Below are positions 1-51,878 of a stretch of DNA of 51,878 nt, piece by piece. The DNA is taken from NCBI GenBank assembly GCA_030695565.1, contig JAUYRZ010000001.1, positions 1 to 51,878 of the forward strand, read 5' to 3'. The stretch is from Archangium sp. Its GTDB lineage: Bacteria > Myxococcota > Myxococcia > Myxococcales > Myxococcaceae. How positions within the stretch are numbered: the first letter of the stretch is position 1; every line of letters begins with the position of its first letter. The notes under the pieces were generated by a model. That model searched no databases and was not told the DNA's origin. It saw nothing but the letters and a program-made list of their open reading frames with translations. The position numbers were made by a program, and so were the translations under genes.

Positions 1-172
1 CGTCGCCGAGCCGCCGCCCGTCGCCGTGCCGCCGCCCGTCGCCGAACCGCCACCGGTCGCCGTGCCGCCGCCCGTCGCAGAACCGCCGCCCGTCGCAGAA
101 CCGCCACCCGTCGCAGAGCCGCCGCCCGTCGCCGTGCCGCCGCCCGTCGCCGTGCCGCCGCCCGTCGCCGTG
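1..172. repeat. 18-bp tandem repeat array
   Basis: About nine full copies of an 18-base unit (GCCGCCGCCCGTCGCCGT and close variants) run from the left edge to about base 172. Copies differ mainly at one codon (Ser or Thr on the minus strand) and by silent changes. It encodes the Gly/Thr/Ser/Ala linker of the leftward partial gene. The array may continue beyond the window. Confidence 0.9.
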
Positions 173-357
173 CCTGCATCAGGGAAGGGGCTGCCCGGCT
201 TGCACACGCCGTTGTCGCAGGTGAACTTTTCACCGGCGGCGCCTTTGCCGTTGCAGTCCGCCAGGTCGACGCACTCAGGCGCGCAGCTCGACGAGTAGAG
301 GTAGAGAGGAACGGCGATCAAAGCCAACGCTGCAATCTTCAGCGGATGAGCCTTCAT
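1..357 (-). CDS. Exported protein with TGGG[S/T]A repeats, 3' part cut off by window edge
   Basis: Read leftward from the ATG at 357, the frame stays open to base 1, so the gene is partial. The N-terminus MKAHPLKIAALALIAVPLYL is a signal peptide. SSSC at residues 23-26 follows and could be a loose lipobox, so a lipoprotein is possible. A short Cys segment comes next (C-x3-C, then C-x5-C and similar), of the kind seen in many myxobacterial surface proteins. From about residue 62 the chain is a tandem six-residue repeat, T-G-G-G-(S or T)-A, encoded by an 18-base DNA repeat. This is probably a flexible linker in front of a domain beyond the edge. I do not recognise the protein; function unknown. 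Confidence 0.75.
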   Translation of the reverse strand, partial: MKAHPLKIAALALIAVPLYLYSSSCAPECVDLADCNGKGAAGEKFTCDNGVCKPGSPFPDAGTATGGGTATGGGTATGGGSATGGGSATGGGSATGGGTATGGGSATGGGTATGGGSAT

Positions 358-493
358 TGTGTGGTGTCTCCCAGGAGTGAAACGAACCGACTGCAGCCTT
401 GTAGGCCAAGCCCGCTCAGTTCCAAAGAAGAAGGAAGACAGAGCTTCGCCCTCAGGGCCGCCCCGGGATGAGACCGCAGGAAAGCGGTTTCGG

Positions 494-682
494 TTACGCG
501 GACTTCGGCTTGTAGAAAAGAGTCAGCGAGTAGCAGTGAAACTCGTTGTCGCTGGACTGCCGAACCACGCGATCGACGATCTCGAGATCTGCGTTGCTCT
601 TCAGCCACCGCGAAACGTTCTCGCTCAGCTCTTCTCGTTCCTTCGCCTTCGTCGCTGAAAACACCTTGACGCCAGTGAACAT
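494..682 (-). CDS. Small conserved-looking protein of unknown function
   Basis: A 62-residue protein starting MFTGVKVFSATKAKEREELS. It shows an alternating beta/alpha pattern (VKVFSAT, then a charged helix, LEIVDRVVRQSS, then FHCYSLTLFYKP) that looks like a genuine small alpha/beta domain, not a shadow frame. I chose the internal ATG at 682 because the upstream in-frame ATG at 727 would overlap the divergent PHP gene starting at 726. No convincing Shine-Dalgarno is visible. I recall similar hypothetical proteins in myxobacteria but cannot assign a role. It reads away from the PHP gene, with only 43 bases between the starts. Confidence 0.6.
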   Translation of the reverse strand: MFTGVKVFSATKAKEREELSENVSRWLKSNADLEIVDRVVRQSSDNEFHCYSLTLFYKPKSA

Positions 683-725
683 GAGGGGCTTATCCCACCA
701 GCGATTTCCCCCTTCAAGGGCTTCC

Positions 726-1445
726 ATGCTGATCGACCTGCACGTTCATTCGTATCTCTCCCGAGATTGCCAGCTCGACCCCCGGGCGGTTCTGACCCGG
801 GCGGAGTCCTTTGGGCTCGACGGCGTCGCCTTCACCGAGACGAACACCCAGGACGGGTGTGACGAGCTGTTCGACCTGCAGCGCACCACCAAGCTGAAGA
901 TCTTCGTGGGTCTCGAGCTGGCCACCGACAAAGGTCAGTACCTCTGCTTCTTCGAGAAGCCCGATCGGGCGCCCGAGCCTGTTCAGCTCTGGGGGAGCAA
1001 CCGCGAGACCCCCTGGAAGGCCGAAGAGTGCCTGCCCAAGCTCAAGTCGTTGGGCGCGGCCATCGTCGCCGCCCGCCCCTACGACAAAGAGTTCGCCACC
1101 CCTGCACTCGACTTCGTGAAGACCCTCAAGCTGCTCTCAGCGGTCGAGGTCTACAACCCCAAGGCCCGGGCGGGCGCCAATGAGCTGGCCATCGAGGCCG
1201 CCGCGGCGCTGCAGGTGCCAGGTGTGGCAGGCAGCGACGCCCGCGGATCGGTCGACGAGGTCGGCTACGCCGCGACGCTCTTCACCAAACCCATCGCCAC
1301 CCAGGCAGACCTGGTCAAGGCGTTGCTGGGCCGCGACTACTTCCCGGTGCAGATGGGCGAGCTGCCGCACCTGCAGCGCCCGGGTGACGCGCGCACGGCC
1401 GAGCTCAAGGCGAAGAAGAAGAAGAAGCGCCGTTGGCCCCGGTGA
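726..1445 (+). CDS. PHP-domain metal-dependent phosphoesterase
   Basis: 239 residues beginning MLIDLHVHSYLSRDCQLDP. The HVHS motif (H6, H8) near the N-terminus is the first metal-binding motif of the PHP (polymerase and histidinol phosphatase) superfamily. Later conserved features include GVAFTETN (usual form: TDHN/TEH), a GLEL segment and a late GSDA (aspartate ligand). Such stand-alone proteins are probably phosphoesterases acting on nucleotides or small phosphate esters in the cytoplasm; the substrate here cannot be told. The C-terminus ends in a run of lysines. The last 41 bases overlap the 3' end of the convergent lipoprotein gene. The ATG at 726 was chosen because the motif starts immediately after it. 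Confidence 0.85.
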   Translation: MLIDLHVHSYLSRDCQLDPRAVLTRAESFGLDGVAFTETNTQDGCDELFDLQRTTKLKIFVGLELATDKGQYLCFFEKPDRAPEPVQLWGSNRETPWKAEECLPKLKSLGAAIVAARPYDKEFATPALDFVKTLKLLSAVEVYNPKARAGANELAIEAAAALQVPGVAGSDARGSVDEVGYAATLFTKPIATQADLVKALLGRDYFPVQMGELPHLQRPGDARTAELKAKKKKKRRWPR

Positions 1446-2133
1446 AGGCGGTCAGCCGGCCGTCGTAGAGCGTGGCGGTGCGCGCACCGTCACCCCAGCG
1501 CCAGGTCTCCTTGCGCTGCGTGTCGACCAGCTCGATGCGCTTCGAGTCGGGGTAGCCCCACGCCATCTCCAGCGCTTCGGAAGGCATGTCTGACACCACG
1601 CTCTTGGTGCGAATGGCCTCACGCACGGGGTCGGAGAAGCTCTCCAGCCGCCGGGCCTGATCTTCCCGGGTGAGGTGGCGCTCCAGCTCGGCGAGGAACT
1701 CCTGATCGGTCTTGAGACCGGGGCGCAGCACCAGCACTGCGGGGGCGTTGCGCGGGCCGCCGGGCACGTCGAGGTAGATCCACACCAATGATCGCGGCGT
1801 GTAGAGCACCCGTTCGGTCATCACCCAGGCAGAAGGAAACTCGACCTTCGCGATGCGCACCGCCGTGCCCGCGGGCAGGGTGCGTTCGACGGCGCCGGGG
1901 TTCAAGGGCTTGCCGCCCGGCCCATCGAGCAAGCGCACCAGCTCGGGCGCGACCGGAGTGACCAGCCGTTTGGTGGCGTCACCGTAGAACGGGGTGACGA
2001 ACATCGAGACGCGCAAGAAACGCTGCTCGCTGTTGAGGCTGCGCTCGAGATCGGCGACCTGGGTGGGGGGAATCGCCACCTGGGCCGTCGCGCAGCCGGT
2101 CAGCACGATCGCGGCGATCAGCCCGAGTCTCAC
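1405..2133 (-). CDS. Putative lipoprotein
   Basis: 242 residues from a GTG start that overlaps the upstream FmdB stop in a GTGA quartet, so translation is probably coupled. MRLGLIAAIVLTGC is a lipoprotein signal with lipobox L-T-G-C (Cys14). The mature part has no motif I can name. It ends in a beta-rich segment (KETWRWGDGARTATLYDGRL) resembling the C-terminal fold of small SmpA/OmlA-like envelope lipoproteins, followed by a Ser-rich tail. Third gene of a leftward set with the large hypothetical and FmdB. Its 3' end overlaps the PHP gene on the other strand by 41 bases. Function unknown. Confidence 0.75.
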   Translation of the reverse strand: MRLGLIAAIVLTGCATAQVAIPPTQVADLERSLNSEQRFLRVSMFVTPFYGDATKRLVTPVAPELVRLLDGPGGKPLNPGAVERTLPAGTAVRIAKVEFPSAWVMTERVLYTPRSLVWIYLDVPGGPRNAPAVLVLRPGLKTDQEFLAELERHLTREDQARRLESFSDPVREAIRTKSVVSDMPSEALEMAWGYPDSKRIELVDTQRKETWRWGDGARTATLYDGRLTAFTGANGASSSSSP

Positions 2134-2477
2134 GTGGAGGAGCCGCCCGAGCTGCTGCCGCCGCCGCTGGTGCCCGAGCCCGACGACGCGGGGGCCGAAG
2201 GGGCTGCGGTGGGGGTGGTGGTCGTGGTGGTGGTGGCCGCGGTGGTGCTGCTCACCGACGAGGAAGCCGCCGCGGTGCCCGACGCGTCTTTCTTGGTGCT
2301 CGCGTACAGATCAGAGCCCCAGCCGCCGCCTTTGAGCTGGAAGCTGGTGCGGCTCATCATTCGGCTGAGGGCCGGCTCGTGACACTTGGGGCACTCGGTG
2401 GGCGAGGGGTCGCTCACCTTGTGCATCACCTCGAGCTCGTTTCCGCACTTCGCACATCGGTATTCGTAGATCGGCAC
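2130..2477 (-). CDS. FmdB-family zinc ribbon protein
   Basis: 115 residues; GTG start at 2477, giving MPIYEYRCAKCGNELEVMH, the standard FmdB/regulatory zinc-ribbon opening. Two CxxC knuckles (CAKC and CPKC) form a zinc ribbon over the first 40 residues, followed by the family's ALSRMMS segment. The C-terminal half is a low-complexity Ser/Thr/Ala/Gly tail. Family members are small and of uncertain role, often described as putative regulators. The start lies 7 bases after the stop of the upstream gene, and the 3' end overlaps the next gene by four bases, so the three are very likely one operon. Confidence 0.85.
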   Translation of the reverse strand: MPIYEYRCAKCGNELEVMHKVSDPSPTECPKCHEPALSRMMSRTSFQLKGGGWGSDLYASTKKDASGTAAASSSVSSTTAATTTTTTTPTAAPSAPASSGSGTSGGGSSSGGSST

Positions 2478-2484
2478 TTGGGGG

Positions 2485-3660
2485 TTACCTCTTGTCCTTG
2501 AGCCAGGGCTCGAGCAGCCCGAGTTTTTCCAACGCTCGCCGCAGGCTTTCGGCATGGAGCGCGTATTGCCGCGAAAGCATGTCCACCAGGGTGGGCACGG
2601 TGGTCGCGGCGTCCTTCACTTCTTCCACCAGGGCAGCGAGCTGCCTGGTGAGTTGCTGCTGGAACTTCTTTTCGATGCCGAGATCCTCGAGGTAGCGGCC
2701 GCGGAAGAGGAGCTCGAGCCGCAGGCCGAGGTTTTCCGAAGACAACGCTTCCTTGGTGTAACGGTCTCGAACCTGCTCGACCTCTGAGGTGACCCCCAGA
2801 GCCCCGATGAGCTTCTCGAGCTCTTCGGTCGTCAGGCCAAAGGCATGAGACGCCCGGCTGAGCGAGCCCTTCGAGTCGATCAGGGCGGCGAGCAGACCCT
2901 CGCGCTCCTTCTTCTCGATCACCTCGAACAGCGAGTGTTCTTCCAGCACGTCTTCCACGTCACCCACGCTCAGGTCTTCGCCTCGTTTGCTGACGTAGCC
3001 CTGTTCGAGGGTGCGCAGCAGGGCGATGCGGTGGGGTACCTGCTCGATCAGCGACTCGACGGTCTCTTTGCCCTCGGGGCGGAAGAGGGTCTCGAAGCTG
3101 GCCCGCGAAGGATCGACGGTGGTGAAGCGGCCGCGGGGCGCAGGCAGGTTGCGCTTGGGCAAGAAGTGCGTGCCGGGCAGGGCCTGCGTGTGCACCTCGC
3201 GGTCGAACTCTCCGGCGCGGCGTTTGTGCGGGGCGATCTTCTCCTGCAGGCTCTGGCCGCGGGCCTTCTTCTCCCGCGGTGCGGAAGGGGCCGGGCCGGG
3301 CAACGCGATCGCCTTCTTCGCCGTGGTGAGCACCGGCGCCGCGGGCCCCTTCGGCGGCTTTCGATCGCGCGTCGCCTTGCGGACCTCTTCGTAATAGCCG
3401 GTCTGTTCACGCTCGGCGGCGACGCTGGCCTTGGTGCCGAGGATCACGTCGACCACGGCGAAAGGCCCCAGCCGGGCGGTCGGTTCGGCGTCGGTGAGCT
3501 GCCGAACGCGGGGGTCGTCGTCATCGTCGAGCAACGCCAGGGCGTCTCGCACCAGCCCGGGCGAGGCAGGTGCTTTGGCCCGTCGGCAGAAGTCGGCGAC
3601 CGCCACCGCGACCGGCGTCGGAACGTCTTCAGGGAGTCTCTTGCGTTGCAAGTCCATCAT
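2485..3660 (-). CDS. Hypothetical protein with C-terminal helical/Fis-like region
   Basis: 391 residues from tandem ATG codons at 3660 and 3657 (MMDLQRKRLPEDVP). The first half is Pro/Ala/Lys-rich and probably disordered after an N-terminal helical piece with a run of five aspartates. The second half is helical; GSLSRASHAFGLTTEELEKL resembles the helix-turn-helix of Fis-type or sigma-54 activator C-termini. I do not recognise a named family; DNA binding is inference only. First gene of the leftward set with FmdB and the lipoprotein. It is divergent from the membrane protein at 3714, with a 53-base shared promoter region. Confidence 0.7.
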   Translation of the reverse strand: MMDLQRKRLPEDVPTPVAVAVADFCRRAKAPASPGLVRDALALLDDDDDPRVRQLTDAEPTARLGPFAVVDVILGTKASVAAEREQTGYYEEVRKATRDRKPPKGPAAPVLTTAKKAIALPGPAPSAPREKKARGQSLQEKIAPHKRRAGEFDREVHTQALPGTHFLPKRNLPAPRGRFTTVDPSRASFETLFRPEGKETVESLIEQVPHRIALLRTLEQGYVSKRGEDLSVGDVEDVLEEHSLFEVIEKKEREGLLAALIDSKGSLSRASHAFGLTTEELEKLIGALGVTSEVEQVRDRYTKEALSSENLGLRLELLFRGRYLEDLGIEKKFQQQLTRQLAALVEEVKDAATTVPTLVDMLSRQYALHAESLRRALEKLGLLEPWLKDKR

Positions 3661-3713
3661 CGCGGTGTCCAAAGGGGGCCGCCGTGCGTATAAGCAGTCC
3701 TCGGAACCTGTCA

Positions 3714-4253
3714 ATGAACGCCAAGCCCGAGACGTCAGACGAGCCCAGCGTCGTCGGAGTCCGTGTCCGCCCCGCCTGGTCGATCGCGCTCTATGCGCTC
3801 CTGGTCCTTTCGGCCGGGGTGGCTTTCTACGCCCAGCGCACGCCCGGCATCGACCCGATGGTCGCCCGCATCGCCCCGTGGATCTTCCTGGTCTTCGCCC
3901 TGGGCTTCTCCACGTACCGGATCGCGCTGGTCGCGGCGCGGCGGTATTCGCCCTTCAAGGCCTTCATCCAGATGTTCCTGGCGGCGTTGTTCTTCTTGCT
4001 GCTGCTCTTTCCCCGGGTCGAAGGCCCGCTCGACGCGAACCCGCTGCTGGCGCACCGCGACGATCGGGTGCGCGCCCAGGCGGCTGAGCTGGCGGGCTGG
4101 CGGGGGGATCAGACGCAGGGGGCGGGGTTGGTGAAGCTGCTCGCCGATCCAGCACCCGCAGTTCGTACGGCAGCGCACGACGCGCTGGTGAAGCTCAACG
4201 GAGGCGTCGATCTCGGCCAGTCGGCTGACGCCTGGGGGAAGCGCTTTCCATGA
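3714..4253 (+). CDS. Membrane protein with C-terminal HEAT-like segment
   Basis: 179 residues, ATG at 3714. After a short cytosolic tail there are about three hydrophobic segments (about residues 22-40, 52-70 and 83-98). A soluble C-terminal stretch follows in which ADPAPAVRTAAHDALVKL looks like one HEAT repeat. I cannot name the function. Its stop overlaps the Fur-family start by four bases (ATGA), and that gene overlaps the thioredoxin-like gene, so the three form a tight operon. A TATAAG at 3689-3694 is a candidate -10 for it, with only a poor -35. Confidence 0.75.
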   Translation: MNAKPETSDEPSVVGVRVRPAWSIALYALLVLSAGVAFYAQRTPGIDPMVARIAPWIFLVFALGFSTYRIALVAARRYSPFKAFIQMFLAALFFLLLLFPRVEGPLDANPLLAHRDDRVRAQAAELAGWRGDQTQGAGLVKLLADPAPAVRTAAHDALVKLNGGVDLGQSADAWGKRFP

Positions 4254-4726
4254 CCGGTACCGGCGTCTCGTCGTCGCAACGCGAAGAGCTCGAGCGCATC
4301 CTCGACCGCTACATGGCGGAGCGCGGGCTCAAGTCGACTCGCCAGCGCAGCCTGATCATCGACATCTTCTTCGAGATGCACGGCCACCTTTCGGTGGAAG
4401 ACGTGTGGTCGCGTGTTCGGCAAGACGACCCGCGCGTCTCGGTGGCCACGGTCTACCGCACCATGAAGCTGCTGGCGGAGAGCGGCCTGGCCCACGCGCG
4501 CAACTTCGGTGACGGGCAGACCCGCTACGAGCCCGCGGTCGGCCGGGAGCATCACGATCACCTGATCTGCACGCGCTGCGGCACCATCATCGAGTTCGAG
4601 AACGATCAGATCGAACGCATGCAAGACGCGGTGGCCCGGCGTCACGGCTTCAAGGTGACCTCGCACAAGATGGAGCTCTACGGGTTGTGCAAGAGCTGCC
4701 AGAAGGCCGCCGAGCACAGCGCGTGA
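4250..4726 (+). CDS. Fur-family transcriptional regulator
   Basis: 158 residues with the standard Fur architecture. An N-terminal winged helix (about 10-90) contains the STRQRSLI and VSVATVYRTMKLL recognition-helix signatures. The C-terminal dimer/metal domain has HHDHLIC and two structural-zinc pairs, C107/C110 and C147/C150. It probably represses genes in response to iron, peroxide or zinc; which metal cannot be decided from sequence. It is translationally coupled to the membrane protein before it (ATGA) and the thioredoxin-like lipoprotein after it (GTGA). The thioredoxin neighbour suggests a redox or peroxide (PerR-like) role, but this is inference. Confidence 0.92.
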   Translation: MTGTGVSSSQREELERILDRYMAERGLKSTRQRSLIIDIFFEMHGHLSVEDVWSRVRQDDPRVSVATVYRTMKLLAESGLAHARNFGDGQTRYEPAVGREHHDHLICTRCGTIIEFENDQIERMQDAVARRHGFKVTSHKMELYGLCKSCQKAAEHSA

Positions 4727-5232
4727 TCTCGCGCCGGGGTGTGCTGTTGGCGGGGCTGGCCACGGGGTGCGCTCGAAACAGCGAGTCGACGCTGGCCGAT
4801 TTCCGCACCTTCATGAACGCGCTGCCCCGGCAGACCGCGGGCGAGGTGCCGTTCGAGCCCTGGAAGCTGGAGGGCAAGGTGGTGCTGGTCACCTTCATCG
4901 CCACCTGGTGTTTCCCCTGCCTGGCCGAGCTGAGAGTGATCAACCGGCTGGAGTCGGATCATTCGGCGAAGGGCTTCGCGAACGTGCTGGTGGGGATGGA
5001 TCTCGAGGGCCGGCAGGTGCTCGAGCCGTTCGCCGAAGGCTATGAGCTGAAGGTGCCGTTGATCGTGGCCGACGATCGCATTCGTTCGGGTGAGACGGTG
5101 TTCGGGCGCATTCGGGAGCTGCCCAGCCGGATTCTGTTCGGCCGCAGCGGCGAGCTGGTGGTCGGCTTCCACGGCGTGGCGCAATACGAGAGCCTCGATC
5201 GGCTGGTCGTCTCGGAGATCGCCAAGAAGTGA
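4723..5232 (+). CDS. Thioredoxin-like (TlpA/ResA) lipoprotein
   Basis: 169 residues from a GTG at 4723 overlapping the Fur stop (GTGA). The N-terminus MISRRGVLLAGLATGC has a twin-arginine-like SRRGVL and a lipobox A-T-G-C (Cys16), so it is probably a lipoprotein outside the cytoplasm, possibly exported by Tat. A thioredoxin fold follows with VVLVTFIATWCFPC; the active-site motif WCFPC has Cys63 and Cys66. The cis-Pro region is at about ELPSRI. TlpA/ResA proteins reduce or isomerise disulfides in the envelope. It ends 43 bases before a strong intrinsic terminator. Confidence 0.85.
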   Translation: MISRRGVLLAGLATGCARNSESTLADFRTFMNALPRQTAGEVPFEPWKLEGKVVLVTFIATWCFPCLAELRVINRLESDHSAKGFANVLVGMDLEGRQVLEPFAEGYELKVPLIVADDRIRSGETVFGRIRELPSRILFGRSGELVVGFHGVAQYESLDRLVVSEIAKK

Positions 5233-5274
5233 ACCGAAGCGCCTTCGCCCCTCTGGGGAGAGGGGCCAGAACGC

Positions 5275-5315
5275 AAAACAGCCACCGCACTCCGAGGAGC
5301 ACGGTGGCCGTTTTC
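5275..5315. terminator. Bidirectional intrinsic terminator
   Basis: The stem GCCACCG (5281-5287) pairs with CGGTGGC (5302-5308) and is flanked by AAAACA on the left and CGTTTT on the right. It can therefore stop both the rightward Fur/thioredoxin operon and the leftward coiled-coil gene. Confidence 0.8.
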
Positions 5316-5327
5316 ACTGCACGACGA

Positions 5328-6314
5328 TCACGCCTGAGCGGTCGGCGTCACTTCAGCCGCGGGCGCTTCCGCCGCCGCCGCAGCAGGAGCCGCAGGCTCC
5401 TCCACGTGCGTGGCCGGAGCCGCCTCGAGCTTCGCGCGGGCATCGGCCTCAGCCGCGTCATCCGCCGCGAACTTGGCCTTCACCGACGAGTCGCTGCTGG
5501 CGATCTCTTCGGCGTTCAGCTCGAGACGGCCGGCATCGACGCCCGACTTCTTCTCGAGATCCTTGATGGCGCGCTTGAGCAGATCGCTCTCGACCAGGGT
5601 GCGGTTGAGGCGCATCTCGACGGCGCGGTACTTGTCACGCGCGAGCTCGGCCTCCGAGTACACGCGCTTGCTGTCGCGCTGGTGGCGATCGAGCTTGGCC
5701 TTGAGGCTCTTGAGCTCACGGTCGAGTTCGTTGGCCTTCTTGCGGTCGGCCGACGAGCTGGCCTCGAGGCGCGCGATGCGATCCTTCTCCACGTCGGAGA
5801 GCTCGCGAATGACGCGGGTGATCACTTCTTGCGGGCGCTCGACCTTCACCTCTTCCTTCTTCTCGGTCGGCTCGGCGGCAGCGGGGCGGGCCTGCTTCCT
5901 GGTGTCGGCCTGGGTCTTCAGCTTCTGGAGGTCAGCCAGCGCGGTGGCGAGCTCAGCGCGGGTGCTCTCGAGCTGGATCGACGCGGCGCGCTCGACTTCA
6001 GCGCGGGCCTTCACCAGATCGTCGCCCGATTTCTCGGTCTCGCGCTGATCGTGGAGCTTCTTCTTCGTGCTCTTGAGCTCGTCCTTCAGCTCGGCCTGGG
6101 CCTTCTTGACCTCTTCGAGTTCACGCTTCTTCTTGTCGAGCTCAGACTCGAGCTTGCGAGCGCGGTCTTCATCGGAGCGGTTCTCGCTCTTCGAAGACGT
6201 CGAGGTGTTGGCCGTGGCCTGCGCTGACGGCTTGGCGCCGCCACCGATGAGGCCGAGGTTGAAAGCCAGGCTGATCGCGAGAGCGATGCCGAGCAGGATG
6301 ATGACTGGGGTCAC
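5328..6314 (-). CDS. Membrane-anchored coiled-coil protein
   Basis: 328 residues from a GTG at 6314 with AGGAG about 10 bases upstream. One N-terminal membrane segment (MTPVIILLGIALAISLAFNL) is followed by a long, highly charged coiled coil from about residue 45 to 270 (EDRARKLESELDKKKRELEE and similar heptads). An Ala/Pro/Glu-rich tail ends the chain. No enzymatic motif. Such proteins are often structural envelope or cell-polarity factors, but I cannot assign a role. It is followed by a shared bidirectional terminator. Confidence 0.75.
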   Translation of the reverse strand: MTPVIILLGIALAISLAFNLGLIGGGAKPSAQATANTSTSSKSENRSDEDRARKLESELDKKKRELEEVKKAQAELKDELKSTKKKLHDQRETEKSGDDLVKARAEVERAASIQLESTRAELATALADLQKLKTQADTRKQARPAAAEPTEKKEEVKVERPQEVITRVIRELSDVEKDRIARLEASSSADRKKANELDRELKSLKAKLDRHQRDSKRVYSEAELARDKYRAVEMRLNRTLVESDLLKRAIKDLEKKSGVDAGRLELNAEEIASSDSSVKAKFAADDAAEADARAKLEAAPATHVEEPAAPAAAAAEAPAAEVTPTAQA

Positions 6315-6380
6315 GTTGAGGCTCCTGGAGGAATACGACGCGGGTCCTCTACAGGAAGGGGGGCACCCGCGAAACCCCCG

Positions 6381-7265
6381 TCAGCGCATCTGGAGCAGCC
6401 GCTGGATCCGGTCCTCGATGGACGGGTGGGTGGCGAACAGGCCCATCACCCCACGCCCCGAGAGGGGGTTGACGATGAACAGGTGGGCCGTGGCGGGGCT
6501 GTGGTCGAGCGGGAGGGCCCGATTGCCCGACTCCAGCTTGCTCAGGGCGCTGGCCAGGCCCTCCGGGTCGCCCGTCACACCGACAGCACTGGCGTCGGCG
6601 TCGAACTCCCGGGCGCGGCTGATGGCGAGCTGGAGCAGGGTGGCCGCGATGGGCGCGACGATCAGCACCCCCAGCGTGCTCAGTAGGCTGCCACCTTCAT
6701 CCTCGTCGTCGCCACGGTGAAACAGCGCGCCGCCCCAGAAGAAGATCATCTGGGCCACGTGGGTGATCACCCCGGCCAGCGTGGCGGCCACGGTCATGAT
6801 CAAGGTGTCCCGGTTCTTCACGTGCGACAGCTCGTGGGCGATCACCCCGGCCAGCTCTCGTTTTCCGAGCAGGTTCAGCAGCCCGGTGGTCACCGCGACG
6901 GCTGCTTTTGCGGGGCTGCGGCCGGTGGCGAAGGCGTTGGGCGTGGGCGAATCGACCAGGTACAGCCGGGGCATCGGCAGCCCGGCCCGGCGCGCCAGAT
7001 CGGCGGTCATCGCCTCGAGCCAGGGCAGCTCGCCCGGGGGCAGGGGCTGGGCGCGATTCATCATCAAGGCCAGGCGATCGCTGAACCAGAACGACGCAAA
7101 GTTCATCACCACCACGAAGACACCCGCCCAGAGCAGGCCCCGCGGGCCGCCGATGACCTGGCCGACGCCGAGCGTCAGCGCGCTCATCGCGGCGAGCAGC
7201 ACCGTGGTCTTCAGGATGTTCGAGGTTCGGTGATGGGTGACCGGTCTCCCCAGTGTCGTTTCCAT
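6381..7265 (-). CDS. htpX: HtpX-type membrane zinc metalloprotease
   Basis: 294 residues (M48 family), ATG at 7265 with GGAG just upstream. Four hydrophobic segments at about 19-38, 44-60, 152-175 and 190-215. The zinc site HELSH is at 144-148 and the third ligand is in SRAREFDADA. NAFATGRSP, just upstream of the catalytic helix, is the typical HtpX signature. In other bacteria HtpX degrades misfolded inner-membrane proteins with its catalytic side facing the cytoplasm. It is divergent from kamD, with 73 bases between starts. An in-frame upstream extension exists but is not credible because the family N-terminus fits the chosen Met. Confidence 0.92.
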   Translation of the reverse strand: METTLGRPVTHHRTSNILKTTVLLAAMSALTLGVGQVIGGPRGLLWAGVFVVVMNFASFWFSDRLALMMNRAQPLPPGELPWLEAMTADLARRAGLPMPRLYLVDSPTPNAFATGRSPAKAAVAVTTGLLNLLGKRELAGVIAHELSHVKNRDTLIMTVAATLAGVITHVAQMIFFWGGALFHRGDDEDEGGSLLSTLGVLIVAPIAATLLQLAISRAREFDADASAVGVTGDPEGLASALSKLESGNRALPLDHSPATAHLFIVNPLSGRGVMGLFATHPSIEDRIQRLLQMR

Positions 7266-7338
7266 GACTCCATGCGTAAGACGGGAGCCCCCCCGCGCAA
7301 CCTGCCCACCCGGGCGGTCGGCCATGTATATGTGCGGC

Positions 7339-8889
7339 ATGTCTGGGCTCTTCATCACCGACGAACAGATCGCGGAGGCGAGGCAGCTCGCTTCCGACAT
7401 CACCGACCCGATCTTCGATCTGATCTCGAAGAACACCACCATCTCCGTCGAGCGCACGGTGCTGCGTTGGTTCGGCGTCGATGGCGTGGGCAACCTGGGT
7501 GCGCCGCTCGTCAATCTGATGTGCGATCGGCTCAAAGAAGCCGGCGTGCTCAACAAGGGCGCCGCCTATTGGTACGGCCGAGCGCTGCGCATGGGGGCCA
7601 GCAGCCCGCTCGACGCAGTGGAGCGGCTCACCTCAGCGCCGCTGGAGACGCTCAAGCCGCTGGCGCCCGCTGAAGAGGCGAAGCTGCGTGACGAAGTTCG
7701 CGCCGAAGCACGCGCCGCCGTCGAAGAACTCAAGAACCGGGTGGCTCAGCGCAACGATCTCAAGCGCGAGTTCCCCATGGGGCCGGCGCCGCACAAGTAC
7801 GTGATCGTCGCCACCGGCAACATCTTCGACGACGTCGATCAGGCGCGCGCCGCGGCGCAAGCCGGGGCCGATGTGATCGCGGTGATCCGCTCCACCGCGC
7901 AGTCGCTGCTCGACTACGTGCCCCAGGGCGCCACCACCGAGGGCTACGGCGGCACCTACGCCACGCAGGAGAACTTCCGCGTGATGCGCGAGGCGCTCGA
8001 TGACGAGAGCCGCAAGCTCAGGCGCTACGTCGAGCTGACCAACTACTCCTCGGGCTTGTGCATGTCGGAGATCGCCTTCATGGCGGCGTGGGAGCGGCTC
8101 GACATGCTGCTCAACGACGCGATGTACGGAATTCTTTTCCGCGACATCAACATGCGCCGCACCTTCATCGATCAGTACTTCTCGCGCCGCATCTGCGCGA
8201 TGGCCGGCATCATCATCAACACCGGTGAAGACAACTACATCACGACCGCCGACGCCTTCGACGCCGCGCACACGGTGATCGCCAGCCAGTTCATCAACGA
8301 GTGTTTCGCCAAACGCGCAGGCCTGAAGGATTGGCAGCTGGGCATCGGTCACTCGTACGAGATCGATCCGCACCAGCCCGACACGCTCTTGCTCGAGCTC
8401 TCCCAGGCGATGCTGGTGCGGCGCTGTTTCCCCGACGCGCCGCTCAAGTACATGCCGCCCACCAAGCACAAGGAGACCGACATCTTCTTCAGCCACGCGT
8501 ACGACGTGATGGCCGACCTGGTCGCGGTGTGGACGAACCAGGGCATTCAGCTGCTGGGCATGATGACCGAGGCGATGCACACGCCGCTGCTCGCCGATCG
8601 CTACGTCGCGCTGAAAGCGGCCACGTACATTCACAAGGCCGCGAAGGGCATCGACCAGGAGTTCACGGTGCGCGAAGACGGCAAGATCGCCAACCGCGCC
8701 CGCTTCGTGTTCGCCAACGCGATCCAGCTCCTGCGGGAGGCGCAGGCCGACGGCATGGTGGCCGCCATCGGCCGCGGCCGTTTCGGAGACGTCAAACGCG
8801 CCGAAACCGGGGGCAAGGGTCTCGACGGCGTGATGGAAAAGGCGCCTGATTACTTCAACCCCTTCCTCGAGATGATGGAGAACTCATGA
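7339..8889 (+). CDS. kamD: Lysine 5,6-aminomutase alpha subunit
   Basis: 516 residues from the ATG at 7339 (MSGLFITDEQIAEARQLASD), matching the usual length of the alpha subunit. In-frame ATGs at 7324 and 7330 are less likely. The enzyme is cobalamin- and PLP-dependent and moves the terminal amino group of D-lysine or beta-lysine to the adjacent carbon, giving 2,5- or 3,5-diaminohexanoate. Long conserved family blocks are visible, e.g. PMGPAPHKYVIVATGNIFDD, QGATTEGYGGTYATQENFR and NTGEDNYITTADAFDAAHTV. First gene of an operon with an exported hypothetical, kamE, kal and kce. A TATATG at 7327-7332 may be a -10, leaving a very short leader; no good -35 or Shine-Dalgarno is visible. Confidence 0.95.
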   Translation: MSGLFITDEQIAEARQLASDITDPIFDLISKNTTISVERTVLRWFGVDGVGNLGAPLVNLMCDRLKEAGVLNKGAAYWYGRALRMGASSPLDAVERLTSAPLETLKPLAPAEEAKLRDEVRAEARAAVEELKNRVAQRNDLKREFPMGPAPHKYVIVATGNIFDDVDQARAAAQAGADVIAVIRSTAQSLLDYVPQGATTEGYGGTYATQENFRVMREALDDESRKLRRYVELTNYSSGLCMSEIAFMAAWERLDMLLNDAMYGILFRDINMRRTFIDQYFSRRICAMAGIIINTGEDNYITTADAFDAAHTVIASQFINECFAKRAGLKDWQLGIGHSYEIDPHQPDTLLLELSQAMLVRRCFPDAPLKYMPPTKHKETDIFFSHAYDVMADLVAVWTNQGIQLLGMMTEAMHTPLLADRYVALKAATYIHKAAKGIDQEFTVREDGKIANRARFVFANAIQLLREAQADGMVAAIGRGRFGDVKRAETGGKGLDGVMEKAPDYFNPFLEMMENS

Positions 8890-9365
8890 CGGCACTTGCA
8901 CTGACCCTGGCGCTCGCGCTCGGAGGCGCCGATTCGTTGGGCAAACAGTCGCTGCTCGGCCTGACCTTCAAGGCGCCGACCCAGTGGGGCAAGACCCAGC
9001 CTGATCCGAACTCCTTGACCTGGGCGGACCCTTCGTCGGGCGCCGAGCTCGCCGTCACCGTGTATCCGGTCGATCCGCAGCGGCCCGCTCCGGCGTGTCT
9101 CAAGCAGATGGTCGACGCGCTGGGTACGGAGGGTTTTTCACCGCTCACGCTCGGTGCGCAGCCGGCCTCGCGGAAGATCACCACCGACTACGTGGGCGAA
9201 GGCGAAGAGGCGAAGATCGACGCCAACAAGGTCACCACCACCACGGTGATCGGCTGCAACGGCAAGACGAAGTGGGTGCTCACGTGGACGTCGAAGACCT
9301 CGGCGGGCTCACGGTTCGGGCCCATCTTGAAGCGAGTGCTCGACTCGGTAGGTTACGGAAAGTGA
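8886..9365 (+). CDS. Exported hypothetical protein inside the lysine-aminomutase operon
   Basis: 159 residues. Start overlaps the kamD stop by four bases (ATGA) and the stop lies four bases before the kamE start, so it is embedded between two subunits of one enzyme. MTALALTLALALGGADSLG looks like a signal peptide, although it lacks a basic n-region. The rest (LGLTFKAPTQWGKTQPDP, then a beta-rich core) resembles small PsbP/DcrB-like folds in which FxxPxxW near the N-terminus is common; this is a weak resemblance. Two cysteines in the mature part. Function unknown. Confidence 0.75.
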   Translation: MTALALTLALALGGADSLGKQSLLGLTFKAPTQWGKTQPDPNSLTWADPSSGAELAVTVYPVDPQRPAPACLKQMVDALGTEGFSPLTLGAQPASRKITTDYVGEGEEAKIDANKVTTTTVIGCNGKTKWVLTWTSKTSAGSRFGPILKRVLDSVGYGK

Positions 9366-9369
9366 TGCG

Positions 9370-10161
9370 ATGACCACGCCTCCACGTGAAAAGCACCTGA
9401 TCCGCGCCTACGGCGATCGCCGCGACGACGGGATCATCCAGATTTCCTTCACGCTCCCGGTCGCCACCTCGGAGAAGGCGAAGGAAGCCGCTCAGATCTA
9501 TTGCAAGAAGCTCGGGCTGACCGACGTGAAGGTCGCCGCTGCCGAGCGCGCGGCCGACCAGTACACGTTCTTCGTGGTGTACGCGCGCTCGCCGGTGATC
9601 ATCGACTACAACGAGATCGATACGCCCGAGATCGTGATCAAGAAGCTCGGGTTCTACGAGCTCAACGAGTTCATCGAGCAGAAGATCGCGCGCAAGGTCG
9701 TCGTGTTCGGCGCCTGCACCGGCACCGACACACACACCGTGGGCATCGACGCGATCCTCAACATGAAGGGTTTCGCCGGTGACTACGGCCTCGAGCGATA
9801 CCCCTGGTTCGAGGCGTACAATTTGGGTTCGCAGGTGCCCAACGAGGTGCTGATCAAACGCGCCATCGAACAGAAGGCCGACGCCATCCTGGTGAGCCAG
9901 GTGGTCACTCAGCGTGACGTGCACAAGGAGAACTCGCGCGCGTTCATCGAGCAGGCCAAAGAAGCGGGCATCGCCGGCAAGATGACGTTGTTGCTGGGTG
10001 GCCCGCGGGTCGATCACAAGCTGGCCCTCGAGCTCGGCTTCGACGCGGGCTTCGGCCCCGGCACCAAGCCGTCTGACGTGGCGAACTTCGTGGCGCATCA
10101 GGTGCTTCAGCGGCTTGGCAAAGAGGCGAAGGGCACGCACTTCGAAGGAGAACCCACGTGA
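9370..10161 (+). CDS. kamE: Lysine 5,6-aminomutase beta (cobalamin-binding) subunit
   Basis: 263 residues. The B12-binding Rossmann domain carries the base-off motif D-x-H-x-x-G in [10 protein letters not shown] (D120, H122, G125). K133 in [14 protein letters not shown] lies 11 residues after the cobalt-ligand His. In the Clostridium enzyme the ligand His133 and PLP-binding Lys144 are also 11 apart, so K133 is the likely PLP lysine. The N-terminal part (1-105) is the dimerisation domain. Its stop overlaps the kal start (GTGA). With KamD it forms the alpha/beta aminomutase in the cytoplasm. Confidence 0.95.
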
Positions 10162-10571
10162 GCGAACAGCCCCCCGGAGTTGGTCTGAAGGTGGTCTTGC
10201 GGTTGCGCATGGGCACTCACGACGCGCACTACGGTGGTGATCTGGTCGATGGCGCGCGCATGCTCGGCTTGTTCGGCGACGTGGCCACCGAGTTGCTCAT
10301 TCGCCTCGATGGGGACGAAGGTCTCTTCCGCGCGTACGACGCCGTGGAGTTCCTCGCGCCCGTCTATGCCGGCGACTACATCGAGGCCGAAGGCACCATC
10401 ACGGGCCTCGGCAATACCAGCCGCAAGATGACCTTCGAGGCGCGCAAGGTGATCCGTTCGCAGCCCAGCGTCAGCGCGTCTGCCGCCGAAGTGCTCGAGC
10501 CGCCCATCGTGGTGTGCCGCGCGTCGGGCACTTGTGTCACCCCGAAGGACAAACAACGGAGGTCCTTGTGA
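10158..10571 (+). CDS. kal: 3-aminobutyryl-CoA ammonia-lyase
   Basis: 137 residues, hot-dog fold. The GTG start overlaps the kamE stop (GTGA). Family blocks visible: [40 protein letters not shown] and [16 protein letters not shown]. These are characteristic of Kal in lysine-fermentation operons. The enzyme removes ammonia from L-3-aminobutyryl-CoA to give crotonyl-CoA. The C-terminus ([15 protein letters not shown]) overlaps the kce start by four bases. Its place between kamE and kce supports the assignment. Confidence 0.9.
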
Positions 10572-11392
10572 ACCCGATGGTGATCACGGCCGCGATGGTC
10601 GGCGCCGAGACGACGCGTGAGCAGACGCCCTACCTTCCGATGTCCGCGGAGGAGATCGCCGAAGACGCCGCGAAGTGCCGCGAGGCGGGGGCAGCGATGG
10701 TGCATCTGCACGTGCGCACGCCCGATGGAAAACCCAGCCAGGACGCGGAGCTCTTCCGCGCCGCGATTCGGGCGATCCGCGCGAAGTGTGACGTGTTGAT
10801 CCAGGTCTCGACGGGTGGGGCGGTCGGCATGAACGTCGACGAACGCTGCGGTGGGCTCACGCTCACCGGCGCCGATCGGCCCGACATGGCCACGCTCTCC
10901 ACCGGCACGGTGAACTTCGGGCCTGACGTGTTCTGGAACCCGCGGCCGCTCATTCGCGACATCGCCACGCGCATCAAGGCGCTGGGTATCAAGCCCGAGC
11001 TCGAGTGTTTCGACGTGGGCATGATCGACGAGGCGCGCGCGCTGGAGAAAGAAGGCTTCATCACCTTGCCCGCACACTTCGACTTCGTGCTCGGGGTGGG
11101 TGGGGCGCTGGCGGCGACGCCTGAAGGTCTCGACTTCATGCGCTCGTACATTCCGCCCGGCTCGTCGTGGACCTGCGCAGGCATGGGCCGGCACCAGCTG
11201 CCGTTCGTCGAGCTGGCGGCAGAGCGGGGTGGCAACGCGCGCGTCGGGCTGGAAGACAACATCTACGTCTCGAAGGGTGTGCTGGCGAAGGGCAACTTCG
11301 AGCTGGTGGCCGAGGCAGCGAAGCGGGCGAAGGCGAAGGGCCGCGAGCTGGCCACGCCGCAGCAGGCCCGCGAGCTGCTCCGCCTGACATGA
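10568..11392 (+). CDS. kce: 3-keto-5-aminohexanoate cleavage enzyme (BKACE)
   Basis: 274 residues; GTG at 10568 overlaps the kal stop and has GGAGG five bases upstream. The TIM-barrel BKACE family is recognised by MVHLHVR (His46 and His48, zinc ligands), [10 protein letters not shown] and the late GLEDN glutamate. The enzyme condenses 3-keto-5-aminohexanoate with acetyl-CoA to give acetoacetate and 3-aminobutyryl-CoA, the substrate of Kal. BKACE enzymes vary in substrate, but the kamD-kamE-kal context fixes the call. An ATGA overlap at 11389-11392 may couple it to the next reading frame. Confidence 0.93.
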
Positions 11393-12459
11393 GTCTCCCT
11401 CTCCTTGCGAAGCGGGGAGAGGGTCGGGGTGTGGGGCCACCAGGTGAAGCCCCTCACCCGGCTTGCAGCCGACCTCTCCCCGCTCGCGCAGGGAGAGGTA
11501 TCTCGTTGCTGATGCTGTTCCTCGCCTGCACCGAACCAAGCGAACCCGAGATCCTCGATCGCACCGGCACGGTGCAAGGCCCCATCACCACCACCGCCGC
11601 GGGCGACGCCTGGGTCTTCCTCTATCGCCCCGGAGAAGGCCCCCCCGGGGCACCCGCAAATCCATTCGGCGTCACCGCCGTCAGTGCCAAACGCCTCGAG
11701 TCCGATCCCCGCTACGTGATCGCGAACGTCAAACCCGCGCCGTATCGCCTCTTCGGCCTCCTCGACGTCGACTCCGACTTCGACGGCACCATCGACGTGC
11801 TCAGCCAACCGACCGCGGGCGATCGCATCAGCACCCCCGTGAACTTCCAATCGCAGCCCGGCCGCGGCGCCACCGTCGCGCTCGAGCTGAACAAGCCGGT
11901 CTTCACCGAGCCGCCCGCCTTCTCGCTCGAAGGCCAGGCCGACGACGACGTGGTGCTCGACTTCGCCCTCGACGCGATCACGCCGTTGACCCTGATCGCC
12001 GATCCGGTCGGCCACTTCGATCCGAAAAAAGTCGGCTTCACCTTCGGCCTGCTCGACGTCGACGGCGACATGCGCCCTGACGACGCCGATGGCGACGGCA
12101 CGCCCGATCTGTCCCTCCAGCTCTTCCTCCGGTGGCTCCCCCGGCCGGGCCAACTCGCCGCCAACACCACGGTGATCATCCCGCTGGCGTTCGATCCCTC
12201 ACCTTTTCTTCGCACCCTGGAAGGCCGGCTTGACACCACCGTCACCGCCAATCGGCTCCAGGTCGTGATGGTTCCGATCGCCCAGGCGCTGGGGCCTTCC
12301 GCAGACGGCGGGGCCGGTATTCAGCCTTTCGGGGCCCCTCCGGCCGGAGACTACGAGCTGGTGGCGCTGGCGGCGGGAGGCCAGTTCTGGCGGCTGCCCA
12401 ACCAGCTTCCCGTGGCCTCGCAAAACCTCCGCCTGCACATCGATCGAGTCTCTCGCTGA
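11389..12459 (+). CDS. Putative lipoprotein, start uncertain because of REP element
   Basis: The reliable part begins near 11506 with the hydrophobic stretch and lipobox LLMLFLAC, followed by TEPSEPEILDRTGTVQGPIT. The mature 300 residues are beta-rich, with two Asp-rich, calcium-loop-like segments (DVDSDFDGTIDV and DVDGDMRPDDADGDGTPD) typical of extracellular myxobacterial proteins. Three starts are possible: ATG 11389 (ATGA overlap with kce, but reading through the REP element); TTG 11506, with GGGAGAGG 7 bases upstream; and ATG 11512. The first gives an odd 45-residue Arg/Pro-rich leader before the hydrophobic core. Function unknown. Confidence 0.6.
   Translation: MSLPLLAKRGEGRGVGPPGEAPHPACSRPLPARAGRGISLLMLFLACTEPSEPEILDRTGTVQGPITTTAAGDAWVFLYRPGEGPPGAPANPFGVTAVSAKRLESDPRYVIANVKPAPYRLFGLLDVDSDFDGTIDVLSQPTAGDRISTPVNFQSQPGRGATVALELNKPVFTEPPAFSLEGQADDDVVLDFALDAITPLTLIADPVGHFDPKKVGFTFGLLDVDGDMRPDDADGDGTPDLSLQLFLRWLPRPGQLAANTTVIIPLAFDPSPFLRTLEGRLDTTVTANRLQVVMVPIAQALGPSADGGAGIQPFGAPPAGDYELVALAAGGQFWRLPNQLPVASQNLRLHIDRVSR
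11395..11498. repeat. Double REP-like element (two inverted units)
   Basis: A left unit (CTCCCTCTCC..CGGGGAGAGGGTCGGGGTGTGGGG) and a right unit (CCCCTCACCC..CCTCTCCCCG..GGGAGAGG) are inverted copies around a short centre. The result is a palindrome of about 100 bases. Related single units lie at 36541, 40507, 41563 and 51730. It lies directly after the kce stop, within the open frame of the next lipoprotein gene. Confidence 0.8.
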
Positions 12460-12496
12460 CGACTTTCAGAGACCTGACATAGAGTCGGAGAGTCCC

Positions 12497-14416
12497 ATGA
12501 CCGTTGCCCCGGAATCCGATGCGGTCATCGTGAACCCTCTGAGGGCAAGCGGTCTGGTGGACTCCATCGGTCTCGAGCGCGCGCGCGCCCACGTCAAAGA
12601 ATCCGGCGGGCTGCTCTCCGACGCGCTGTTGAGGCTGGGCCTGGTGAAGGAGGGCGACTACCTCCGCATCTTCGCCGAGCTCTATTCCACCCGTTTCGTG
12701 AAGGCGGAGAAGCTCAAGGGCATCCGCCTCGACGAAACGTTGCTCGAGCGCGTGGGGGTGCGGAGCGGCGAACGGCTGCGCATGTGCCCCATCCACTGGG
12801 ACGCAGCGAAGATGGAGCTGCACGTCGTCGCCTCCATACCGCTCTCGTCGAGCCTCGAGCCCGAGCTGCGGCAGATCGTGGGCGCCAAGAGCATCGTGGT
12901 CTACGTGGCCACCACCGGCGCCGTCTCCGCGCTGATCCGCCGCGCGTATTACCGGCAAGACGACGCCTTCAAAGAGGTCACCGCCAACGGTGCGGGCCCG
13001 CCGATGCCCCCGGTGCAGAAGCCCAGCGAGACCTACGACGACGAGGGCCGTGAGCAGACCGGCACCAACATCGAGAAGCCCAACGTCCAGGTCTCTGCCG
13101 AGATGGGCGCCTCCGTGATGGACGACGCACCGCCGACTTCGGAGACGACCGAAGGCAAGACGGTGATGGTCAACCTCGAGGCGCTCACCATCGCGACCCT
13201 GCGCCGCGAGAACGCCCGCTATCGCATCGCCCAGGAGTTCCACCGCCGGGTCTCGCTCGAGCGCAGCGTGGAGGCGATGGTCGATCGCATCCTCTCGGTG
13301 GTGTTCGAGCTGCTCAACGCCGATGGCGCCGCGGTGTGGTTGACCTCGGGCCGCTACGCTTCGAAGTCACGCAACGGCGATCACGTGGTCGAAGTGCCGC
13401 GCACCATCATCGACACGGCGCTCATCTCGACCAGCGGCCTGCTCACCAACAACGCGCTGCTCGACGAACGGTTCGATCGCAGCAAGAGCGTGATGATCCG
13501 CGGCATCAAGAGCGTGATGGCGATGCCCTTGCGCACGCGCTCCGGCACCATCGGCATTCTCTACGTCGAGTCGGTCTCGATGAGCGCCGCGTTCACCGAT
13601 GACGACCTGCCGCTGCTCGACGCGGTGGCGGCGCAGGCGTCGATCCTCCTCGACAACGCAGCGCTGGTGGCCCAGGTGCAGAAAGAGGTCGAGACGCGCG
13701 CCAGTCTCTCGCGGTTCTTGAGCGCCGCCGCGGTCGAAGAAGTGCTGTCGGGCCGCATGAAGGTGAACATGGCGGGCCAGAACGCCGAAGTGACGGTGCT
13801 GTTCGCCGACATCCGCGGGTTCACCACCATGTCGGGCCAGATGCCGCCTGAAGAGATCGTTCGGTTCTTGAACGCCTTCTTCGGTGAGGCCGTCGACGCG
13901 GTGGAAAAGAACGGCGGCGTGGTCGACAAGTTCATCGGCGACTGCGTGATGGCGCTGTGGGGCGCGGTGGATCAGCGCGAAGACGGCGCACGCAAGGCGA
14001 TCGCCGCGGCTCTGGAGATCGTGCAACGCGCCGCGAAGATCACGGTCAAAGGCGTGCCGCTCGAGGTCGGCGTGGGCATCAACACCGGGCCGGCGGTCGT
14101 CGGCGCCATCGGTGCTGCCCGCCGCCTCGACTACACCGCCATCGGCGCAACGGTGAACCTCGCGGCGCGCTTGTGCGGCATCGCGCAGACCGGCCAGGTG
14201 CTGGTGACCAGTGACACGCTCCTGCGCGCGGGCCCCGGCGTCATTCACGAGGCCAACGAGTCGGTGATCTTGAAGGGCATCGACGTGCCGATCGTGCCGT
14301 ACTCGGTGAAGGCGCTCACCATGCCGCTGCAGTTGAGCCAGGTGAGCAGCTCCGGCGGCTCGCACGGCAAACTGCCCCCCCTTCCGGGCATGCCGTCACC
14401 GCTCAAGCCCCGCTGA
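12497..14416 (+). CDS. MshEN-GAF-class III nucleotide cyclase fusion
   Basis: 639 residues. Residues about 15-155 resemble the MshEN/T2SSE N-terminal domain (GLLSDALLRLGLVKEGDYLR), which often binds c-di-GMP in type IV pilus and secretion ATPases. About 255-395 is a GAF domain. A short helix (400-425) leads to a class III cyclase domain (430-605). Its catalytic set is complete: metal-binding D438 (FADIRGF) and D482 (FIGDCVMALWG), purine-specificity K478 and D545 (LDYT), and transition-state N554 and R558 (NLAAR). It should make cAMP in the cytoplasm. GGAGAG lies 8 bases before the ATG. The MshEN piece suggests control by a nucleotide; that is inference. Confidence 0.85.
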   Translation: MTVAPESDAVIVNPLRASGLVDSIGLERARAHVKESGGLLSDALLRLGLVKEGDYLRIFAELYSTRFVKAEKLKGIRLDETLLERVGVRSGERLRMCPIHWDAAKMELHVVASIPLSSSLEPELRQIVGAKSIVVYVATTGAVSALIRRAYYRQDDAFKEVTANGAGPPMPPVQKPSETYDDEGREQTGTNIEKPNVQVSAEMGASVMDDAPPTSETTEGKTVMVNLEALTIATLRRENARYRIAQEFHRRVSLERSVEAMVDRILSVVFELLNADGAAVWLTSGRYASKSRNGDHVVEVPRTIIDTALISTSGLLTNNALLDERFDRSKSVMIRGIKSVMAMPLRTRSGTIGILYVESVSMSAAFTDDDLPLLDAVAAQASILLDNAALVAQVQKEVETRASLSRFLSAAAVEEVLSGRMKVNMAGQNAEVTVLFADIRGFTTMSGQMPPEEIVRFLNAFFGEAVDAVEKNGGVVDKFIGDCVMALWGAVDQREDGARKAIAAALEIVQRAAKITVKGVPLEVGVGINTGPAVVGAIGAARRLDYTAIGATVNLAARLCGIAQTGQVLVTSDTLLRAGPGVIHEANESVILKGIDVPIVPYSVKALTMPLQLSQVSSSGGSHGKLPPLPGMPSPLKPR

Positions 14417-14506
14417 TGGGTTGATGTGGTGAATTGAGGCTCGCGCGCCGCGTTGAGGCACGGGTATAGGTCGATGCCGCCCCCCCTTCAGACTCAAGGA
14501 GTCTCC

Positions 14507-15118
14507 GTGCTCGCTTCCATCGCACTCGCCGTCGTTCTCGCTGCTTCCCCTGGCCCGCTGTCCGTCGTGAAGAACGCCGACACCGAAGTGCAGAAGGTGC
14601 TCCAGGCGCCCGATGCGACCACCGAGAAGCTGGCCGCCCGCGCCGATGATTTCGTCGACTTCGGTGAGCTCGCCAAACGCGCGATGGGCGCCGAGTGGGC
14701 CAAGCTCAACAAGAAGCAGCAAGATGAGTTCAGCGCGACGATGAAGGGTCTGCTCCGCGCGAGCTACGCGCAGAAGGCCGTCAACGATGGGCGTGGTGGC
14801 AACACGGCGAAGGTCGAGTACGGCTCCGAGAAGATCGACGGCAACGAGGCGGTGGTCGACTCGAAGTTGCTCGTCAAGCAGGACACGTACCCGGTCGTCT
14901 ACAAGCTGTACCGCGCTGACGCGAAGGGCTCGTGGCGCATCTACGACGTGGTCACCGATGAGGTGTCGCTGGTGAGCACCTACAGCGACCAGTTCCGTAC
15001 GGTGATGGGCAAGAAGGGTTTTGACGGTCTGCTCAAGTCGCTCAAGGACAAGCAGGCGTCACTCGAAAAGCAGAACGCCGCTTCGTCTGCGAAGGCTGAA
15101 GCGCCGGAAAAGAAGTGA
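14507..15118 (+). CDS. MlaC/Ttg2D-like periplasmic phospholipid-binding protein
   Basis: 203 residues from the GTG at 14507, which has AAGGAG 5 bases upstream; the upstream in-frame ATGs lack this. MLASIALAVVLAASPGPLS is a signal peptide. The body fits the MlaC (toluene tolerance Ttg2) family: FVDFGELAKRAMGAEWAKLN, QQDEFSATMKGLLRASYA, then the beta-sheet part (YPVVYKLYRADAKGSWRIYD, VVTDEVSLVSTYSDQF). MlaC shuttles phospholipids between membranes. No other mla genes lie next to it. A TATAGG at 14465-14470 is a possible -10. Confidence 0.85.
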   Translation: MLASIALAVVLAASPGPLSVVKNADTEVQKVLQAPDATTEKLAARADDFVDFGELAKRAMGAEWAKLNKKQQDEFSATMKGLLRASYAQKAVNDGRGGNTAKVEYGSEKIDGNEAVVDSKLLVKQDTYPVVYKLYRADAKGSWRIYDVVTDEVSLVSTYSDQFRTVMGKKGFDGLLKSLKDKQASLEKQNAASSAKAEAPEKK

Positions 15119-15134
15119 GCTGAGCAAGTACTGC

Positions 15135-15185
15135 CTCGACTTCGCTCGGGAGGAACGGTGACCGTTCGCATCGAGCGAAGTCGAG
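15135..15185. repeat. Nested palindromes between convergent genes
   Basis: A perfect 14-base inverted repeat (CTCGACTTCGCTCG at 15135-15148, CGAGCGAAGTCGAG at 15172-15185) encloses a second palindrome, GAACGG-TGA-CCGTTC. It lies between the stops of the MlaC-like gene and katG. There is no T-tract, but such a stem could act as a bidirectional terminator or be a small repeat element. Confidence 0.7.
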
Positions 15186-15200
15186 ATTTCACGTGATGCT

Positions 15201-18859
<3,659 letters not shown>

Positions 18860-18924
18860 CGGCGGCGTGCGGCGGCCCTGGGAAAATCCTCTCCGAACGC
18901 GGGGGCGATCGCGTACACGAGGGC

Positions 18925-19728
18925 ATGCGATTTCTCCTGCCCGCCCTGTTTCTGCTCGCTGCCTGCGCGACCACCGCCCCCCTGCAGCAGCCCGCGCCGC
19001 GCTTCTTGACCACCGAGCTCGAGCTGACCGTCAAAGAAGTCGACGCCGAGATGGTGCAGCAGCTCCAGTCGCAGTTCGCCAGGACCACCGATCTGCGATC
19101 GGCCCAGCTGAAGAGCCACACGGGCAAGGTGGCCGTCTTCACCGTGATGTACCCGGGCGACGTGGGCGATCTGCCGAAGTCGCTGGCCACCATTCCCGCG
19201 CCGGGCCTCAAGTTCGTCAGCGCCAAACACGCCTACGAATACGCTGCCTTCGACAACCTGCCGCCCACGGTGACGTTCATTCACCCGCAACCCGAGCAGG
19301 TTCTGAACACCAAGGATCAGTACGTCATCGTCGAGGTGCCCGACAAAGACGTGGCCCAGGTGACCATCGGCGGCAAGAACGCGCCGCTCTACAAGGGCAC
19401 CGTGTACCGTCTGAAGCTCGACCTCAACGAGGGCAAGCAGGAGATCGTGGCCACGGCCAAGGACAAGGCCGGCAATGAGACCAGCGCCCGGGTGACGGTC
19501 ACCATCGACACCACCGCGCCCGCGCTTCAGGCGCAGATTCGGCTGATCGTCGAAGGCCAGGTCGAGGCGGGCAGCTCGGTGTTGATCGACGGCGTGGAGG
19601 TCTCGGTGGACAGCTCGGGCCACTACAAGGCCGAGGTGCCCGTGCGGAAGGGCCAGCGCAAGGTGGAGATCGTGGCCATCGACCAGTCGGGCAACAAGTC
19701 GGTCACCACCAAGACCATCGGCGAGTGA
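18925..19728 (+). CDS. Lipoprotein with Ig-like C-terminal domains
   Basis: 267 residues. MRFLLPALFLLAAC is a clear lipoprotein signal (L-A-A-C, Cys14). A mixed alpha/beta N-terminal domain (about 30-105) precedes two beta-sandwich segments. The first (PPTVTFIHPQPEQVLNTKDQ..ATAKDKAGNETSARVTVTID) looks like a bacterial Ig-like/Big domain; the second (IRLIVEGQVEAGSSVLIDGV..VAIDQSGNKS) is a PEGA/Ig-like unit. Probably a surface or periplasmic structural protein; specific role unknown. Start chosen at the signal peptide; the upstream in-frame extension overlaps the divergent gene. Confidence 0.8.
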   Translation: MRFLLPALFLLAACATTAPLQQPAPRFLTTELELTVKEVDAEMVQQLQSQFARTTDLRSAQLKSHTGKVAVFTVMYPGDVGDLPKSLATIPAPGLKFVSAKHAYEYAAFDNLPPTVTFIHPQPEQVLNTKDQYVIVEVPDKDVAQVTIGGKNAPLYKGTVYRLKLDLNEGKQEIVATAKDKAGNETSARVTVTIDTTAPALQAQIRLIVEGQVEAGSSVLIDGVEVSVDSSGHYKAEVPVRKGQRKVEIVAIDQSGNKSVTTKTIGE

Positions 19729-19770
19729 AGAGCGAAGCCGAGCGTAGCGACCCCAAGAAAGAGCAGACAG

Positions 19771-19799
19771 TTGCTTACAGGGGAGGGGGCTGCTAGGTG
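19771..19799 (+). promoter_or_regulatory. Candidate promoter of rplC
   Basis: TTGCTT (19771-19776), a 17-base spacer and TAGGTG (19794-19799), followed by a GC-rich start region (CGCCGCTCC). Moderate match to the sigma-70 consensus; the GC-rich discriminator is typical of ribosomal-protein promoters. Confidence 0.35.
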
Positions 19800-19876
19800 C
19801 GCCGCTCCTTTCCACTTTTGGGAAGCCACACCGGACCACTGGCCGACGCGCCATGTCCGAGAGAAAGAAGCATCAC

Positions 19877-20554
19877 ATGAAGGGTCTCATCGGCAAGAAG
19901 GCCGGAATGACGCAGATCTTCAACGCAGACGGCAACGCCGTTCCCGTGACCGTGGTCGACGTCACGTCCGTTGAAGTGGTCGGCAAGCGCACCATGGAGA
20001 AGGACCAGTACACCGCCGTCGTCCTCGGGATGACGGACGCCAAGGAGAAGCACCTCACCAAGGCGCAGGTCGGTTCCTTCAAGAAGGCCGGCGCGAACCT
20101 CAAGCGCATCGTGCGCGAGTTCCGCGTCGACGCGTCCGAGTTGGACGGCTTCAAGATCGGCGAGCAGGTCAAGGTCGACGCCTTCTTCAAGATGGGCGAG
20201 CTGGTCGACGCGACCGGCATCACCAAGGGCCGTGGCTTCCAGGGCGTCATGAAGCGCTGGGACTTCCGCGGCTTCGGTCAGACCCACGGTACCCACGAAT
20301 ACCGCCGCCACCCCGGCGCGATCGGTCAGCGCAAGACGCCGGGCCGCGTGTACCCGAACAAGAAGCTCCCGGGTCACTACGGCGTGGAGCAGGTCACCAC
20401 CCAGAACCTCGAAGTGGTCGGTCTGCACCCTGAGAAGAACCTCATCCTGATCAAGGGTGGCATCGCCGGCTCGAACGACGGGCTCGTCGTGATCAAGCCC
20501 TCCGTGAAGACCGCCCTGCGCGCGGCGCACAAGGCGCAGAACACCCGGAAGTAA
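19877..20554 (+). CDS. rplC: Ribosomal protein L3, outside the S10 operon
   Basis: 225 residues starting MKGLIGKKAGMTQIFNADGN, the standard L3 opening; an in-frame ATG at 19853 is less likely. Core signatures are present: ITKGRGFQGVMKRWDFRGFG, THGTHEYRRHPGAIGQRKTP and VTTQNLEVV. The Gln in AIGQ corresponds to the residue methylated by PrmB in E. coli. L3 binds 23S rRNA early in 50S assembly and reaches towards the peptidyl-transferase centre. Normally rplC sits in the S10 operon between rpsJ and rplD. Here it stands alone between a lipoprotein and a Cys-rich lipoprotein, so it is either a second copy or a relocated gene. Confidence 0.95.
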   Translation: MKGLIGKKAGMTQIFNADGNAVPVTVVDVTSVEVVGKRTMEKDQYTAVVLGMTDAKEKHLTKAQVGSFKKAGANLKRIVREFRVDASELDGFKIGEQVKVDAFFKMGELVDATGITKGRGFQGVMKRWDFRGFGQTHGTHEYRRHPGAIGQRKTPGRVYPNKKLPGHYGVEQVTTQNLEVVGLHPEKNLILIKGGIAGSNDGLVVIKPSVKTALRAAHKAQNTRK

Positions 20555-20597
20555 TCGCAGTACCGCTGTCGATTCACGCTTTCGGGGAGGCCCTGCG

Positions 20598-22403
20598 ATG
20601 TGGAGTGTGCGCTCGGTATGGCCGGTGGGGTTGCTGTCGGCAGCGTTGGCGCTGTCGGCCTGCGGCCCTTCCGGACCCAGGCCCATTCAACTGGGGCTTC
20701 CCTGCATTCCGGGCGATTCGGGCTCGGTCTGCGCATCGGGCCTGTGTCTGGCGCTCGATAACCAGTCGGGCTTCTGCACCGACGCCTGCACGGCCGATGA
20801 TCAATGCCCGGCAGAGTTCCTCTGCCAGGCCGCGGGCCGCTACGGCCGCATCTGCCGCCCGCTCTCGGGCTGCAAGACCGAAGTCGACTGCCCCTCAGGT
20901 CACGTCTGCAATGCAGACACGGGCAACTGCTACATCGCCGTGAGCCGTTCGCTCTGCGGCCCCTGCCAGGACGGCAACCAGTGCCCCGCGGGGGGCGCGT
21001 GTTTCTCGGCCATCGGCTCGGGCGAGCAGTTCTGCACCACGGCCTGCGGCGCCGGCGACAGCTGCCCCACGGGGTACAGCTGCCGCGAGCTGCCCGTCGG
21101 TGTCGAAGGGGCGCTGCTCAAGCAGTGCGCGCCCGACACTGAATCCTGCAACAACGGCCGGAGCATCTGCTCCGCTTGCCAGGGCGACGACGAGTGCGGC
21201 GGTCCCTTCGACCTGTGCGTGCGCAACGTGGTCTCCGGCGTCACGTTCTGTGGGCGCGACTGCAACCCCGCGAAGAACATCTGCCCGACCCTCGGCTGCG
21301 ATCCGGTGAAGCTCGGCTCTGCTGAGAACCCGGACTGCCCGGGCGGCTTCTCCTGCACCAACATCGGCCAGAGCGACGACCCGTCGGTGGTGGGCCCATT
21401 CCAGTGCGTGCCCAACAGCAACACCTGCGAGGGCTACTGCGACTCGACCGACACCATCGGTCAGTTGAGCCAGTGTGGCCTGGGAAAGGTCTGCTCGAAC
21501 AACGTGTGCACCGGCGCTGCCGACGGCCGCATGTGTTCGCCCTGCGCGGACAACGACGACTGCCGCCGCGGTGGGTTCTCGGAGAACCGCTGCATCGTGA
21601 ACAACTGCACCGACTGCCCCTTCGCGGGCGAGGCGTTCTGCTCCACCCCGTGCGCCGATGACGCGGCTTGCGTTCGCAGCTTCGGTGCGGGCTTCGTGTG
21701 CAAGCCGGTCGACGATCCCAGCTCGCCTCCGCGCTCCTATTGCATGCCGCAGCGCGGCTCGTGCAAGGGCGGCCTGGGCCGGCTCGGCGAGAACTGCTCG
21801 GTGGCCGGCCCGCAAGATTGCGTGACCGGCGTGTGCCTCGAGGCGGGCTTGAACGACTTCTGCTCCGGGCCGTGCACCACCGACGCGCAGTGCGGCGACA
21901 CGCGCTTCCGCTGCTGTGAGACCTCAGCGGCCACCGGCGGCTACGACTGCAGCGAGCCCCACCGCACCGCCACCGGCCCGTTGAGCGGTTCGGGCGTCTG
22001 CGCGCCCATTGGCGGCCTGTTCGGCGACGACTGCTCGCCCGGCCGCGCGCCGTGCCAGAGCGGCACTTGCCTCGACCTGGGCACCGCGCGCCTCTGTTCG
22101 GTCACCTGCGGCAGCGGCTCGTGCCCCGATGGGTTCGCTTGCCGCCAGGCCGTCGGCCCCGACGGCACCACGCAGGTCCCCGTGTGCTTCCCCAACGGCG
22201 GCGGCAAACCCGGCGCTGATTGCGGCTTCGGGCCCGCTGCCTGCGAGAGCGGCCTGTGCATTCGCAAAGACTCCGGCCCCGTCTGCACCATGGGCTGCGC
22301 CGCTGATGCCGATTGCCCCGACGACTGGATCTGCGACCTGCTGCGCACCGTCACAGATACTTCGGTGCAGGCCTGTCTGCCTCCGGCCCTTCAGGATGGG
22401 TGA
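20598..22403 (+). CDS. Cys-rich surface lipoprotein, candidate gliding-motility lipoprotein
   Basis: 601 residues, ATG at 20598 with GGGGAGG 7-8 bases upstream. MWSVRSVWPVGLLSAALALSAC gives lipobox L-S-A-C. The rest is dominated by dozens of cysteines in repeats of the type C-x(4-6)-C-x(3-5)-C, e.g. CTADDQCPAEFLCQ, CPAGGACFS and CATDADCPDD-like units, probably disulfide-bonded on the cell surface. I cannot name the fold with certainty. It lies 72 bases before the CglB-like gene. By position it could correspond to a Cgl lipoprotein such as CglC/GltK, which in M. xanthus precedes gltB-gltA-gltC. That is positional inference only, not recognised sequence. Confidence 0.75.
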   Translation: MWSVRSVWPVGLLSAALALSACGPSGPRPIQLGLPCIPGDSGSVCASGLCLALDNQSGFCTDACTADDQCPAEFLCQAAGRYGRICRPLSGCKTEVDCPSGHVCNADTGNCYIAVSRSLCGPCQDGNQCPAGGACFSAIGSGEQFCTTACGAGDSCPTGYSCRELPVGVEGALLKQCAPDTESCNNGRSICSACQGDDECGGPFDLCVRNVVSGVTFCGRDCNPAKNICPTLGCDPVKLGSAENPDCPGGFSCTNIGQSDDPSVVGPFQCVPNSNTCEGYCDSTDTIGQLSQCGLGKVCSNNVCTGAADGRMCSPCADNDDCRRGGFSENRCIVNNCTDCPFAGEAFCSTPCADDAACVRSFGAGFVCKPVDDPSSPPRSYCMPQRGSCKGGLGRLGENCSVAGPQDCVTGVCLEAGLNDFCSGPCTTDAQCGDTRFRCCETSAATGGYDCSEPHRTATGPLSGSGVCAPIGGLFGDDCSPGRAPCQSGTCLDLGTARLCSVTCGSGSCPDGFACRQAVGPDGTTQVPVCFPNGGGKPGADCGFGPAACESGLCIRKDSGPVCTMGCAADADCPDDWICDLLRTVTDTSVQACLPPALQDG

Positions 22404-22475
22404 ACCCTTTCTCGAAAAGCCCTGTACCTCCGTGTACTTCCCCGTGTTAAGCCGCCGCCCCCTCTGAGTCGCTCC

Positions 22476-23921
22476 ATGCTCGTTCTCCGTGTGCTCATTC
22501 TGGTGTCGCTCGCACTGGCTGCCGCCGGCTGTGATGATCGCACGCGCACGAGGAAGATCGTCGAGCCGTTCGCGGTGGTTCCCGGCACGCCCACTGTCGA
22601 CGACGCGACGCCCGCGGTGAAGGTCGATCCCACGATGGCCACCGACGCGTTCGGGGTCAACGTGCCCAAACAGTGCGACGCGTACACGCAGTTGCCGGTG
22701 CGCAAGGTCGACATCCTCTGGGTGGTCGACTCGTCGGGCTCGATGGCCCCCAAGCAGGCGCGTCTCGCGTCGAACTTCCAGGGCTTCATCAACCAGCTCG
22801 TCACCGCCAACCCGCCCATCGACTTCCACATCGCCGTCACCAGCACCGACACCGACGACGCGGCCGCCCGCGGCAAGCTGCGCCCCTGGACGTTGGGCGC
22901 CACCAGCGAGAACTACATCAGCTGCACGCCGATGATGGGCGGCGGGGTGACCTGCAACACCGGCCCGAACCTCACCACCGCGGTGCAGGCCTTCGGTCAG
23001 ATGTCGGCCGTGGGCATCAACGGCAGCGCGGCCGAGCGCGGGCTCTACGCGGCGTACCTCGCGCTCACCGAGCCCACCAACATCACCACGCCCGTCTTCG
23101 ATCGCTTCATTCGTCAAGACGCGGCGCTGTACGTGGTGGTGGTGTCAGACGAAGACGACGCGTCGTGCACGCCGATGACCCGCCAGACCACCTGCACCGC
23201 CGACCCCGGCTGCCGCTGCGCGCCCGATAACTCGCTCGCGGGCGCGGGCACCTGGGGGAGCACCGCGTACTTCACGCGCTTCCTCGAGACCTACAAGGGC
23301 TACGGCAACGCCGAGTCGGTGGCGCTCGCGGCGATCGTCTCCACGGCCGCCGACGAACAGGCCGTGCCTTCGCAGTTCGGTGACCCCACGCCGCACGTCG
23401 GTTGCTGCCGGGCCCTGGGCGCCGGCGCGTGCCCCGATGGCGGCGTCAACGACGGCGGCTTCGAAATCGCGTACACCGGCAGCCGCTACGAGAAGGTCGC
23501 GACCGAGACGGGTGGGGTGACGGTGTCGATTTGCCAACAAGACTTCTCGGGCGCGCTCTCCTCGCTGGGCTACGCCGCGTCTGGTCTGCGCCGTGACTTC
23601 CGCCTCAGCCGGGGGCCCGACCTGCGCCCCGATGGCGGCGTGGCGACCGGCTTGACCTCGTACGTGAGCCCCGCCTCCGCGGCCAACTGCATGGTCGATG
23701 GCAACTGCCCGGTGACGACGCCGGCCTGCCGCAACGGGCGCTGCGCGCGGCGCGTCGACGTCTCCACGGCGATGGTGAGCAACGGCGCTTCGTACCTGAA
23801 GTGCGAAGGCGCGGGGCTTCGCAACATCGTTCGTTTCGAGGGCACCTCGGTGCCCGAGCCGCTCAGCACCGTCGAGGTTTGCTACGACGTGCTGCCCACG
23901 TTCCAGAACAGCTGTCCGTAG
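22476..23921 (+). CDS. cglB: von Willebrand A-domain lipoprotein, CglB-like gliding adhesin
   Basis: 481 residues. Lipoprotein signal MLVLRVLILVSLALAAAGC (Cys19). A vWA domain follows from about residue 76: KVDILWVVDSSGSM contains the metal-ion MIDAS motif DxSxS (D85, S87, S89), and VVVVSDEDDASC supplies a later acidic position. Many cysteines suggest disulfides. In M. xanthus CglB is an outer-membrane vWA lipoprotein that acts as the adhesin of the Agl-Glt gliding focal adhesions. The call rests on domain, lipid anchor, Cys-richness and its place 9 bases before the gltB-like gene. Other vWA lipoproteins exist in myxobacteria, so the symbol is provisional. Confidence 0.6.
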   Translation: MLVLRVLILVSLALAAAGCDDRTRTRKIVEPFAVVPGTPTVDDATPAVKVDPTMATDAFGVNVPKQCDAYTQLPVRKVDILWVVDSSGSMAPKQARLASNFQGFINQLVTANPPIDFHIAVTSTDTDDAAARGKLRPWTLGATSENYISCTPMMGGGVTCNTGPNLTTAVQAFGQMSAVGINGSAAERGLYAAYLALTEPTNITTPVFDRFIRQDAALYVVVVSDEDDASCTPMTRQTTCTADPGCRCAPDNSLAGAGTWGSTAYFTRFLETYKGYGNAESVALAAIVSTAADEQAVPSQFGDPTPHVGCCRALGAGACPDGGVNDGGFEIAYTGSRYEKVATETGGVTVSICQQDFSGALSSLGYAASGLRRDFRLSRGPDLRPDGGVATGLTSYVSPASAANCMVDGNCPVTTPACRNGRCARRVDVSTAMVSNGASYLKCEGAGLRNIVRFEGTSVPEPLSTVEVCYDVLPTFQNSCP

Positions 23922-23930
23922 ATGAGGTGA

Positions 23931-24701
23931 ATGAGCTCCATGACTCGTACGACACTCAACCTGATGAGCTGCCTGGTGCTGATGACGGCCCAAGCGGCGT
24001 TCGCCGAAGATGAAACCGAAGAGCTCGTGGAGAAGGTCGCGGTGCGGAACCGCCTCTTCTCGGTCGAGGGACGTTGGGAGCTCGGCGGCAACGTCGGCTT
24101 CTCGCTCCTGAGCCGGCTCACCGACCACTACAACTTCAACGTCTCGGTCGCCTTCAACCCGAAGGACTGGCTGGGGCTCGAGCTGCGCGGCGGGTACGCG
24201 CTGTCGCGCCACACGTCGCTGGCCGATCAGATCCAGACCGACTTCTTCGCCAACAACACCATCAGCCGCGCCAATGACGCGGCCGATCTGTGGGAGCTCA
24301 CCGCCCACGGTGTGTTCGGCATCCGGTTCCAGCCCATCTACGGGAAGATCAACCTGATGTCGGAGCTGCCGATTCACTTCCAGTTCTACGTCTGGGCCGG
24401 TGGTGGCGTGGGCGCGCTCAAGCGCGAGTCGATGGTGCTCTGCGCCGAACGGGTCAGCGCGCGTGAGTGCGGCCAGTTCCTCACCGAGAACAAGGTCAGC
24501 CCGCTCGTCTCGGTCGCCCTGGGTTTCCGCTTCTTCATCATGCAGCAGCACTCCGTGAAGATCGAAGTGCGTGACTGGAGCTACCTCGACTCGTTCCAGA
24601 TCAACGTCGACCGGGCCACGGGCACGGGCGGCATGGATAGCCCCAACGCGGGCATCACCAACCTCGTCCAGTTCGACCTGGGCTACGCGTTCATCTTCTA
24701 A
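23931..24701 (+). CDS. gltB: Outer-membrane beta-barrel protein, GltB-like
   Basis: 256 residues, ATG at 23931 with GAGG upstream. A signal peptide ends near AQAAFAED. The remainder alternates hydrophobic and polar residues, with amphipathic strands such as RWELGGNVGFSLLSRL, NFNVSVAFNPKDWLGLELR and FYVWAGGGVGALKRES. It ends LVQFDLGYAFIF, a typical C-terminal aromatic beta-signal. Myxobacterial gliding needs two such barrels, GltA and GltB, which dock the trans-envelope complex in the outer membrane. The symbol follows the gene order gltB-gltA-gltC recalled from M. xanthus; gltA and gltB could be exchanged. Confidence 0.65.
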   Translation: MSSMTRTTLNLMSCLVLMTAQAAFAEDETEELVEKVAVRNRLFSVEGRWELGGNVGFSLLSRLTDHYNFNVSVAFNPKDWLGLELRGGYALSRHTSLADQIQTDFFANNTISRANDAADLWELTAHGVFGIRFQPIYGKINLMSELPIHFQFYVWAGGGVGALKRESMVLCAERVSARECGQFLTENKVSPLVSVALGFRFFIMQQHSVKIEVRDWSYLDSFQINVDRATGTGGMDSPNAGITNLVQFDLGYAFIF

Positions 24702-24714
24702 GGGACGATCTTCG

Positions 24715-25806
24715 ATGACCTCCTTCCGTCATGTTCTGTTGTTCGCAGCCTTCGTCACGGCGTTCGCCGTGCAGGCGGCTGCTCCCATCGATGCCCCGTT
24801 GATCGTCGTCGCCCAGGCCACGCCTGATGATGACGAGGATGATCCGGCTCCGGCCGCGACGCCGGCGCCCACCACCACGCCGAAGAGTGACACGCCCACC
24901 GCGCCGCCGCCCCCCGGTACGCCCGCGCCGGCGCCCGCTGCTGCTGTCGCGGCAGACCCCGAGGCGCAGCGCCTGGTGTCGGGCGCGCCGCTCTACAACC
25001 CCAACGTCGCCGTGCACATCGTCGAGCAGAAGGCGTACTCCGACTCGAAGAAGAGCGAGATCGTGCTCTACCCGGTGGCGATGCAGGTGAACGGCAAGTT
25101 CACCCAGCACTTCGGCACGATGGGCTCGTTCGTGTACCACCTGCAGGAGAACTTCGGCCTCCAGATCTCCGGCGGCTACAACTGGTACAACGTCGAGTCG
25201 GCGTTCAACGGTGAGCTGGTCGAGAAGTTCCGCGTCGAGGCCCAGGCCGCGACCTCGCTCTTGTGGACGTGGGGCGTGATGGGCGGCGTTGAAGTCAGCC
25301 CGCTCTACGGCAAGTTCACCTTGTTCGAAGGCACCCTGGCGCACTTCAGCTTCGTGCTGAACGGCGGCGTGGGCGCCGGTGGCACGCGCCACCAGCTCAA
25401 GCCCGAGACGGTGAAGACCGACGGCACCATCAGCCAGGCCACCTACGGCGACACGGGGGCCCGGTTCATGGGTTCGCTGGGCGCCGGCTTCCGCCTGCAG
25501 CTGGGTGAACGGTTCGCGATGCGCCTCGAAGTGCGCGACGTCGTCTACACGGCGCGCATGGAGCGGGTGAACGGCTGCAACGTCGACGACCTCCGCGCCC
25601 TCGACGGCAAGATTCGCATGGGCCAGGACCCCGGTACCGCCGTGGTGGGCGCCAGCTGTGACGTCGACACGTTCACCGGCACCATCGAAGGCACCGACAT
25701 CAAGCGCAGCAACGACGTCCCGCTCGCGCTGAACCTCGTTCGCATCCCCAGCTCCGACGTGCTCAACAACATCGGGCTGTATCTCGGGATCTCGTTCCTC
25801 TTCTAA
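24715..25806 (+). CDS. gltA: Outer-membrane beta-barrel protein, GltA-like
   Basis: 363 residues. Signal peptide (about 1-22), then an Asp/Pro/Ala/Thr-rich disordered linker (about 38-85), then a beta-barrel region of about 270 residues similar in style to the preceding protein: QISGGYNWYNVESAFNGELV, GVEVSPLYGKFTLFE, GAGFRLQLGERFAMRLEVRD. It ends NIGLYLGISFLF. The shared motif (xPLYGKF/PIYGKI, FxxRLEVRDxxY) suggests that the two barrels are paralogues. It lies 13 bases after the first barrel gene and 9 before gltC, so it is part of the same operon. The symbol is by order and provisional. Confidence 0.65.
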   Translation: MTSFRHVLLFAAFVTAFAVQAAAPIDAPLIVVAQATPDDDEDDPAPAATPAPTTTPKSDTPTAPPPPGTPAPAPAAAVAADPEAQRLVSGAPLYNPNVAVHIVEQKAYSDSKKSEIVLYPVAMQVNGKFTQHFGTMGSFVYHLQENFGLQISGGYNWYNVESAFNGELVEKFRVEAQAATSLLWTWGVMGGVEVSPLYGKFTLFEGTLAHFSFVLNGGVGAGGTRHQLKPETVKTDGTISQATYGDTGARFMGSLGAGFRLQLGERFAMRLEVRDVVYTARMERVNGCNVDDLRALDGKIRMGQDPGTAVVGASCDVDTFTGTIEGTDIKRSNDVPLALNLVRIPSSDVLNNIGLYLGISFLF

Positions 25807-25815
25807 GGGCACACC

Positions 25816-27351
25816 ATGAAGCGCACGCTCTTTATTGCCATCACGCTCGCCGCCGGTCTGGCCTCGGCGCAGGATCTCGCCGTCTACAACAAGGCGCTGT
25901 CGGCCTATAACGGCAACCAGTTCGAAGACTCGGCCCGGCTGTTCTTCGAAGTGACGAACAGCACCACCGACAACGATCTGCGGCTCAAGGCGGAGTACTA
26001 CCTCGCCTCGAGCTTCCAGCGTTCGAACCTGCCGTTCACCGCGTTCATCTACTTCACGCCCATCGTGAAGGCGGGGCCGCAGCACCCGTACCACCTGAAG
26101 TCGGTCGAGGCGCTCATCTCGCTGCAGGAGGTCTTGAACGACGACTTCCTCATCCCCTCGATCATGAACAACCTCTACGACCGCTACGCCGATGCCTGGG
26201 CGACGCTGCCGCTCGAGGTGCTCGCGCGCATCAACTACCAGATCGGCCGCATCGCGCACCGCCGCGGCAAGCTCGACGAGGCCAAGCAGTTCCTCGAGGC
26301 CGTGCCGGACACCAGCCAGGTCTACGCCAAGGCCCAGTACCTGATGGGCATCACGCTTGCCGACCCGCGCTACCCGGCCGCCGACGAGGCGACCCGCAGC
26401 AAGAACCTCGAGGCCGCCATCTCGACCTTCGAGGCGGTGCTCAAGGTGCGCACCCGTCAGCTCGACTTCGAAGAGACCAAGCAGCTCTCGTATCTGGCGC
26501 TGGGCCGCACGCTGTACAACCAGGGCCAGTACCAGAAGTCGACCGAGTGGTACGAGCGGGTGCCGCGGTTCTCGAAGTACTGGGATCAGTCGTTGTTCGA
26601 GAACGGCTTCGCCCGGTTCCAGAACGATGACTTCGGCGGGGCGCTCGGCTCACTGCAGGGCCTGTACGCGCCGCAGTTCGCTGGCGCCTTCCAGCCCGAG
26701 TCGTGGATCCTCACCTCGACGACCTATTATTTCTCGTGCCTGTACGACGAGTCGAAGTCGTCGTTGGTCGAGTACGAGCGCATCTACCTGCCGATGTCGG
26801 AGAAGCTCAAGCCGCTGGTCGACTCGGCCGAGCCGCGGGAGCTGTCGGCGTACTTCAAGATGGTCAACGTGACCGAGAACCCTGAGCTGCCCCGCGCGGT
26901 GCTCAACTGGGTGCGCACCAACGAGCGCATGCTGGGCCTCTTCGGCATGCTCAAGGCGATCGAGACCGAGCGTACGGCCATCGAAGGCAACCAGGCCTGG
27001 CGCGCTGCCAAGATGAGCGCCGAGCTCGTCACGTACCTCGACCAGAACAAGGACACCCTCGAGAAGACGGCCGGGCAGATCGCCAAGGCGCGCCTCACCG
27101 AGGCGTACCGCACCATCAAGGGCTTCGGCGATCAGGCCGAGATCATTCGGTTCGAGATCGCGAAGGCCGAGAAGGAGTTCGCCGAGACCGGCGCAGACGG
27201 GCAGGCCCTCCTTGGCAAGCAGACCCTGTATCGGCCCAAGATGCCGGCTGAGAACTGGAACTACTGGAAGTTCGAGGGCGAGTTCTGGCGCGACGAGATC
27301 GGGTACTACCAGTACACGCTCAAGCGCGGCTGTCCGGCACCGACGAACTGA
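25816..27351 (+). CDS. gltC: Periplasmic TPR protein, GltC-like
   Basis: 511 residues. Signal peptide MKRTLFIAITLAAGLASA. The body is helical with TPR-like repeats, e.g. AVYNKALSAYNGNQFEDSAR, GRIAHRRGKLDEAKQFLEAV, ALGRTLYNQGQYQKSTEWYE and FENGFARFQNDDFGGALGSL. It ends in a Trp/Tyr-rich segment (NWNYWKFEGEFWRDEIGYYQ). In M. xanthus GltC is a soluble periplasmic TPR protein encoded with the GltA/B barrels and needed for their stability. Position and architecture agree. An intrinsic terminator 34 bases downstream ends this unit. Confidence 0.75.
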   Translation: MKRTLFIAITLAAGLASAQDLAVYNKALSAYNGNQFEDSARLFFEVTNSTTDNDLRLKAEYYLASSFQRSNLPFTAFIYFTPIVKAGPQHPYHLKSVEALISLQEVLNDDFLIPSIMNNLYDRYADAWATLPLEVLARINYQIGRIAHRRGKLDEAKQFLEAVPDTSQVYAKAQYLMGITLADPRYPAADEATRSKNLEAAISTFEAVLKVRTRQLDFEETKQLSYLALGRTLYNQGQYQKSTEWYERVPRFSKYWDQSLFENGFARFQNDDFGGALGSLQGLYAPQFAGAFQPESWILTSTTYYFSCLYDESKSSLVEYERIYLPMSEKLKPLVDSAEPRELSAYFKMVNVTENPELPRAVLNWVRTNERMLGLFGMLKAIETERTAIEGNQAWRAAKMSAELVTYLDQNKDTLEKTAGQIAKARLTEAYRTIKGFGDQAEIIRFEIAKAEKEFAETGADGQALLGKQTLYRPKMPAENWNYWKFEGEFWRDEIGYYQYTLKRGCPAPTN

Positions 27352-27384
27352 CGCTGGATCGCGGTCACATTCTCAGGAGTTGAG

Positions 27385-27417
27385 AGGGCACCCACCGTTT
27401 TTGGGGTGCCCTTTTCT
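27385..27417 (+). terminator. Intrinsic terminator after gltC
   Basis: Stem GGGCACCC (27386-27393) with GGGTGCCC (27404-27411), followed by TTTTCTT. It separates the barrel/gltC unit from gltD. A TAGGTT at 27436-27441 directly downstream is a possible -10 for gltD. Confidence 0.85.
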
Positions 27418-27471
27418 TCGGTCGGAGCCTTGTTGTAGGTTCCGCGCGTTTTTCGCCCCACAGGAGCACAG

Positions 27472-30400
27472 ATGAAGCTCGCAGTTCGCCTCGTGACGAT
27501 CCTCGCTGTTGCTGCCGGCCTCAGCGCCAGCACCGCAGCCGCTCAAGCCAAGAAGAAGGCAGATCCGAAGGCGGCGCCTGCGAAGGCCGACCCGAAGGCG
27601 AAGGCCGGTACGCCCGCTGCGACGGCCGCCAAGAAGCCTGAAGAGCGCAAGGGCCCCGCGAAGCTCGACGCCCGCGACGCCAAGATCGAAGACGTGGTGA
27701 AGGAAGCCACGGCCGACAAGAAGCGCGACGAGCAGATCGAAGCGGCGAAGAAGATCATCCCCAAGATCGAAGACGGGAACCCGCAGAAGGCCGACCTGCT
27801 CTACCAGTTGAGCGAGCTCTACTGGGAGAAGTCGAACTACCTGTACCGCAAGGAGATGCTCGGCTTCTTCAACTCTCAGAAGGAAGCCGACGAGAAGAAG
27901 AACCGCGGCGAGAAGGTGGCGGAGCCCAAGGAAGATCACCGCGAGTCCGAGCTGTACCGCTCGGAGACGATGCGCCTCTACGAGACCATCCTCCGCGAGT
28001 ACCCGACCTACGAGCGCAAAGACGAGGTGCTCTACAGCCTCGCGTACAACCAGTACGAGATCGGCAAGCGCGACCTCGCGGTCAAGCGCTACGAGGAGCT
28101 CCTCAAGAGCTACCCCGGCTCGAAGTTCGTCTCCGACACCTACGTGCAGCTCGGTAACCACTACTTCGAAGTGGCCAACATCCTCGAGAAGGCGAAGACC
28201 TACTACGAGAAGGCGTTCGCTTCGCAGAACCTCAAGATCAAGTCGTACGCGCTCTACAAGCTGGCCTGGGTCGACTTCAACGAGGGCAACCACGAGAAGG
28301 CGCTCAAGAAGCTGCAAGACGTGGTCGAGTTGGCCGAGAAGCAGAACAAGGAGAAGTCGTTCACGGATCTGAAGAACGAAGCGCTCCAGGACTCGATTCG
28401 CATGTTCGTGCAGTTGAACCGCGCCGACGACGCGATGGCGTACTTCAAGGCGCACGCGGGCAAGAAGAAGCAGCTCTCGCTCACCCAGAAGCTCGCGTAC
28501 GCGCTGCAGGAGGCCGGTCACCACGAGAACGCGATCAAGTCGTTCCGCTACCTGCTCAACGACAGCGCGGTCTCCGAGGCGGCGCCTGACTGGCAGCAGT
28601 CGATCATCAAGTCGTACGAAGGCCTGCGCCAGCGCGACAACGTGAAGGTGGAAGTGAAGAAGCTGGCCGAGCTCTATCGCCCGGGCAGCGTCTGGTGGAA
28701 GGCCAACGAGTCGAAGAAGGAAGTGCTCCGCAACGGCTTCAACGTCGCCGAAGAGGCGATGCGCCAGGCCGTCACCGAGTACCACCAGGAGGCGCAGAAG
28801 ACGAAGGAAGTGAAGACCTACCGGCTCGCGCGCGACATCTACAAGGAGTACGTCGAGGCGTTCGCCTCGGCCGAAGACGAGAACTTCGTCGCCGACCAGG
28901 CCTTCAACCTGAAGTTCTACTACGCCGAGATCCTCTGGGCGCTCGAGGAGTGGGAGCCCGCGGCCAAGCAGTACGTCGGCGTGATGGCCTTCAAGGTGCC
29001 CAACCGCGCCGAGGCGAAAGAAGCGTCGAACGAGAAGTACCGCCAGCAGTCGGTGTTCAACTCGATCCTCGCCTACGACAAGCTGGTGAAGATCGAGCGC
29101 GGCCAGCTCGGCAAGTCTGAGCTGGATGAGAACAAGAAGATCGAAGAGAACAAGAACGCCAAGAAGGGCACCGTCGAGAAGGCCGCCAAGCTCACCAAGC
29201 GCGACCCCAAGGAGATGGAAGAGAAGCCCATCACCGCCTTCGAGAACCAGCTCGTCGCCGCGTGTGACGCGTACAACAAGCTCTTCCCGAAGAACCCCGA
29301 CGAGGTCGACATCTCGTACCAGGCCGCGATGGTCTTCTACGACAAGAACCACTACGTCGAGGCCGGCCGCCGCTTCGGTGACGTGATCAACCGGTACCCC
29401 GAGCACCCGAACTCCGAGAAGGCCGCCGACCTCACCATGGCGGTGCTCAACGATCGCGAAGAGTGGCTCGAGCTCAACAAGCTCTCGCGCCTCTTCAAGT
29501 CGAACAGCAAGCTCAGCAAGCCGAACACCGAGTTCACCAAGCGGGTGGGCGCGCTCGTCGAAGGCTCGCAGTACAAGTACATCGACGAGGTCGTGTACAA
29601 GAAGGAGAAGGACGCCGCGAAGGCCTCCGAGCTCTTCGTCGACTTCGTCAAGGAGTTCCCCAAGTCGGAGAACGCCGACCGCGCGTTGACCTACTCGATG
29701 ATCATCGCCCGCGAGGCGAACCAGCTCGACAAGGCCATCGCCATCGGCGAGCGCGTGCTCAAGGAGTACCCGAACACCGTGTTCGACCTGAAGGTGAAGG
29801 TCGCGCTCGCCTACTTCTACGAGAAGATGGCGAACTTCCACAAGTCGGCTGAGACCTACGAGAACTTCGTGGCCAGCTACGACCTGGCGGCGGGTGACAA
29901 GGCGATCGGCTACTCGGAGATCAAGGACCTCCTCAAGAAGGAGAAGGAAGCCCGCGAGAAGGAGCTCAAGGCGAACAAGGGCAAGCCTGCGCCGGGTGCT
30001 GCTGCTCCGGTCGTCACCTTCGATCTGAAGCTGGTGCCGAAGGACGCGCAGGAGGCCAAGAAGAAGGAGCGTGAGGCGCTGGTGAAGGAGGCCGAAGGCA
30101 TGGTCGCCGACGCGCAGTACAACGCCGGCTTCTGGTACGAGGGCGTCGGTCAGTTCGACAAGGCGATCGCCGCGTACGGCCGCTACATCGTGCGCTTCAA
30201 GGACAAGAAGGACGTTCCTGAGCTCGCGTACAACATCGGCCTGGTGCTGGAGAAGCAGACCAAGACCGCCGAAGCGCTCACCCAGTTCAGCTCGTTCCTC
30301 ACCACCTACCCGAAGGACACGCGCGTCACCGACGCCCGCCGCCTCGAGGTGAAGTACCGCCAGTACCTCCTGAACGGGAAGCTGAAGAACACCCCTGAGC

Positions 30401-31080
30401 AGGAGCGCCTGGCGAAGGAGATCATCGCCGCGTACCCGAAGCTCAAAGACGAGGACAAGCGCAACGACCGCGCGATGCTCGCCTTCGCTCACACCCGCTT
30501 CGTCGCGCTCGAGCCCCTGTGGACCACGTACACGGGCCTCAAGTTCAAGAAGATCGCCGCGTTCAAGGTCGAGCTGCCCATCAAGCAGAAGAAGCTGACC
30601 GAGCTCGAGAACGCGTACATCGAAGTCTTGAAGGTCGGTAACCCCGAGTACGGCATCGCGGCGCTGACCCGCGTCGGCCTGCTGTACCAGGACATGGCCG
30701 CCAACATCACCGACATCCCCGATCCGCCGGGGCTCGATGAAGACCAGCTCTCGATCTTCCGTGGCGAGCTCGAGAACCGCTACATCTTCCCGCTCGAAGA
30801 GAAGTGCGTCGAGGCGCTCGAGAAGGCGCTGGCGAAGTCGTACGAGCTGGCGATGTACAGCGAGTGGACGCTGCTGGCGCAGGACAAGCTCAACAAGTTC
30901 AAGCCTGGCTTCTACGCGAAGCCGCGTGAGGTCGGTTACCGGGGCAGCGAGTTCTTCGCGACCTCGGGCTTCGAGAAGAAGGCCGACCTGCCCGCGGAGC
31001 CCGTCGTCGAGACGCCTCCTCCTGCGACCACGCCCCCCAACAGCGCCGCCGCTCCTACGCCGGGCGCAGGTGTCCGATGA
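27472..31080 (+). CDS. gltD: Large TPR protein, GltD/AgmU-like
   Basis: 1202 residues, ATG at 27472 with AGGAG 7 bases upstream. Signal peptide MKLAVRLVTILAVAAGLSA, a Lys/Ala/Pro-rich spacer (about 27-60), then many TPR-type helix pairs over most of the length, e.g. ADLLYQLSELYWEKSNYLYR, VLYSLAYNQYEIGKRDLAVK and AYNIGLVLEKQTKTAEALTQ. The C-terminal tail is Pro/Ala/Thr-rich. M. xanthus GltD (AgmU) is a multi-TPR gliding protein of about this length, spanning the periplasm. The stop overlaps the gltE start (ATGA). It is very rich in AAG/GAG/GAC codons, which explains the 1039-residue stop-free antisense frame. Confidence 0.8.
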   Translation: MKLAVRLVTILAVAAGLSASTAAAQAKKKADPKAAPAKADPKAKAGTPAATAAKKPEERKGPAKLDARDAKIEDVVKEATADKKRDEQIEAAKKIIPKIEDGNPQKADLLYQLSELYWEKSNYLYRKEMLGFFNSQKEADEKKNRGEKVAEPKEDHRESELYRSETMRLYETILREYPTYERKDEVLYSLAYNQYEIGKRDLAVKRYEELLKSYPGSKFVSDTYVQLGNHYFEVANILEKAKTYYEKAFASQNLKIKSYALYKLAWVDFNEGNHEKALKKLQDVVELAEKQNKEKSFTDLKNEALQDSIRMFVQLNRADDAMAYFKAHAGKKKQLSLTQKLAYALQEAGHHENAIKSFRYLLNDSAVSEAAPDWQQSIIKSYEGLRQRDNVKVEVKKLAELYRPGSVWWKANESKKEVLRNGFNVAEEAMRQAVTEYHQEAQKTKEVKTYRLARDIYKEYVEAFASAEDENFVADQAFNLKFYYAEILWALEEWEPAAKQYVGVMAFKVPNRAEAKEASNEKYRQQSVFNSILAYDKLVKIERGQLGKSELDENKKIEENKNAKKGTVEKAAKLTKRDPKEMEEKPITAFENQLVAACDAYNKLFPKNPDEVDISYQAAMVFYDKNHYVEAGRRFGDVINRYPEHPNSEKAADLTMAVLNDREEWLELNKLSRLFKSNSKLSKPNTEFTKRVGALVEGSQYKYIDEVVYKKEKDAAKASELFVDFVKEFPKSENADRALTYSMIIAREANQLDKAIAIGERVLKEYPNTVFDLKVKVALAYFYEKMANFHKSAETYENFVASYDLAAGDKAIGYSEIKDLLKKEKEAREKELKANKGKPAPGAAAPVVTFDLKLVPKDAQEAKKKEREALVKEAEGMVADAQYNAGFWYEGVGQFDKAIAAYGRYIVRFKDKKDVPELAYNIGLVLEKQTKTAEALTQFSSFLTTYPKDTRVTDARRLEVKYRQYLLNGKLKNTPEQERLAKEIIAAYPKLKDEDKRNDRAMLAFAHTRFVALEPLWTTYTGLKFKKIAAFKVELPIKQKKLTELENAYIEVLKVGNPEYGIAALTRVGLLYQDMAANITDIPDPPGLDEDQLSIFRGELENRYIFPLEEKCVEALEKALAKSYELAMYSEWTLLAQDKLNKFKPGFYAKPREVGYRGSEFFATSGFEKKADLPAEPVVETPPPATTPPNSAAAPTPGAGVR

Positions 31081-32417
31081 GCTCCCTGAACATGAAGTCG
31101 ATTCGAATTGCAGCGTTGGTGTCGGTCTCGTCGCTCGGCCTGATGGGTTGCCCTCCGGCCGCGGTCGAGGTGAAGAAAGACGTCGTCGTCACCGAGGCTC
31201 CGAAGCCGAAGGAGAAGTCGGTGAAGGAGATCTTCACCGACGCGGTCGCCGCCTTCGACGCGGGCAAGCTCGACGAAGCGCAGGCCGGCTTCGCCAAGGT
31301 CGCCGCGAAGGTGCCGAGCAACGTGGTGGTGCAGTTCAACTCGGGCGTGATCGCCGAGCGCCAGGGCAAGCTCACGGAGGCGGCCGGGTTCTACGAGGCC
31401 GCCAACAAGCTCGACCCCAAGCACAAGCCGACGCTGCTCAACCTCGGCCGGGTGTACCGCCAGCAGGACAAGTTCGACAACGCCATCTCGCTCTACGAGA
31501 CGGCGCTCAAGGACCCCGCCAACGAGTACGACATCGAGCTGAACAACAACCTCACCGTCGCCTACCGCCTCGCGAAGAAGTACGCGCAGGCTGAAGCGAC
31601 GGCGCGGAAGGTGCTCGCGCGCACGAAGGACAACCCCGACGCGTACAAGAACCTGGCGCTCATCTACTTCGACCAGGGCAACTTCCGCCTGGCGGAGTTC
31701 ATCTCGGCCAACGCGCGCAAGCTCGATGACAAGGATCCGGGCGTCTACAACAACCTCGGCCTCATCTACCTGAAGCTCGACGATCGCCGCCTGGCGCTCG
31801 GCCAGTTTCAGAAGGCCGTCTCGCTCAACAAGGACTTCACGCCCAGCCTCTTCAACATCGGCGCGATGGCCCTGACGTACCGCGACTACGACGGCGCCGA
31901 GAAGGTGCTCTCGCGCGCGACCGAGCTCGACCAGAACTCGTACGAAGGCTTCCTCGCGTACGCGTTTGCGCTCGACGGGCAGAAGGGCCGCGACGCCAAG
32001 AAGGGCCTCAAGGCAGGCGAGCTGTTCGAGCGCGTGCTGGCGATCAAGGCCGACCAGAACGACGCCATCTGCGGCGCGGCCTGGGCCTACGCCGCCGACA
32101 AGGCCGGCTGGGACAAGGCGCTGGGCTTCCTCGATCGCTGCAAGGCGCTGCCGACCACCACGCCGGTCGACGTGCAGCTCATCGACAGCAAGATGAAGGG
32201 CATCGTGGCGATGCAGAAGGCGGGCGCTGCCGCGGCCCAGCCCAAGCCGGAAGAGAAGGAGAAGCCCAAGGCGACTCCGACCGGCCCTTCGTTGCTCGAC
32301 AAGGTCTCCGATGACGCCGCCAAGCAGGATCCCGGCGCGACCTCTGAGACCCCGGCCGCGGCTCCGGGTGTGGCGCCTGCCACCGATGCCCCGGCGCCGG
32401 CTCCCGCGCCGAAGTGA
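31077..32417 (+). CDS. gltE: TPR lipoprotein, GltE/AglT-like
   Basis: 446 residues from the ATGA overlap at 31077 (an internal ATG at 31092 is possible). Lipoprotein signal ending in LMGC (Cys25), with PPAA after the Cys. TPR repeats cover about 50-330: GVIAERQGKLTEAAGFYEAA, LNLGRVYRQQDKFDNAISLY, YNNLGLIYLKLDDRRLALGQ. An Ala/Pro/Lys tail ends the protein. AglT/GltE is a TPR outer-membrane lipoprotein required for assembly of the gliding complex in M. xanthus. Gene order after gltD matches. A hairpin and a promoter-like pair follow the stop. Confidence 0.82.
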   Translation: MSSLNMKSIRIAALVSVSSLGLMGCPPAAVEVKKDVVVTEAPKPKEKSVKEIFTDAVAAFDAGKLDEAQAGFAKVAAKVPSNVVVQFNSGVIAERQGKLTEAAGFYEAANKLDPKHKPTLLNLGRVYRQQDKFDNAISLYETALKDPANEYDIELNNNLTVAYRLAKKYAQAEATARKVLARTKDNPDAYKNLALIYFDQGNFRLAEFISANARKLDDKDPGVYNNLGLIYLKLDDRRLALGQFQKAVSLNKDFTPSLFNIGAMALTYRDYDGAEKVLSRATELDQNSYEGFLAYAFALDGQKGRDAKKGLKAGELFERVLAIKADQNDAICGAAWAYAADKAGWDKALGFLDRCKALPTTTPVDVQLIDSKMKGIVAMQKAGAAAAQPKPEEKEKPKATPTGPSLLDKVSDDAAKQDPGATSETPAAAPGVAPATDAPAPAPAPK

Positions 32418-32430
32418 AGCAGGGGTGGGG

Positions 32431-32459
32431 GTGACAACCACCCCCGAGATCCCTACTAT
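32431..32459 (+). promoter_or_regulatory. Candidate promoter of gltF-gltG
   Basis: GTGACA (32431-32436), an exact 17-base spacer and TACTAT (32454-32459), followed by the GC-rich CCGCCCG. The -35 overlaps a perfect 7-base stem (GGGGGTG/CACCCCC, loop ACAAC). The spacing to the gltF start leaves a leader of nearly 90 bases. Confidence 0.5.
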
Positions 32460-32553
32460 CCGCCCGAGTTTTCTTGACGCCGGCGTTCAGGCGTCTCCTT
32501 TTCAGGAACCCGCCCCTTCAATGTGGTGTCACAGGGGTGTACGGAGGCAGCAA

Positions 32554-32817
32554 ATGAACCGTGTTTTCGCAGGTCTCGCCGTTTTCGCTCTGATGTCCAC
32601 TGCGGCTGTCGCGCAGGACAAGGTCACCCGCGAGGCTGACAAGACGGTCTTCCGCAAGAAGACCACCATCGACTTCACCGACGTCGCCATCGATGGCGAG
32701 CTCACCAAGCCTGAGGGCAGCTACTCAGTGTCGAAGAAGAAGACGACCTTCAAGACCCTGATCAAGGTTCGCGACAACTTCAACCCCGAGCTCCAGAAGT
32801 CCGTCGAGAACCTCTGA
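32554..32817 (+). CDS. gltF: Small exported gliding protein, GltF/CglF-like
   Basis: 87 residues, ATG at 32554 with GGAGG 6 bases upstream. Signal peptide MNRVFAGLAVFALMSTAAVA, then a short basic/acidic domain with KKTTIDFTDVAIDGELTKPE and KTLIKVRDNFNPELQKS. In M. xanthus a small exported protein, CglF (GltF), is encoded between gltE and gltG and links outer- and inner-membrane parts of the gliding complex. The size, signal peptide, position and the DFTDVAIDGELTKPEGSY block fit. It has its own candidate promoter and precedes gltG by 38 bases. Confidence 0.75.
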   Translation: MNRVFAGLAVFALMSTAAVAQDKVTREADKTVFRKKTTIDFTDVAIDGELTKPEGSYSVSKKKTTFKTLIKVRDNFNPELQKSVENL

Positions 32818-32855
32818 ACACTCGCAGTCCCGCCTCACTTTTGAAGGACCTCACC

Positions 32856-34661
32856 ATGGCCAAGAAGACCTCGATCACCCTGCAGATCACCAACCCCGAC
32901 GGCTCGGTCACCGAGTCGACCAGCGAGCTCGAGAGCATCATCGTCGGCTCGGGTTCCGGCGCGTCGGTGAAGCTGACCGATCCGAAGGTGTCGAACCTTC
33001 ACTGCATGTTCAAGGTGGAGAAGGACGGCGCGGTCACGGTGATCGATCTCGGCTCCGAGAGCGGCACCAGGTTCAAGGAACAGCCGGTCAAGGAGCCCGC
33101 GCTCGTCGCGTCGGGCGAGACCGTGATGATCGGCGAGTCGAAGGTGAAGATCGTCTACGGCGAAGAGAAGGCCGTGCAGGCGAAGTCGGAGGAGAAGAAG
33201 TCCGACGAGAAGAAGGAGAAGGGCCACAAGAAGGACAAGAAGGAGAAGATGGTTCCTTCGACCAAGGGTCTTGCCGGCACCGGGAAGAACGCCGCCGCCC
33301 TGTTCAGCGAGCCGTTGCCCGCCGAGGCCGTGCCCACCGAGAGCGAGAAGGTGCTCCAGGTCGCGCTGCTCTGGGGCGACACCCTGATCAACGTGCAGCA
33401 CTTCGGTGAAGGCGTGCCGGTCACCATCGGTGATGGCGAAGGCAACCGCTTCACGGTGTTCAACGCCGGCGCGAACTTCTCGCTCGCCCAGTCGCGCGGC
33501 GCGGTCGCGATCGTCAACGTGCCCTCTGAAGCGGGGCTCATCGTCACCACCAAGAGCGACTCGCACAAGAGCAAGGAGCAGCTCAAGACCGAGGGCAAGC
33601 TCAAGGCGGCCGACGGCGGCGTGCGTGCCGACGCGGTCGAGTTGGCGCTGCACGATCGCGCTCAGGTTTCGTTCAACGACGTCGCGTTCATCATCCGTTT
33701 CGTGCGCCCCAGCACGCACGTGACGCTGAACACGTTCGAAGAGCACGACTTCACCTTCTTCAAGATCGTCTCGATCTGCCTGATGGCGTTCTTCGCTCTC
33801 GTGGCCGCGATGGTGCTCACGCCCCTCGGCTTCGGCGGTGATGGCGACGACATCTTCGGCAACCCGTCGAAGTACGTGAAGCTGATGATCAAGCCGGAGA
33901 AGAAGGTCGAGATCAAAAAGTTCAAGGATCTCTCCGGCATCAAGGAAGGCGAGAAGCCCAAGGAGAAGGAAGGCAAGTTCGGCAAGCAGGACGCCAAGAA
34001 GGACCAGGCCGACCCCTCCAAGAAGCGCATGGACGACCAGAAGAAGGTCTCCAGCCTGATGGCCTCGATGTTCGGTGGCAGCTCCAAGAGCCTGTTCGAA
34101 GCGGGCCTCGGCACCGGCGTCAACGCGGCGCTCGGCGGTCTGACCGGCGGCGCGGGCGTGGGTGATGCGCAGGGTGTCGGTGGTCTCGGCTCGCGCGGCA
34201 GTGGCGCCGGCGGTGGCGGCAACGGCCTGGGTCTGGGCGGTCTCGGCACCAAGGGCGGCGGTCGTGGCCGCGGTGGTTACGGCTCGATCGACCTCGGCGG
34301 TAAGGGCAAAGACTCGACCCGCGTGATCCCCGGCAAGACCACGGTCGTCGGCGGTCTCGACAAAGACGTGATCATGAAGGTGATCAAGCGTCACCAGAAC
34401 GAGATCAAGTTTTGCTACGAGCAGGAGCTCCAGAAGAACCCGGCGCTCGGTGGCAAGGTCGCGGTCGCGTGGACCATCGACCCCGCGGGCGGCGTCTCTG
34501 AAGCCAACGTGAGCGAGTCTTCGATCGGCAACGCGAACGTCGAGTCGTGCATCGTGCAGCGCATTCGCCGCTGGAAGTTCCCCGAGCCCGCGGGCGGCGG
34601 CGTCGTGAACGTCACCTTCCCCTGGATCTTCAAGGCGGCCGGCGACGAAGGCGAAGAGTAA
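32856..34661 (+). CDS. gltG: FHA-TM-TonB_C gliding protein, GltG-like
   Basis: 601 residues; ATG at 32856 with GAAGGA about 8 bases upstream (a TTG at 32841 is less likely). Residues about 8-100 form an FHA-type domain (SIIVGSGSGASVKLTDPKVS, DLGSESGTRF). A Lys/Glu-rich linker (106-135), a second beta domain (165-285) and one membrane segment (301-323) follow. Then come a charged region, a Gly-rich stretch (415-485) and a C-terminal AgmX/PglI-type TonB domain (505-593: KRHQNEIKFCYEQELQKNP). This is the GltG layout: cytoplasmic FHA, inner-membrane helix, periplasmic TonB-like end coupling the motor to outer-membrane parts. The FHA lacks the usual Gly-Arg. Confidence 0.85.
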   Translation: MAKKTSITLQITNPDGSVTESTSELESIIVGSGSGASVKLTDPKVSNLHCMFKVEKDGAVTVIDLGSESGTRFKEQPVKEPALVASGETVMIGESKVKIVYGEEKAVQAKSEEKKSDEKKEKGHKKDKKEKMVPSTKGLAGTGKNAAALFSEPLPAEAVPTESEKVLQVALLWGDTLINVQHFGEGVPVTIGDGEGNRFTVFNAGANFSLAQSRGAVAIVNVPSEAGLIVTTKSDSHKSKEQLKTEGKLKAADGGVRADAVELALHDRAQVSFNDVAFIIRFVRPSTHVTLNTFEEHDFTFFKIVSICLMAFFALVAAMVLTPLGFGGDGDDIFGNPSKYVKLMIKPEKKVEIKKFKDLSGIKEGEKPKEKEGKFGKQDAKKDQADPSKKRMDDQKKVSSLMASMFGGSSKSLFEAGLGTGVNAALGGLTGGAGVGDAQGVGGLGSRGSGAGGGGNGLGLGGLGTKGGGRGRGGYGSIDLGGKGKDSTRVIPGKTTVVGGLDKDVIMKVIKRHQNEIKFCYEQELQKNPALGGKVAVAWTIDPAGGVSEANVSESSIGNANVESCIVQRIRRWKFPEPAGGGVVNVTFPWIFKAAGDEGEE

Positions 34662-34689
34662 GCCCCTTCGGCTGAGCTTCGTTGTACAG

Positions 34690-34732
34690 CGCGGCGCGGA
34701 TCTCTTCGGAGTTCCGCGCCGTTTTGCGTTTT
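34690..34732 (+). terminator. Intrinsic terminator after gltG
   Basis: Perfect 9-base stem CGGCGCGGA (34692-34700) and TCCGCGCCG (34713-34721), then TTTTGCGTTTT. The T-rich run merges into the gltH promoter. Confidence 0.88.
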
Positions 34733-34737
34733 CACGA

Positions 34738-34765
34738 TTGCGTTTGGGCTGCCCGAAGGTATGGT
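34738..34765 (+). promoter_or_regulatory. Candidate promoter of gltH
   Basis: TTGCGT (34738-34743), 16-base spacer, TATGGT (34760-34765), then GCCGCGCCC. It lies directly after the gltG terminator and about 26 bases before the gltH GTG. Confidence 0.45.
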
Positions 34766-34791
34766 GCCGCGCCCTTTGGTCTGGAGGATTC

Positions 34792-35388
34792 GTGCGGAAG
34801 CTCGCCACGTTGGTCGCTGCGCTCCTTGTTTCTTCGTCCGCTTTTGCTGCCACGCCTCCTGAGGGCGTGCCCCTGCAGGTGCGCCGTGGCTTCTTCACCG
34901 AGACTGACGTCGGTGGGATCTTCACTGTGGGAGGCGACAACGGGTATTCGAACCTGCAGACGTACCTGCAGCTCGGTCTGGGCTACCAGCTCACGTTGAA
35001 CGAGGGGAAAGGCATCATTCCCATCGGCCTCCACGTCGGCATCGGCGCCAACGCGCAGAACTGCTGGGCGGGGCTCAACAACACGGGCGCCTGCGTGCAG
35101 TCCGACAACTTCACCATGACGTTCTTGAACCTCTCGGTGGGGTACCTCCACCAGATCGTCGAGCGCTTCTACGTGGGCGGCAAGCTGCTCGGCGGCGTGA
35201 CGTTGCTCGACCCGGATCCCATCGGTGACGGTGGCCTGGTGCGCGGCAACTTCGGCGTCGCGCTCAGCCTCGAGTACGCGACCAACATGGATCACTTCTC
35301 GGTCGGCATCGACGTGTCGTACCGCCTGGTCATCGGGCCGAACATCAACGCGCTCATGTTCTACCCGCGCGTTCAGTACACCTTCTGA
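34792..35388 (+). CDS. gltH: Small outer-membrane barrel, GltH/CglE-like
   Basis: 198 residues from a GTG at 34792 with GGAGG four bases upstream. Signal peptide MRKLATLVAALLVSSSAFAA. Then an eight-strand-like beta-barrel pattern (GFFTETDVGGIFTVGGDNGY, YLQLGLGYQLTLN, VGYLHQIVERFYVGGKLLGG, GVALSLEYATNMDHFSVGID) ending FYPRVQYTF, an aromatic outer-membrane signal. In M. xanthus gltH (cglE) follows gltG and encodes an outer-membrane barrel of similar size. It is a single-gene unit flanked by terminators on both sides. Confidence 0.75.
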   Translation: MRKLATLVAALLVSSSAFAATPPEGVPLQVRRGFFTETDVGGIFTVGGDNGYSNLQTYLQLGLGYQLTLNEGKGIIPIGLHVGIGANAQNCWAGLNNTGACVQSDNFTMTFLNLSVGYLHQIVERFYVGGKLLGGVTLLDPDPIGDGGLVRGNFGVALSLEYATNMDHFSVGIDVSYRLVIGPNINALMFYPRVQYTF

Positions 35389-35411
35389 GTTTGTCCTGAA
35401 GGTGTGCAGTG

Positions 35412-35449
35412 CGAACGGCTCCGGGCGACCGGGGCCGTTTTCGTTTTTC
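35412..35449 (+). terminator. Intrinsic terminator after gltH
   Basis: AACGGC (35414-35419) pairs with GCCGTT (35434-35439), with inner CC/GG pairs, followed by TTCGTTTTTC. Confidence 0.85.
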
Positions 35450-35520
35450 TGGTCGCGTCGCCCGTCCCTCACGCGTGGCGTTCCGCCAGAACGGCTCCGC
35501 TCCTGTGATATTCGCGGCCC

Positions 35521-36540
35521 ATGGATGCTTACGGGCTGAGTCGAGTGGTCGGTGAAAAGGGTGTGCTGCCCCAGCGCGCGAAGAAGGTGGATCCTTCGTT
35601 GCCGCTGCGAGAGGGCGAGCTGCTCATCGACGTCGAGAGCCTCAACATCGACGCCGCTTCGTTCAAGCAGCTCAAAGAAGCGGCCGGCGGCGACAGCGGG
35701 AAGATCGCGGCGGCCATCACGGCGATCGTCGCAGAGCGCGGCAAGATGCAGAACCCGGTCACCGGTTCAGGCGGCATGTTGATCGGCCGCGTGAACGAGA
35801 TCGCCCCGGGGCATCCTGGTTCGCTGAAGGTCGGCGATCGCATCGCGACCCTGGTCAGCCTCACCTTGACCCCGCTGGTGATCGACGAGATCCGCGCGGT
35901 GAAGAGTGAGATCGATCGCGTCGACATTCGAGGCCGGGCGATCCTGTTTGCTTCGGGCATCTACGCGAAGCTTCCCGACGATCTGCCTGACACCTTGAGC
36001 CTGGCGGCGCTCGATGTGGCAGGCGCTCCGGCGTTGGTCGCGCGGTACGTGAAGCCCGGCATGCGCGTGGTGATGCTCGGCGCGGGGAAGAGTGGGGCGC
36101 TGTGCCTGGCCCAGGCGCGTGAGCTGATGAAGGGGCAGGGGCAGTTGATCGCGCTCGACATCAGCCAGCCGGCGCTCGAGGCGCTGGCGGGCCTGGGGCT
36201 GTGTGATGCGTTTGCGAAGGTCGACGCCACGCAGGGCGTCGAGGTGATGGAGACGGTTTCGCGGCTCACGGAGGGCAAGCTCGCGGACCTCGTCGTGAAC
36301 TGCGCTTCGGTTCCCAATACCGAGATGGCCGCGATCTTGAGCGTTCGGGATGGCGGGACGGTGATCTTCTTTTCGATGGCCACCAGCTTTACCACCGCGG
36401 CGCTCGGGGCCGAGGGCGTGGGCAAGGACGTGCAGATGATCGTCGGCAATGGGTATGTGCCGGGTCATGCGGAGCTGACGCTCGCGTTGTTGCGGCGGCA
36501 GACTGGGTTGAGGACGCTGTTCGAGCAGCGCTACGTCTAG
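35521..36540 (+). CDS. kdd: L-erythro-3,5-diaminohexanoate dehydrogenase
   Basis: 339 residues. Recognised by the Kdd-specific blocks IDVESLNIDAASFKQLKEAA, ERGKMQNPVTGSGGMLIG and the dinucleotide-binding VVMLGAGKSGALCLAQAREL (medium-chain dehydrogenase-like Rossmann fold). It oxidatively deaminates 3,5-diaminohexanoate, the KamDE product, to 3-keto-5-aminohexanoate, the Kce substrate, using NAD(P)+. It is 24 kb away from the kam operon. ATG at 35521; GATATT at 35507-35512 followed by CGCGGCCC is a possible -10, which would make a nearly leaderless message. A REP-like element begins at the base after the stop codon. Confidence 0.88.
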   Translation: MDAYGLSRVVGEKGVLPQRAKKVDPSLPLREGELLIDVESLNIDAASFKQLKEAAGGDSGKIAAAITAIVAERGKMQNPVTGSGGMLIGRVNEIAPGHPGSLKVGDRIATLVSLTLTPLVIDEIRAVKSEIDRVDIRGRAILFASGIYAKLPDDLPDTLSLAALDVAGAPALVARYVKPGMRVVMLGAGKSGALCLAQARELMKGQGQLIALDISQPALEALAGLGLCDAFAKVDATQGVEVMETVSRLTEGKLADLVVNCASVPNTEMAAILSVRDGGTVIFFSMATSFTTAALGAEGVGKDVQMIVGNGYVPGHAELTLALLRRQTGLRTLFEQRYV

Positions 36541-36582
36541 GCCCTCACCCTGACCCTCTCCCGAAGGGGAGAGGGGATCTGG
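36541..36582. repeat. REP-like element between convergent genes
   Basis: GCCCTCACCCTGACCCTCTC followed by CCGAAGGGGAGAGGGG; the CCCTCTCCC arm pairs with GGGGAGAGGG. It starts immediately after the kdd stop codon and ends 9 bases before the stop of the convergent DsrE-like gene, where it may serve as a terminator. Confidence 0.8.
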
Positions 36583-36591
36583 TTCACTTGA

Positions 36592-36987
36592 TCAAATGGT
36601 GAAGCGGTCGGTCACTCCGGCGGTTCGTTGGAGAATGGCAGTCCAGCCGATCAAGGCATCGACTTTGGGTTCCACGTCCGGCGGGGTCAGCCCGATCGAC
36701 GCCATCGATCCCGTGCAGGCGAACAAGGTCGCGTTGCCTGAGTCACGCACGACATCCAGCAGCTGGCGAATGGTGGGCACGCCACGCAGCTCCATGGTGG
36801 CGTTGACGTCGTCACGCTCGAGATCGGGCTCGTCGAGGGTGTCTTTGGCGAGGCGTTCGAGCGCCCACCAGAAGAAGTACAGCTCCACCTTGCGCCCCAG
36901 CGCCGTGGCAGCCGCGGCGATAGAAACACCCTGGTGAACTGCGTCGTACTCTCCGCGATGCAGAAAGATGCAGACCGGGCCCGTCAT
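36592..36987 (-). CDS. DsrE/F-like sulfur-relay family protein
   Basis: 131 residues with the DsrE-type alpha/beta layout: a first strand (PVCIFLHRGEYDAVHQGVSI), a helix (AAAATALGRKVELYFFWWAL), a late strand with a single Cys in NATLFACTGSMASIGL, and a C-terminal DALIGWTAILQR helix. The Cys position matches the conserved Cys of many DsrE-like proteins that carry sulfur or persulfide. Substrate and partner are unknown. It is divergent from fni and convergent with kdd. Confidence 0.75.
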   Translation of the reverse strand: MTGPVCIFLHRGEYDAVHQGVSIAAAATALGRKVELYFFWWALERLAKDTLDEPDLERDDVNATMELRGVPTIRQLLDVVRDSGNATLFACTGSMASIGLTPPDVEPKVDALIGWTAILQRTAGVTDRFTI

Positions 36988-37113
36988 GCGCGCCTTCTAC
37001 GGCGATTGCCGACCACTCGCGTGGGTTCTTCGACCGCAGGGTGACGTACGTAAGTGAATACGCAGGTTTCCGGGTGGAATCCTGCAGAAGGACCCTGTTA
37101 GGAGAATCGGCCG

Positions 37114-38175
37114 ATGCACGACGAGACCACAGCCCGGCGAAAAGATGCCCATCTCGATCTGTGCGCGACTGAAGAAGTGGCCCCGGTCGAGAACTCCACC
37201 CTGCTCGACAATGTGCGGCTCATTCACTGCGCGATGCCTGAGCTGGCGTTCGAGCAGGTCAGTCTCGGGGTGAACTGGTTCGGCAAGTCGCTCAAGGCCC
37301 CTCTCCTGATGACCGGGATGACTGGTGGCACGGAGCGGGCCGGGCAGGTGAACCGCGATCTCGCGCAGGTGGCTGAAGAGTTCGGCGTGGCCTTCGGCGT
37401 GGGCAGTCAGCGCGCGATGGCCGAGCGCCCTGAGTTGGCCTCGACCTTTTCGGTGCGCAACGTCGCGCCCAACACCGTGGTGATCGGGAACCTGGGCCTG
37501 GTGCAGGCGACCCGCATGACGGTCGATCAGATTCGCCGGTTGTCCGACGGCATCGGCGCCGACGCGCTGGCGATTCACCTGAACCCCGCGCAGGAACTGA
37601 ACCAGCCCGAAGGTGATCGCGACTTTCAGCTCGGCTACCTCACCATCACCGCGCTGGCGAAGGCCTACGGCGAGCGGCTGCTGGTGAAAGAGACCGGCTG
37701 CGGCGTCTCGCCTGAAGTGGCGCGGCGCCTGGTGGAGTGTGGGGTCTCCAGCATCGACGTATCGGGCCTCGGCGGCACCTCGTGGGTGCGCGTGGAGCAG
37801 CTGCGATCTTCCGGCGTCGCCCGCGAGGTCGGCGCGCAGTTCTCCACCTGGGGCATTCCCACGGCGGCCGCGGTGGCCTCGGTGCGCAAGGCGGTGGGCC
37901 CGGAGATCAAGCTGGTCGCCTCGGGCGGCATGCGCACCGGTCTCGAGATCGCCAAGGCGCTCGCGCTGGGCGCCGACATCGGCGGCATGGCGCTCCCGAT
38001 GTTCCGCGCGCAGCAGGTCGGCGGGGTGGCGGGCGTGCGCACGGCCCTGCAGACGGTGATCACCGCGCTCACGCAGGCGCTCGCGTTGACCGGAAGCCGC
38101 AACGTGACCGAGCTGCGCCGTCAGCCGCGCGTGGTGACGGGCGAACTCAAAGATTGGTTGCAGGCCCTGGGATGA
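37114..38175 (+). CDS. fni: Type 2 isopentenyl-diphosphate delta-isomerase
   Basis: 353 residues; AGGAG nine bases before the ATG. FMN- and NADPH-dependent IDI-2 signatures: RRKDAHLDL near the N-terminus, PLLMTGMTGGTERAG, HLNPAQELNQPEGDRDF, VKETGCGVSP, and the FMN phosphate loop LVASGGMRTGLEIAKALALG. It interconverts IPP and DMAPP at the end of the mevalonate route. First gene of an operon with mvaA, mvk and mvaD. A palindromic ACGTACGT at about 37042-37051 lies in the 126-base upstream region. Confidence 0.95.
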   Translation: MHDETTARRKDAHLDLCATEEVAPVENSTLLDNVRLIHCAMPELAFEQVSLGVNWFGKSLKAPLLMTGMTGGTERAGQVNRDLAQVAEEFGVAFGVGSQRAMAERPELASTFSVRNVAPNTVVIGNLGLVQATRMTVDQIRRLSDGIGADALAIHLNPAQELNQPEGDRDFQLGYLTITALAKAYGERLLVKETGCGVSPEVARRLVECGVSSIDVSGLGGTSWVRVEQLRSSGVAREVGAQFSTWGIPTAAAVASVRKAVGPEIKLVASGGMRTGLEIAKALALGADIGGMALPMFRAQQVGGVAGVRTALQTVITALTQALALTGSRNVTELRRQPRVVTGELKDWLQALG

Positions 38176-38192
38176 AGAATTCGGAGACACCG

Positions 38193-39524
38193 ATGGCAGA
38201 CCTGATGACGTCGCGGCTTTCTGGCTTTCACAAGCTGCCGGTCGCAGACCGTTTGGGCACCGTGGCGCGCATGATGAAGTTGTCGACCGAGGAGGTGGCG
38301 GCGCTCCAGGGCGCAGGTCTCAACACCGAGATGGCCAACCAGATGATCGAGAACGCCATCGGCATCTTCACGCTGCCGCTGGGGCTCGGCCTCAACCTCC
38401 AGGTCAACGGCCGCGACTACATCGTGCCCATGGCCGTCGAGGAGCCCTCGGTGGTCGCCGCGGTCAGCTTCGCGGCGAAGATCGTGCGCGAAGGGGGCGG
38501 CTTCCAGGCCGAAGCAGACGACCCGATCATGATCGGCCAGGTGCAGCTCACCGGCTACGGCGATCCTTCAGAGGCCTCGAAGACCCTGGTGGCGCACAAG
38601 GAGCAGATCCTCGCGCTGGCCAACAGCTTTCACCCGGCGATGGTCGCGCGGGGTGGTGGTGCGAAGGACATCGAGGTGCGCGTGTTGCCTGCGCCCGAAG
38701 GCCCGCGCGGCGAGCCGATCCTCGTGCTGCACCTGTACATCGACACGCAGGAGGCGATGGGGGCGAACCTCATCAACACCATGTGCGAAGGCGTCGCGCC
38801 GTTCGTGGAGCAGCTGACCGGCGGCAAGGTGTTCCTGCGCATTCTCTCGAACCTGGCCGATCGCCGGCTGGCGCGCGCGTCGTGCCGCATTCCAGTCGCC
38901 TCGCTGGCCGACTTCAACCTGCCGGCGGAGTCGATCGCCGAAGGCATCGTGCAGGCCAGCCGCTTCGCGCAGGCCGATCCCTACCGTGCGGCGACGCACA
39001 ACAAGGGCGTGATGAACGGCGTCGACTCGGTGGCCATCGCCACCGGGCAGGACTGGCGTTCGATCGAAGCAGGCGCCCACGCGTTCGCCTGCCGTGACGG
39101 TCAGTACCGCCCGCTCTCCACCTGGATGCTCGAAGAAGGGCACCTGGTCGGCCGCATCGAATTGCCGCTCGCCCTGGGCACCGTCGGTGGCCCGATCAAG
39201 GCGCACCCGCAGGTGCAGGCCGCGCTCAAGGTGCTGCGCGTCTCGAGCGCGCGTGAGCTGTCGATGGTGATGGCCGCGGTTGGTCTCTCGCAGAACTTTG
39301 CGGCGGTACGCGCGCTGGGCTCGGTGGGCATTCAGAAGGGCCACATGGCGCTGCACGCGCGCTGCGTGGCGGTGACCGCCGGCGCCCGGGGTCACTGGGT
39401 CGAGCAGGTCGCCAACGCGCTGGTGAAGGCAGGCCAGGTGAAGGTGGAGAAGGCCAAGGAGATCCTCGCGGTGATGATGAAGGATCAGCCTGCGCCGGTG
39501 CTCGGAGACGTGAGCGGCCCGTGA
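38193..39524 (+). CDS. mvaA: Hydroxymethylglutaryl-CoA reductase, class II (degradative type)
   Basis: 443 residues from the ATG at 38193 with GGAG six bases upstream; an ATG at 38172 overlapping the fni stop (ATGA) is the alternative. Strong match to the Pseudomonas mevalonii-type enzyme: VNGRDYIVPMAVEEPSVVAA (catalytic Glu), MGANLINTMCEGVAPFVEQL, DPYRAATHNKGVMNGVD (catalytic Lys) and QKGHMALHAR (catalytic His). It reduces HMG-CoA to mevalonate; despite the family name, context indicates a biosynthetic direction. Its stop overlaps the mvk start (GTGA). Confidence 0.95.
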   Translation: MADLMTSRLSGFHKLPVADRLGTVARMMKLSTEEVAALQGAGLNTEMANQMIENAIGIFTLPLGLGLNLQVNGRDYIVPMAVEEPSVVAAVSFAAKIVREGGGFQAEADDPIMIGQVQLTGYGDPSEASKTLVAHKEQILALANSFHPAMVARGGGAKDIEVRVLPAPEGPRGEPILVLHLYIDTQEAMGANLINTMCEGVAPFVEQLTGGKVFLRILSNLADRRLARASCRIPVASLADFNLPAESIAEGIVQASRFAQADPYRAATHNKGVMNGVDSVAIATGQDWRSIEAGAHAFACRDGQYRPLSTWMLEEGHLVGRIELPLALGTVGGPIKAHPQVQAALKVLRVSSARELSMVMAAVGLSQNFAAVRALGSVGIQKGHMALHARCVAVTAGARGHWVEQVANALVKAGQVKVEKAKEILAVMMKDQPAPVLGDVSGP

Positions 39525-40456
39525 GCACTGCAGCAAAGAGTTCCCGCCAGCAGAGTCACATCACGTCGTTCGGCCCCGGGAAGGTGATCCTCCTGGGTGA
39601 ACACGGCGTGGTGTACGGGCACCCCGCGCTCGCCGCCGCCATCTCGCGGGGCATGCGCGCGTGGGGCGTTCCGGCGCAGTCCACCTCGCTCAAGATCCCC
39701 GACGGGGTTTCTCCTTCGCAGCAGGAAGCGCTGGAGCGGGCCTTCGCGCGCGCGGCGAAGAAGACGAAGCACCCGAAGATCTCGGTGCACCTGGAGAGCG
39801 AGCTGCCGTTGTCGATGGGCCTGGGCAGCTCGGGCGCGTTGGCGGTGGCGGTGTGCCGGGTGTTGATCGAAGCGCAGACCGGCCAGCCTGCGAAAGCCAG
39901 GCAGGTCGAGGCGCTCGCCTTCGAGATGGAGAAGGAGTTTCACGGCACGCCCAGCGGGGTGGATCACACCACCAGCGCGCGGGGCACCATGGTGCTCTTC
40001 AAGCAGGGCAAGGCGGCCGAGGTCGTCGCGTCGAAGCCGGTGAAGGTGCTGGTGGCGATGGTGGGCCCGCGCTCTTCCACCAAGCAGACGGTGGGCGCCT
40101 TGCGCGAGCGGCAGAAGAAGTGGCCTGCGCGGTACAAGCGGGTGTTCGAGCAGATCGGCAAGCTGGTGCTCGAAGGCGCGAGCGCGGTGCGGCAGGGTGA
40201 GCTCGAGGCGCTGGGCGACGTGATGAACATGAACCACGGCATGCTCAACGCGCTGGGGCTCTCCAGCCCACCCATCGAAGAGATGGTCGCGCGGTTGCGG
40301 GGCCTGGGTGCGTTGGGGGCGAAGCTGACCGGGGCAGGGGGTGACGGCGGCGCGGTGATTGGTTTGTTCCGCGAACCCGAGCCTTCTGTGATGAAGCTGC
40401 GCGCGCAGGGCATCGACTGCTTCGCCAGTCAGCTCGCGGGCCCGGGCGCGCTGTAA
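39521..40456 (+). CDS. mvk: Mevalonate kinase
   Basis: 311 residues, GTG start overlapping the mvaA stop. GHMP-kinase family: SFGPGKVILLGEHGVVYGHP (N-terminal substrate motif), PLSMGLGSSGALAVAVCR (ATP-binding motif 2) and the C-terminal LGALGAKLTGAGGDGGAVIG (motif 3). It phosphorylates mevalonate. The pathway via mvaD also needs phosphomevalonate kinase, which is not encoded here. Followed by 95 bases of short AACTCAA repeats and a REP-like element before mvaD. Confidence 0.92.
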   Translation: MSTAAKSSRQQSHITSFGPGKVILLGEHGVVYGHPALAAAISRGMRAWGVPAQSTSLKIPDGVSPSQQEALERAFARAAKKTKHPKISVHLESELPLSMGLGSSGALAVAVCRVLIEAQTGQPAKARQVEALAFEMEKEFHGTPSGVDHTTSARGTMVLFKQGKAAEVVASKPVKVLVAMVGPRSSTKQTVGALRERQKKWPARYKRVFEQIGKLVLEGASAVRQGELEALGDVMNMNHGMLNALGLSSPPIEEMVARLRGLGALGAKLTGAGGDGGAVIGLFREPEPSVMKLRAQGIDCFASQLAGPGAL

Positions 40457-40506
40457 GTTCGATTCAGTTCACAAACTCAAAACTCAAAACTCAAATCACA
40501 AAACGC

Positions 40507-40546
40507 TCTCCCTCTCCCCGAGGGGGAGAGGGTCGGGGAGAGGGCT
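40507..40546. repeat. REP-like element upstream of mvaD
   Basis: CTCTCCCTCTCCCCG followed by AGGGGGAGAGGGTCGGGGAG. A strong CTCTCCCC/GGGGAGAG stem. The purine-rich right arm ends 5-10 bases before the mvaD TTG and could act as its ribosome-binding sequence. Short AAACTCA direct repeats (about 40470-40492) lie just to the left. Confidence 0.8.
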
Positions 40547-40551
40547 TACCC

Positions 40552-41544
40552 TTGAATGCAACCGCAACAGCACACCCGAACATCGCGCTCGTGAAGTACT
40601 GGGGAAAGCGCGACGAAGAACTGATCCTCCCGCACCAGTCGAGCCTCTCCGTGACGCTCGGGCCGCTGCAGGTGACCACCACCGTCGAGTTCACCGGCAA
40701 GAAGGGGCTCGATCAGATCGAGCTCAACGGCAAAGTCGCGCAAGGGGCTGAGCGCAAGCGAGTCGAAGAGGCGCTCAAGCTCGTTCGCCTCGAAGGCGGC
40801 AAGAAGCTGGGCGCGGCGGTGATGATCTCCCGCGGTGACTTCCCCGCAGCGGCCGGGCTCGCTTCGAGCGCAGCGGGTTTCGCGGCGCTGGCGGTCGCGG
40901 CGCGTGCCGCAGCCGGCTTCAAGCGCGACACGAAGGCTGAGTCGATCCTCGCGCGGCGGGGCAGTGGTTCTGCTTCACGCAGCATCGAAGGCGGCTTCGT
41001 GCGCTGGAATCGCGGCAAACGCGCCGATGGGAGAGACAGCTTCGGCGAGCAGCTGTTCGGCCAGGCGCATTGGCCCGACCTGCGGTTGTTGGTGGGCATG
41101 GTCAGCCGCGAAGAGAAAGAAGTGAAGTCGCGCGACGGCATGCGGTCGACGGTCGAGACGTCTCCGTACTACCCGGCGTGGGCGAAGGACGCCGAGCGCG
41201 AGGCGAAGGAGATCGTTCGCTTCGTGAAGCGGCGTGATCTCGAGGCGGTCGGGGAGATCGCCGAGCGCAATGCGTGGCGCATGCATGCGAGTGCGATGGG
41301 GGCGAATCCCCCGCTGTGTTACCTGAAGCCCGCGACGCTGGCGGTGATCGAGGCGTGCCGGCAGGTGCGGCAGCAGGGCGTGGGGGTGTGGTTCACCCTC
41401 GATGCGGGGCCGAACCCCGTGTTGCTCACCACGGCGAAAGACGAAGCGCGTGCCGCGGCGATCGTGCGTGAGCACGGTGCGACGGAAGTGGTGCACTGCG
41501 TGCCCGGTGGCGACGCGCAGGTGATCGAGCAGCACCTGTTCTGA
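40552..41544 (+). CDS. mvaD: Diphosphomevalonate decarboxylase
   Basis: 330 residues. The frame begins at a TTG (40552) giving MNATATAHPNIALVKYWGKR, which matches the family's usual N-terminus almost exactly, so the TTG is accepted even though it is rare. Further signatures: LPHQSSLSVTLGPL, PAAAGLASSAAGFAALAVAA (ATP-binding loop) and GSGSASRSIEGGFVRW. It decarboxylates mevalonate diphosphate to IPP. Last gene of the mevalonate set; a REP-like element follows between it and the convergent slt gene. Confidence 0.93.
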   Translation: MNATATAHPNIALVKYWGKRDEELILPHQSSLSVTLGPLQVTTTVEFTGKKGLDQIELNGKVAQGAERKRVEEALKLVRLEGGKKLGAAVMISRGDFPAAAGLASSAAGFAALAVAARAAAGFKRDTKAESILARRGSGSASRSIEGGFVRWNRGKRADGRDSFGEQLFGQAHWPDLRLLVGMVSREEKEVKSRDGMRSTVETSPYYPAWAKDAEREAKEIVRFVKRRDLEAVGEIAERNAWRMHASAMGANPPLCYLKPATLAVIEACRQVRQQGVGVWFTLDAGPNPVLLTTAKDEARAAAIVREHGATEVVHCVPGGDAQVIEQHLF

Positions 41545-41562
41545 TTTGAGATTCGGTCTCCG

Positions 41563-41610
41563 GAGGGGCCCCTCACCCCAACCCTCTCCCCGCTGGCGCA
41601 GGGAGAGGGA
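41563..41610. repeat. REP-like element between convergent mvaD and slt
   Basis: CCCCTCACCCCAACCCTCTC followed by CCCGCTGGCGCAGGGAGAGG. It lies between the stop of mvaD and the stop of the leftward lytic transglycosylase gene. Confidence 0.8.
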
Positions 41611-41612
41611 GT

Positions 41613-43751
41613 TTAGAAATCGACGCCGGTGCCGGGCGCGGGAATGGCGAGCGAGAGCCGCTGCACGTTGCCTCCGTAGAGCTGCCGGTAGATGAACAGG
41701 TCGCACGTCACCTGCTTCACGTAGCCGCGCGTCTCCTTGAAGGGGATCTCCTCGACCCACTGATCCAGCTGCTCTTCGCCGCGTTCCTTCGCCCACCGCG
41801 CCACGGAACCCGGGCCGCCGTTGTACGCCGCGGCCACCAGGGTGGGGTGGTGCAACCGCGCGGTGAGCGCGCGCAGGTACCAGGTGCCCAATCGAATGTT
41901 CCACTCGGGCGAATAGAGCTCGGCGTCATCGGCCGGGGGCACCTTCAGCTCGAGCGCGATCGATCGCGCGGTCGGCGGGATGATCTGCATCAAGCCCCTC
42001 GCATCGGCGCTGCTGGTGACCTCAGGCGCAAACGCACTCTCGCGCCGCATGATCGCCCACGCGAGTGAAGGCTCGACGTCGTGCTTGAGCGCCCAGGTCT
42101 CGACGCTCGAACGGAACGCGCGGGGATACATCAATGACAACGCCTCGGGAGAGCGCTGCGTGTACACCGCGCCCCACAGGTGCCGCGCCGCGATGGTGTG
42201 CGCCGCACCGAAGTCACCCAGCGCCTGCAGCGCGTGCCCCCACTTCAAGGCATCGGCCGAAGGCATGGTCGAGACCGCGCGGTTCACCTCCTGCGCGGCG
42301 TCACGAAACAGCCCGGCGCGCGCGAGCAGCGCGGCCAGCTCGAGCCCGGGAGGCCGCTTCACCTGCAACACCTTCGGCGTCACCGCGAAGGGGAGCGGCG
42401 CCTCCACCGACAGCTCCTGCAGCCGCTCAGAGGCCAGCAGGCCGTAGAACGTGCCCGGGTAGCCATTCACCACCGCGCGATATTCGGCCACCACGTCGAC
42501 GGCCGGGCCCGCATCGGGAGCGCCCTGCAGTTGCCCCGCACGCGCGGCCCAATAGAGCGCCTGCGGCACCAGCTGCGACTTCTTGAAGTCGACGCCCAGC
42601 GACGACAACACCGGCCGCGCCTCGCTGAACTTCTTGCCGCGAATGAGCGAAAACCCGCGGAACCAGCGCGCTTCGTCACGGCGCCGCGAACCGGGGTGGC
42701 GCGTCTCGAACTCGATGAAGTCTTTGACCGCCGCGTCGAAGTCACCCGAGTTCATCGCCAGCCACGCCGCGAGGTAGCCCGCCTCATCGGCCGCGCGGTC
42801 GCCCGGGTACTGCAATTCGAGTTTGCGAAACGCCGCGCGCGCCGCCGCGTTGTCCTGCAGCCGCATCAACCGCTTCGCCGACGTCATCAGCGCCTGCGCC
42901 GCGATCGCCGGTGGTCCCGCCGCCGCGATCGCCAGCTGCGCCTGCGCCTCGGTGTCTTTCTCCTTGCCGCGCGTCAACAGCGCCTGCCCGCGCAACAACG
43001 CCGCTTTCGGCTCATCGACCGGAGCGCCTTCGATCGCGTCGAGCGCCGCGAGGCACTTCTTCGAATCACCCGCATCGAGCATCGCCTGCGCGCGCAAGAC
43101 CGCTTCTTCGAAACCGAGCGACCACACGCCATCGGCCTCGAGCTTCGCCTGCGCCGCCGCGCCATGGGGATGCGTGGGGAAGCGCAGCGCGAGCGACTTC
43201 CAATCATCACGCGCCAGCGAGGTGAGCTTCGACGCCTCGCGAGCGAGCGCGCGCGTGTAGAGCAGCTCAGGGAGGCGGGCCACGTCGGGATCCGCGTCGA
43301 GCAGCGTGCGCGCTTTGGCCGCGTCACCCAGGTCGAGATGGAGCTCGGCCAGCCGGCGATCGATGCGCGGCTGCAGCCAGGCGGGCGCCGACTTGCGCGC
43401 CTTCACCAGGGTCTTCAAGGCGAGTGAGCGTTGACCCGCCCACGACTGCGCTTCACCCAGGTACCAACCGTGAAACGCCTCGAGGCCTTTCGGTGCTTTC
43501 CCTTCCGACAGGCGCTGCGCGGCGACCTCGGCCGAGCCTTCGGAGAGCTCCAGGAAGGCCGTCAGGAGCGTCAGCCGCTCGCGATCTGCGCACTTCGCCT
43601 TCACGCAGGTTTCGAGCTCGCGCTTCGCGTCTTCGACGACTCCGGTGCGATGAACTCGTACCGATTCGAGAAGCGCATCTGATTGAGCGACCGCGAGCCG
43701 GCTTGCAATGAGCAGGGGCAGAAAGATTCGCAACATCCATGTCTCAAACAT
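41613..43751 (-). CDS. slt: Slt-type soluble lytic murein transglycosylase
   Basis: 712 residues from ATG 43751; ATG 43736 (MLRIFLPLLIASRLAVA) is an equally good start that opens directly with a signal peptide. The long N-terminal part is an alpha-superhelix of TPR-like repeats (e.g. FRKLELQYPGDRAADEAGYL). The C-terminal GH23 domain has the catalytic Glu in AWAIMRRESAFAPEV, then SADARGLMQIIPPTA, NIRLGTWYLRAL and VAAAYNGGPGSVARW. The enzyme cleaves peptidoglycan to 1,6-anhydro-muropeptides in the periplasm. Convergent with mvaD. Confidence 0.9.
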   Translation of the reverse strand: MFETWMLRIFLPLLIASRLAVAQSDALLESVRVHRTGVVEDAKRELETCVKAKCADRERLTLLTAFLELSEGSAEVAAQRLSEGKAPKGLEAFHGWYLGEAQSWAGQRSLALKTLVKARKSAPAWLQPRIDRRLAELHLDLGDAAKARTLLDADPDVARLPELLYTRALAREASKLTSLARDDWKSLALRFPTHPHGAAAQAKLEADGVWSLGFEEAVLRAQAMLDAGDSKKCLAALDAIEGAPVDEPKAALLRGQALLTRGKEKDTEAQAQLAIAAAGPPAIAAQALMTSAKRLMRLQDNAAARAAFRKLELQYPGDRAADEAGYLAAWLAMNSGDFDAAVKDFIEFETRHPGSRRRDEARWFRGFSLIRGKKFSEARPVLSSLGVDFKKSQLVPQALYWAARAGQLQGAPDAGPAVDVVAEYRAVVNGYPGTFYGLLASERLQELSVEAPLPFAVTPKVLQVKRPPGLELAALLARAGLFRDAAQEVNRAVSTMPSADALKWGHALQALGDFGAAHTIAARHLWGAVYTQRSPEALSLMYPRAFRSSVETWALKHDVEPSLAWAIMRRESAFAPEVTSSADARGLMQIIPPTARSIALELKVPPADDAELYSPEWNIRLGTWYLRALTARLHHPTLVAAAYNGGPGSVARWAKERGEEQLDQWVEEIPFKETRGYVKQVTCDLFIYRQLYGGNVQRLSLAIPAPGTGVDF

Positions 43752-43991
43752 GGGGACCCCGGTTTGACATGAGTCGACTGAGTGCCGTACATCGGCCCTC
43801 GCTCGCTTTCTGTCACAGGGAAGCGAGTGCAAACGAGAACTGAGTGATTCCCATAAGGATTCCGGGACCTGTCGGCGACACCCCCTTTTTTTGCCGGCCC
43901 GCAGAACAGTAGGTCCCGCGTCGCACAAGCAGTCGTCTTCGAAGCACCGTTGTCGTGGGGGGATCTCGCAGCCGGGAGGCCGAAACCGCAC

Positions 43992-44225
43992 ATGAAGCCG
44001 TGTCCCACCGAACTTCCACAGAGCATCAATCCTGAAGCTGGTCCCAAGCGTCTTGGGGTCGAGCACCACCGCAATCTCGACTGCGCCCACTACGATAACT
44101 GCCTTGATGAGGCAGTTCGTCGCGGATGGCAGTCGTTCACCTGCATCAAGTGTCCGCTCTACGCGCTTCCTTCGGCGCAGCAGGCAGGCATCGAGTCCTT
44201 CGCGACCCAGCGTCGCGTGGTCTGA
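43992..44225 (+). CDS. Small Cys-containing protein of unknown function
   Basis: 77 residues from the ATG at 43992. It has five cysteines, including C-x4-HYDNC-like and C-x2-C (TCIKCPLY) pairs, suggesting zinc or iron-sulfur binding. GPKRLGVEHHRNLDCAHYDN and ATQRRVV look like conserved coding sequence, and I recall similar small myxobacterial proteins. GGGAGG lies 12 bases upstream, rather far. The in-frame extension to 43950 is less likely. It is preceded by a 240-base divergent region holding no gene I can see, and followed by an intrinsic terminator. Function unknown. Confidence 0.65.
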   Translation: MKPCPTELPQSINPEAGPKRLGVEHHRNLDCAHYDNCLDEAVRRGWQSFTCIKCPLYALPSAQQAGIESFATQRRVV

Positions 44226-44247
44226 TCGCAGCAGCCTCTCTTTGAAA

Positions 44248-44286
44248 ACGACGCCTCCTGGTTCGCACCGGGGGGCGTTGGTGTTT
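44248..44286. terminator. Bidirectional intrinsic terminator
   Basis: Stem ACGCCTCC (44251-44258) with GGGGGGCGT (about 44270-44278, one G-T wobble), flanked by GAAAAC on the left and GTGTTTTC on the right. It serves the small Cys gene and the convergent receiver gene. Confidence 0.75.
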
Positions 44287-46026
44287 TCAGCTCTTGCTGA
44301 GGCTGACCACGCCGCGGCGGATCAGGTCTTTCATGCACTCCTCGATGTCGAGGGGTGACACGTCGAGCTTCCCGATCACTTCGCGCGGCGGCATCTTCTC
44401 TTCGCAGATCAACCGCGCGGCCTCGAGCCACTGCTTGGGCCCCACCTGGCAGTAGACCGCGTAGAGATCGGCGTTCACCTCGATGTGCGTGGCGGTCACC
44501 ATCAACGACTCGCGCATGCGCCGCTCGTTGTCGTTGAGCGCCGAACACGCGCGTTCGACCAGCACCTCGGTGGCGAGGAACAGGTTCTGCGACAACGCGG
44601 GGGTGGGCCCTTCGACGAACGCGCCTTCGCCGGCGCGGCTGGCGATGAAGGCGTTGAAGGCGCGCTCCCCTTCGGCGGTGTACTTGCCGGCGACCGCAGC
44701 GGCGTGAAAGCAGGTGCCCTGGTTGAAGGCGAGGCTATAGGCCGCCCACCCGTCGCGGCAGGTCACGGTGCCGCTGAGCCCTCGTTGCGAGAGCTGGCGC
44801 AGCAACCACTGCGGGCCGATGGTGTGAATGGCGATCTCGCTGGTGCGCCCCATCTCGAGATTGGCCAGCAGGGTGCGCCGCGGCTCGAGCAGCTTGATCA
44901 CCTGGCCGACGATCACGTCGAGCTTGGTGCCCTTCGACAGGTACGCCTGGGCGCCTGCATCGAGCGCCCGCAGTGACTCGCGGTAGTCGTCGTGGGCGGA
45001 GAGGAAAGCGATCGGCAGCTCGCGCGTGCGGAAGTCTTCGCGCAGCGAGCGCAACATGCCCCAGCCATCGAGGTGCGGCATGTTGAGGTCGGCCAGCACG
45101 GCGTCGAACTCGTGTTGGAGCGCGACCTCGAAGCCCTCGTTGCCGTCGGTGGCGGTGCTCACCACGAAGCCGTGCTTGGTGAAGAGGGTGGAGAACATCT
45201 TCAAGATCGCCGGATCGTCGTCGACGAGCAGCAGCTGCGTGCCGTTGTTGGGGGCGGGAGGCGGCGGCTCGACGGGCTGGTGCGGTACCTCGAAGGCGAG
45301 CGGCTCGTCTTCGTCGGTGACGCTCACCTCGGCGATGGGCGTCTCACCCGTCACCGTGTCGCCCACTTCGATCACCACGCCCGCGCCTTCGCTGTGCGAG
45401 CCGGCCACTTCCGAAAAGCTCCAGCGGGCCTGCGGCTGCTTGAGCATCGCGTTGACGGCGTCTTGCCCGTGCGCGCCGAGGAAGGAGGCCTTGTCCAACT
45501 TGCCGTAGATGAAGCTGGCCCGCGCTTCGTTGGGCGTGCGCGCGTTGGTGACCAGCACGCCGCTGCGGCGCGTGCGGCGGATGTGCTCGATGAAGCGGAA
45601 GAGGGTGGCCGCGTCGGCGGTGCCTGCGCTGCTGCCCGTGCGGGTGGAGACCTCTTCGTGCAGCGCGCGCACCACGCCGATGTGCGCGGGCGTGAACGGG
45701 GCGGTGAGCAGGCCGACCACGCCGGTGCGCATGCCCTGCACGAAGCTGGCGTCGGAGGTGTCGTTGCACACCACCACCACCGGCCGCTGCGCCGAGCCCA
45801 CGTCGCTGGAGAGCGCGTCGAGCACCTGGATCACGAAGTCAGACTCGAGCTCGCCGAAGACCAGCAGCAGGTGCGGCTTGAGCTGCTTGATGCCGCCGGT
45901 GACTTTCCTTCGATCGGTGACGAAGCGGTAGAAGATGCCCTGCTCGTTGAAGGCCTGCGCGATCGCGGTCTGCGCGGTGCGGTCTTCGTCGATGCCGAGA
46001 ATGACGGGGGCCTTGAGCTCGGTCAT
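44287..46026 (-). CDS. Pseudo-receiver, PATAN and receiver-domain regulator
   Basis: 579 residues from the ATG at 46026; no clear Shine-Dalgarno. Residues 1-125 have a receiver-like fold (VILGIDEDRTAQTAIAQAFN) but the phosphoacceptor strand reads LLLVFGELES, so it lacks the Asp. Residues about 135-215 look like a DUF4388/PATAN module (ARASFIYGKLDKASFLG). Residues 263-380 are a full receiver domain with acidic pair D269/D270, phosphoacceptor D313 (LADLNMPHLDG) and K365. A second PATAN-like module (about 390-480) and a winged-helix-like end (540-575) follow. PATAN-receiver proteins act in motility and phosphorelay signalling. No DNA-binding or enzymatic output is evident. Confidence 0.75.
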   Translation of the reverse strand: MTELKAPVILGIDEDRTAQTAIAQAFNEQGIFYRFVTDRRKVTGGIKQLKPHLLLVFGELESDFVIQVLDALSSDVGSAQRPVVVVCNDTSDASFVQGMRTGVVGLLTAPFTPAHIGVVRALHEEVSTRTGSSAGTADAATLFRFIEHIRRTRRSGVLVTNARTPNEARASFIYGKLDKASFLGAHGQDAVNAMLKQPQARWSFSEVAGSHSEGAGVVIEVGDTVTGETPIAEVSVTDEDEPLAFEVPHQPVEPPPPAPNNGTQLLLVDDDPAILKMFSTLFTKHGFVVSTATDGNEGFEVALQHEFDAVLADLNMPHLDGWGMLRSLREDFRTRELPIAFLSAHDDYRESLRALDAGAQAYLSKGTKLDVIVGQVIKLLEPRRTLLANLEMGRTSEIAIHTIGPQWLLRQLSQRGLSGTVTCRDGWAAYSLAFNQGTCFHAAAVAGKYTAEGERAFNAFIASRAGEGAFVEGPTPALSQNLFLATEVLVERACSALNDNERRMRESLMVTATHIEVNADLYAVYCQVGPKQWLEAARLICEEKMPPREVIGKLDVSPLDIEECMKDLIRRGVVSLSKS

Positions 46027-46066
46027 GGCCAAAAAGAAAACAGCAATTCCGCCCCGGGGCGAACTT

Positions 46067-47539
46067 TCATTCTCTTTGCGCGCCGTAGATGACGACGATC
46101 CAGTAGCGCCCCCGGCCGAACCGGGGAGAGTCGCCTTTGACCAGCCCCACGCCCACCTGCCGATTGGTGGCCGCGGAGAGGTTCTTCGACCCTCCCGGCA
46201 ACTGGGGGCTGTCGGCCACCAGGACGTCGACGGAGACGGAGCTGAGATCCTCGACCAGCTCGAAGGCGCGCTCCGAGAGGCGGGCGCGGCCCGGCAGGTC
46301 GGCCTTCGGGGTGTCGTTGGCCAGGGCGTCGCGCACGTGGGCCTGGGCGAGGCCCTCGAGCACCGGGTTGGGCACCAGGGCGGGCAGCTTCTTGCGTTTC
46401 CGCTCGGCGGAGATCGACGCGTAGACGGTGCCCAGGGGATCTTTGTCTTCTTTCACCTCGAGGGGCGCGGCGAGCACCTCGACCAGCACCTGCAGGCCAT
46501 CGGAGCGGCGGGCCAGCCCCAGCCCCAGCCTGCGATGGTGCGGTTCGAGCAGGTTGTTGCGGTGGCCGGGGCTGTGTTCGATGCCGAAGTGCGCGGCGAG
46601 CGGGCCTGAAGAGAGGCCCAGGTTTTCGCCCGCGGCGCTGTAGGCATAGCCCGCGTGGGTGAGGCGCTGCTTGAGGGCGTTGCCGTCGGGCGCGATGTGG
46701 CTGAAGAAGTTTTCGTCGGCGAGGCGCTGGGCCCAGGCCTGCGCGACGGCCTCGAGCTCTGCGTCGAGCTGCACGGGCCAGAGGCCCATCTGCAAGCGCA
46801 GCGCGTTGATGCGCAGCAGCAGCACGGCCCGCGCGGCAGTGGCGTCTTTGGGTTCGGCCAGCGCGTCTTCTGCTTCCGCGCGCACCGGGCCCACGTCGAC
46901 GAAGAAGAGCGCGGCGACTTCGGGGCCGCGCGGGCCGGTGGCGAGCACCTCGACGGCGTGACGGCCGAGGGTGGGGAAGTCGACCGACGCGCACCGGGCG
47001 CCACCGGCCACGGGCATGGGCAATCGCTCCACGGCGCCTTGAGGGCGGGTGACGAAGAGCTCGGCGGTCTCCAGGCCTTCTGCGAGTTCACCGCACAGCC
47101 GTTGATCACCGACCGGCTTGCCGTGCGCGCGAGGGAAGGGCGCCAGCTCGATGCGTCGTTTCGCGAGCAGGATGATCACCGCGCTCACTTCGGGGCCGAC
47201 GGCGAGACCGACGCCCACGTGCGAGGTGGGCTCGGCGCCGAGATCCTGCTTCTCGAGCTCCCGGGCGATCGAACCGGTCGAGGCGCGCAGGCCCACCAGC
47301 ACCGGGCTGGGATCCCACCCGCGTTGACGTGAGAGGGCGGCGGTGACGCGCAGCAGACCGGCGGCGTCTTCGACTCCATGCGTGAGGGCGCGGCGGGCCA
47401 GCTCGTCGGCGGCGCGGGAGAGGGCGGGGTCGATCGGCGGCGAGGTGCGGCCGACCGCTTCGAAACGATCGCGCACCGTGCGCTCGAGGTCGGCCTTCAC
47501 GGGCGCGGCGCAGAGCAGGCTGAGCAACAACGCGGTCAC
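46067..47539 (-). CDS. Exported CAP (SCP/PR-1) domain protein
   Basis: 490 residues from a GTG at 47539 with a GAGGG-type sequence upstream; MTALLLSLLCAAPVKA is a signal peptide. An uncharacterised N-terminal half (about 20-235) precedes a CAP/SCP domain (about 240-370): LLLRINALRLQMGLWPVQLD, AQAWAQRLADENFFSHIAPD, YSAAGENLGL and SPGHRNNLLEPHHRRLGLGL, which contain the conserved His/Glu set. A C-terminal 120-residue region follows. CAP proteins are secreted and of varied function, often lipid- or wall-related. Middle gene of a leftward set between the DciA-like and the receiver gene. Confidence 0.82.
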   Translation of the reverse strand: MTALLLSLLCAAPVKADLERTVRDRFEAVGRTSPPIDPALSRAADELARRALTHGVEDAAGLLRVTAALSRQRGWDPSPVLVGLRASTGSIARELEKQDLGAEPTSHVGVGLAVGPEVSAVIILLAKRRIELAPFPRAHGKPVGDQRLCGELAEGLETAELFVTRPQGAVERLPMPVAGGARCASVDFPTLGRHAVEVLATGPRGPEVAALFFVDVGPVRAEAEDALAEPKDATAARAVLLLRINALRLQMGLWPVQLDAELEAVAQAWAQRLADENFFSHIAPDGNALKQRLTHAGYAYSAAGENLGLSSGPLAAHFGIEHSPGHRNNLLEPHHRRLGLGLARRSDGLQVLVEVLAAPLEVKEDKDPLGTVYASISAERKRKKLPALVPNPVLEGLAQAHVRDALANDTPKADLPGRARLSERAFELVEDLSSVSVDVLVADSPQLPGGSKNLSAATNRQVGVGLVKGDSPRFGRGRYWIVVIYGAQRE

Positions 47540-47597
47540 CGGTTCGCCCTCGCAGGCACCGCGCACCACCCGGGGGGAACGGTGACTTCCTCCGACT

Positions 47598-47864
47598 TCA
47601 CTTCGCGACTTCCAGAATGATCGTCACGGCCTTCTCTCCCAACGACGCTGCCATCTTCTTCGAGAGCGCCACGCGCTCGGGCTCCAGCGCCTGCCGCCAC
47701 GCCTCGCCATCGCAACGGATGACGAGCGCCTTGCCTTCCCACCGGATGGGCCGCGTGTGTTTGGCCACCACCTCGCCCACCACCCGCGCCCAGATCGGCA
47801 TGGTGGCCGCGGCAGAACCGGTCTGTTTGAGGACAGCGCCCATCATGTCGGCAAGAGACTTCAT
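47598..47864 (-). CDS. DUF721/DciA-like protein
   Basis: 88 residues from the ATG at 47864 (MKSLADMMGAVLKQTG). It has the DUF721 pattern: an N-terminal helix, PIWARVVGEVVAKHTRPIRW, ALVIRCDGEAWRQALEPERV, and a final KKMAASLGEKAVTIILEV strand. DciA proteins of this family load the replicative DNA helicase in many bacteria that lack DnaC. Whether this short copy is the loader or a paralogue is unknown. First gene of the leftward set. Confidence 0.75.
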   Translation of the reverse strand: MKSLADMMGAVLKQTGSAAATMPIWARVVGEVVAKHTRPIRWEGKALVIRCDGEAWRQALEPERVALSKKMAASLGEKAVTIILEVAK

Positions 47865-47907
47865 CGCGTTCGCATCATCGACGAACCTGACAGTCGTGTC
47901 GTGGTTG

Positions 47908-47956
47908 ACGCAGTGCAACAGAGCGGAACCCTTGCGGAAAGAATGTGGCACTGCGT
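47908..47956. promoter_or_regulatory. Inverted repeat in divergent intergenic region
   Basis: ACGCAGTGC (47908-47916) and GCACTGCGT (47948-47956) are perfect inverted 9-mers, 31 bases apart, between the divergent DciA-like gene and the large lipoprotein gene. This is a possible operator or looping site; no regulator can be named. Confidence 0.4.
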
Positions 47957-48043
47957 TCGCTAGAGCGATTGACCCTGCCCGCTCGGACAGCGACAGTGCG
48001 CCGCCTTTTCGTAGTCGGCCATTTCCCCACCAAGGAGCATCGA

Positions 48044-50722
48044 ATGACTGCAGTGACTCGCAAGACGCTATGGGCGGCCCTCGCCTTTTTGGCGCTCGGT
48101 TTGACGGGGTGCCCTGAGGCACCGAAGCCTGACGGAGGCCCCACCGGTGGCGGCACCGCTTCGACCGAGTGCGTCGAAGACAGCGACTGTCCGGATCCCC
48201 AGTACTTCTTCTGCAACACGGTGACCTCGCAGTGTGAGCCGTCGTGCCGCTCCGCCGCGCAGTGCAACCCGGCGTCCGTGAACAACGGCACCCGCCCCAC
48301 GCAGTACGCGCTCGACTTCTGCACCGGCTCGCTCGGTTGCCAGTGCGACGAGGGCAAGTGTGTCGGCTCGTTGTGCTCGGCTGACTCCGACTGTGGAACC
48401 CTCGTGTGCCGCAGCGGCGCGTGCGTGACCGCCCCCGTCGCGACCACCGTGGCCAAGTGCCAGGTGTCGCCTGACTTTGCCGTCTTCAAGCAGGGCAGCA
48501 AGGCGCGCTTCTGGGTCTCCGCGTGGGACGCGCAGAACAACCCGGTCGTCATCAAAGAAGGCGCGACCTTCACCGCCGAAGGTACGGCGCTCACCCTGAC
48601 CGGCACGGGCACTGGCGCCTTCGCTGACTTCACCGCGGGCAACGCGGCGGTCACCACGGCCACCAACTCGGTCAAGGCGACCATCGGCACCACCTCGTGC
48701 TTCGGCAAGGCGATCGTGCTGGCGAACCCGGCTGCCGGGTCTGCCGCGGTCTCCGTCATCGACGAGCTCTCGGGCCGCCCGGTGGCCGGTGCGCGCGTGA
48801 TGCTCTCCACCTCGGCGGGCGTCGTCATTCCCCAGGGTGCGAACGACACGTCTGAGACCGACGCGAACGGGTACGCCACGCTGATCGGCGCCGTCGCTCC
48901 GTACAGCGTCACCGTGTTCCACCGGGAGTTCAGCTACGTCACGGTGGCGAACTACGCGGGTGCCTCGAATTTCCTCTCGTTCGCGCTGCGCCGCAACTCG
49001 CTGGACAAGTACGGCGGCTACAAGGGCACGTTCACCAACGTCCCCATGACGTCGAACGTGCACGCGGGCCTCGCGGGCATGTCGTTGGCCGGCAGCATCA
49101 CCAACCTGAACGTCACCGCGCTGCTCGGCCCGTCCGTGCCCACCAACATCGTGATCGGTTCGGCCATCAACCAGATGAACGTACCGATCCCCGCGGGTGC
49201 GTTCCTCGGCTTCGGCGACCAGCCGATCAAGGACAAGATCGCGGGCCAGGGCCTCAACGGCACCTGCCTCGACGCGAGCGGCCAGCCTGACGAAGCGAAG
49301 ATCTCGGCTGGCACCTGTGGCACCCGCACTGCGTGGGCGCTGGCTGGTGACGTGCCGCTGGGCGATCTGCCCATCGACGCGGTCGCGGGTGGTCTCGACA
49401 ACATCAACATCGGCCAGCTGCTGGGCCGCATCGTGCCCATCTTCAAGAAGTTCAACTCGTCGGTCGTGCGCGACGTGCAGTTCACGCTGCGCGACACCCC
49501 GGTCACTGACGCGGGCAGCCCGAACTTCAGCGATCAGAGCCAGTACACGACGGCGAACCACGACTTCACCCAGATTCCCCTCGCGTTCAACTTCGTGGTC
49601 AAGACGCCTGAGCTGCCCAAGTTCAAGAACACGTTCGTCGACGGCGTGGCGATCATCGGTGGCGCCATGGCCGTGGGCCGCGGCGTCGTTCCGCTCGGTA
49701 TCGGCGTCGGCGTGAACACCATGCCGGTCGACGGGCAGATCGATCGGCTCGAGCCCCTGCAGGCCGGCCAGGTCGGCGTGCGCATGGCGCCCACCCACCA
49801 CGGTCTCGAGGGCTCGCACTACGGCCTGCTGATCGCGGCGATCTCGGCGAAGGCGCTCTCTGACGCCTCTGCCGGCATCGGCGCTTCGGCGCTGTTCCCC
49901 CGCCTGCCGGGTAACAAGTTGGTGTTCGACCCGACGGGCACGACGCCGGTCGACGTCTCGACCCAGGCGTTCCCGGTGTTCCCCGAGGGTGCGCGCTTCA
50001 ACTACTCCGGCATGGCTGATGGCGCTGTTCCGGCCCGCAGCTTCCGCATCGGCACGGGCATGGGCGCCGTCGCGGGCGTCAACGTGGTTCGCGTGTCGTT
50101 CGCGGACAGCATCGAGACGCGCTGGGACATCCTGGTCGACGCGGCCGACACGCGTTTCACGGTTCCCCCGGTGCCCTCCGCGGGCGCCTTCCGTGATCGT
50201 CTGTTCGCCAACGGCAACAGCACCACGGGTGCCCGCTCCGAACTGCTGGTTCAGGCGTTCCGCATGCTGAAGGATCCGCTCAACCTGCCCAGCACGCCGG
50301 TCACGTTCACCGAGTACGTTGAGCTCAACGACACGAACGCGGAGCGCACGACGGACTTCCTCACGGCGTTCTCGTTCCTCAACTACGGCAAGCCGACGAT
50401 CGGCTTCAAGACGCCGGCGACCAACCCGGCCACCATCACCCGCGGCTCGAGCATCAAGGTCGAAGTCGCAGGTTTCAGCATCGGCAACACCCCCGGCACC
50501 AACGACGGCGTGGTTCGCCTCACGTTCACCGGCGGCACGGGCTGCGCCGACGTGGTGCTGAACACCGAAACGCCCATGGCGGGCAGCGGCGAGCTGGAGC
50601 ACACGCTCCCGATGGCCTGCACGGGCGCGGGCATCGTGATCCGCGCTGAGCTGCTCAAGACCGACGGCACGACGCCGATCGCGCCTGCAGTGGCGAGCAC
50701 CACCACCGTGACGATTCAGTAA
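48044..50722 (+). CDS. Large surface lipoprotein with Cys-rich N-terminus
   Basis: 892 residues, ATG at 48044 with AAGGAG 6 bases upstream. Lipoprotein signal MTAVTRKTLWAALAFLALGL ending in TGC. A Cys-rich, EGF-like or myxobacterial disulfide-repeat segment (about 35-130: CVEDSDCPDPQYFFC, CSADSDCGTLVC) follows. Then come beta-rich regions, including a carboxypeptidase-regulatory-like unit (VSVIDELSGRPVAGARVMLS..TDANGYATLIG). The remaining 600 residues have no motif I recognise. Probably exposed on the outer membrane; role unknown. A strong terminator follows. The 911-residue minus-strand frame over it is a shadow. Confidence 0.8.
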   Translation: MTAVTRKTLWAALAFLALGLTGCPEAPKPDGGPTGGGTASTECVEDSDCPDPQYFFCNTVTSQCEPSCRSAAQCNPASVNNGTRPTQYALDFCTGSLGCQCDEGKCVGSLCSADSDCGTLVCRSGACVTAPVATTVAKCQVSPDFAVFKQGSKARFWVSAWDAQNNPVVIKEGATFTAEGTALTLTGTGTGAFADFTAGNAAVTTATNSVKATIGTTSCFGKAIVLANPAAGSAAVSVIDELSGRPVAGARVMLSTSAGVVIPQGANDTSETDANGYATLIGAVAPYSVTVFHREFSYVTVANYAGASNFLSFALRRNSLDKYGGYKGTFTNVPMTSNVHAGLAGMSLAGSITNLNVTALLGPSVPTNIVIGSAINQMNVPIPAGAFLGFGDQPIKDKIAGQGLNGTCLDASGQPDEAKISAGTCGTRTAWALAGDVPLGDLPIDAVAGGLDNINIGQLLGRIVPIFKKFNSSVVRDVQFTLRDTPVTDAGSPNFSDQSQYTTANHDFTQIPLAFNFVVKTPELPKFKNTFVDGVAIIGGAMAVGRGVVPLGIGVGVNTMPVDGQIDRLEPLQAGQVGVRMAPTHHGLEGSHYGLLIAAISAKALSDASAGIGASALFPRLPGNKLVFDPTGTTPVDVSTQAFPVFPEGARFNYSGMADGAVPARSFRIGTGMGAVAGVNVVRVSFADSIETRWDILVDAADTRFTVPPVPSAGAFRDRLFANGNSTTGARSELLVQAFRMLKDPLNLPSTPVTFTEYVELNDTNAERTTDFLTAFSFLNYGKPTIGFKTPATNPATITRGSSIKVEVAGFSIGNTPGTNDGVVRLTFTGGTGCADVVLNTETPMAGSGELEHTLPMACTGAGIVIRAELLKTDGTTPIAPAVASTTTVTIQ

Positions 50723-50745
50723 GTCCACGGTTCTGAAGTGCTTCA

Positions 50746-50783
50746 AGCGGGGCTCCTCCTTCACTGGAGGGGCCCCGTTTTGT
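50746..50783 (+). terminator. Intrinsic terminator
   Basis: Long stem CGGGGCTCCTCC (50748-50759) with GGAGGGGCCCCG (50766-50777), one bulge, then TTTTGTT. Ends the large lipoprotein gene. Confidence 0.9.
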
Positions 50784-50835
50784 TGGGCCTGCTCGTCTTT
50801 CAAGTCGGTGGTGCTAGCGTTGCCCGCGACCCCCG

Positions 50836-51717
50836 ATGCCTCGCAAGCACACCACCGCCATTACGGTCATCTCGAAGATCTCCGAGAGAGCGGTGAGCCG
50901 GGCCGCGGCCCTCGTGTTGATCCACGGTGAAGACCTGGGGCGGAAGTTCGACCTCACCTCAGAGGAGACCTTGATCGGCCGCACCTCGAAGGCCGACATT
51001 CAGGTCGATCAAGACTCCGTCAGCAGGAACCACGCGAAGATCAGGGTCGACGGCACGCGCATCACCATCGAAGACATGGGATCGACCAACGGCACCATCG
51101 TCAACGACGAGCACATCGAAGACTCGATGCGGCTGCGCAACGGCGACCTGGTGAAGATCGGGCGGACGATCTTCAAGTTCATCGCCTCGAACAACATCGA
51201 GGCGGCGTACCACGACGAGATCTACCGGATGACCACGGTCGATGGCCTCACGCAGGTCTTCAACCGGCGGTACTTCGAAGATGCGATCGAACGCGAGCTG
51301 TCGCGATCACGGCGCTACACGCGGCCGCTGTCGCTGGTGCTGCTCGACATCGATCACTTCAAGAAGATCAACGACACCTATGGGCACCTGGCGGGTGATG
51401 CGGTGCTCAAGGAGCTCGCGCTGACGGTGCGGGCGCGCACCCGGCGGGAAGATGTGTTCGCGCGCTACGGCGGCGAGGAGTTCGCGCTGCTCCTGCCCGA
51501 GGTCGATCAGAAGGGCGCGATGCTGCTGGCGGAGAAGGCGCGCAAGCTGGTCGAGAAACACAGCTTCATGTTCGATGGGGAACACATCGTGGTGACCATG
51601 TCGGCGGGCGTGGCGACGATGGTCAAGAAGAGCGAGAACCCGAACGAGCTGATTCGCCGGGCGGATGAGAAGCTGTACGAGGCGAAGACCGGCGGCCGGA
51701 ACCGCGTGGCTGTTTAG
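50836..51717 (+). CDS. FHA-GGDEF diguanylate cyclase
   Basis: 293 residues. Residues about 25-115 are a canonical FHA domain: G48-R49 (LIGRTSKADIQV), S63-R64 and H66 (SVSRNHAKI), and GSTNGT. The GGDEF domain follows (about 133-290): VDGLTQVFNRRYFEDAIERE, LVLLDIDHFKKINDTYGHLA and the active-site YGGEEF (G212-F216). An inhibitory I-site R203-x-x-D206 lies five residues before it. It should make c-di-GMP from two GTP and be product-inhibited, with activity or location set by binding a phosphothreonine partner. TGC-TAGCGT at 50812-50820 resembles an extended -10, implying a very short leader. Confidence 0.93.
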   Translation: MPRKHTTAITVISKISERAVSRAAALVLIHGEDLGRKFDLTSEETLIGRTSKADIQVDQDSVSRNHAKIRVDGTRITIEDMGSTNGTIVNDEHIEDSMRLRNGDLVKIGRTIFKFIASNNIEAAYHDEIYRMTTVDGLTQVFNRRYFEDAIERELSRSRRYTRPLSLVLLDIDHFKKINDTYGHLAGDAVLKELALTVRARTRREDVFARYGGEEFALLLPEVDQKGAMLLAEKARKLVEKHSFMFDGEHIVVTMSAGVATMVKKSENPNELIRRADEKLYEAKTGGRNRVAV

Positions 51718-51729
51718 GCACGCTGGGCC

Positions 51730-51760
51730 CTCACCCCGACCCTCTCCCGAAGAGAGCGGT
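51730..51760. repeat. Degenerate REP-like element
   Basis: GCCCTCACCCCGACCCTCTC then CCGAAGAGAGCGG. It begins 12 bases after the diguanylate cyclase stop; the right arm is decayed. The remaining 118 bases to the window edge show no gene or motif I can support. Confidence 0.65.
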
Positions 51761-51878
51761 GAAATAGCCCGTCGCGGACAGGTCGCGGCGGGTGACGAAG
51801 GTAAGTGGATCTGGAGTGGCTCAGGAGGCCATTTCCACGCTGACGGAAAAACCGAAGCACCAAGCGCCGTGGCGAAGG

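Follow-up and report, generated by a model that had tools for sequence, protein, structure and literature searches.

An nfs operon preceded by genes for a Cys-rich lipoprotein and a vWA/MIDAS lipoprotein in an Archangium genome, probably the ancestral form of the operon

The window, a 51,878-nucleotide stretch of an Archangium sp. genome (contig JAUYRZ010000001.1), carries an uninterrupted run of nine genes on the + strand, from 22476 to 35388 in our reading of its open reading frames. By Pfam and NCBIfam models, these encode, in order, a vWA lipoprotein, two OMP_myx_plus barrels, a GltC-like TPR protein, a large TPR protein, a TPR lipoprotein, a CglF/GltF-like protein, an FHA-TM-TonB_C/AgmX-tail protein, and a CglE/GltH-like barrel. 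The initial annotation had described a nine-gene run of gliding type in a single direction; gene calls bear out the run, and its domain and family assignments are right at the superfamily level. The conserved unit includes a tenth gene, here called Y, which encodes a 601-aa Cys-rich lipoprotein and ends 72 bp before the vWA gene. With corrected starts for B, F, G, and H (Table 1), the successive gaps from the vWA gene to H are 9, 10-13, 9, 120, -4, 136, 38, and about 130 bp, the first of these lying between the end of the vWA gene and the start of nfsA. No motor gene was found within the window. The rplC-like gene upstream stands alone before the operon here and in many relatives.

Table 1. 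Features of the Y-vWA-nfsA-H locus and its upstream flank
Feature	Coordinates	Strand	Basis and remarks
rplC-like (ribosomal protein L3)	19853..20554	+	Upstream flank, outside the machine; 63-92% orthologue directly before Y or nfsA in Myxococcaceae loci, 44-52% in four other families
Y, Cys-rich lipoprotein of 601 aa, with numerous short repeats of disulfide type	20598..22403	+	N-terminal signal and lipobox Cys; invariant cysteines along the length in 8 orthologues
vWA lipoprotein, MIDAS intact (D85-S-S-G-S89, D225), putative surface adhesin	22476..23921	+	Invariant lipobox C19, DSSGS, and SDEDD; MIDASAdhsBdello 58.5 bits
NfsA orthologue, outer-membrane beta-barrel	23931..24701	+	TIGR04565 132 bits; syntenic orthologues
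NfsB orthologue, outer-membrane beta-barrel	24715..25806	+	TIGR04565 72 bits; syntenic orthologues; corrected start
NfsC orthologue, exported TPR protein	25816..27351	+	gliding_GltC 222 bits (cut-off 450); 46-92% syntenic orthologues
NfsD orthologue, 1202-aa TPR protein	27472..31080	+	50-86% orthologue in most Myxococcaceae genomes; nfs clade in tree
NfsE orthologue, TPR lipoprotein	31077..32417	+	gliding_GltE 109 bits (cut-off 225); 4 bp overlap with nfsD
NfsF orthologue, small exported protein	32554..32817	+	gliding_CglF 66 bits (cut-off 90); corrected start (ATG)
NfsG orthologue, FHA-TM-TonB_C/AgmX-tail, predicted motor contact	32856..34661	+	FHA 3.5e-10; gliding_GltG 316 bits (cut-off 650); myxo_SS_tail 121 bits; corrected start
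NfsH orthologue, outer-membrane barrel	34792..35388	+	gliding_CglE 174 bits (cut-off 70); corrected start (GTG)

By sequence comparison and gene order, the A-H run (23931-35388) is the orthologue of nfsA-H, paralogous to glt, and not a glt locus. In M. xanthus, nfsA-H (MXAN_3371-3378, the spore-coat transport complex) comprises eight genes that are transcribed as a single unit and required for spores, with products NfsA to NfsH of 294, 442, 512, 1202, 499, 94, 682, and 200 aa (PMC2875238 and its Table 3), and it is a single cluster there, unlike the split glt genes (PMC3858216). The window has the same eight subunits in identical order and in one direction, with similar lengths. Among 39 family genomes searched with the window D protein, most have an orthologue at 50-86% identity, with a second group near 30%, and contiguous A-H clusters occur in nearly all family loci that could be read. 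Orthologous loci keep this gene order even where identity falls to about 35-45%, far beyond chance. In a tree of D proteins, the window sequence falls inside the nfs clade with the fruiting lineages, with 100% SH-aLRT support for the Myxococcaceae nfs clade and 99% for a wider clade that takes in other families; the gltD proteins of the window genome (contig C98), G023, and G038 form a separate glt clade (100%). The rplC-like flank is likewise common to the window and to Corallococcus/Stigmatella-like genomes. The window operon differs from that of M. xanthus in having Y and the vWA gene in front.

The initial annotation had filed the locus as glt, the organism's gliding locus with its CglB adhesin joined in one place, an explanation to which we now give almost no credence. 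In its favor, the families it named are all correct at the superfamily level, the two systems share a paralogous A-H set with the same FHA-TM-TonB_C, TPR, and barrel proteins, and the GltH-like protein passes the CglE cut-off. Against it, the window scores for GltC, GltE, GltG, and CglF all lie below the NCBIfam equivalog cut-offs (Table 1), genes for GltI, GltJ, and GltK are absent from the window locus, and a separate glt set, which was looked for elsewhere in the genome, was found in three pieces on other contigs with far higher family scores. Contig C119 carries gltB-A-C, with GltC (951 bits, cut-off 450) behind two barrels; C98 carries gltD-E, with GltE (597 bits, cut-off 225) after a GltD; and C121 carries gltF-G-H-I-J, with CglF at 122, GltG at 953 (cut-off 650), CglE at 155, and GltJ at 637 bits (cut-off 450), together with a very large, GltI-like TPR gene between H and J. 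gltK was not identified in the window genome. The assignment to glt was dropped on account of these separate copies and the placement of D in the tree. The comparison with M. xanthus that accompanied it, in which glt and cglB genes occupy separate loci, overlooked the contiguous nfsA-H operon of that species; its observation that adhesin-type lipoprotein genes are joined to the barrels stands.

Several other features of Glt-like genes were seen in passing. The gltD-E (C98, L015) and gltF-J (C121, L025, L026) pieces lie apart in the window genome, as they apparently do in G016 and G018; D-E-F-G are adjacent in G005, G019, and G023. On C121, gltG comes immediately after a gene for a 432-aa lipoprotein and a tandem pair of GltF-like genes (L025:3879-5869). 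The window genome has two further Glt-like clusters, C-D-E-F-G on C34 (L016) and F-G..C-D..E on C18 (L017); the C34 cluster has an orthologous counterpart in G023 (probably M. xanthus G4).

We propose that the vWA protein is a MIDAS/vWA adhesin-type lipoprotein, based on its lipobox and a DxSxS MIDAS in a vWA fold, with an adhesive role. The lipobox Cys, the DSSGS MIDAS, and SDEDD are invariant in all 11 orthologues compared. A structure model of low confidence (mean pLDDT 55) matches vWA domains best, among them those of integrin beta, TRAP, SpaC, and BatB; a sequence search for a solved structure gave no match. The protein resembles the NCBIfam models for the Bdellovibrio MIDAS adhesin and for CglD. 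Like the Bdellovibrio proteins (Bd0875 family, NF052240), it has a lipobox, a central vWA domain with a DxSxS MIDAS, and flanking beta-rich parts, but it scores far below the 700-bit cut-off of that family. The Bdellovibrio lipoproteins have been proposed to be catch-and-release adhesins, and the parts of that source on which we draw report no nfs context for Bd0875 (PMC11003981). A paralogue of the window protein, 31% identical over about 440 aa, is encoded on C30 (L160:6614-7738) and is of the kind closest to the Bdellovibrio MIDAS adhesins; such a paralogue also occurs in several relatives within this clade.

The vWA protein had also been called a CglB-like adhesin. CglB is likewise an outer-membrane-type lipoprotein with a vWA domain, but the likeness does not extend beyond the fold: BLASTP detects no similarity (E 2.8), and hhalign aligns only 32 columns. 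The window genome has, moreover, two tandem CglB homologues elsewhere (C90, L181:8720-11224; 37-40% identical by BLASTP), near genes for EF-Tu and a rimK-like protein, as in cultured relatives. These observations rule out identity with CglB. Most cultured relatives examined have one CglB at that locus, and G010, like the window genome, has two. In G023, a gene for a 404-aa vWA lipoprotein beside a lon-like gene was considered as a CglB candidate and dropped once the conserved cglB locus was found.

Loci were compared within the Myxococcaceae and across the order. The order rplC-Y-vWA-A..H is that of the window's clade (clade I, mostly MAGs), and rplC-A..H, without Y-vWA, is that of the cultured fruiting clade (clade II). 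Y is found with the vWA gene wherever both are readable. In an order-wide sample, which was drawn by a search with the vWA protein and is therefore blind to any nfs cluster of another family that lacks this protein, vWA orthologues occur in five other families (G039, G043, G040, G045, and G044), and all five precede A..H clusters. The vWA genes of G039 and G040 were recovered by translated search or alignment, the gene caller having missed them; G045 has no gene call for Y, A, or B, although its spacing fits; G044 has no call for F and no rplC immediately upstream of Y. The DxSxS motif is kept in four of these five copies, with Gln replacing the first MIDAS Asp in G039. Outgroup subunits are nearer to those of the window than to glt, at 33-46% against 27-30% for D.

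Since the order with Y-vWA recurs in the window lineage and in five other families, and nfsA-H follows rplC directly in the cultured fruiting lineages, Y-vWA-nfsA-H is probably the ancestral form of the nfs operon, with the pair lost at least twice. The presence and absence of Y-vWA require two changes on the tree. Given the outgroups, the simplest reading is that the pair disappeared once ahead of the fruiting clade and once in G013, a close relative in which rplC lies directly before nfsA and in which the pair is thus dispensable. Family genomes without the pair gave no unlinked vWA orthologue. An alternative entertained on an initial tree, that a single Myxococcaceae clade had acquired Y-vWA, was dropped because the five outgroup families carry the pair. 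The earlier suggestion of an ancestral undivided cluster was therefore right about an old order with the adhesin, but for nfs and not for glt, and the genetic tie that it saw between adhesin and barrels holds as a linkage of adhesin-type lipoprotein genes that is old across families. As far as could be found, the presence of Y and vWA lipoprotein genes before nfsA is new. The glt and nfs systems have been read as a recent duplication on a terminal deltaproteobacterial branch (PMC3858216, PMC3169522). The nfs-type clusters reported here span six families of the order and group in a clade separate from glt, such that the split looks older than that.

What might this operon do? FruA, ExoA-C, and CglB of G023 are presumed to be such from their position and sequence. 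Neither a FruA orthologue nor ExoB, the two markers sought, was found in the draft genomes of the window organism and of seven relatives with the operon. One outgroup carrier, G043, may be Vulgatibacter incomptus. V. incomptus reportedly forms neither spores nor fruiting bodies (PMC11821767). Contacts of AglR with both NfsG and GltG are known in M. xanthus (PMC3858216), and genes for ExbB-ExbD-ExbD of AglRQS type are present at C132 of the window genome; by analogy, an Agl-type motor would most likely drive the window Nfs complex. The missing markers, the possibly nonsporing carrier, and this analogy lead us to favor, with moderate confidence, a vegetative role: the nfs operon in its ancestral form most likely encodes an envelope-spanning transport machine with an adhesin on the vegetative cell surface, of which we infer the assembly, motor coupling, surface exposure, and adhesion. 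An AglRQS-type proton motor encoded elsewhere would pull on NfsG at the inner membrane, with the force passing through the periplasm via NfsD, -C, -E, and -F to the NfsA, -B, and -H barrels. The cargo of the outer-membrane module would be a catch-and-release adhesin, the vWA/MIDAS lipoprotein together with Y, in place of spore-coat polymer or in addition to it. In the fruiting Myxococcaceae, the adhesin pair would have been lost, and the machine would be the one known from wrapping spores in their Exo coat.

Other explanations were weighed against the same observations. That the operon builds a spore or cyst coat as in M. xanthus, with Y and the vWA protein as additional coat components, is supported by the direct orthology and by the synteny of the locus with nfsA-H, without which M. 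xanthus does not sporulate (PMC2875238); the basal Y-vWA genomes G010 and G024 also keep ExoB, G024 with an exoA-B-C locus. We nevertheless find this rather unlikely, given the lack of FruA and ExoB in the window genome and most operon-bearing relatives and the reported lack of spores in V. incomptus, if G043 is that species. Against the vegetative machine that we favor, G012 lacks Y-vWA and gave no ExoB match, so that the correspondence between adhesin loss and exo is imperfect. The operon could also encode a second gliding machine that works alongside Agl-Glt and uses the vWA lipoprotein as its counterpart of CglB, which would be a special case of the vegetative adhesive machine. In favor of this are the full A-H set parallel to GltA-H plus a MIDAS lipoprotein and the resemblance of that lipoprotein to the Bdellovibrio and CglD models. 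The locus lacks GltI/J/K-type genes, however, canonical glt and cglB are already present in the genome, and deletion of nfs in M. xanthus brings no A-motility defect (PMC2875238), making this narrower version improbable.

Y and the vWA gene might instead be mere neighbors, with an adhesion role unrelated to Nfs. Retention of nfs without the pair in clade II and G013 and the 72-bp gap between Y and the vWA gene speak for this. The nine-base gap between the vWA gene and nfsA, linkage conserved in six families, and the lack of an unlinked vWA orthologue in family genomes without the pair argue otherwise, and we consider simple adjacency improbable to a similar degree.

If the adhesive surface machine that we favor is extended back in time, Y-vWA-nfsA-H may have encoded, in the order's ancestor, a motor-driven machine for surface adhesion that was already distinct from glt before the families split. 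The spore-coat role would then have arisen by dropping the adhesin and taking a polysaccharide cargo, and present-day lineages that do not fruit would retain the adhesive version alongside canonical Agl-Glt. We put this forward tentatively, as a possibility that falls short of being probable. The distribution nonetheless suggests an adhesive surface machine as the forerunner of the spore machine, and an ancestral nfs operon with a MIDAS adhesin provides a concrete candidate for the cargo of this motor family before sporulation. Y and the vWA gene are the two genes to test. There is also a warning for annotation: before an uninterrupted A-H set from a metagenome is labeled as gliding genes, a second set should be looked for.

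Elsewhere in the window, an unusually long 914-aa protein with a haem-peroxidase (PF00141) domain is encoded at 15204-17945 on the - strand. Downstream of the operon, at 37737-40456, a gene for HMG-CoA reductase is followed by one for a GHMP kinase, which makes these neighbors a mevalonate-pathway gene pair.
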